A program made the translations under genes and the position numbers. This document shows positions 1 through 33,355 of a DNA stretch of 33,355 nucleotides, one piece after another (position 1 is the stretch's first letter; the number at the start of each line of letters is the position of its first letter). The DNA lies in NCBI RefSeq assembly GCF_016650035.1, contig NZ_JAENWM010000039.1, positions 1 through 33,355 on the forward strand, written 5' to 3'. The notes under the pieces were generated by a model that was given only the letters and a program-made list of their open reading frames with translations, was not told the DNA's origin and did not search any database. Source of the DNA: Clostridium sp. (GTDB lineage: Bacteria > Bacillota > Clostridia > Clostridiales > Clostridiaceae).

Positions 1-193
<193 letters not shown>

Positions 194-200
194 ATTTATA

Positions 201-232
201 AAAAAAGATCAGCAAATAATGCTGGTCTTTTA
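201..232 (+). terminator. Intrinsic terminator of the thiolase gene
   Basis: An 8-bp stem (GATCAGCA at 207-214 with TGCTGGTC at 220-227, one G-U pair) is followed by a short T-run. An A-run precedes the stem. Confidence 0.75.
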
Positions 233-330
233 ATTAGTAAAATTTAACACTGAATTTATAGGAATGTGTGAGAATACTAAAGTATAACTTATAATATTAT
301 GGTATAATCATAAGTATAGGAGTGATATAT

Positions 331-855
331 ATGGTTAAAATCAAAAATGCAGTACCAAACATTTTCACCTTAAGCAATATGTCTTGTGGAATTATGTCAA
401 TACTTATGAGTTTTGAAGGCAATTATAAATTAGCGGTACTATTTATTTTTTTAGCTGGGTTATTTGATAGATATGATGGAAGAATAGCTAGATATTTAAA
501 AGTGGAAAATGACATGGGAAAAGAACTAGATTCATTATGTGATTTAGTATCTTTTGGTGTGGCACCTTCCATATTGATATTCAACATTTATAATTTTATG
601 GATTTGGGATACATCGGATATTTAATGGTTTTGGTTTTTCCAGTAGCAGGAGCATATAGGTTAGCAAAATATAATATTACAGATTTTAATGGCGTTTTTT
701 CAGGAATTCCCATCACAATTACAGGAACATTTTTAGCACTTTATGCTTTGATTATGACTGGTACTGGCAAAGCTACAAATATAGGCCCTACTATGTTTTT
801 ATTATTTGTATTATCTTATTTAATGGTAGGTAATTTTAAATTTAAAAAAAGGTAG
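331..855 (+). CDS. pssA: CDP-diacylglycerol--serine O-phosphatidyltransferase
   Basis: This integral membrane enzyme makes phosphatidylserine from CDP-diacylglycerol and serine, the precursor of phosphatidylethanolamine. The CDP-alcohol phosphotransferase signature D-x2-DG-x2-AR-x8-G-x3-D-x3-D is complete (DRYDGRIAR ... GKELDSLCD, about residues 46-71), with all metal-binding Asp residues present. Several hydrophobic segments follow. A GTG at 322 is in frame, but AGGAG at 318-322 sits 8 bases before the ATG at 331, so I use 331 (174 aa). This length fits the short clostridial PssA type. It is a single-gene unit with its own terminator. Another CDP-alcohol transferase is possible, but the NxxTLSN/CG N-terminus and the size favour PssA. 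Confidence 0.88.
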   Translation: MVKIKNAVPNIFTLSNMSCGIMSILMSFEGNYKLAVLFIFLAGLFDRYDGRIARYLKVENDMGKELDSLCDLVSFGVAPSILIFNIYNFMDLGYIGYLMVLVFPVAGAYRLAKYNITDFNGVFSGIPITITGTFLALYALIMTGTGKATNIGPTMFLLFVLSYLMVGNFKFKKR

Positions 856-899
856 TAATATGATATAAAATATGTTCCAAAAATGCAATTATAATATTA

Positions 900-928
900 A
901 CCTCACCTTATGGTGAGCTTTTTTTTAT
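900..928 (+). terminator. Intrinsic terminator of pssA
   Basis: CTCACC (902-907), loop TTAT, GGTGAG (912-917), then eight T residues at 919-926: a textbook factor-independent terminator 45 bases after the stop. Confidence 0.88.
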
Positions 929-989
929 TTAAGAATAAATGGTGTATATGTTCAAAAAATTAATACCAATTTTAAAAATCAAAAAAACT

Positions 990-1760
990 CTAATTTTTAA
1001 ATCTATAGTAATATTCTGGAGTATCTTCAGTAATTGTTTTAAATTCATAACCCAAATCAAGATAATATTTTATGATTCCAGGTAGAGCTTTTACAGTGTT
1101 TTTATTATTAAAATTGCAGTGCATTAATACTATGGCTACATTTTTATTGCCTTTAATGATATGAGAGTTCTTAACAAGTTGTGTTGGAGTTAAATTAGGA
1201 TCTATACCATCATATACATTAACATTCCAATCATACACTTTAAAATTATTTTCATGAAGAGCTTCTAAAGTAAGAGTATTCAATCGCTTTGAGCTACCAC
1301 CAGGAAACCTTATAATTTTAGGGGCAAATCCAATCACACCTTCAATTGTATTAGAGGCTTTTTTCATCTCACTTATAAAAACGTCGCTGCTTCTATATAT
1401 TTTTTTGAAATTATGACTATAGGTGTGAAGACCTATACTATGACCATCATGGTAAATTCTCTTGAGAATTATCTCCTTACCTTCAATTTCTTTTCCTACT
1501 ACAAAAAAAGTAGCTTTTATCTTTTCTTTTTTTAATACATCAAGTAGTGCGTCTGTAACAACATAAGTAGGACCATCATCAAAGGTTAAATAGACTAATT
1601 TTAAGGGTCTAATATTATCAGAATGATTTGTAGAAGTATTTGTAATCATGAATACCTGGTTATTTTTTTGATCACTATCCTTATTTTGGGTGTTATTCCA
1701 TAAGAGGCAAATAACTGTAGTAGTAAAAATCAGGAGAATACTTCTTTTTAGCAGAGTCAT
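990..1760 (-). CDS. Polysaccharide deacetylase (NodB-like), membrane-anchored or secreted
   Basis: This is a metal-dependent carbohydrate esterase of family 4, of the type that removes acetyl groups from peptidoglycan or similar polymers outside the membrane. Visible motifs: TFDDGP (motif 1), HTYSH (metal-binding HxxxH), RFPGG (motif 3), DWNVNVYDG (motif 4) and IVLMH (motif 5), so the catalytic set is complete. The first ~20 residues (MTLLKRSILLIFTTTVICLLW) form a signal or anchor segment. A longer frame reaches 1802, but the ATG at 1760 has an AGGTAGGTGA ribosome site just upstream and starts directly at the signal sequence, so I prefer it (256 aa). It is monocistronic and convergent with pssA. 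It resembles the PdaA/PgdA group; the precise substrate cannot be read. Confidence 0.87.
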   Translation of the reverse strand: MTLLKRSILLIFTTTVICLLWNNTQNKDSDQKNNQVFMITNTSTNHSDNIRPLKLVYLTFDDGPTYVVTDALLDVLKKEKIKATFFVVGKEIEGKEIILKRIYHDGHSIGLHTYSHNFKKIYRSSDVFISEMKKASNTIEGVIGFAPKIIRFPGGSSKRLNTLTLEALHENNFKVYDWNVNVYDGIDPNLTPTQLVKNSHIIKGNKNVAIVLMHCNFNNKNTVKALPGIIKYYLDLGYEFKTITEDTPEYYYRFKN

Positions 1761-1888
1761 ATTATCACCTACCTTTATGATTTTCCTAATTAGTGTACCC
1801 AAATAAAAATGTATTAAGCTAATATAATATATTTTATAGGCGAATATTATATAAATTTAATATAGTATTATAGTTAGTTCATAATTCA

Positions 1889-1918
1889 TTGACAATCATT
1901 ACTGAAATTTTGTATAAT
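1889..1918 (+). promoter_or_regulatory. Sigma-A type promoter of hydF
   Basis: Perfect TTGACA at 1889-1894 and perfect TATAAT at 1913-1918, spacer 18. Transcription would start near 1925, giving an untranslated leader of about 230 bases before hydF. Confidence 0.75.
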
Positions 1919-2055
1919 TATATTGTTCGATAGAGTTAGAATATACTGACTGTAGTGAGAAAAATAATCCGTAAAAATAAATAATTCAAATCTAATTGCA
2001 AAGAGTTTTCTGAGCAAAAAGAGGGCTGACGTATCAAACATTAATAGGCGTACTT

Positions 2056-2090
2056 TGACCTTCTACATTTTGTAGGGGGTTTTAATATTT
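2056..2090 (+). promoter_or_regulatory. Terminator-like hairpin in the hydF leader (possible attenuator)
   Basis: CCTTCTACA (2059-2067), loop TTT, TGTAGGGGG (2071-2079; 9 pairs including G-U pairs), followed by TTTTAATATTT. It lies ~135 bases after the predicted transcript start and ~70 bases before the hydF ATG, in the same direction. It therefore cannot serve the upstream gene and would interrupt hydF transcription unless controlled. No known riboswitch class was recognised in the leader. Confidence 0.5.
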
Positions 2091-2154
2091 GGTAAGAAAT
2101 ATACTAGTTAAAAAAATACTAAGAAAAATTTTTAAATAAGAGGAGAGATGAGGT

Positions 2155-3360
2155 ATGCAGCAGACACCAAATGCTAATAGGCTTCATATAGCTATTTTTG
2201 GGAAAAGAAATGTTGGGAAATCAAGTTTAATAAATGTGCTTACGACGCAGGAGGCTGCTTTAGTATCAGATGTGGCAGGGACTACTACAGACCCTGTATA
2301 TAAAGCTATGGAGCTACTCCCTATAGGACCAGTAGTTATAATAGATACTGCGGGATTTGATGACAAAGGTGCAATTGGGGAGCTCAGAATAAAGAAGACT
2401 AAAGAAGTTATGGATAAGACGGATTTAGCGCTTTTGATTATTGATGGTAGCGATAGAGATTTATCCTTTGAAAGTGAATGGTATGAGGAACTAAAGGAAA
2501 GAAAAATTCCTGTAGTTGGAGTTATTAATAAGATTGATCAAGGTGATATTGATTTAGAGCGAATTCAAAAGGTTATAAATATATCTTTTGTGAAGGTTAG
2601 TTCTAAGGATATAGTGAATATTGATGAACTGAAAAAAGCTATTATGGAAATGGCACCACAGGATTTTGAAAAGTGTACAATCGTAGGTGACATAGTAAAA
2701 CCAAAGGCAAGAGTAATACTTGTAGCACCACAAGATCTTCAAGCACCCAAAGGTAGGTTAATACTTCCACAGGTTCAAATAATAAGAGATCTTCTTGATA
2801 ACGATGCAATGGCATTAGTAGTAAAGGATAGTGAGCTACAGGATGTTCTGGATTCACTAAAGGAAAAACCGGATTTAGTAATTACGGACTCACAGATATT
2901 TAAAAAAGTAAATTCTGCAATACCAAAGGATGTACCACTTACTTCTTTTTCTATACTTATGGCTAGGTATAAAGGTGATTTAGATACCTTAGTTAAAGGT
3001 GCAAGAGCTATAGATACACTTAAACCAGGTGATAAGGTACTTATAGCAGAGGCTTGCACTCATCATCCGTTAGATGGAGATATAGGACGAGAGAAACTTC
3101 CTATGTGGCTTCAAGAAAAAGTGGGTGGAAAGTTAGATATAACAGTTTGTGCAGGAAACACTTTTCCAGAGGATTTAAGTGAATATAAGCTAATAGTGCA
3201 TTGTGCAGCGTGTATGTTTAATAGAAAACAGTTAATGTCAAGAATTAAAAAGGCTAATAATGAAGGATTGCCTATTACAAATTTTGGTATAGCTATAGCA
3301 CATTTAAATAGTATATTAGGCAGAGTACTTAGTGCTTTTGAAGAATATGACATAAAATAA
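2155..3360 (+). CDS. hydF: [FeFe]-hydrogenase H-cluster maturation GTPase HydF
   Basis: HydF is the scaffold on which the 2Fe subcluster made by HydE/HydG is assembled before transfer to apo-hydrogenase. The N-terminal Era-like GTPase domain shows G1 (GKRNVGKSS, residues 16-24), G2 (AGTTTDP, 41-47), G3 (DTAG, 64-67) and G4 (NKID, near 125). The C-terminal cluster site C-x-H ... H-C-x2-C is present as C301, H303, H349, C350 and C353. The length (401 aa) is normal. A strong GAGGAGAG ribosome site precedes the ATG. hydE and hydG are not in the window. The neighbours are two hydrogenase operons that depend on this maturation system. Confidence 0.97.
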   Translation: MQQTPNANRLHIAIFGKRNVGKSSLINVLTTQEAALVSDVAGTTTDPVYKAMELLPIGPVVIIDTAGFDDKGAIGELRIKKTKEVMDKTDLALLIIDGSDRDLSFESEWYEELKERKIPVVGVINKIDQGDIDLERIQKVINISFVKVSSKDIVNIDELKKAIMEMAPQDFEKCTIVGDIVKPKARVILVAPQDLQAPKGRLILPQVQIIRDLLDNDAMALVVKDSELQDVLDSLKEKPDLVITDSQIFKKVNSAIPKDVPLTSFSILMARYKGDLDTLVKGARAIDTLKPGDKVLIAEACTHHPLDGDIGREKLPMWLQEKVGGKLDITVCAGNTFPEDLSEYKLIVHCAACMFNRKQLMSRIKKANNEGLPITNFGIAIAHLNSILGRVLSAFEEYDIK

Positions 3361-3362
3361 AT

Positions 3363-3412
3363 TAATATCCACAACTAAGGCGAATTAAAAGCGTTGGTTG
3401 TGGATATTTTTG
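3363..3412 (+). terminator. Intrinsic terminator of hydF
   Basis: ATATCCACAAC (from 3365) pairs with GTTGTGGATAT (to 3407) around an ~18-base loop, then TTTTT. It separates hydF from the sensory hydrogenase operon. Confidence 0.75.
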
Positions 3413-3418
3413 AAATCT

Positions 3419-3436
3419 TTGTTAAATAAAAATCAA
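3419..3436. promoter_or_regulatory. Weak Rex-like site upstream of the sensory hydrogenase operon
   Basis: The 18-base site TTGTTAAATAAAAATCAA matches the Rex consensus TTGTTAA-N4-TTAACAA perfectly in the left half and at 4 of 7 positions in the right half. It shares 15 of 18 bases with the better site at hydCBA. It lies 105 bases before the first gene, without a clear promoter, so it is only a candidate. Confidence 0.3.
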
Positions 3437-3540
3437 AGTTACTATATTAATTTTACAATAAATGTTGTAGAATTTAATTATATAGAGATTCTTAAATTAT
3501 AAAATATATATAGGGTTAACTAACTTGAAGGGATGATAAT

Positions 3541-3795
3541 ATGATAATTATTAGTATTTGTGTGGGGAGTGCTTGTCATTTAAATGGGTCTTATAAAGTA
3601 ATAGAAGAGTTACAAAGGTTAATTAAAGAAAATGATGTTTCTGACAGGGTAGAAATTAAAGGGGCATTTTGTATTGGTAGATGTACAGATGCAGTTGCTG
3701 TAACTGTTAATGATGAAACATTTTTCTCATTAAATGAAAATAATGTAGAAGCATTCTTTTATGAAACTATAATGAGAGGTATCCCAAATGAGTAA
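3541..3795 (+). CDS. Thioredoxin-like [2Fe-2S] ferredoxin (NuoE C-domain/HydC-like)
   Basis: This 84-residue protein has a thioredoxin-like [2Fe-2S] fold, with cluster Cys C7, C12 (CVGSAC) and C44, C48 (CIGRC). It corresponds to the C-terminal domain of NuoE/HydC without the helical N-terminus. It overlaps the next gene by 8 bases (stop 3795, start 3788), so it is translationally coupled to the PAS hydrogenase and probably passes electrons to or from it. The ribosome site GAAGGGATGATA precedes the ATG. Similar small proteins head hfs-type operons described in Thermoanaerobacterium, to my knowledge. An independent electron-carrier role is possible but less likely given the overlap. Confidence 0.85.
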   Translation: MIIISICVGSACHLNGSYKVIEELQRLIKENDVSDRVEIKGAFCIGRCTDAVAVTVNDETFFSLNENNVEAFFYETIMRGIPNE

Positions 3796-5506
3796 TATAA
3801 ATTTTTCTAAAGCAGAGTGCACAAGTTGTTATAAGTGCCTTCGTTCATGTCCTGTGAAGGCAATAAAATTCGAAAATGACCAAGCTACGATAGATGAAGA
3901 AAGATGTATAGAATGTGGACATTGTCTTACGGTATGTCCACAAAATGCTAGAGAGATTAAAAGTGATGTGGATATAGTTAAATGGGCAATGCATTCAGGA
4001 AAAAAAGTCATTGTAAGTCTAGCACCCTCTTTTGCTGGTTTTTTTGATGTAAAGGCAGGCATTGTGGTTGCTGCTTTAAAAAAGTTAGGATTTAGTATAA
4101 TAGAAGAAACTGCAGTAGGGGCAGAAGTAGTATGTGAATTATACAATGATTATATAAGAGATAATAAACAAGATGTTTATATAACATCGGCTTGTCCGTC
4201 AACTAATTATTTAACAGAAAAATATTATAAAGAAATAATACCGTACTTAATTCCTAGTGTATCTCCAATGATAGCTCATGGTAAGTTACTAAAAAATAAA
4301 TTTGGTGGAGATAGTTTCGTTGTGTTTATAGGGCCATGTCTTTCAAAAAAATCTGAATCAGATAGCTATTTACAAGAGAATATAATCAATGCTGTATTAA
4401 CCTTTGATGAAGTGGATTCTTGGATTATTGAATCAGGTATAAAAATGGAAGAATTAGAGGAAGAAGACTTCGATACCTCGCCTTATAGTAGGGGTCAAGG
4501 ATTTCCTATAGGCGGAGGGATTATTGAGGCAATGGGGGAGAGATTAAAAGAAAGTAAGCTTAGTGTTATGTCAGTAAGTGGTATGGAAGAGTGTATAGAG
4601 GTGTTCAATAGCATTATAAATGGGGATTTAAAAGATGTTTTAATTGAGGTCAGTGCCTGCAAGGGAAGTTGTATTGGTGGACCAGTTATGGTTAAAAATA
4701 GTGAAAATTATTATGCTAAATTAAAAAAAATTAGAACCTACATAAATAACCGTAAAAATTACAATAATCCAATAAATATAGTGATTCCTAAAAATATAAG
4801 TTTCTATAGAGGATTTAGTGAAAATCCTATTAAAAGAGTTATAGCTACAGAAGAAGAAATTACAACTATTATGAATACAATGGGAAAATATGAATTGAAA
4901 GATGAACTGAATTGTGGAGTGTGCGGATATGACACATGCAGAATAAAAGCTCAAGCTATATTTGAAGGGATGGCTGAAACTACTATGTGCCTTCATTATA
5001 TGAGAACTAAGGCAGAAAGTCTTGCTAATGAAATAGTTGAGAATACTGCTAGTATTCTCATATTACTAGATGGAGAAATGAATGTACGAGAGATAAATCC
5101 AGCTGCTAAGGCTATATTTAAAATACAGGCTGAGAATATCATAGGAAAACCTATATCTCTACTTGTTGATGATGAAAATTTTAAAAAGGTTAGAGAAACT
5201 GGAGAAAGTATAATAGGTAAAAAAGTTGATTATCTAAAATATGGGGTAGTGTTTATAGAAAATGTTGTATATCTTAAGAAACAAGACATGGTACTTGTAA
5301 GTATGATTAATATTATGGTCCAAGAGAAAAACAAAAAAGAACTAAAAAAGGTTAAAGAAAATACATTAAATGCTGCTCAAGAGGTTATTAATAAGCAAAT
5401 GAGAGTTGCTCAAGAAATAGCAAGTTTACTTGGTGAAACAACTGCAGAAACAAAAATTATTTTAACTAAGCTTAAAAAAATAGTAGCAGGAGAAGATGGT
5501 GAATAA
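3788..5506 (+). CDS. PAS-domain sensory-type [FeFe]-hydrogenase (group C-like)
   Basis: Domain order in 572 aa: a two-[4Fe-4S] ferredoxin (C11/14/17/21 and C40/43/46/50), an H-cluster domain (~70-305), a further Cys cluster C-x2-C-x4-C-x16-C (C376, C379, C384, C401), a PAS domain (~415-510) and a helical tail. The four H-cluster Cys ligands are kept (C136, C184, C291, C295). However, the L1 motif reads TSACPS instead of TSCCPxW, so the proton-relay Cys of catalytic enzymes is Ala135. L2 is GPCLSKK and L3 is ACKGSCIGG. This departure plus PAS is typical of putative H2-sensing (HydS, group C) hydrogenases, and the phosphatase next door suggests the phosphatase-linked subgroup. I infer that H2 or redox state at the H-cluster is relayed through the clusters and PAS to the phosphatase. 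Slow catalysis cannot be excluded. Confidence 0.9.
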   Translation: MSNINFSKAECTSCYKCLRSCPVKAIKFENDQATIDEERCIECGHCLTVCPQNAREIKSDVDIVKWAMHSGKKVIVSLAPSFAGFFDVKAGIVVAALKKLGFSIIEETAVGAEVVCELYNDYIRDNKQDVYITSACPSTNYLTEKYYKEIIPYLIPSVSPMIAHGKLLKNKFGGDSFVVFIGPCLSKKSESDSYLQENIINAVLTFDEVDSWIIESGIKMEELEEEDFDTSPYSRGQGFPIGGGIIEAMGERLKESKLSVMSVSGMEECIEVFNSIINGDLKDVLIEVSACKGSCIGGPVMVKNSENYYAKLKKIRTYINNRKNYNNPINIVIPKNISFYRGFSENPIKRVIATEEEITTIMNTMGKYELKDELNCGVCGYDTCRIKAQAIFEGMAETTMCLHYMRTKAESLANEIVENTASILILLDGEMNVREINPAAKAIFKIQAENIIGKPISLLVDDENFKKVRETGESIIGKKVDYLKYGVVFIENVVYLKKQDMVLVSMINIMVQEKNKKELKKVKENTLNAAQEVINKQMRVAQEIASLLGETTAETKIILTKLKKIVAGEDGE

Positions 5507-5507
5507 A

Positions 5508-6680
5508 ATGAGTTTATTTATTGATGTATCATATGATAACCTTATAAAAAAAGGTGAGGAACTCTGTGGTGATAGGGTAGAAATAATAAGGCTTCAAGAT
5601 AGCACAATTATAGTTCTTGCAGATGGGTTAGGTAGTGGTGTGAAGGCTAACATATTAGCTTCGCTAACAGCTAAAATAGCTAGTACTATGCTTAAGGAAG
5701 GAGCAGATATCTATGAGACTGTAGATACTATAGTAAATACATTACCTGTGTGTAAGGTTAGGAATATTGCCTATTGCACTTTTACTATTATGAAAGTTTA
5801 TAATGATGGAAGGGTATATATTGCAGAATATGATAATCCGCCTTATTTTTTAATAAGGTATAATAAGGAAATTGAAATAGAAAAAAAAGAAAGCATAATT
5901 AATGAAAAAAAAGTATATGAAAGTCAATTTATATTACAAGAGGGTGATGTGCTTACAGTAGTAAGTGATGGTTGTATTCATGCAGGCATTGGAAACATAT
6001 TGAATTTGGGATGGAGCTGGGATAATGTAAAAAACTACTTGATTAGAAACATAAAATGTAGGAGAAGTGCAAAAAACATTGCAAAAGATTTAATTCAGGT
6101 GTGTTGGGATTTATATGGAGGGAAACCAGGAGATGATACGACAGCATTATGTATAAAAGCTAGAAAGCCAGAGTATATTGATATATTTACAGGTCCACCC
6201 AAAGATGCACTAAACGATAAAAGTGTTATTAAAAGCTTTATGAGTGGAAGTGGAAAGAAGATAATTTGTGGGGGAACTACTTCTAATATTGCTAGTAGAG
6301 AACTTGGCATTGCTCTTAAAGTAAATTTAGATTTTTTTGATAAAGATGTTCCGCCTACGGGAAGTATAGAGGGAATAGATTTAGTAACTGAAGGAGTGTT
6401 AACTTTAAGTAAGGCAATAGAAAAGTTAAATAATTATGAAGCGTGCTTTGAACAGCAGAAATCATATTGTGATTTAGAAGGTAAAGACGGAGCTAGTAGA
6501 CTTGTCAAAATGCTAATTGAAGATTGTACTCATATTAATTTATGGGTAGGAAAGGCTATAAATCCAGCACATCAAAATCCGAATTTTCCAATAGATTTGA
6601 GTATTAAGCTAAAAATTGTGGATCAACTGGTAGTATGCATGAAGAAATTAGGGAAATATGTTAATGTAAATTATATATAA
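5508..6680 (+). CDS. SpoIIE/PP2C-family protein phosphatase linked to the sensory hydrogenase
   Basis: The N-terminal ~210 residues are a PP2C-like serine/threonine phosphatase. They carry ADGLGSGVKA (metal-binding Asp/Gly motif), LTVVSDGC and GDDTTALCI, whose Asp residues are expected metal ligands. The remaining ~180 residues form a separate domain with a CGGTTSNIASRELG stretch that I cannot assign; it seems specific to this hydrogenase-linked type. An ATG at 5496 lies in the end of the previous gene, with AGGAGA only 2-3 bases upstream. The ATG at 5508 follows GGTGA at better spacing and gives the natural MSLFIDVSYDN start, so I use it; it falls one base after the previous stop. No kinase or anti-sigma partner is encoded nearby, so the target is unknown. 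It is the last gene of the three-gene operon. Confidence 0.88.
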   Translation: MSLFIDVSYDNLIKKGEELCGDRVEIIRLQDSTIIVLADGLGSGVKANILASLTAKIASTMLKEGADIYETVDTIVNTLPVCKVRNIAYCTFTIMKVYNDGRVYIAEYDNPPYFLIRYNKEIEIEKKESIINEKKVYESQFILQEGDVLTVVSDGCIHAGIGNILNLGWSWDNVKNYLIRNIKCRRSAKNIAKDLIQVCWDLYGGKPGDDTTALCIKARKPEYIDIFTGPPKDALNDKSVIKSFMSGSGKKIICGGTTSNIASRELGIALKVNLDFFDKDVPPTGSIEGIDLVTEGVLTLSKAIEKLNNYEACFEQQKSYCDLEGKDGASRLVKMLIEDCTHINLWVGKAINPAHQNPNFPIDLSIKLKIVDQLVVCMKKLGKYVNVNYI

Positions 6681-6710
6681 AAAAACAGCAGATTATCTGC
6701 TGTTTTTTTA
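6679..6710. terminator. Bidirectional terminator between the two hydrogenase operons
   Basis: ACAGCAGA (6685-6692) pairs with TCTGCTGT (6696-6703) and is flanked by an A-run on the left and a T-run on the right, so it works in both directions for the convergent phosphatase gene and hydA. Confidence 0.9.
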
Positions 6711-6718
6711 TTTAAACC

Positions 6719-8455
6719 TTATTTACGTTTTGTGTAATGTGTATGAAGAAGTTCATGAGCTTTTTCGCCATATGGTTCTCCAAGGAATTCTTCATATATT
6801 TTTTTGATATATGGATTATTGTGAGATTTTCTTATTGTTTTATTTTTATCTTCATCATATAAAACAGCCATTCTCTTTTCTATTATATCTTCAAAATCAG
6901 TTGAATATGGTTGCCCACCACCGTTAATACATCCACCAGGGCAAGCCATGATTTCAATTAAGTGGTAATTAGCTTCTCCGGAGCGTATAGATTCTAATAA
7001 TTTACGAGCATTTCCAAGTCCACTAGCGATAGCCACTTTGACATCAAGGTCATTAATTTTTACAGAGGCTTCTTTTATGCCTTCTAAACCACGCACTGCT
7101 TTAAAATCTACACTTTCAAGTGTTTCATTTGTAAGCCACTCATAAGCAGTACGTAGTGCTGCTTCCATAACTCCGCCAGAGGTACCGAATAGAACTCCAG
7201 CACCAGTTGATTCTCCCAGTGGATTATCGAAATCTTCATCTGGTAATGAAGCAAAATCTATTCCAGCTTCTTTTATCATTTTAGCAAGTTCTCTTGTACT
7301 TATAACTATATCAACATCTGGTACTCCATTTGTAGACATTTCAGGTCTGGTAGCTTCATATTTTTTTGCAAGACAAGGCATTACAGATACAACTATCATA
7401 TCTTTTGACTCTATATTCATTTTTTCTGCAAGGTATGTTTTAGCAACAGCACCCCACATTTGTTGTGGTGATTTACAAGTAGATGGAATATCTAATAAAT
7501 CACTAAATTGATGTTCAAAGAAATTAACCCAAGCAGGACAACAACTTGTAAGTATTGGAAGTCTTCCTCCATGTTGTAACCTATGAACAAATTCACTAGC
7601 TTCTTCCATTATAGTTAAGTCAGCTGCAAAATCCGTATCAAAAACTTTAGTGAAACCTAAAGCTTTTAGTGCAGAAACCATTTTACCAGTAACAGAAGTA
7701 CCTTGCTCAATCCCAAATTCTTCACCTAGTGCAGCTCTAACGGCAGGAGCTGTTTGAACAACAACAATCTTTTCTGTTTGGTCAAGAGCAGTCCAAACTT
7801 TAGAAGTATTATTAACCTCTGTTAATGCACCAGTTGGACATACAGAAACACATTTTCCACAGAAAGTACAAGTGGTTTCTCCTATTGGTAATGAAAAAGC
7901 AGTGGATACAACAGTGTCAAATCCTCTGCCTACAGCAGATATAGCACCGACAGTTTGAATTTCATTACACACAGTTTCACAACGCCTGCATAATATACAT
8001 TTATTTAAATCCCTAACAATAGAACTACTTGAACTATCAATAGGATAAGTTGACATTTCACCTTTATAGCGAATTTCACGAATACCTAGTTCTGCAGCCA
8101 ATCTTTGTAATGCACAGCTAGTATTTTTTTCGCATAATAAACAGTCTTGTGGGTGGTCAGATAGAATTAATTCAAGTACAGTTCTACGTGCTTTAATAGC
8201 CCTAATGGAATTTGTTTTAACAACTAGTCCATTTGTAGCAGGAGTAGAGCATGAAGGTGCTAAATTTCTTCTGCCTTCAACTTCAACAACGCATACACGA
8301 CAAGACCCTGGATGGTTTGTAGTTTTTCCATCATGCATATTTAAATGACATAGTGTAGGAATATTTATATTTAATTTTTTAGCGGCATCTAGAATAGTTG
8401 AGCCTTCTTCTACATAGACTTTTTTATTGTTTATAGTAAGAGCAATTAAACTCAC
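6719..8455 (-). CDS. hydA: [FeFe]-hydrogenase catalytic subunit HydA (M3 type)
   Basis: This is the catalytic subunit of a multimeric cytoplasmic [FeFe]-hydrogenase. Domains, numbered from the longer frame at 8464: plant-type [2Fe-2S] (C39, C55, C58, C72), the His-Cys3 [4Fe-4S] site (HPQDCLLC...C, 104-117), two [4Fe-4S] (CILCRRCETVC, CTFCGKCVSVCP), the H-cluster domain with intact L1 TSCCPAW (307-312), L2 MPCLAKK (362-368) and L3 MACPGGCINGGGQP, and the small-subunit-like C-terminus (SHNNPYIKKIYEEFLGEP). Unlike the PAS hydrogenase, the proton-relay Cys is present. A GTG at 8464 overlaps the ribosome site; AGAGGTG (8468-8462) sits 6 bases before the GTG at 8455, which I choose (578 aa). With hydB and hydC it forms an NAD-linked, probably electron-bifurcating enzyme. 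Confidence 0.96.
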   Translation of the reverse strand: MSLIALTINNKKVYVEEGSTILDAAKKLNINIPTLCHLNMHDGKTTNHPGSCRVCVVEVEGRRNLAPSCSTPATNGLVVKTNSIRAIKARRTVLELILSDHPQDCLLCEKNTSCALQRLAAELGIREIRYKGEMSTYPIDSSSSSIVRDLNKCILCRRCETVCNEIQTVGAISAVGRGFDTVVSTAFSLPIGETTCTFCGKCVSVCPTGALTEVNNTSKVWTALDQTEKIVVVQTAPAVRAALGEEFGIEQGTSVTGKMVSALKALGFTKVFDTDFAADLTIMEEASEFVHRLQHGGRLPILTSCCPAWVNFFEHQFSDLLDIPSTCKSPQQMWGAVAKTYLAEKMNIESKDMIVVSVMPCLAKKYEATRPEMSTNGVPDVDIVISTRELAKMIKEAGIDFASLPDEDFDNPLGESTGAGVLFGTSGGVMEAALRTAYEWLTNETLESVDFKAVRGLEGIKEASVKINDLDVKVAIASGLGNARKLLESIRSGEANYHLIEIMACPGGCINGGGQPYSTDFEDIIEKRMAVLYDEDKNKTIRKSHNNPYIKKIYEEFLGEPYGEKAHELLHTHYTKRK

Positions 8456-8505
8456 AGCGTGCACCTCTTTCTTATATCTTTATATTTAAAAACTTTATTG
8501 GAATA

Positions 8506-10401
8506 TTATTTTTTGATGATTGCATTAACTGGACATGCAGTTAGACATACGCCACATTTAATACATTTAGTTTGATCAATAACATGCAATCCTTTAACTT
8601 TTCCGCTGATTGCATTTACAGGACATTGTCTTGCACATTTTGTACAGCCAATACATTGATCAGTGATATAGTATTTTAACAAGTCTTTACATACTCCAGC
8701 GGGGCAAGTTTTATCATACACGTGAGCATCATATTCACTCTTGAAGTACTTAAGAGTACTTAATACTGGATTTGGAGCAGTTTGTCCTAGACCACATAGG
8801 GAAGTATCTTTGATTGTATTTGCAAGTGATTTTAGCTTGTGTAAATCCAATTTTGTTCCATTTCCTTTTGAAATTTTATCAAGCATTTCAAGAAGACGTT
8901 TATTTCCTATTCGACAAGGAGTACACTTACCACAAGATTCTTCTACAGTAAATTCTAAATAGAATTTAGCTATATCAATCATACAATTATCTTCATCCAT
9001 AACAATCATACCACCAGAACCCATCATAGAACCTATAGCACCTAGTGATTCATAATCAATTGGAGTATCTAAAAATTCTGCAGTAATACATCCGCCTGAT
9101 GGACCTCCCGTTTGAACAGCTTTAAATTCACGGCCATTCTTAATTCCACCACCGATATCATATATAATTTCTCTCAGGGTAGTGCCCATTGGAACTTCTA
9201 CTAGTCCAACATTATTGATTTTACCAGCAAGTGCGAAAACTTTTGTACCCTTAGAGGTAGCAGTTCCTATAGAACTGTACCAAGCAGCGCCGTTGTTAAT
9301 AATAGCTGGGATATTTGCAAGAGTTTCAACATTGTTAACACAAGTTGGTTTATTCCATAATCCACTTTGTGCTGGGAATGGTGGTTTATTAGTAGGTTCT
9401 CCACGTTCACCTTCAATAGATTGAATTAAGGCAGTTTCTTCTCCACATACGAAAGCTCCAGCACCATATTTAATCTCTATATCAAAGCTGAAATCAGTTC
9501 CTAAAATATTAGTTCCAAGAAGTCCTAACTCACGAGCTTGTCCTATAGCGGTTCGAAGTCTACTAATAGCAAGGGGATATTCTGCTCTAATATAAATATT
9601 TCCAATTGAAGCACCAATACTATAACCTGCGATAGCCATAGCTTCTAAAACACTGTGAGGGTCACCTTCAAGAATAGAACGGTCCATGAATGCGCCTGGG
9701 TCTCCTTCATCAGCGTTACAAATTATGTACTTCTGATCCGCATCGTACATTTTTGCAAAAGCCCATTTTTTACCTGTTGGGAAGCCGCCGCCGCCTCTAC
9801 CTCGAAGTCCTGAATCAATCATTAATTTTATAATATCATCTTGAGACATTTCTGTAATTACTTTACCTAATGCTAAGTAACCATTTTCAGCTATATATTC
9901 TTGTATATCTTCAGGATTAATAAGCCCACAATTTCTAAGAGCAATTCTTACTTGCTTTTTATAAAAATGCATATCTTCCTGTTTTTTTATTTTTATTTTT
10001 GAACTTGGTTCTTCAAATAAAAGTCTTTCAACAACTTTTCCTTTTAACAAATGCTCGCTAACTATTTCTGCGGCATCTGTTGGCTTAACAGTAACGTAAA
10101 ATACGTTATCAGGAGAAACCTTAACGATTGGACCTTTTTCACAAAAACCGAAACAACCTGTTATAGCAACATCTACTTCATCAGCTAGTCCAGCAGTAGC
10201 TATTTCCTTTTGCAAATTTATTAAGATTTCATTACTTCCAGCAGACATGCAACCAGTACCACCGCAAACTGATAAATATCGTTTACATCGAGTGTCTTCG
10301 GAAGCTTTTTCAAGTTCTTGGTTTATTTTTCTCATTTCTAATAATTTAATATGCTCATTTTGAATACTTTTAAGTTCATCAAAAGAATTAATTTTATTCA
10401 A
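8506..10401 (-). CDS. hydB: NAD(H)-binding diaphorase subunit HydB (NuoF-like)
   Basis: NuoF-type flavoprotein of trimeric [FeFe]-hydrogenases. Domains: N-terminal thioredoxin-like [2Fe-2S] (C46, C51, C83, C87), FMN/NADH domain (GRGGGGFPTGKKW, 201-213; CNADEGDPGAFMDR, 228-241), NuoF [4Fe-4S] site (C490, C493, C496, C536), a CPAGVC pair (566/571), and a C-terminal two-[4Fe-4S] ferredoxin (C583/586/589/593 and C613/616/619/623). This order matches HydB of bifurcating enzymes, which couple NADH and reduced ferredoxin to H2. The start is TTG at 10401, with AAGGGGG seven bases upstream; no better in-frame start exists. Stop-to-start gaps of 14 bases to hydC and ~50 to hydA indicate one operon. Bifurcation itself is inferred from the family. 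Confidence 0.95.
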   Translation of the reverse strand: MNKINSFDELKSIQNEHIKLLEMRKINQELEKASEDTRCKRYLSVCGGTGCMSAGSNEILINLQKEIATAGLADEVDVAITGCFGFCEKGPIVKVSPDNVFYVTVKPTDAAEIVSEHLLKGKVVERLLFEEPSSKIKIKKQEDMHFYKKQVRIALRNCGLINPEDIQEYIAENGYLALGKVITEMSQDDIIKLMIDSGLRGRGGGGFPTGKKWAFAKMYDADQKYIICNADEGDPGAFMDRSILEGDPHSVLEAMAIAGYSIGASIGNIYIRAEYPLAISRLRTAIGQARELGLLGTNILGTDFSFDIEIKYGAGAFVCGEETALIQSIEGERGEPTNKPPFPAQSGLWNKPTCVNNVETLANIPAIINNGAAWYSSIGTATSKGTKVFALAGKINNVGLVEVPMGTTLREIIYDIGGGIKNGREFKAVQTGGPSGGCITAEFLDTPIDYESLGAIGSMMGSGGMIVMDEDNCMIDIAKFYLEFTVEESCGKCTPCRIGNKRLLEMLDKISKGNGTKLDLHKLKSLANTIKDTSLCGLGQTAPNPVLSTLKYFKSEYDAHVYDKTCPAGVCKDLLKYYITDQCIGCTKCARQCPVNAISGKVKGLHVIDQTKCIKCGVCLTACPVNAIIKK

Positions 10402-10415
10402 TTTATTTCCCCCTT

Positions 10416-10895
10416 CTACTCAACATACTCAGCTAATATTTTATCTACTTGGTCTACTGTAACATGGCCATAAACTTTATCGTTTATAGTTACTACAGGT
10501 GCAAGACCACAGGCGCCTACACATCTTAATGATCCTAATGTGAATTTACCATCACTAGTAGTTTCACCAGTTTTGAGCTTTAATTTATTTTGAAACTCAT
10601 TAAGTACATCCCCAGAACCTCTAACAAAACAGGCAGTTCCCATACAAACATTTACTACATATTTTCCTCTTGGTTCAATAGTGAAAAAAGAATAGAAAGT
10701 AACAACACCATAAACTTTAGAAACTGGAATATTTAACTTTTCCGCTACAAAAGCTTGTACCTCTTGAGGTAAGTAGCCAAATAAGCCTTGGGCTTTGTGG
10801 AGAACTTCAATAAGGGCACCTTCTTTAGTTTCAAGACCGTTAATAAATTCTTCTAGAATTTTGAAAGTTTCATCTTTTAAACAATTAGAACACAC
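10416..10895 (-). CDS. hydC: NuoE-like [2Fe-2S] subunit HydC
   Basis: A 159-residue thioredoxin-fold [2Fe-2S] protein with a helical N-terminal half (res. 1-75) and cluster ligands C84, C89 (CMGTAC) and C125, C129 (CVGAC). This is the full-length NuoE layout. It is the third subunit of HydABC and passes electrons between HydB and HydA. The start is GTG at 10895, nine bases after a perfect AAAGGAGG. The N-terminus carries an extra CSNC pair, a possible additional ligand or disulfide. It is the first gene of the operon, downstream of a promoter overlapped by a Rex-like operator. All three hyd genes use non-ATG starts. Confidence 0.95.
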   Translation of the reverse strand: MCSNCLKDETFKILEEFINGLETKEGALIEVLHKAQGLFGYLPQEVQAFVAEKLNIPVSKVYGVVTFYSFFTIEPRGKYVVNVCMGTACFVRGSGDVLNEFQNKLKLKTGETTSDGKFTLGSLRCVGACGLAPVVTINDKVYGHVTVDQVDKILAEYVE

Positions 10896-10926
10896 TAAAA
10901 TATACCTCCTTTAAAATATATGATTA

Positions 10927-10956
10927 TATATAGAGAAGTTACTATCCCTCTATATA
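10927..10956 (-). promoter_or_regulatory. 9-bp inverted repeat at the hydCBA transcript start
   Basis: TATATAGAG (10927-10935) and its exact reverse complement CTCTATATA (10948-10956), 12 bases apart, begin just after the -10 box. They could be a 5' stabilising hairpin of the hydCBA mRNA or an operator. Confidence 0.5.
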
Positions 10957-10985
10957 ATTATAAATTTATATTGTAATATTGTTAA
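10957..10985 (-). promoter_or_regulatory. hydC: hydCBA promoter
   Basis: On the minus strand: TTAACA (-35, 10985-10980), a 17-base spacer, TATAAT (-10, 10962-10957). The leader to the GTG start is ~55 bases. The -35 box lies inside the Rex-like operator. Confidence 0.75.
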
Positions 10986-10996
10986 AAATTAATCAA
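10979..10996. promoter_or_regulatory. Rex-type redox operator overlapping the hydCBA -35 box
   Basis: TTGTTAAAAATTAATCAA agrees with the Rex consensus TTGTTAA-N4-TTAACAA at 12 of 14 defined positions. Rex is a repressor released from DNA when NADH/NAD+ rises. A site over the -35 box of an NADH-linked hydrogenase operon is a logical arrangement. The binding assignment is inference. Confidence 0.65.
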
Positions 10997-11213
10997 TGAA
11001 AATAATGTATCGCTTTTATTATAATATGATTTGCCAAAAAAATCTACTAAATATTAAAGGTACTTATAGTTTTTTATAGTAAAGAAAAAATAACTAGATA
11101 TATGTGTGAAACACAAAAATAATATCCTATTTAGAGTAAAATATATATATTATTTTCTAATATTATGGTAAAATTACATCAACAGTAAAATTATAATAAT
11201 AACATGTAAAAAC

Positions 11214-11242
11214 TTGTATAAAGTTGCTAAATATGATAAAAT
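11214..11242 (+). promoter_or_regulatory. Candidate promoter of the 11275 gene
   Basis: TTGTAT (11214-11219), 17 bases, TAAAAT (11237-11242), about 25 bases before the ribosome site of the uncharacterised gene. Confidence 0.45.
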
Positions 11243-11274
11243 TTGCTTATTATTGAAGAGACGAGGCGAATAAT

Positions 11275-11901
11275 ATGGATTTTAATAATTTTCAAAATAT
11301 GATAAACAAGATAAGTGGTGTTATTAGTACAAAAATAATACAACAAGACAATAATATTCAAGAATTGCATATACTTGCTAATAACTTAAGAGGTCCAAAG
11401 CAAATAGTTAGAGATATTGAGTCTATTCTTTTGACGTCTTTTGATTATAGAATTGATAGAAAAGTTATTAGTATTGCACAAATTGAAACAGATGAGTATG
11501 ATCCCATTAGAAGAATAAAGTTTGGGGGTATTTCCTTAGATACGCAAGGAAATATGTTAGAGTGTGAAGTTAACCTTCTTTATGAAGGAGAAGAATTTTT
11601 TGTGAAGCAAGTAGGAATTAAAACTGTAGGAAATAGAAAAAAAATAGTAGCTAAAGCTACCATTGAAGCTGTAGAAAAAATTCTTGGACAAGCATATGTA
11701 TTTGATATACAAGAGGTAATTAGTATTACTAATAAAAATATAACCTTTGTATCTGTACTAGTAAATATGGTTATAAATGAATCAGAAGACACTATGGTAG
11801 GGTCTGCAATTGTAAAAGATGATATATATGAAGCTATCGTAAAAGCTACCCTATCTGCTATAAATAGAAGAGTGCAAAAAACGAATTTTAACAACATTTA
11901 G
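11275..11901 (+). CDS. Uncharacterised 208-aa protein with internal duplication
   Basis: I cannot assign a function. The N-terminal third contains a conserved-looking IQELHILANNLRGPKQIVRDIES...IDRKVISIAQ block, which I recall from hypothetical proteins of many Firmicutes. The C-terminal two thirds appear to be a tandem duplication. Residues ~96-138 (ECEVNLLYEGE...VAKATIEAVEKIL) align with ~157-200 (FVSVLVNMVINES...VKATLSAINRRV): each has a strand-rich part ending in a helix with the pattern [AV]KAT-x2-A[VI]. No transmembrane segment or signal peptide is seen, so it is probably cytoplasmic. GACGAGGCG precedes the ATG. It lies upstream of the peptide/HD-GYP genes on the same strand and may be functionally linked to them. 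Confidence 0.75.
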   Translation: MDFNNFQNMINKISGVISTKIIQQDNNIQELHILANNLRGPKQIVRDIESILLTSFDYRIDRKVISIAQIETDEYDPIRRIKFGGISLDTQGNMLECEVNLLYEGEEFFVKQVGIKTVGNRKKIVAKATIEAVEKILGQAYVFDIQEVISITNKNITFVSVLVNMVINESEDTMVGSAIVKDDIYEAIVKATLSAINRRVQKTNFNNI

Positions 11902-12027
11902 AGTTGTTAAAAAGCCACTAAGTGGCTTATGAAATTGCTTTAAGGGCCGATGCCGATACCATATTTTTTGAAAAAATAAGTCATGTGATCATTATTTAGA
12001 TTTTTACCTTAGCGGAGAGAAGTTATG

Positions 12028-12049
12028 ATAGGTTATAGCGTAGCCCTAT
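12028..12049 (+). ncRNA. Bulged hairpin within the enclosed segment
   Basis: ATAGGTTA (12028-12035), loop TAGCG, TAGCCCTAT (12041-12049) form eight pairs (one G-U) with one bulged C, about 12 bases before the GAGAGGGGG ribosome site of the small peptide. Confidence 0.4.
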
Positions 12050-12078
12050 TAATTTAAATCGAGAGGGGGATTTTAATA

Positions 12079-12159
12079 ATGAAAAAATTAACTACAATTT
12101 TATTAGCTATATTAGCACTTGCAATAGCTGGAGGATCAGCAGTTACTTGGATTTTTTAG
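12079..12159 (+). CDS. 26-aa hydrophobic small peptide
   Basis: The peptide MKKLTTILLAILALAIAGGSAVTWIF is a Lys-Lys start followed by a single hydrophobic helix, so it should be membrane-associated. A strong GAGAGGGGG ribosome site lies 9 bases before the ATG, and third-codon positions are A/T-rich as in the neighbours, so translation is plausible. The N-terminus is reminiscent of AgrD-type cyclic lactone pro-peptides. However, there is no Cys (only a Ser in GGSAVTWIF), no acidic C-terminal tail and no AgrB nearby, so that assignment is weak. It may be a small regulatory membrane peptide acting on the adjacent membrane HD-GYP protein, or a leader peptide of the inverted-repeat region that encloses it. 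Confidence 0.6.
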   Translation: MKKLTTILLAILALAIAGGSAVTWIF

Positions 12160-12199
12160 TTTAAGGGGCATCGGCCTTTAAATATACAGGAGGATAAAA

Positions 12200-13459
12200 A
12201 TGAAAAAACTACCATTGAAGGTTAAAATATATTTCATATCCATATATTTAATAACAGTAATATGTATTTTTTATTCTGTTTATATTAAAATTTTAAATGT
12301 TACACCTATTAAATACATTGATGGAATGTTTTTCATTATATTAGTTGCTATCACTGAAAGCGTCTCAGTTGCTTTTCAGAATATGTCTTTTAGCACAAGC
12401 TTTGCAATACAATTAGCATCTTACATATTGTTCGGACCATATATAACTTTATTTGTGGTTATTTTAGGATATGCTGTTAGGGTATTAAAAGTTAAAGATG
12501 GTTATAAACATATATTTAATACACCTATTTATGGTACTTTATATAATTGTTGTATTTTGGTTATATCTGTTTTATCTAGTAATTATATTTATTTTCAATA
12601 TGGAGGGACATTTTCCATTGATAAGATTTCAAATAATGTATTTCAAATAATTATGTTTTGCTTGGTGTTTTTAACTGCAAACGCTGTAATAATATCAAGC
12701 TTATCATCTTTAATGACTAATAAAAATTTTATTTATGCATGTATTTCTAATATAAAATATATGATTTTAAATATTTTAGTTATGGCACCTTTTGGTATAT
12801 TATTAGCCTATGTATTTGATTTATATAAATATGGTGGTGTAATACTTGTATTATTTCCTATATTACTAGCGAGATACACTTTCTCTTTATATATTCAATC
12901 AAAATCTCAATATCTCCAAACCGTAGATGCACTTATGCTTGCAATGGAGGCAAGGGATAAATACACAGAAGGACATTCACAAAGAGTGGCTGAACTCTCT
13001 TCTAGCATTGCTAAAGAATTAAAGTATAACGATTGGAAAATTGAACGGTTAAATATGGCAGCACTACTCCATGACGTTGGGAAGATAGGAATTGATGATT
13101 ATATTTTAAACAAACCTGGTAAGCTAACAGCTGAAGAGTTTGATGCCATAAAAACACATCCACTCATAGGCTACAACATTCTAAAGGATATTAAAAATCT
13201 TCAAAATATACTGCCTATTATAAGAAATCATCATGAACGATATGATGGAAAAGGGTACCCAGATGGTAAAATGGTCGAAGAGTTAAGCCTTGATGTTTTT
13301 ATTGTTCAACTGGCAGATTCTATAGATGCTATGACTACAGATAGACCTTATAGAAAAGCTCTAAATCATGAAATGGTTATAGAAGAAGTTGAAAAATGTT
13401 CGGGAAGTCAGTTTCATCCAAAGGTAGTTGAGGCGTATTTTAAAATGCTAGAAAAATAA
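12200..13459 (+). CDS. Membrane-anchored HD-GYP domain phosphodiesterase
   Basis: Residues ~1-235 form a multi-spanning membrane domain with about 6-7 hydrophobic segments. Residues ~240-419 are an HD-GYP domain with H259, LLHDVGKIGI (H291/D292), THPLIGYNIL (H320), HHERYDGKGYPDG (344-356) and LADSIDAMTTDRPYRKA (D373). All metal ligands and the GYP triad are present, so it should hydrolyse cyclic di-GMP or a related dinucleotide; the membrane part is presumably the sensor. AGGAGG lies six bases upstream of the ATG, immediately after the right arm of the inverted repeat, so that structure could affect its translation. The next gene follows closely. The specific signal and nucleotide cannot be read. 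Confidence 0.92.
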   Translation: MKKLPLKVKIYFISIYLITVICIFYSVYIKILNVTPIKYIDGMFFIILVAITESVSVAFQNMSFSTSFAIQLASYILFGPYITLFVVILGYAVRVLKVKDGYKHIFNTPIYGTLYNCCILVISVLSSNYIYFQYGGTFSIDKISNNVFQIIMFCLVFLTANAVIISSLSSLMTNKNFIYACISNIKYMILNILVMAPFGILLAYVFDLYKYGGVILVLFPILLARYTFSLYIQSKSQYLQTVDALMLAMEARDKYTEGHSQRVAELSSSIAKELKYNDWKIERLNMAALLHDVGKIGIDDYILNKPGKLTAEEFDAIKTHPLIGYNILKDIKNLQNILPIIRNHHERYDGKGYPDGKMVEELSLDVFIVQLADSIDAMTTDRPYRKALNHEMVIEEVEKCSGSQFHPKVVEAYFKMLEK

Positions 13460-13481
13460 AAAAAACAAGGTGAGGTTTAAA

Positions 13482-14015
13482 ATGTTTATTGAGGCGTTAA
13501 TTTTTGCAATTATTATAGGGTACATATTAAAGGGAAAAATAAGGAATTTAGAAAATGTGGATTTAAATAGAGCATATCTTATTTTCATATCTTTCTTTAT
13601 AGAGCTTTTTATTGTTATATCAATAAGAAATGGATTTTTTAATATAGGCATACTTACATATATATTAGATTTTATCATGTATATTTTATTAGTGATTTTT
13701 ATTTATTTTAACAGGAAAGATAAATTTATCGTACTTATGGGAGTAGGATTTTTATTGAATGCTACTGCAATTTTCTTAAATGGAGGGTCTATGCCAGTCA
13801 GTACTAAAGCAGCAGAGGCTGCTGGTATTACTCTTAATGTAACTAAAGAAGGACTTTATACATTAATAAATGAAAATACTAAATTATGGTTTTTAGGAGA
13901 TATTATTCCTCTTACTTTTTTAAGGAATTTTGCTATAAGTATAGGTGATATTATTACAGTGGTAGGATTAATGTTATTTGTAATTACTGGAATGAAGAAG
14001 ACAGCTAAAAGTTAG
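13482..14015 (+). CDS. DUF5317-type integral membrane protein
   Basis: This 177-residue protein has about five hydrophobic segments and a central conserved-looking LNGGSMPVSTKAAEAAG loop, the hallmark I associate with the DUF5317 family, which often sits beside HD-GYP genes. Function is unknown. An in-frame GTG at 13470 is part of the ribosome site; AAGGTGAGG (13467-13475) is well spaced from the ATG at 13482, so that is the start. It begins 22 bases after the HD-GYP stop and is surely co-transcribed. It may be a partner of the HD-GYP membrane domain, by inference from linkage only. Confidence 0.82.
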   Translation: MFIEALIFAIIIGYILKGKIRNLENVDLNRAYLIFISFFIELFIVISIRNGFFNIGILTYILDFIMYILLVIFIYFNRKDKFIVLMGVGFLLNATAIFLNGGSMPVSTKAAEAAGITLNVTKEGLYTLINENTKLWFLGDIIPLTFLRNFAISIGDIITVVGLMLFVITGMKKTAKS

Positions 14016-14028
14016 CTGTCTTTGATAT
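13998..14028 (+). terminator. Terminator overlapping the end of the DUF5317 gene
   Basis: AAGACAGCTAA (13998-14008) pairs with TTAGCTGTCTT (14012-14022) around a 3-base loop. It contains the stop codon. The following T-run is short (TTTGAT), so termination may be partial. Confidence 0.6.
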
Positions 14029-14120
14029 AAAGATTAAAATAATATAAAAGTGCATTTATTTAGATTTTATGGATATAATGTACTAGATAAAAAGAATTTA
14101 AGCTATAATGTAAAAATAAG

Positions 14121-14148
14121 TTGACTTATTAATTATATAACTTAAAAT
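14121..14148 (+). promoter_or_regulatory. Candidate copZ promoter
   Basis: TTGACT (14121-14126), 16-base spacer, TAAAAT (14143-14148), about 45 bases before the copZ start. No copper-type operator was recognised. Confidence 0.5.
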
Positions 14149-14195
14149 GAAACATATATAATAATATAAATTAACAATAGAAAGGGGAGTTATAA

Positions 14196-14408
14196 ATGAA
14201 GAAAAAAATATATATTGATGGAATGAGTTGCAGTCATTGTGTAAGTCATGTAAAGGAAGCTCTATTAGACCTTGGTGCTATAAAAGTGAAAGTTGACTTA
14301 GAAGAGAAGGTTGCAATGGCAGAGTTTGATGATGAGGTAAGTGATAATGACATTACTGACGCAATTGAAGAAGTAGGATATGAAGTTACTGAAATAGAAG
14401 AAGATTAA
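14196..14408 (+). CDS. copZ: Heavy-metal-associated (CopZ-like) metallochaperone
   Basis: This 70-aa single HMA domain (ferredoxin-like fold) carries the metal-binding GMSCSHC motif at residues 9-15, a size and layout normal for copper chaperones that hand Cu(I) to a P-type ATPase. AAAGGGGAG precedes the ATG. It stands alone: no copA or csoR is in the window, so metal specificity (Cu versus other soft metals) is inferred from the family. Confidence 0.85.
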   Translation: MKKKIYIDGMSCSHCVSHVKEALLDLGAIKVKVDLEEKVAMAEFDDEVSDNDITDAIEEVGYEVTEIEED

Positions 14409-14455
14409 TATACTAAACATTAATTTTCATTATTATAAATTATATAGATAACTAT

Positions 14456-14496
14456 TAATAAAGCCCCTGTTCATCAATTGAACAGGGGCTTTATTA
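14456..14496. terminator. Bidirectional terminator between copZ and the phosphodiesterase gene
   Basis: An 18-bp perfect stem (14456-14473 with 14479-14496, loop TCAAT) with a GCCCCTG core and A/T flanks on each side terminates both convergent genes. It overlaps the stop of the minus-strand gene. Confidence 0.92.
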
Positions 14497-14985
14497 ATTA
14501 AAAAACTTTAATTGAACATTTATTTGCTTGTCTTGTATTTCTAAAATAACATAGGAAAACCATGGTTCACGGCGCTTATAAGAAGGTGAACCTGGATTTA
14601 TCATAAGTATCTTGTTCTTAGTTAGGATAAGTGGCTGATGACTATGCCCAAAGATAATTATATCTACTTTATCATTAATAAATGCATTGTAGGCACTGTC
14701 CAGAGTGTTTTTAGAGTTGCCATGTCCATGGTATAAACCAACCTTATATCCTTCTATAGGTATAATCATCTTTTCTTTTAATAAATCTCTGATATACCCT
14801 TTATCATTATTTCCCCATACCCCAACAAAGTTTTTATGCTCTCTCAACTTTGAGACAACACCAGAGGAAACATAATCACCTGCATGAATTATCATATCAG
14901 CTTCTTTAGATAAATTATCAATAAATTTAAAAATTTTATCGCTATGTTTTTTTACATGAGTATCAGATAATATTGCAATTTTCAT
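14494..14985 (-). CDS. YfcE/MJ0936-family metallophosphodiesterase
   Basis: This small (163 aa) calcineurin-like phosphoesterase has the dinuclear metal motifs in order: SDTH (D8, H10), HAGD (near 36), GNND (near 60), YHGH (near 88) and GHSHQP (near 118). Such proteins act as broad phosphodiesterases on model substrates; the biological substrate is generally unknown. AAGGTGA lies seven bases upstream of the ATG. It is a single-gene unit, convergent with copZ. Confidence 0.9.
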   Translation of the reverse strand: MKIAILSDTHVKKHSDKIFKFIDNLSKEADMIIHAGDYVSSGVVSKLREHKNFVGVWGNNDKGYIRDLLKEKMIIPIEGYKVGLYHGHGNSKNTLDSAYNAFINDKVDIIIFGHSHQPLILTKNKILMINPGSPSYKRREPWFSYVILEIQDKQINVQLKFFN

Positions 14986-15167
14986 AATGCATCACCTTAT
15001 CTATTATATTACCTTATATTATGCTTTGATACACAATTTAGTATGCAAATATATTGAATTCAAAGTTTATAATTCTACTTACATAATATATCTGCTATAA
15101 TTATCATATAGTTATAAGTAGTATTTTTGTATACATTTAAATCTAAATTAAAACATGAGGAGAAAAC

Positions 15168-15878
15168 ATGAGCGAAACAGAAGATATAGTCTATGTTTTA
15201 GAGCAAACAGGAATAAATATAAAGCATGAGAAGTCTTTGCACTCATCTATTAAGCAATGGTATGCTGTGCCAGGAGACAGATTAGAAGTAAAAGTAGACA
15301 AATATATAATTGATTTAGTAAGAGAAGATTCATTAATAGAAATACAGACAAGAAATTTTAGTGCAATTGGCAATAAGCTGAGGGAGCTTATTAAGTATAA
15401 TAAGGTTAGGTTAGTACATCCTATAGCTATTGAAAAATATATAGTAACAATAGGAGAATCGGATGAAATAATTAGTAGAAGAAAGTCTCCTAAAAAGGGA
15501 AAACTAGTGGACTTATTTGATGAGTTAATTAGGGTTTCTGACCTAATAGTAGAAGAAAATTTTACCTTGGAAATTTTAATGACTAAACAGGAGGAAATAA
15601 GATGTAATGATGGAAAAGGTAGTTGGAGACGAAAAGGTGTAAGTATTAGTGATAGAAAATTAGTAGAGGTAGTAGAAAAAGTCGTCTTCAAAGAAAAAGA
15701 AGATTTTCTTATGTTTTTACCAACAGGACTACCGGAGAGTTTCACCAATAAAAATTTAGCTTCAGAACTTAAAATTACTATTTTTAAGGCAAGAAAAGTA
15801 ACATACTGTTTAAGAAAAATGGAAATTATAAAACAAATAGGAAAAAATAGAAATGAAATTATATTCGGAAGGTGGTAA
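15168..15878 (+). CDS. Uncharacterised protein with PD-(D/E)xK/Q nuclease-like N-terminus and winged-helix-like C-terminus
   Basis: This 236-aa hypothetical protein has no recognised name. The N-terminal ~95 residues show a restriction-nuclease-fold pattern: E21, D49 (KYIIDLVR) and E58-I-Q60 (LIEIQTRNF), followed by helix SAIGNKLRELI and strand KVRLVHPI. The Asp...Glu-x-Gln arrangement resembles PD-(D/E)xQ nucleases. The C-terminal ~60 residues (FTNKNLASELKITIFKARKVTYCLRKMEIIKQIG) look like a winged helix. No secretion signal is seen. Its stop is 3 bases before the EamA transporter start, and the transporter's ribosome site lies inside this gene, so they are co-transcribed. Nuclease activity is inference only; no restriction or toxin neighbours are present. 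Confidence 0.75.
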   Translation: MSETEDIVYVLEQTGINIKHEKSLHSSIKQWYAVPGDRLEVKVDKYIIDLVREDSLIEIQTRNFSAIGNKLRELIKYNKVRLVHPIAIEKYIVTIGESDEIISRRKSPKKGKLVDLFDELIRVSDLIVEENFTLEILMTKQEEIRCNDGKGSWRRKGVSISDRKLVEVVEKVVFKEKEDFLMFLPTGLPESFTNKNLASELKITIFKARKVTYCLRKMEIIKQIGKNRNEIIFGRW

Positions 15879-15881
15879 AGA

Positions 15882-16748
15882 ATGGACAACAAACCCAAAG
15901 CAATTACACTTATGCTGGTATCCGCTTTAGCATTTTCAATAATGGGAGCCATGGTAAAGCTTTCAGGTGATATTCCACTTTTTGAAAAAGTGTTTTATAG
16001 AAATTTAGTAAGTTTAGGTATGGCATATATTATGATAAAAAATAATAAGGCAAGTTTGTTTGGTAAGAAAGAAAACCAAAAATACTTACTTTCTAGATCT
16101 TTACTTGGTCTGTTAGGTGTAATACTTAGTTTTTATGCACTGAATAATTTAGTGCTTTCAGATGCAAATATGTTAAATAAAATATCGCCTTTTTTTGTAA
16201 CATTATTTGCTGCAGTCTTTTTAAAGGAGAAGCTTTCTAAAATACAAATACCTGTGTTAATTATTGTGTTTAGTGGAGCATTATTTATTATCAAACCGCA
16301 ATTTAATTTTTCAGTTCTACCATCACTTGCAGGATTTATATCTGCTATGTGTGCGGGAGCAGCCTATACCCTGATTCGATTCTTAAGAGAAAGGGAAAAG
16401 GCAGCGACTATTGTATTTTATTTTTCCTTTGTTTCAGTAGTAGTAATGTTTCCACTAATGATGATGAATTATCAAAAGCCTACTATAATTCAATTTATAT
16501 ACTTAGCCTGTGTTGGAGTTTTTGCTGGTCTTGGACAATTTACTTTAACCAATGCTTATAGATATGCACCAGCAGCAGAAGTATCAATTTACGTCTATAC
16601 TAGCATAGTGTTTTCTGCAATTATAGGATTTATTGTTTGGTCAGAACTTCCAGATTATTTAAGTATTATAGGAACAGTGATTATCATATCAGCAGCTGTT
16701 TTTACTTATATTCACAATATAAAAAGAGTTTTGAAAAGAGAAACTTAA
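15882..16748 (+). CDS. EamA/DMT-family transporter
   Basis: This 288-aa membrane protein has two EamA repeats of about five transmembrane helices each (res. ~5-135 and ~150-282), typical of the drug/metabolite transporter superfamily. The first repeat contains FYRNLVSLGMAY and LSFYALNNLVLSDANML, common in the family; the second contains GLGQFTLTNAYRYAPAAEVS. The substrate is unknown; members export amino acids, metabolites or nucleotide-related compounds. The ribosome site GGAAGGTGG is within the end of the preceding gene, giving translational coupling. Confidence 0.88.
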   Translation: MDNKPKAITLMLVSALAFSIMGAMVKLSGDIPLFEKVFYRNLVSLGMAYIMIKNNKASLFGKKENQKYLLSRSLLGLLGVILSFYALNNLVLSDANMLNKISPFFVTLFAAVFLKEKLSKIQIPVLIIVFSGALFIIKPQFNFSVLPSLAGFISAMCAGAAYTLIRFLREREKAATIVFYFSFVSVVVMFPLMMMNYQKPTIIQFIYLACVGVFAGLGQFTLTNAYRYAPAAEVSIYVYTSIVFSAIIGFIVWSELPDYLSIIGTVIIISAAVFTYIHNIKRVLKRET

Positions 16749-16953
16749 TTATACAAATTTGTGATAAATTTAATTAAACGTAAAAAATATTTAGTATTAA
16801 TTTACAAATTATCTTTTTAGGTAATAAATTATAGGGTATAATATAAATATATATTTATTATTTATAATACAGAATTAGATTTAAAAAACGTAAAAAAAAT
16901 ATATTATAAGTACAAATCAGGTTAAATATTAGAATATTAGGAGGTGTAAATAT

Positions 16954-17931
16954 ATGGATAAGAAAAAAGTTTACATTACAAGAAGAATACCGGATGCGGC
17001 TATTGAACTTTTGGAAGAGCATTTTGATGTGGAAATCAATCCACAAGATAGAGCTTTACTAAGAGAAGAGCTGTTAGAAAAGGTGAAAAATACGGATGCG
17101 GTTTTATGTGTAATAGCTGATATTATTGATAAAGAGGTATTTGAAGCAGCTGGTGTTAAGTGTAAGATATTTGCCAATTATGGTGTTGGGTACAACAATG
17201 TTGATATAGCTTCTGCTACCCAAATGGGTATCATAGTTACAAATACACCTGGAGTGTTAGATGATGCTACTGCAGACCTTGCATGGACACTTCTTATGGC
17301 GGTATCTAGAAGAATAGTATCAGCAGATAAATTTACAAGGAATGGTGCGTTTCAAGATTGGGATCCTATGATGTTTCTTGGACGGGACATTACCGGAAAG
17401 ACATTAGGACTTGTGGGAGCAGGTAGAATTGGTTTTAACTTTGCAAGAAAAGCTAAGGCGTTTGATATGAAAGTACTTTACACTGGGCCAAGGAGAAACC
17501 CAAAAATAGAAAATGAATTAGGTGCTATTTATGTGGATAAAGAAACACTTCTAAAAGAATCAGATTTTGTTTCACTACACGTGCCACTTTTGCCTTCTAC
17601 TATCCACTATATAGGCGAAAAGGAATTTTCTATTATGAAAAAAACATCAGTTATTGTTAATACATCCAGAGGGCCAGTAGTTGATGAAAAAGCATTAGTT
17701 AATGCTCTTAAGTCTGGTGAAATATGGGGAGCTGGACTTGACGTATTTGAACATGAACCAGATATAGAACCTGAACTTTTAGATATGTATAATGTTGTAA
17801 TAGTCCCACACATTGCTTCAGCTACAATGGAAACAAGAACGAATATGGGGTTAATTGCAGCTAGGAATATTATTAAAGTTCTTGCAGGTGAAAAGCCAGA
17901 TACTTGCGTTAATATGGAAGTATTAAAATAG
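16954..17931 (+). CDS. D-isomer-specific 2-hydroxyacid dehydrogenase (glyoxylate/hydroxypyruvate reductase-like)
   Basis: This NAD(P)-dependent dehydrogenase interconverts 2-oxoacids and D-2-hydroxyacids. Over 325 aa it shows the Rossmann GAGRIG motif (155-160) and the complete catalytic triad R239 (NTSRGPVVDE), E268 (FEHEP) and H286 (VPHIAS). After the second beta strand it reads YTGPRRNP rather than an acidic residue, which suggests NADPH preference. The length and YGVGYNNVD substrate-loop motif fit the glyoxylate/hydroxypyruvate reductase group, but lactate or other substrates are possible. The start is supported by TAGGAGGTG seven bases upstream. It is monocistronic, between an A/T-rich 200-base gap and a strong terminator. 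Confidence 0.88.
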   Translation: MDKKKVYITRRIPDAAIELLEEHFDVEINPQDRALLREELLEKVKNTDAVLCVIADIIDKEVFEAAGVKCKIFANYGVGYNNVDIASATQMGIIVTNTPGVLDDATADLAWTLLMAVSRRIVSADKFTRNGAFQDWDPMMFLGRDITGKTLGLVGAGRIGFNFARKAKAFDMKVLYTGPRRNPKIENELGAIYVDKETLLKESDFVSLHVPLLPSTIHYIGEKEFSIMKKTSVIVNTSRGPVVDEKALVNALKSGEIWGAGLDVFEHEPDIEPELLDMYNVVIVPHIASATMETRTNMGLIAARNIIKVLAGEKPDTCVNMEVLK

Positions 17932-17938
17932 ATACGTT

Positions 17939-17986
17939 AAAAAGCACTATCATTATATTCATTTAAAATGGTAGTGCTTTTTTTTA
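17939..17986. terminator. Bidirectional terminator between dehydrogenase and regulator
   Basis: A 13-bp stem AAGCACTATCATT (17942-17954) / AATGGTAGTGCTT (17967-17979) has A's on the left and a nine-T run on the right. It serves the plus-strand dehydrogenase and probably the convergent regulator. Confidence 0.88.
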
Positions 17987-18027
17987 TTCTCTAATATTTA
18001 ACCTTGTCCACCTTAAGCTGCCATTTT

Positions 18028-18669
18028 TTAAGGTTTATTTTTAATATCTATATAATTATATATGGAGTACTTTGAAATACCGAAAAATTCCGCAATCTTG
18101 TCGCCGGCCTTTGTAATTAAGAAGGCACCAGCATCATTTAGAAATTGGATAGCTTCTATTTTTTGTTCCTTACTCATAAGTGCAACTGGTTTACCTATTT
18201 TTTTTACGGATTCATCTAATAAGTCATCTAGGAGTTGATTAACATTTTGAGGGATCTTATTTGGTTCCTCAATATTATCTCCATAATTAATTAAGGACTC
18301 TATACAGTCTTTAGCTATAGTGAGCTCAGTAATGTCGTAATTAATAGAGAATATTCCAGTAGGTTTATTTTCATTATCTCGTATATATATGGTACTTGAT
18401 TTTAAAATTTTACCATCGTGAGTTTTTGTAACATAACTCAATTTATCTTCCAGTGAATCAGAAACATGTTTTAGAGCATTTAAAACAACGCGTGATGCAT
18501 TAGTGCTTGTGGTTCTTTGTGTAACGTCACCATTTTCAATAAATATAATTGGATAATCTACATCCCCAGAAGATAGGTCATGAATAACTACTTCACAATT
18601 TCGACCAAATTGGGATGAAATACCCTTTGCTAATCTTTTTAAAAAATTTAAATTAGAATCATTATTCAT
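18028..18669 (-). CDS. YheO-like PAS/helix-turn-helix transcriptional regulator
   Basis: This 213-aa protein has an N-terminal YheO-type PAS domain (res. ~5-120; EVVIHDLSSGDVDYPIIFIENGDVTQR and GIFSINYDITEL) and a C-terminal helix-turn-helix (res. ~165-210; GAFLITKAGDKIAEFFGISKYSIYNYID). Family members such as DauR sense small metabolites and control nearby catabolic genes. It is divergent from the purine permease/deaminase/dehydrogenase cluster and shares a ~200-base promoter gap with it, so it is the likely purine-responsive regulator. The ligand and whether it represses or activates are unknown. GAGGT precedes the ATG. Confidence 0.85.
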   Translation of the reverse strand: MNNDSNLNFLKRLAKGISSQFGRNCEVVIHDLSSGDVDYPIIFIENGDVTQRTTSTNASRVVLNALKHVSDSLEDKLSYVTKTHDGKILKSSTIYIRDNENKPTGIFSINYDITELTIAKDCIESLINYGDNIEEPNKIPQNVNQLLDDLLDESVKKIGKPVALMSKEQKIEAIQFLNDAGAFLITKAGDKIAEFFGISKYSIYNYIDIKNKP

Positions 18670-18737
18670 ATATATAACCTCGCAATTCGTATAATTAATC
18701 TGAAATTAAAAGAATTTTACAAATATTTTATAATTTA

Positions 18738-18766
18738 AGTATATCAATATTTATCTTTAAAATCAA
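18738..18766 (-). promoter_or_regulatory. Promoter of the YheO-like regulator
   Basis: On the minus strand: TTGATT (-35, 18766-18761), 17-base spacer, TATACT (-10, 18743-18738). Confidence 0.55.
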
Positions 18767-18783
18767 TACAATTTACAAAGTAA

Positions 18784-18814
18784 TTTTTGAATTGCAAAAA
18801 TATTTTGAAAATAT
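18784..18814. promoter_or_regulatory. Two abutting palindromes in the divergent gap (candidate operator)
   Basis: TTTTTG-AATTG-CAAAAA (18784-18800) and ATATTTT-G-AAAATAT (18800-18814) are each perfect palindromes. They sit side by side between the two divergent promoters, ending one base before the permease -35 box. Confidence 0.45.
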
Positions 18815-18815
18815 A

Positions 18816-18844
18816 TTGACTTTCATTTGAAGTAATGCTAATCT
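18816..18844 (+). promoter_or_regulatory. Promoter of the purine permease/catabolism cluster
   Basis: TTGACT (18816-18821), 17-base spacer, TAATCT (18839-18844) with an extended TG one base upstream. The predicted start is ~28 bases before the permease ATG. Confidence 0.65.
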
Positions 18845-18877
18845 GAAAATAAAGAGCATACATAGGGAGGCTATATT

Positions 18878-20233
18878 ATGAGTATTGTAAATTCATCCAA
18901 AGATAATGGTGGTATTTTGTATAAGATCGATGATAAACCACCATTACATATATCAATTTTACTTGCTTTTCAGCACATAATGGCAGCATTCGGGGGCATT
19001 GTAGCAGTACCGTTAATAATTGGGGGAGCTTTAGGATTACCAGGGGAAGACATTGCATTTTTAGTAAGTGCTTCAATATTTGCAGCAGGTATAGCAACTT
19101 TTATTCAAGCTAGAGGGATTGGTCCTGTAGGGGCTAGATTGCCATGCGTTATGGGAACTGATTTTACATTTGTTGGGCCATCTTTAGCTGTTGGATCTGC
19201 TCTTGGATTACCAGGAATATTTGGAGCAACGATTATGGGGTCCTTCATTGAAATCGTTTTAAGTCGTTTTATTAAGCCTTTAAGAAAATTTTTTCCACCA
19301 ATTGTAACAGGGACAGTTGTTATGTTAATTGGTCTTACTTTATTACCCGTAGCAATAGATTGGTCTGCTGGTGGATTTGGTGCTAAAGACTATGGTAGCA
19401 TAAAAAATGTAAGTATAGCGTTTTCAGTAATGATTACAATTACATTACTAAACAGATACGGTAAAGGACTTGTTTCTTCCGCATCAGTTATCATTGGGTT
19501 AATATTTGGTTATATAATATGCTTTCCACTCGGAATGCTTGATTTACCACAAATTACAAATGCTAGCTGGATGGCATTTCCATCGCCTTTTAAATATGGT
19601 ATTACTTTTAAGTTCAGTGCATTTGTTGCATTTGCTATAGCTTATTTAGTAACAACGGTTGAGACGGTAGGATGTCTTATGGCTGTTGGTGAAGCAGCGG
19701 GTAAAGATTTAACATCAGAAGATCTATCAAAAGGTATACTTGCTGATGGAGTTGGATCACTTATAGCAGGGTGTATTAATGCTGGACCTAATACATCCTT
19801 TTCACAAAATGTTGGACTTATACCAATTACTAGAGTTGCAAGTAAATCTGTAGTTGCTCTTGCAGGAATACTCTTAATGATATTAGGTATATTTCCTAAA
19901 TTTGGAGCACTCGTTTCTATTATGCCAGCACCAGTTTTAGGTGGTGCAGGTATCATAATGTTTGGTATGGTTGTATCAGCAGGAATCAAGACAATTCAAA
20001 AGGTTAATCTTAATAACAGAAACATGCTTATTTTAGCTATTTCACTGGGCATAGGTCTAGGTGTTACTGTAAGACCTGATTTTCTAAATAGCATGCCTTC
20101 AGCTATTAAAAGTTTTTTTTCTTCAGGTATTAGTGCAGGTACAGTAGTAGCTTTATTACTTAACGTAATATTAAAAGAGGAGACCCCTTTTAATATTGAT
20201 GCTAAGGTAGATTCTACAACAATTGGACAATAA
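18878..20233 (+). CDS. NCS2-family nucleobase permease (xanthine/urate type)
   Basis: This 451-aa polytopic membrane protein belongs to the nucleobase:cation symporter-2 family. Typical features are FQHIMAAFGGIVAVPLII at the first helix, GARLPCVMGTDFTFVGPSL, and the family signature near residue 310, read here as SQNVGLIPITRVASKSV. The QNVG version is the one I associate with xanthine/urate permeases rather than uracil carriers. It imports the substrate by proton symport. GGGAGG is well spaced before the ATG. As first gene after the regulated promoter, ~37 bases from adenine deaminase, it supplies purine bases to the downstream enzymes. The exact base is inferred. Confidence 0.9.
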   Translation: MSIVNSSKDNGGILYKIDDKPPLHISILLAFQHIMAAFGGIVAVPLIIGGALGLPGEDIAFLVSASIFAAGIATFIQARGIGPVGARLPCVMGTDFTFVGPSLAVGSALGLPGIFGATIMGSFIEIVLSRFIKPLRKFFPPIVTGTVVMLIGLTLLPVAIDWSAGGFGAKDYGSIKNVSIAFSVMITITLLNRYGKGLVSSASVIIGLIFGYIICFPLGMLDLPQITNASWMAFPSPFKYGITFKFSAFVAFAIAYLVTTVETVGCLMAVGEAAGKDLTSEDLSKGILADGVGSLIAGCINAGPNTSFSQNVGLIPITRVASKSVVALAGILLMILGIFPKFGALVSIMPAPVLGGAGIIMFGMVVSAGIKTIQKVNLNNRNMLILAISLGIGLGVTVRPDFLNSMPSAIKSFFSSGISAGTVVALLLNVILKEETPFNIDAKVDSTTIGQ

Positions 20234-20270
20234 TAAATATAAAAAGATATAAGTATGGAGGCATATTAAT

Positions 20271-21995
20271 ATGAAATCCAGTAAAACTAAAAATTTAATT
20301 CAAATTGCTACAAGTAGAAAAAAAGCAGATTTAGTTATTGAAAATTGTAATGTTGTTAATGTTTTTTCTCAAGAAATTATATATGGTAAATTAGCTATTA
20401 GTGATGGTGTATTTATTGGTATTGGTGATTATGAAGGCACAGAGGTAATTGATGGTGAAGGGAGATATATAGTTCCTGGGTTAATAGATTCTCATGTGCA
20501 TATTGAGTCATCAATGGGTTCACCATATCAATTTGCAAGAGCAGTCTTACCAAGAGGAACCACAACGGTTATCTCTGATTGCCACGAAATAGCTAATGTT
20601 AAGGGCCTTTCTGGAATTAAATATATGATTGAGTCTAGTGAAAATCTACCACTTGATGTATATATTATGTTACCATCCTGCGTTCCAGCTACCGCCTTTG
20701 AAACATCTGGGGCGATACTTGAGGCAAAAGATTTAGAAGAACTTATGCAACATGAAAGAGTCCTAGGTCTTGGAGAACTTATGAATTATCAAGGAGTTGT
20801 TTTTACAGATGAAGGCATCCTTAAAAAACTTGAACTTACTGATGATTACTGCAAAATAGTAGATGGGCATGGACCTATTATTAAAGAAAAAGAGTTAAAT
20901 GCTTATTCTTTAGCGGGAGTTAAAACAGATCACGAATGTAGCAACCATAAAGAGGTATTGGATAGACTTAGAAATGGTATTTATGTTGCAATAAGAGAAG
21001 GCTCGGCAGCAAAGAATCTATTAGATTTAGTTGGAGCAGTAAATCCCTTTAATGAGCGAAGATTTACCTTTTGCACAGATGATAGGCATCCTACGGATAT
21101 CTTAAAAGAAGGGCACATAGACAATAACATTAGACTTGCTATAAGAGGTGGTGTGAGCCCTATTACTGCAATTAGAATGGCAACACTTAATTCGGCAGAA
21201 TGTTATAACCTTAAAAAACTTGGAGCTATTGCTCCGGGGTATATAGCAGATTTTATAATAGTTGATAATTTATCAGATTTTAATGTGCTAAAAACATTTA
21301 AAAAAGGTAAACAAATAAAAGATGATTGGTATAAAGATATAAAGGAAGATAAGAAACTTTTAGAAACCGTATCTAACAGTGTTAATATAAAAGACTTTTC
21401 AATGGATGATTTAAAGTTAAAAGTTACATCGAACACTGCAAAAGTTATTAAAATTATGGATCATAGTCTTTTTACTGAGAATGTAACTAGGACAGTAAAA
21501 TCAGATGGAAACGGATTTTATATATATGATGAAGCAGTTGATATACTACCGATTTATGTATTTGAAAGACATAACGGTACGGGGAATATTGGTAAGGGTT
21601 TAATTGAAGGATATGGTCTTAAAAATGGTGCAATTGCATCAACTATAGCGCATGATTCCCATAACTTAATAGTAATAGGTGATAATCCTACAAATATTAA
21701 AATAGCTGTAGAAAAGATAATAGAAATTGGTGGAGGTCTTGTTATTGTTGTTGACGGTGAGGTGAAGGGATGCTTACCGCTAGATATTGCAGGTATAATG
21801 TCTTCAGAGGATTTAGAAACGGTATCAAAAGGCCATGAAAAACTTAATAAAATTGCTATGGAAGAACTTAACATTAATGAAAGTGTTAATGCTTTTATGA
21901 CTTTAGCTTTTATGGCATTACCGGTTATTCCTGAACTGAAAATTACCGATAGAGGACTCTTTGATGTAATAAAATTTCAGCATACTAATTTATAA
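20271..21995 (+). CDS. ade: Adenine deaminase
   Basis: This is an amidohydrolase-superfamily metalloenzyme converting adenine to hypoxanthine and ammonia. It has 574 aa, normal for the Ade/AdeC type. Visible: the N-terminal composite beta domain, GLIDSHVHIESSM with metal ligands H75/H77, DCHEIANV, VDGHGP, TDHEC, TDDRHPTDIL, and the C-terminal adenine-deaminase domain (~res. 410-574) with GLKNGAIASTIAHDSHNLIVIG and the product-like motif GGGLVIVVDG. ATGGAGG lies upstream of the ATG. It stands between the permease and 8-oxoguanine deaminase, and the hypoxanthine formed would be oxidised by the xanthine dehydrogenase encoded downstream. Confidence 0.95.
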   Translation: MKSSKTKNLIQIATSRKKADLVIENCNVVNVFSQEIIYGKLAISDGVFIGIGDYEGTEVIDGEGRYIVPGLIDSHVHIESSMGSPYQFARAVLPRGTTTVISDCHEIANVKGLSGIKYMIESSENLPLDVYIMLPSCVPATAFETSGAILEAKDLEELMQHERVLGLGELMNYQGVVFTDEGILKKLELTDDYCKIVDGHGPIIKEKELNAYSLAGVKTDHECSNHKEVLDRLRNGIYVAIREGSAAKNLLDLVGAVNPFNERRFTFCTDDRHPTDILKEGHIDNNIRLAIRGGVSPITAIRMATLNSAECYNLKKLGAIAPGYIADFIIVDNLSDFNVLKTFKKGKQIKDDWYKDIKEDKKLLETVSNSVNIKDFSMDDLKLKVTSNTAKVIKIMDHSLFTENVTRTVKSDGNGFYIYDEAVDILPIYVFERHNGTGNIGKGLIEGYGLKNGAIASTIAHDSHNLIVIGDNPTNIKIAVEKIIEIGGGLVIVVDGEVKGCLPLDIAGIMSSEDLETVSKGHEKLNKIAMEELNINESVNAFMTLAFMALPVIPELKITDRGLFDVIKFQHTNL

Positions 21996-22006
21996 AAAAA
22001 AAGTTA

Positions 22007-22034
22007 TTGATCCACTTTTTTCGGGTGATATACT
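22007..22034 (+). promoter_or_regulatory. Possible internal promoter before the 8-oxoguanine deaminase gene
   Basis: TTGATC (22007-22012), 16-base spacer, TATACT (22029-22034), ~18 bases before the start codon. A leader this short would leave little 5' UTR, so this is tentative. Confidence 0.35.
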
Positions 22035-22052
22035 AATTTTAAGGAGATACTT

Positions 22053-23411
22053 ATGAAGAATTCAATCCTTTTAAAGAACATTAAATATCTTGTAACTTGT
22101 GATGATGAGGACAATGTATTTCAAAATATAAACTTATTTATTGAAAATGGTGAAATAAAATATATTGGTAGTGAAATTAAATCAGCCGATGAGATTATAG
22201 ATGCAACAAATATGGTGGTGTATCCAGGACTTATAAATACACACCATCACCTTTATCAATACTTTAGCAGAAATATTCCAGAAGTTCAAAATATGGAACT
22301 ATTTCCATGGTTGAAATATTTATATGAGATTTGGAAAAATGTAAACAGTGATGTTATTATGTACAGTTCCCTTTGTGGAATGGGTGAACTTTTAAAGACC
22401 GGGTGTACAACATGCTTTGACCACCACTATGTATTTCCTAAAAACCAAAGTGGTCTAATAGAAGCACAGTTTGAGGCTGCACAAAGACTTGGAATTAGAA
22501 TGTATGCATCCAGAGGAAGTATGTCTCTAAGCATTAAGGATGGGGGACTTCCTCCAGATTCGGTAGTTCAAACTGTTGACGAGATTTTAAAAGACAGTGA
22601 GGCTTTGGTTAAAAAATTTCATGACAATAGTCAGTTCTCCATGAGGCAGGTTGCACTTGCTCCTTGTTCACCATTTAGTGTAACTGGAGATTTAATGCGT
22701 GAATCAGCAATACTTGCAAGAAAACTTGGGGTTAGACTCCACACACATCTTGCAGAAACATTGGATGAAGAAAAATTTACTATGCAAAAATTTAACATGC
22801 GCCCTCTTGAGTATATGGAGAGTTTGGGATGGCTTGGCTGCGATGTGTGGTTTGCACATGGTATTCATTTTAATGATGATGAGTTAAATTTACTTGCAAG
22901 AACTGGTACAGGCATTGCTCATTGTCCCATATCCAATATGAAATTGTCATCAGGAATTGCAAAGATTCCTCAAATGCTAAAGAGCAAAGTACCTGTTGGA
23001 CTTGCAGTTGATGGAAGCGCAAGCAACGATGGTTCAAATATGCTTGAAGAGATGAGAGTTGCATTTTTACTGCATAGATTAAACTCAGGTAAAAGTGCTC
23101 CCACAGCCTATGATATACTTAAAATGGCCACTAGAGGCAGTGCGAAGGTACTTGGACGCTCAGATATTGGTAAGTTATCTATTGGAATGGCAGGGGATTT
23201 GTTTATGATAAACCTTAACCGTCTAGAACTTTTAGGTGCAGATTTAGACCCTAAATCACTACTTAGTACTGTGGGGTTTAAGGGGAATGTTGATTATACC
23301 ATTGTAAATGGTGTAATTGTTGTAAAAAATGGTGAACTCGTAAATGTTGATGAAGAAAAGATCTATTATGAAAGTAATGTTGTTGCAAAGAAATTTAATA
23401 AAAATTCATGA
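22053..23411 (+). CDS. 8-oxoguanine deaminase (amidohydrolase)
   Basis: This is a 452-aa member of the amidohydrolase superfamily. Zinc motif H64/H66 is in NTHHHLYQ; further ligands are in RLHTHLAETLDEE and FAHGIHF, with the catalytic Asp in LAVDGSASNDGSNM. The FPWLKYLYEIW, DHHYVFP, RGSMSLS..DGGLPPDSVV and ALAPCSPFSV stretches match the 8-oxoguanine deaminase / hydroxydechloroatrazine-hydrolase branch (as I know it from Pseudomonas) rather than ordinary guanine deaminases. It would turn 8-oxoguanine into urate plus ammonia; guanine or isocytosine are alternative substrates. AAGGAG precedes the ATG. It is followed directly by xdhA, which fits delivery of its product to the dehydrogenase. Confidence 0.87.
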   Translation: MKNSILLKNIKYLVTCDDEDNVFQNINLFIENGEIKYIGSEIKSADEIIDATNMVVYPGLINTHHHLYQYFSRNIPEVQNMELFPWLKYLYEIWKNVNSDVIMYSSLCGMGELLKTGCTTCFDHHYVFPKNQSGLIEAQFEAAQRLGIRMYASRGSMSLSIKDGGLPPDSVVQTVDEILKDSEALVKKFHDNSQFSMRQVALAPCSPFSVTGDLMRESAILARKLGVRLHTHLAETLDEEKFTMQKFNMRPLEYMESLGWLGCDVWFAHGIHFNDDELNLLARTGTGIAHCPISNMKLSSGIAKIPQMLKSKVPVGLAVDGSASNDGSNMLEEMRVAFLLHRLNSGKSAPTAYDILKMATRGSAKVLGRSDIGKLSIGMAGDLFMINLNRLELLGADLDPKSLLSTVGFKGNVDYTIVNGVIVVKNGELVNVDEEKIYYESNVVAKKFNKNS

Positions 23412-23447
23412 TTGAAGTATTTTGATTACTATATAAGGAGGTACAAA

Positions 23448-25727
23448 ATGAGTATTGGAAAGAGTATTAAAAGAGTTGATGCTTTTGATAAAGTAACGGG
23501 ACGTGCGCAGTTTACAGATGATTTTAAGTTGAGTAACTGTCTTGTCGCGAAAGTTATGCATAGTACTATTGCAAATGGCCTTGTTAAGAGTATTGATGTT
23601 TCAGAAGCTATGAAACTTGAAGGGGTTATAAAAATTGTAACTTGTTTTGATGTTCCCCCTATCGGATTTCCAACAGCTGGGCATCCTTTTTCGCTGGACC
23701 CTGCTCACCAAGATATAGCAGACAGAAAACTGCTTAATCAAAGAGTTAGATATTATGGTGATGACATAGCAGCAGTAGTTGCTAAAGACAGTGTAACTGC
23801 AACAAGGGCCATTAACCTTATAAAAGTAGAATACGAAGAATATGAACCGATACTTTCTATTGATGCTGCACTAAAACAAGGAGCTAAAAGTATTCATGAG
23901 GAGTATCCAGATAATATTTTTGCGCATACAAGTTATGAAGTAGGCAATTATGACAATGCTATAAAAGAAGAAGGACTCGTTGTTTTTGAGGGAGAATACG
24001 AAACTCCAATGGTTAAGCACTGCCAACTTGAAAATCCAATTTCTTATGCTTATGCGGAGGGTAAAAGAATTGTTGTTGTTACATCAACTCAAATTCCTCA
24101 TATTGTAAGACGTGTAGTTGGGCAAGCTCTTGGTATTGAGTGGGGAAAAGTCAGAGTTATTAAACCTTATATAGGTGGAGGATTTGGTAATAAACAAGAG
24201 GTTCTTTACGAACCGCTAAATGCATATTTATGCAACGCTATTGGTGGCAGATGTGTTAAACTTGATTTGAGTAGGGAAGAGGATTTTGTGAGCACCCGTG
24301 TGCGTCATGCTATGAAAATTAAAATCAAAAGTTATGTGAGGCCAAATGGGCGGTTTGTTGCTAGAAAAGTAGTAGTATATGGTAATAAAGGGGCTTATGC
24401 ATCCCATGGACATAGTATAACAAGTAAAGCAGGTCACGCATTCAAACAAGTATATCAGAGTGAAGTTGCAACTAAAGGTGATATGTATTCAGTATTTACT
24501 AATATGCCATCATCTGGTGCTATGCGTGCTTATGGTATACCACAAATAACTTTTGCTATTGAATCCCATGTTGATGATATTGCAACTGAACTTAATTTAG
24601 ACAAGATTGAAATTAGAAAGCTTAATGCTATGAAATTGGGTTTTGTTGACAATCAAGTTAAATGCTATAGTAATGGCCTTGACGAATGTATTGAAAAGGG
24701 TAAAAAATATATAGACTGGGATAAGAAACTTAAAGAATACCAAAATCAAACAGGACCCATAAGACGCGGCGTGGGTATGGCAATATTTAGCTATGCAACG
24801 GGTGTTTATCCTATTTCACTGGAAACGGCAGCTTGTAGAATTGTGCTTAATCAAGATGGTTCAGTTCAACTTCAAATGGGTGCCACGGAAATAGGTCAAG
24901 GGGCAGATACCGTTTTTGGACAAATGGTAGCAGAGGTTCTTAGCATTCCATCGGAAAATGTACACACTGTATCAACGCAAGATACGGATATTACACCTTT
25001 TGATACAGGGGCTTATGCTTCCAGGCAATCTTATGTATCAGGGATGGCTGCTAAAAAGGCTGCTATGGAGATAAAAGAAAAAATAATAGAACATGCGAAT
25101 TTTATGTTGAAACTTCCTAAAGGAAACATTGAACTTAAAGATAATAATATTATAAATAAAGAAACTGGTGAAATTATAGCTTCACTTAAAGAAGTAGCTA
25201 TGCATGCACTTTATAATACTGAAAAATCAGTTCACATAACAGCAGATGTTACAAACCAATGTAAATCAAATTCCTTTTCTTTTGGATTATGTTTTGTTGA
25301 GGTTGAAGTTGATATTCCTGTAGGTAAAATTAAAGTGATTAATGTTATTAATGTCCACGATAGTGGTAAAATTCTTAATCCTAAGCTAGCGGCAGGACAG
25401 GTACATGGCGGTATGAGTATGAGTTTAGGTTATGGTTTGAGTGAACAGCTTTTATTTGATCCAAAGACAGGTAGAATGCTCAATGATAATTTACTAGATT
25501 ATAAACTTCCAACTATTATGGATACTCCACATTTGGAAGCACAATTTGCAGAAACCTATGATGTATCAGGGCCTTTTGGTAACAAGGCATTAGGAGAACC
25601 ACCTGCAATTCCGGTTGCACCTGCAATTAGAAATGCTGTGCTTAATGCTACAGGAGTTAAGTTTAATGTTGCTCCGTTAACACCACAAAGACTTGTAGAA
25701 AAATTTAAAGAGAGAAATTTAATATAA
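23448..25727 (+). CDS. xdhA: Xanthine dehydrogenase, molybdenum-binding subunit
   Basis: This is the catalytic Mo-cofactor subunit (759 aa) of a three-subunit xanthine dehydrogenase. It has GGGFGNKQE, GAMRAYGIPQ (Arg near the substrate), TEIGQGADTVFGQMVAEVL, DTGAYASRQSYVSG and GPFGNKALGEPPAIPVAPAI, whose Glu is the expected catalytic base. The frame opens with a TTG at 23412, but AAGGAGG at 23435-23441 points to the ATG at 23448, which also gives the usual IGKSIKRVDAFDKVTGRAQFTDD start. It forms an operon with xdhB (19-base gap) and xdhC (overlap). In anaerobes the enzyme may run both ways: hypoxanthine to xanthine, and urate to xanthine. Confidence 0.93.
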   Translation: MSIGKSIKRVDAFDKVTGRAQFTDDFKLSNCLVAKVMHSTIANGLVKSIDVSEAMKLEGVIKIVTCFDVPPIGFPTAGHPFSLDPAHQDIADRKLLNQRVRYYGDDIAAVVAKDSVTATRAINLIKVEYEEYEPILSIDAALKQGAKSIHEEYPDNIFAHTSYEVGNYDNAIKEEGLVVFEGEYETPMVKHCQLENPISYAYAEGKRIVVVTSTQIPHIVRRVVGQALGIEWGKVRVIKPYIGGGFGNKQEVLYEPLNAYLCNAIGGRCVKLDLSREEDFVSTRVRHAMKIKIKSYVRPNGRFVARKVVVYGNKGAYASHGHSITSKAGHAFKQVYQSEVATKGDMYSVFTNMPSSGAMRAYGIPQITFAIESHVDDIATELNLDKIEIRKLNAMKLGFVDNQVKCYSNGLDECIEKGKKYIDWDKKLKEYQNQTGPIRRGVGMAIFSYATGVYPISLETAACRIVLNQDGSVQLQMGATEIGQGADTVFGQMVAEVLSIPSENVHTVSTQDTDITPFDTGAYASRQSYVSGMAAKKAAMEIKEKIIEHANFMLKLPKGNIELKDNNIINKETGEIIASLKEVAMHALYNTEKSVHITADVTNQCKSNSFSFGLCFVEVEVDIPVGKIKVINVINVHDSGKILNPKLAAGQVHGGMSMSLGYGLSEQLLFDPKTGRMLNDNLLDYKLPTIMDTPHLEAQFAETYDVSGPFGNKALGEPPAIPVAPAIRNAVLNATGVKFNVAPLTPQRLVEKFKERNLI

Positions 25728-25746
25728 AAGTAGAGGTGGAATAATA

Positions 25747-26634
25747 ATGTATGATATTGAAAAAATATACCAGGCAACTTCAGTAAAGGATGCTATAAGT
25801 CATCTTGAACTGGAACCAAAATCTATAATTATTGCAGGTGGAAGTGACGTGCTTATAAGCATTCGTCATGGCAAGCTTGCTGGATGCTCTCTTGTAAGTA
25901 TTTTTGGACTGGATGAACTAAGAGGAGTAACTCTTGAGGAAGATGGTAGCATAAAGATAGGTTCACTTACAAGTTTTTCACACATAACTAAAAATGATAT
26001 TATCCAAAAATATATTCCAGTGTTAGGCGAAGCAGTTGATGAAATTGGAGGTCCACAATTAAGAAACATTGGAACAATTGGAGGGAATATTTCAAATGGT
26101 GTTACAAGTGCTGATAGTGCATCCACGTTATTTGCACTAAATGCTAAGCTCCAAATACAAGGACCTGATGGAGAAAGAGTTATTCCTATCTCAGAGTACT
26201 ACGCAGGGCCAGGAAAAGTTACTTTAAAAAATGCTGAAATACTTACGGCTATCTATATCACTAAAGATAATTATGAAAACTTTAGTGGTAATTACATTAA
26301 ATATGCTATGCGTAATGCAATGGATATTGCAACTCTTGGTTGTAGCGTAGTGTGTAAACTTAATGCACAAAAGGATAAGATAGAAGATGTACGTCTTGCC
26401 TACGGTGTTGCAGCTCCAATCCCTATGAGATGTTTCAAAGCTGAAGAAGCTATAAAGGAAATGGGTTTTTCTGATGAAATGTTTAATATTTTCGGTGAAA
26501 CAGCAAAGACTGAAGTGAGTCCTCGGACATCTTGGCGTGCATCTAAAGATTTCCGCCTTCAACTTGTAGGGGAACTCAGTAAAAGGGCTTTAAAGGAATG
26601 TATAAAAAAATGTGGAGGTGTAATCAATGGCTAA
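25747..26634 (+). CDS. xdhB: Xanthine dehydrogenase, FAD-binding subunit
   Basis: This 295-aa FAD subunit has the FAD motifs IIIAGGSDVLISIRHGKL (res. 28-45) and LRNIGTIGGNISNG (~101-114), followed by a CO-dehydrogenase-flavoprotein-type C-terminal domain (VRLAYGVAAPIPMRC...). It passes electrons from the [2Fe-2S] centres to NAD+. There is no inserted four-Cys cluster, which argues against 4-hydroxybenzoyl-CoA reductase. GAGGTGG precedes the ATG, and the stop overlaps xdhC by 8 bases. Confidence 0.92.
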   Translation: MYDIEKIYQATSVKDAISHLELEPKSIIIAGGSDVLISIRHGKLAGCSLVSIFGLDELRGVTLEEDGSIKIGSLTSFSHITKNDIIQKYIPVLGEAVDEIGGPQLRNIGTIGGNISNGVTSADSASTLFALNAKLQIQGPDGERVIPISEYYAGPGKVTLKNAEILTAIYITKDNYENFSGNYIKYAMRNAMDIATLGCSVVCKLNAQKDKIEDVRLAYGVAAPIPMRCFKAEEAIKEMGFSDEMFNIFGETAKTEVSPRTSWRASKDFRLQLVGELSKRALKECIKKCGGVING

Positions 26635-27121
26635 TAAGATTTTAAACTTCATAGTAAATGGTGAACCTACACAAATTATGATAGATGATAGAGATTCACT
26701 TACTGATGTTTTAAGAAATCAACTTAATCTTACAAGTGTTAAAAAAGGTTGTGAGGTTGGTGAATGTGGAGCTTGTACTGTTCTTATTAATGGTGAAGCC
26801 TACGATTCATGTATTTATCTTGCAATTTGGGCAGAAGGTAAAGAAATTCGTACAACTGAAGGACTCATGGATGCTGATGGTAATATATCGGATATTCAGG
26901 AAGCATTTATTGAGGAAGGTGCTGTGCAATGCGGTTTCTGTACCTGTGGATTTGTTATGTCATCCATCCCTATTCTAGAAGACGATAAAGAGTATACAAC
27001 CGAAGAGGTTAAAAAATCAATTTCTGGTAATCTATGCCGTTGCACTGGTTATGAAAATATATTAAATGCTGTAGAAAAAACTAAAGTGCATCGTTGTGAT
27101 TGCAATAAATCAAAACTATGA
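26627..27121 (+). CDS. xdhC: Xanthine dehydrogenase, [2Fe-2S] subunit
   Basis: This 164-aa two-cluster iron-sulfur subunit has plant-type [2Fe-2S] ligands C42, C47, C50 and C62, and helical-domain [2Fe-2S] ligands C102, C105, C137 and C139 (CGFCTCGF ... LCRCTGY). It links the Mo centre of XdhA to the flavin of XdhB. GGAGGTG lies inside the end of xdhB. The C-terminus adds HRCDCNK, a short Cys-containing tail of no known role. It is the last gene of the xdhABC set. Confidence 0.93.
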   Translation: MANKILNFIVNGEPTQIMIDDRDSLTDVLRNQLNLTSVKKGCEVGECGACTVLINGEAYDSCIYLAIWAEGKEIRTTEGLMDADGNISDIQEAFIEEGAVQCGFCTCGFVMSSIPILEDDKEYTTEEVKKSISGNLCRCTGYENILNAVEKTKVHRCDCNKSKL

Positions 27122-27147
27122 TAAAATAAAATAATGTTTTAAATTTC

Positions 27148-27172
27148 GCCCTATGACAATCCATAGGGCTTA
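27148..27172 (+). terminator. Hairpin between xdhC and the permease (partial terminator?)
   Basis: GCCCTATG (27148-27155) pairs with CATAGGGC (27162-27169) around a 6-base loop; only TTAATTAT follows. It may attenuate rather than stop readthrough into the permease gene. Confidence 0.5.
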
Positions 27173-27200
27173 ATTATAAAAAAATTGAGGGGGAACAAAG

Positions 27201-28550
27201 ATGGAGCGTTTTCAATTGAAAGAAAATGGAAGTGACGTCAAGAAAGAAGTTATTGGAGGGATAACCACATTTTTAACCATGGCATATATTATTGCAGTTA
27301 ATGCAAATATTTTAGGAGCTACAGGCATGGATATGGGTGCCATAGTAACAGTAACTTGTTTAACAGCAGGTTTTACTACAATAGCTATGGGTTTATATGC
27401 AAATCTTCCTTTTGCACTAGCGTCAGGAATGGGACTTAATGCATTCTTTGCTTTTAGTGTAGTAATAGGACAGAAAGTTCCTTGGCAAGTGGCGCTGGCA
27501 GCTGTATTTATTGAAGGTCTTATTTTTATTGTATTATCATTAACGAATGTTAGAGAAGCAGTAGTTAACGCTATACCAACAACTTTAAAATTGGCAGTTA
27601 CTGCAGGTATCGGACTTTTCATTGCATTTATTGGTTTGGTAGATGCTGGTATTGTAATTGCTAATCCAGACACAAAGGTAGCTATGGGTACTTTTAAAAG
27701 CCCTGCAGTACTAATCACAGTACTGGGAGTAATTGTAATAGTAGTATTGTCAAAGAAAAAAGTTAGAGGAGCTATATTATGGGGAATAGTTGCAAGTGCT
27801 GGAGCGGCTTGGATATATGCAATGATAGCACCAATAACAGCAGCAACTTATGGAATATACACTCCAAAAGGGATATTTAAACTTGAGTCAATGTCACCAA
27901 TTGCTGGTAAACTAGACTTTTCATATTTAAAAGATCCAGCTAAAATCATGCAATTTATTACAATATTATTAACATTTTTGTTTGTTGATTTTTTCGATAC
28001 TGTGGGAACTCTAGTAGGAGTTGCTTCAAAGGTTGGAATGGTTGATAAAGATGGTAAGGTTAAAAATGCTGGAAAGGCGCTACTAGTAGATGCCGTTGGT
28101 ACTACTGTGGGAGCGTTCCTTGGTACTTCAACTGTAACTACTTACGTAGAAAGCTCAGCGGGAGTTGCAGAAGGCGCTAGAACAGGACTTGCTTCTGTTG
28201 TAACAGGAATTTTGTTCTTAATAGCAATGTTTTTTTCACCATTATTTGTTGCAATACCAATGTGTGCAACTGCACCAGCACTCATTATTGTAGGATTTTT
28301 CATGATAGGGGGTATAACTAAGATAGATTTTAATGATTTCACTGAGGGAGTGCCTGCTTTCTTAACAATCATAATGATGCCACTTACTTATAGTATAGGA
28401 GACGGTTTAACAATTGGACTTCTTTCTTATGCTGTGTTAAACGGAATCAACAATTTATTTACTAAGGATCATAGCAAGAGAAAGAAAGTTTCAATTATAA
28501 TTTACATTTTGGCGATAATATTTATTGCTAAATTATATTTTACAGGCTAA
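27201..28550 (+). CDS. pbuG: Guanine/hypoxanthine permease (AzgA/PbuG family)
   Basis: This 449-aa polytopic permease is of the AzgA-like nucleobase branch. Diagnostic stretches: EVIGGITTFLTMAYIIAVNANIL at the N-terminus, LPFALASGMGLNAFFAF, TAGIGLFIAFIGLVDAGIV, FVDFFDTVGTLVGVASK and STVTTYVESSAGVAEGARTGLASV, which match guanine/hypoxanthine carriers. It imports hypoxanthine, guanine and possibly adenine by proton symport. GAGGGGG lies upstream of the ATG. Coming 79 bases after xdhC on the same strand, it likely belongs to the same purine regulon and complements the NCS2 xanthine/urate-type permease at the head of the cluster. Confidence 0.92.
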   Translation: MERFQLKENGSDVKKEVIGGITTFLTMAYIIAVNANILGATGMDMGAIVTVTCLTAGFTTIAMGLYANLPFALASGMGLNAFFAFSVVIGQKVPWQVALAAVFIEGLIFIVLSLTNVREAVVNAIPTTLKLAVTAGIGLFIAFIGLVDAGIVIANPDTKVAMGTFKSPAVLITVLGVIVIVVLSKKKVRGAILWGIVASAGAAWIYAMIAPITAATYGIYTPKGIFKLESMSPIAGKLDFSYLKDPAKIMQFITILLTFLFVDFFDTVGTLVGVASKVGMVDKDGKVKNAGKALLVDAVGTTVGAFLGTSTVTTYVESSAGVAEGARTGLASVVTGILFLIAMFFSPLFVAIPMCATAPALIIVGFFMIGGITKIDFNDFTEGVPAFLTIIMMPLTYSIGDGLTIGLLSYAVLNGINNLFTKDHSKRKKVSIIIYILAIIFIAKLYFTG

Positions 28551-28572
28551 AAATAATAGGATATTAGAAATG

Positions 28573-28613
28573 AAAAACAATTCGCTTTGTAAAAAAAGCA
28601 GATTGTTTTTTTT
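28573..28613 (+). terminator. Intrinsic terminator of pbuG
   Basis: AACAAT..GCTTT (28576-28588) pairs with AAAGC..ATTGTT (28595-28607), with a 2x2 internal loop, followed by a T-run to 28613. Confidence 0.8.
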
Positions 28614-28688
28614 ATTTCTCAGTAAATTTTTTGACGCTTTAATTTAATGCTTCAATAAATTAAATGTTTTCTCCTTGGGAATATACAA

Positions 28689-28757
28689 ATGAGGGTAATA
28701 ATAGTAGAGGATGATGAAATAAAAAGGAAAATTGTTAGAAACCCACAGTTTAAATAA
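28689..28757 (+). pseudogene. Response-regulator receiver-like N-terminal remnant
   Basis: The 22-codon frame MRVIIVEDDEIKRKIVRNPQ... resembles the first strand and acidic pocket (VEDDE) of a response-regulator receiver domain, then stops. Nothing recognisable follows in any frame. The ribosome site is poor. It is most likely debris of a lost regulator; chance similarity is possible over this short length. Confidence 0.35.
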
Positions 28758-28914
28758 GCTGATGAATTTATGTGGAACAATAAAATGATAAGCTGCATTT
28801 AAGTGCTACTTTAACAAAAGGTAAGGTTTTGAGTATAGATCAAGATGCTATTATCAGTTTATAGTGAAAAATTCTGAGATTAAATTCTAGAATTAGCACC
28901 TATAGCAAGAGTGA

Positions 28915-28943
28915 GCCCTCATACATTTCTATGATATGAGGGC
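28915..28943. repeat. 9-bp inverted repeat at the end of the permease pseudogene
   Basis: GCCCTCATA (28915-28923) and TATGAGGGC (28935-28943) are exact complements around an 11-base loop that includes the pseudogene stop. There is no T-run on either side, so it is not a standard terminator. It may mark the deletion endpoint of the permease gene. Confidence 0.5.
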
Positions 28944-29257
28944 ATTCTCACCAGTAATAGCAGCAAGGGTAGGAACATATGCAAAACTTACTCCCATAAT
29001 TACAGGGAGCCTTGAACCGATAACCTTGCCCAGGGGAAAAATTTGAATTAAAGTTGCTATACCAGCAAAAACAGTGAGGATTGTACAAGTAGAATTTTGT
29101 CAGCAGCAGTAAGATTTGCAACTCCAGCAATTATAAGAGCCGGTGTAACACACCCAACAATCATAGCAACAACGTGTTGAAGGCCTAAGGGTATAAATTC
29201 TTTCATTGAAGGTATACCATCATATTGAAATAATAAGGACTTTTGATTAGAACTCAT
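28929..29257 (-). pseudogene. Truncated, frameshifted NCS2 (xanthine/uracil-type) permease
   Basis: Reading down from an ATG at 29257 with GAGGAAGAG upstream gives MSSNQKSLLFQYDGIPSMKEFIPLGLQHVV...VGCVTPALIIAGV...DKILLVQSSLF, the start of an NCS2 permease. The frame then hits a stop. A one-base shift in a T-run near 29065-29072 restores AGIATLIQIFPLGKVIGSRLPVIMGVSFAYVPTLAAITG, the next conserved segment of the same family. After ~110 codons it ends at a TAG (28929) and the remaining ~75% of the protein is absent. The gene followed the second molybdenum hydroxylase operon on the same strand and presumably was its dedicated purine importer. It is distinct in sequence from the intact NCS2 permease at 18878. 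Confidence 0.85.
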
Positions 29258-29321
29258 AAAAAACTCTTCCTCTAATTTAACTTTTGTGAGCAACAAAAAT
29301 TGAAAATTCATTTCCGATTTT

Positions 29322-29344
29322 TGAAAGGTGACAGGCACCTTTCA
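29322..29344. repeat. Short REP-like palindrome
   Basis: TGAAAGGTG-ACAGG-CACCTTTCA: a perfect 9-bp stem with 5-base loop, G/C-richer than its surroundings, without a terminator T-run. I recall similar GGTG..CACC palindromes as dispersed REP-type repeats. Only one copy was noticed here. Confidence 0.5.
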
Positions 29345-29426
29345 GATATTAGTAGTGAAGCGGACAATATCTGTTGCTGATTTACAAGATCAGTTTGATT
29401 AGTATTCATATTAACAAAATAAGTTA

Positions 29427-31709
29427 TTATTTTTCGTTTTCAAGCATCCCCATAACTATTTTTTCTGCTGTTATTGGTAGTGTTCTTATATTAACTCCTG
29501 TTGCATTATATACTGCATTAGCTAATGATGGTGATGCAGTATTGATTACAATTTCCCCTATTGATTTAGCGCCAAAAGGACCTGTTGGCTCATAACTACT
29601 TTCAAATTCTACTCTTATATTTCCTATATCAAGGCGAGTTGGAATTTTATATTGCAGGAATGAATCATTTCTCATTCTTCCCTTTTCATCGTATGAAACT
29701 TCTTCGTATAATGCCATTCCTATACCTTGTGCAATTCCACCTTCTGCTTGAATTCTTGCAAGATTTGGATTGATTACAGTTCCACAGTCAACAACTGAAA
29801 CATAATCAATAATATCCACCTTACCAGTTAATTTATCTATTTCAATTTCAACAATTCCAACCATGAATGGTGGTGGTGAAACCTTTGAGTAATGTGATTC
29901 ACTAGCTGTTAGATTCTTACTTCCACCCAGCAAACTTGCGTTGGCTAAATCAACTAATGTAATGCTCTTATCATCTTTTAAAGAGAATACCTTTTGTCCG
30001 CAAAATTCTACATTTCCAATTGGGCATTCTAATAATCTAGCACCCTCTTCAATCATTTGTGCCTTTAATTTTTCACAAGTCTTTATTACAGCTCCACCTG
30101 TGATATAAGTTGTACTTGACGCATAAGAACCTGTATCATATGGAGATTGGTCCGTATCAACTCCATGAACAACAATATTGTCTACATGGCAATCTAAACA
30201 CTCTGCTGCCATTTGAGCTAAAATTGTATCACAACCAGTCCCCATATCAGTTGCACCTATCATTAATGTATAGAACCCATCATCATTTAATTTTATTTCA
30301 ACTGCTGCTGTATCTAAGTTAGATATACCAGAACCTTGCATAGCCATAGACACTCCAACTGACCTAACCTTACCGCTGCCCATATCTCTACATGGATATT
30401 TATTATCCCAATCTATCATTTCCTTAGCTCTAGCTAAACATTTATCTAATGTACAACTATTAAGTGTTTCATTATAATAAGCGGGCATTACTTGCCCCTC
30501 GGCTACCATATTCATTTCTCTTATTTTAATAGGATCTATATTAAGCCTCGATGCTAATTCATTAACTGCACTTTCTAAAGCAAATAATCCTTGAGTTGCT
30601 CCATATCCTCTAAAAGCTCCAGCACCCATAGTGTTTGAATATACAACATCATATTCAAATTTATAAGCATTGGCACCATTGTATAATGGCATTGATTTAT
30701 TACTGGTTAATCCTACTGTTGTTGGTCCATGTTCACCATAAGCTCCAGCATTAGATAATGTATACATATCGATAGCTTTTATAACACCCTTGTCATCAGC
30801 ACCTAACCGCACCTTAATTTCCATTTCATGTCTAGGACTTCCAGAAGTCATACTCTCTTTGCGAGTGTAAATCATCTTAGCTGGTTTTCCTGTTTTCATA
30901 GTTACAATAGCAGGAAAAACTTCACATACAACACTTTGTTTAGCACCAAATCCTCCACCGATTCTTGGTTTAATAACTCTAACGCTTGATTTTGGTATTT
31001 CAAGTGCGGTAGCTAAAATACGTCTTACGTGGAATGGGACTTGTGTTGAACTTGTAATATTTAATCTTCCGTAAACATCCATTTCAGTAAAAGTTCTAAA
31101 TGTTTCCATCATAGCTTGGCTATTAGCCTTAGTATGATATGTTTGCTCTATTACATGAGCACATTTACTTAATTCTACTTCAACATCACCAAATATAAAA
31201 TCTCCAGTTGAACAAAGATTTCTCTTAGCATCTGTTCCAACTTCACACAATGATTTAAAGTCGTCTTCAGGATGCACTACAATTTTATTATCCTTAGCTT
31301 CTCTAAAATCTAATAGTGCTTCTAAAACTTCATATTTAACTTTAATTAACTTTAATGCTCTATCTACACATTTGTCATCCGTTCCAGCAACTATTGCAAC
31401 AGGCTCGCCAACACATCTAATTCTTTTATCTAAAATTAATCTATCATAAGGGCTTGGTTCAGGATAAGACTGTCCAGCCATAGTAAATTTAGAGCTAGGC
31501 ATATCTTGATATGTTAAAATACATTCAATACCTGGCACTTTGCTTGCTATAGTTATATTAATTTCTTCTATTAATGCATGTGCATGTGGACTTCTAAGTA
31601 CCTTTACTATTAAACAGTTATTTGGTGCTATATCATCTGTATATACTGGCTTACCAGTTACAAGTGCCATAGCATCTTTTTTTCTTATTCCCTTACTTAC
31701 TGATTTCAT
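29427..31709 (-). CDS. Second xanthine dehydrogenase-family molybdenum-binding subunit
   Basis: This 760-aa Mo-cofactor subunit of the xanthine dehydrogenase family has GGGFGAKQS, GAFRGYGATQG (Arg kept), ATDMGTGCDTILAQMAAE, DTGSYASSTTYITGGA and GPFGAKSIGEI with the expected catalytic Glu. It lacks the CO-dehydrogenase active-site loop. It is clearly divergent from XdhA at 23448 (for example GEIVINTASPSLANAV instead of GEPPAIPVAPAIRNAV), so it is a paralogous system and not a recent duplicate. A purine hydroxylase role is likely from the permease remnant next door, but other N-heterocycle substrates are possible. Whether it is of the selenium-dependent type cannot be judged. It starts 3 bases after the [2Fe-2S] gene stop; GAGGACTAAGGA precedes the ATG. 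Confidence 0.88.
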   Translation of the reverse strand: MKSVSKGIRKKDAMALVTGKPVYTDDIAPNNCLIVKVLRSPHAHALIEEINITIASKVPGIECILTYQDMPSSKFTMAGQSYPEPSPYDRLILDKRIRCVGEPVAIVAGTDDKCVDRALKLIKVKYEVLEALLDFREAKDNKIVVHPEDDFKSLCEVGTDAKRNLCSTGDFIFGDVEVELSKCAHVIEQTYHTKANSQAMMETFRTFTEMDVYGRLNITSSTQVPFHVRRILATALEIPKSSVRVIKPRIGGGFGAKQSVVCEVFPAIVTMKTGKPAKMIYTRKESMTSGSPRHEMEIKVRLGADDKGVIKAIDMYTLSNAGAYGEHGPTTVGLTSNKSMPLYNGANAYKFEYDVVYSNTMGAGAFRGYGATQGLFALESAVNELASRLNIDPIKIREMNMVAEGQVMPAYYNETLNSCTLDKCLARAKEMIDWDNKYPCRDMGSGKVRSVGVSMAMQGSGISNLDTAAVEIKLNDDGFYTLMIGATDMGTGCDTILAQMAAECLDCHVDNIVVHGVDTDQSPYDTGSYASSTTYITGGAVIKTCEKLKAQMIEEGARLLECPIGNVEFCGQKVFSLKDDKSITLVDLANASLLGGSKNLTASESHYSKVSPPPFMVGIVEIEIDKLTGKVDIIDYVSVVDCGTVINPNLARIQAEGGIAQGIGMALYEEVSYDEKGRMRNDSFLQYKIPTRLDIGNIRVEFESSYEPTGPFGAKSIGEIVINTASPSLANAVYNATGVNIRTLPITAEKIVMGMLENEK

Positions 31710-31712
31710 TCC

Positions 31713-32171
31713 TTAGTCCTCCTTTGCAGCTTCTAAATATTTCTTAATTGCTCTTAGCTGACCCATATACCCTGTGCAACGGCATAAGTTTCCACACAAA
31801 TATTGCTTAATTGCGAGCTCAGTTGGGTTAACTAATTCGTTCTTCATAGCTAATACATTCATAATAAATCCAGGGCTACAGAAACCGCATTGTTCTGCTC
31901 CTTCATCTGCCATAAATGCACCAAACTCCTCTGCCTCCAACTGCATCCCTTCAATAGTTGTTACGTGTAATCCATTTGCTTTCATTACAAGAGTACTACA
32001 TGATAAAATAGGCTTTCCTTCTAGATGTACAGTACATAAACCACAGTTTGCAGTTTCGCATCCCCTTTTTACACTGTAAAATCCCTTACTTCTTAAATAA
32101 TCGATTAATAATGTATCTACTTGTATATCGTCTGCAAATATTTTATCGTTTATCCATAATTTAACTTTCAT
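31713..32171 (-). CDS. Second hydroxylase [2Fe-2S] subunit
   Basis: This 152-aa two-cluster subunit has C38, C43, C46, C58 (plant-type) and C95, C98, C130, C132 (CGFCSPGF ... LCRCTGY). All eight ligands are present. It transfers electrons between the Mo subunit downstream and the FAD subunit upstream. It overlaps the FAD gene by 11 bases; GGGAGG lies five bases before the ATG. Confidence 0.92.
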   Translation of the reverse strand: MKVKLWINDKIFADDIQVDTLLIDYLRSKGFYSVKRGCETANCGLCTVHLEGKPILSCSTLVMKANGLHVTTIEGMQLEAEEFGAFMADEGAEQCGFCSPGFIMNVLAMKNELVNPTELAIKQYLCGNLCRCTGYMGQLRAIKKYLEAAKED

Positions 32172-32961
32172 GAGTGCCTCCCATAATTTCTTCTATTCCT
32201 CTATTTATAAATACTCTAGCAAGAATTTGTCTATATTCTTTGCTACCCCTCATATTGCTTTGAAATTTCACTTCTTTCATTACATGTTCTACTAAAAAAT
32301 CAATTTCTTCTTTAGTTGGATTTTCACTAAGAATTATTCCAGTCTTATTTACTAATATTGCCTTTTGAGGCCGAGCACCTAATACTATTGTCCATTTATC
32401 TAAAGACTTTGAAATTGCAACAGTAAGAATTGGAATATCAGTAGCAGTGATTCTTTGTGTTAAATAAGATACTTTTCTTGGATCCTTCTTAATTATAATT
32501 CTTACTAAAATATCATTATCATATGACATATCTTTAAAAATTGATAACGGAATAATTCCGACATTATATAACTCTACATAAGTGTCTAATGCTAATAAAG
32601 ATGTTAAAATATCTGAAAACCCAAATCGGGAATATATACTTCCTCCGATAGTTGCACAATTTCTGAATTGTACTCCTACTATATGTACTAAAGATCTTGA
32701 TATAGCACCATTAAAATAAGAGTTTAATGATTTATTAACTTCCATATCCCTTAATGTACACATACAACCTATTTTAAAATACTCTTCATCTTCTTCAACC
32801 TTATCTAATCCTAATTTTGATAAATCAATAGCTGTTTGAATTTTACGTTCACCCATCTTAAGCCAAGCAATACCGCCTAGTACAACATTGTTCTTCTTTT
32901 GATTTAAATCATATGCTTGTGCTAACTCTTCTACTACTACATAATTTTTAATTGTAAACAA
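32161..32961 (-). CDS. Second hydroxylase FAD-binding subunit
   Basis: This 266-aa subunit is shorter than XdhB (295 aa). The first FAD motif is VVLGGIAWLKMG in place of AGGS/T, and the second is FRNCATIGGSIYSRFGFSD. A shortened C-terminal domain follows (WTIVLGARPQKA...). The start is TTG at 32961, eight bases after AGGAGG; there is no competing ATG. It is the first gene of the FAD - [2Fe-2S] - Mo order, different from the Mo - FAD - [2Fe-2S] order of xdhABC, again showing two independent lineages. It is co-transcribed with both following genes through overlaps. Confidence 0.88.
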   Translation of the reverse strand: MFTIKNYVVVEELAQAYDLNQKKNNVVLGGIAWLKMGERKIQTAIDLSKLGLDKVEEDEEYFKIGCMCTLRDMEVNKSLNSYFNGAISRSLVHIVGVQFRNCATIGGSIYSRFGFSDILTSLLALDTYVELYNVGIIPLSIFKDMSYDNDILVRIIIKKDPRKVSYLTQRITATDIPILTVAISKSLDKWTIVLGARPQKAILVNKTGIILSENPTKEEIDFLVEHVMKEVKFQSNMRGSKEYRQILARVFINRGIEEIMGGTHES

Positions 32962-33224
32962 TTTTCTTTCCTCCTAAATCTAAATTATTTCAAAGTTATC
33001 ACTTGGACAATTTAAAACAATATATGTAAATGGTTTTCACTAATAAACTTTTTCTAATTATATTTAAGTCGTCCTCCACATCCGTTTTTTTACATTGACG
33101 AACATTATAGAACTATTTTATAATAATGTACGTATTTTCAAGCTAATATTACCACATATATAACCTTTTTTCTACATTTTTCTATTATTTTTTCAAATAA
33201 AAAAAACTATGTATTAATAAACTG
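32962..33224. other. Upstream region of the second hydroxylase operon
   Basis: An A/T-rich gap that must contain the minus-strand promoter of the FAD-subunit gene. A minus-strand TATAAT at 33109-33104 would give a ~140-base leader, but its -35 region is poor. The leader contains a G/C-richer segment around 33068-33085 with no class I recognise. I looked for a purine riboswitch and found none. Confidence 0.4.
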
Positions 33225-33280
33225 GTACCTATAGACTGGACACTTAGAAAAAAAGTGTTTGAGCTGTAGGTGCTTTTTTT
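33225..33280 (+). terminator. Terminator-like hairpin at the insertion-sequence left end
   Basis: GTACCTATAG (33225-33234) pairs with CTGTAGGTGC (33264-33273), inner ACACTT (33240-33245) with AAGTGT (33253-33258), then seven T's. This would block outside transcription from entering the transposase gene, or be the remains of a flanking terminator. Confidence 0.65.
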
Positions 33281-33313
33281 GTATAATTAAATACATAGTG
33301 AGAGGTGGTAATT

Positions 33314-33355
33314 ATGAGTAAAGTTTTATTTTCAAAAGCAGGTATATTAGCGCTC
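33314..33355 (+). CDS. Transposase OrfA-like N-terminus (partial)
   Basis: The 14 visible codons MSKVLFSKAGILAL follow GAGAGGTGG and run off the window. The start resembles IS3-family OrfA (helix-turn-helix) proteins. The fragment is too short for certainty. Confidence 0.5.
   Translation, partial: MSKVLFSKAGILAL

Follow-up and report, generated by a model that had tools for sequence, protein, structure and literature searches.

What is a long inverted repeat doing around a complete peptide gene, directly before the gene of a membrane HD-GYP protein? This arrangement lies in a 33,355-nt stretch of Clostridium sp. DNA (the window: NCBI RefSeq assembly GCF_016650035.1, contig NZ_JAENWM010000039.1, positions 1 to 33,355), where an earlier note had read it either as a structured RNA with a leader peptide inside, ahead of the HD-GYP and DUF5317 genes, or as a bifunctional small RNA. 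The conserved locus has the gene order UP, left arm of the outer stem (P1), hairpin with the ribosome site of the peptide, peptide gene, right arm of P1 and HD-GYP gene. The features in the window are as follows:

11275..11901, + strand: UP gene, 208 aa, putative sensor and RNA-binding regulator
11939..11954, + strand: left arm of the outer stem P1 (gapless helix search, comparison of loci)
12007..12069, + strand: core hairpin P2-P4, which includes the ribosome site of the peptide (R2 match, covariation)
12011..12017, + strand: AGCGGAG internal-loop motif (sequence; pentamer enrichment; lost with UP)
12028..12049, + strand: P4 hairpin with a UAGCGU loop motif at 12036-12041 (sequence; helix 98.2% paired)
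12064..12069, + strand: peptide ribosome site AGGGGG, the 3′ strand of P2 (sequence, fold, covariation)
12079..12159, + strand: peptide gene, 26 codons, MKKLTTILLAILALAIAGGSAVTWIF (family conservation)
12167..12182, + strand: right arm of the outer stem P1 (gapless helix search, comparison of loci)
starting at 12188, + strand: HD-GYP ribosome site AGGAGG (sequence)
12200..13459, + strand: gene of the membrane HD-GYP protein (conserved HD and GYP residues)
13482..14015, + strand: gene of the DUF5317 membrane protein (PF17248, E 8.1e-31)

The inverted repeat described in the earlier note was confirmed on the sequence. Its arms (11939-11954 and 12167-12182) are 16 nt long, stand 212 nt apart and form 15 Watson–Crick pairs and one G-U pair, which contradicts the word "perfect" that had also been applied to the stem. 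The unit enclosed by P1 measures 244 nt with the arms included, and both arms pair with each other in the fold of the 266-nt RNA (−65.6 kcal/mol, z −2.76); 0 of 200 shuffles were equally stable. Structure is indeed present inside the arms, in the form of one compound hairpin (12007-12069) where two smaller ones had been reported, and the 26-codon hydrophobic peptide was found between the arms as claimed, with its ORF at 12079-12159 and its ribosome site AGGGGG at 12064-12069. The HD-GYP ribosome site lies just past the right arm as had been noted, at a gap of 5 nt instead of about 7. The element is single-copy in the genome of the window and is therefore no dispersed repeat, an origin that would have spoken against the earlier note.

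A small hairpin between UP and the left arm (AAGCCACTAAGTGGCTT, window 11913-11929) is recognisable in relatives within the genus, including the UP-less loci L007 and L008, and may therefore be part of the element in Clostridium. Elsewhere in the window, a short ORF downstream of DUF5317 (14196-14408), with GMSCSHC at its start, was read by eye as probably a heavy-metal-binding chaperone, and the region 18878-32961 as a purine-use cluster with permeases, deaminases and two xanthine-dehydrogenase-like gene sets.

A search with the UP protein retrieved 80 loci, 65 of which have an HD-GYP gene downstream. The peptide gene lies in between in all 65 (63 by pattern; those of L048 and L094 were added to the pattern list by eye), and the RNA model matches 61 of them. 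Three of the 15 UP loci without HD-GYP end at a contig edge and show the RNA; the other 12, all uncut, contain neither the peptide (0/12) nor the RNA element, one weak RNA match 2 kb off in L053 (E 1.7) being taken as chance. The first RNA model, built from eight sequences and run on 81 sources (568,775 bases), gave 49 matches, all on the operon strand: 46 directly 5′ of a called peptide, one 5′ of a peptide that is seen in the other contig copy (L048, L125), and two at contig ends (L054, L070). A second model, R2, was made from these 49 matches and run on 398 genomes of the phylum with strict filters, a run that missed the window's own copy. It matched 53 of the 398 genomes with exactly one copy each; UP lies upstream in 53 of 53, and the peptide and HD-GYP lie downstream in all 51 uncut loci.

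Searching with an HD-GYP relative gave matches in 123 of the 398 genomes. The part of it that was inspected comprises 44 places with their upstream sequence, namely 40 upstream regions and four loci: UP is present in 38, all 38 with the peptide, both are absent in four uncut places, and two places are cut. One of the 40 regions, L253, comes from a genome that already had an RNA match and the rest come from genomes without one; L172 was excluded from the UP test because its contig stops within HD-GYP. This route adds 37 genomes and brings the number that have all three of UP, peptide and HD-GYP together to at least 89 of the 398 (the window's own included). Carriers include Clostridium, Caloramator, Fervidicella, Thermosediminibacter, Thermovorax and Dethiobacter, and the peptide was also identified in metagenome bins labelled Coriobacteriia, Chloroflexi and Armatimonadota, labels that may be wrong. 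Such comparison of sequences strongly supports the RNA element, the peptide and their linkage to the genes around them.

Among 117 distinct peptides of 18-32 aa, 113 lack acidic residues, 113 contain a strongly hydrophobic stretch, 116 have a basic residue near the start and 115 an aromatic residue near the end; this set, like the motif counts and the 121-locus P1 test below, includes 34 of the 38 UP-bearing loci of the HD-GYP search (without L216, L228, L232 and L253) and none of the 23 loci L142-L164. The family consensus is about M[AK]xLxxxLxALxALVLAGGAx[FY][KR]W, and the peptides of L235, L242, L246, L248, L249 and L250 were read by eye. A dN/dS check had been proposed in the earlier note, and the pN/pS of 0.10-0.44 in five groups indicates that the peptide is constrained as a protein. 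The term "leader peptide" used there is too weak, because the amino-acid sequence is conserved over many families with a pN/pS well below 1. The window peptide and six relatives matched no Pfam or NCBIfam family at cut-off and no pheromone model. Attenuation by Trp codons was rejected because several peptides lack Trp. Peptides of 19-20 aa, in which the end is kept and the hydrophobic core is shortened, occur in L124, L127, L128 and L133 (and L145); in the first four, the outer stem is a G-run against a C-run. In L051 and L055, from bins labelled Armatimonadota, a lipobox-like Cys stands where most members have Gly (SLSCGAS, GLTCGAI).

In the alignment of 51 HD-GYP proteins, H291, D292, H344, G350, G352 and Y353 are invariant, and H345, E346 and P354 are nearly so. 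The window protein matches HD_5 (E 4e-31) and contains the HD pair and the HHExxDGxGYP residues; the gene product probably degrades a second messenger, which would place it in cyclic-di-GMP turnover. The N-terminal region matches MASE9 (PF20972) in L063, L064 and L071; that of the window protein had no such match. DUF5317 is a frequent, inconstant next gene, with a profile match in 15 of 23 stretches. Two tandem HD-GYP genes follow the peptide in L048, L062, L068, L080, L094, L106, L142, L148, L157, L163 and L164.

The peptide might be a pheromone that is exported and read by the membrane HD-GYP protein, with the RNA only setting its dose. The pheromones of the SHP/Rgg and NprX systems have a comparable length, a basic start and a hydrophobic core, and the present peptides share this build and have an aromatic residue near the end, an end that the 19-20-aa forms retain even with a shortened core; the neighbouring membrane enzyme, with its sensor-type N-terminal part, would suit a receptor. 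However, the tail of the peptide is short and variable, the window peptide and six relatives scored under every pheromone model cut-off (one relative reached 12.3 bits for NprX, far below the 75-bit cut-off), and neither UP nor HD-GYP is known to belong to the receptor family of these systems. We consider a pheromone unlikely, with a small but real chance of being right.

The hairpin ahead of the peptide matches R2 in the window with 28.9 bits (E 3.9e-4 over the bases searched), and in the window fold it pairs both the ribosome site and the start codon of the peptide. In the alignment of 68 distinct core sequences, which was fitted to the model and so favours pairing, and which includes one probable chance match (L053, E 1.7), 92.2% of the pair cells are standard and all 14 pairs have changed on both sides. 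Double-changed cells number 225 vs 63.2 in shuffles, the covariation score is 0.610 vs 0.186, and pairing falls to 38-57% when the partner columns are slid by one to three. Folded alone, L064 and L071 match the model hairpin and the window does so broadly; the lone folds of L079 and L097 lack it (z −1.69 and −0.94). In single-sequence folding of 55 loci, the peptide ribosome site was not significantly more hidden than that of HD-GYP (mean unpaired 0.23 vs 0.27, p 0.15). The core hairpin evidently varies, since R2 missed four of the 65 loci (L061, L072, L095 and L099) and the 37 genomes found by protein search. The three of these four loci that were folded (L061, L072 and L099) use other hairpins to pair the peptide ribosome site, which is consistent with control of translation as their common purpose.

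On inspection by eye, no part of the core is more constant than its unpaired loops, AGCGGAG and UAGCGGA. Of all pentamers upstream of the peptide, AGCGG shows the strongest enrichment (275 vs 15.6 expected, in the sample defined above). Several loci, such as L069 and L101, contain additional motif copies outside the hairpin. All 119 UP-bearing upstream regions that were examined (same sample) have AGCG[AGT] motifs ahead of the peptide. None of the three UP-less loci that retain the peptide, P1 and HD-GYP has them, and the genomes of these three lack UP throughout. Within the window's family, the motif occurs in 15 of 15 UP-bearing loci vs 0 of 3 UP-less loci (Fisher p 0.0012, kinship ignored), and the tree needs three changes, two of them forced by well-supported branches (two or three independent losses). 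The motif thus depends on the presence of the presumed binding protein, as in protein-binding leader RNAs, an observation made in only three UP-less loci.

The N-terminal domain of UP, which contains an invariant KQIVRDIE segment, resembles the C-terminal domain of CDF/ZnT proteins, and its C-terminal domain resembles the regulatory domain of LeuA/citramalate synthase. Different from these synthases (3f6h, 1sr9), UP lacks the synthase domain and has the CDF-like N-terminal domain in addition. The likeness is one of fold only: UP scored 20.2 bits against LeuA_dimer (PF08502), under the cut-off of 24.9 (13.4-19.6 in three relatives), and a sequence search against solved structures gave no significant match. 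dsRNA-binding proteins were among its Foldseek matches only with poor superposition, and we know of no LeuA-like domain that binds RNA. Twelve loci have UP without the peptide, the RNA or HD-GYP nearby (L053, L060, L075, L078, L091, L100, L102, L104 and L107-L110), and AGCG[AG] is not clearly enriched in them (10 vs 7.7 upstream, 11 vs 6.7 downstream); because peptide, RNA and clear enrichment are all missing there, UP must have another role and partner in these loci. We infer from the sequence comparisons that UP in the conserved operon is an RNA-binding sensor acting on the AGCGG-type loops; the earlier note had noticed neither these loops nor the involvement of the gene upstream.

The same loops could instead form the aptamer of a metabolite-binding riboswitch, in which the AGCGGAG/UAGCGGA hairpin would bind, for example, a cyclic dinucleotide and hide the peptide ribosome site, and UP would be a mere neighbour. 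Two things are consistent with this: the loops are conserved on a short hairpin that covaries and pairs a ribosome site, and the next gene is one of probable cyclic-di-GMP turnover. Yet the loops vanish in the three UP-less lineages in which stems, peptide and HD-GYP remain, and the motif copies outside the hairpin are as would be seen for repeated protein sites. The Rfam scan proposed in the earlier note matched no known family in the window; permissive scans of the elements of the window, L063 and L071 gave sub-threshold matches or nothing, and scans of six whole relatives found only tRNA and TPP, elsewhere than the element. A known riboswitch was rejected on the lack of a match within Rfam 15, and a riboswitch of any kind seems improbable to us.

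The outer stem was evaluated as the best gapless helix with a score threshold of 28, with swapped arms and shuffles as controls; a gapless search was chosen because a duplex search allowing bulges separated own from swapped arms poorly (means −38.1 and −28.7 kcal/mol, own arms seldom top-ranked). A helix of at least 28 was found in 55 of 64 loci (window included) vs 9.5% of swapped arms and 3.4% of shuffles, and in 17 of 21 additional loci vs 3% of shuffles. With Watson–Crick-only scoring, 96 of 121 loci (sample as above) reached 28 and 25 stayed below, vs 7.9% of the control. In some clades, the sequence of P1 has been wholly replaced with the pairing kept (e.g., GGGGGGGC/GCCCCCCC and TACCCAAACCTTTATTA/TAATACAGGTTTGGGTA); such compensatory changes in relatives answer the doubt, raised in the earlier note, that arm complementarity might not be conserved. 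Non-Watson–Crick positions in the 96 helices comprise 54 G-U, 19 A-C and 137 others. With G-U and A-C given equal score, the excess of G-U over A-C (p 5e-5, loci taken as independent) argues for selection on the sense-strand RNA rather than on DNA. Per-position pairing of 93-100%, calculated within helices selected for pairing and without L037, L082 and L106, which have no anchor, is no independent test. A convincing outer helix was not found in L208, L220 and L225, and that of L106 is doubtful. UP, peptide and HD-GYP are all there in L208 and L220, yet the outer stem is not convincing.

P1 is kept in the three UP-less loci and so persists in the absence of UP. Its right arm begins 7-16 nt past the peptide stop codon in 42 of 64 loci, and the HD-GYP start codon lies a median of 22 nt past P1 (55 of 64 loci with a called start). 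The possibility that P1 itself hides the HD-GYP ribosome site was rejected because the called sites stand 3′ of the right arm (55 of 64 loci). A terminator role is also conceivable for P1, whose left flank is rich in A and whose right flank is rich in U: ribosomes on the peptide gene would keep it open and allow HD-GYP transcription, a form of attenuation. The position of the right arm behind the stop codon would agree with this, and so would the T's that make up a median of five of the eight bases directly behind its G+C part (64 loci); but L050, L076 and similar loci have no T run, many T's are engaged in pairs with left-arm A's, the loops of usual terminators are far smaller than the ~200 nt here, and the conservation of amino acids goes beyond the need of a device that positions ribosomes. 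We regard attenuation as quite improbable.

A bifunctional or excised small RNA acting in trans, the second reading of the earlier note, could be imagined for a complete unit with its own coding sequence that is closed by P1 (244 nt in the window), but it is very improbable given one copy in each of 53 matching genomes and the same operon position and strand throughout the 51 uncut loci. A DNA-level role of the inverted arms that flank the segment, as an invertible segment, mobile element or operator, has next to no probability, the peptide strand being that of its neighbours in every locus examined, the element single-copy, G-U in excess over A-C in P1 and the inner hairpin covarying as RNA; an origin by DNA inversion, repeats or mobile elements was ruled out on orientation, copy number and the G-U excess. 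The first reading, a structured RNA with the peptide inside ahead of HD-GYP/DUF5317, is supported by the compensatory change and the linkage to HD-GYP. Similar to cis-regulatory structured RNAs, the element shows compensatory base-pair change in both the hairpin and P1 and a constant position before the genes.

Several known systems share parts of this design. In the TRAP/trp and PyrR/pyr leaders, a ligand-sensing protein binds short sites that are repeated or lie in loops, and the present leader likewise contains looped sites, for which UP is the putative binding protein; UP differs in resembling LeuA-regulatory and CDF C-terminal domains, and the target here is a peptide gene. Type I toxin mRNAs (hok, aapA1) contain a short hydrophobic ORF in an mRNA closed by 5′-3′ pairing, similar to the long-distance pairing around the present peptide, whereas the present element keeps its place in an operon with an enzyme gene across many families. 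A literature search at the level of abstracts and main texts found no account of the element, and the main texts of PMC8632094, PMC6429828 and PMC11109978 do not contain the terms "HD domain", "phosphodiesterase", "phosphohydrolase" or "isopropylmalate". Among the designs compared, and as far as its main text describes it, the closest published one is the odc1 motif RNA, in which the structure pairs the ribosome site and a conserved ORF of 11 aa precedes the main ORF (PMC8632094). The two share a conserved RNA that pairs a ribosome site and a conserved short ORF before the main ORF; odc1 differs in structure, genes and hosts, and its main-text description mentions no gene-enclosing long-range stem or paired binding protein (PMC8632094). 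The present peptide is 18-32 aa long and membrane-like, and the element departs from odc1 in having a long-range stem around the gene, a peptide that is conserved and membrane-like, and a protein linked to it. In kind, the element is an mRNA leader that is structured, contains an ORF and probably has a protein as its ligand.

On balance, we lean slightly towards a mechanism, built from sequence comparison, in which UP, as an RNA-binding sensor, controls translation of the peptide and the peptide works with the HD-GYP enzyme. The element itself is a single-copy, cis-acting control element of the mRNA, and the comparison shows that the long-range P1 closes a domain with the hairpin and the whole peptide gene inside. 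UP, with the fold of the ligand-sensing LeuA/citramalate synthase regulatory domain, would sense a small molecule and bind the AGCGG-type hairpin loops, which would decide whether the ribosome site of the peptide is hidden, either by repression or by activation. The peptide might then sit in the membrane and act on or with the membrane HD-GYP phosphodiesterase, so that cyclic-di-GMP is adjusted; to judge by gene order alone, it probably acts with HD-GYP in the membrane. P1 probably confines the fold of the translational unit, away from the ribosome site of HD-GYP, and couples the two genes. Tentatively, and with less confidence than in the mechanism as such, UP may be the founder of a family of RNA-binding proteins that sense a ligand and recognise AGCGG repeats; in a widespread, previously undescribed signalling module it would gate translation of a tiny membrane peptide enclosed in a closed RNA domain, and the peptide would set HD-GYP activity, a path from metabolite through RNA switch to cyclic-di-GMP.

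If this is true, these bacteria would turn a metabolite signal into a cyclic-di-GMP output by means of an RNA switch and a peptide that serves as a subunit or signal. The finding would add a structured RNA class without an Rfam entry, a peptide family absent from Pfam and NCBIfam, and likely a new family of RNA-binding proteins (UP) in the same operon, which more than one in five genomes of the phylum sample possess. Its mRNA architecture is unusual, with a long-range stem around a whole gene that shows compensatory change even after its sequence has been replaced. It bears on two open questions, how membrane HD-GYP enzymes are controlled and what role some orphan peptides of 20-30 residues may have.
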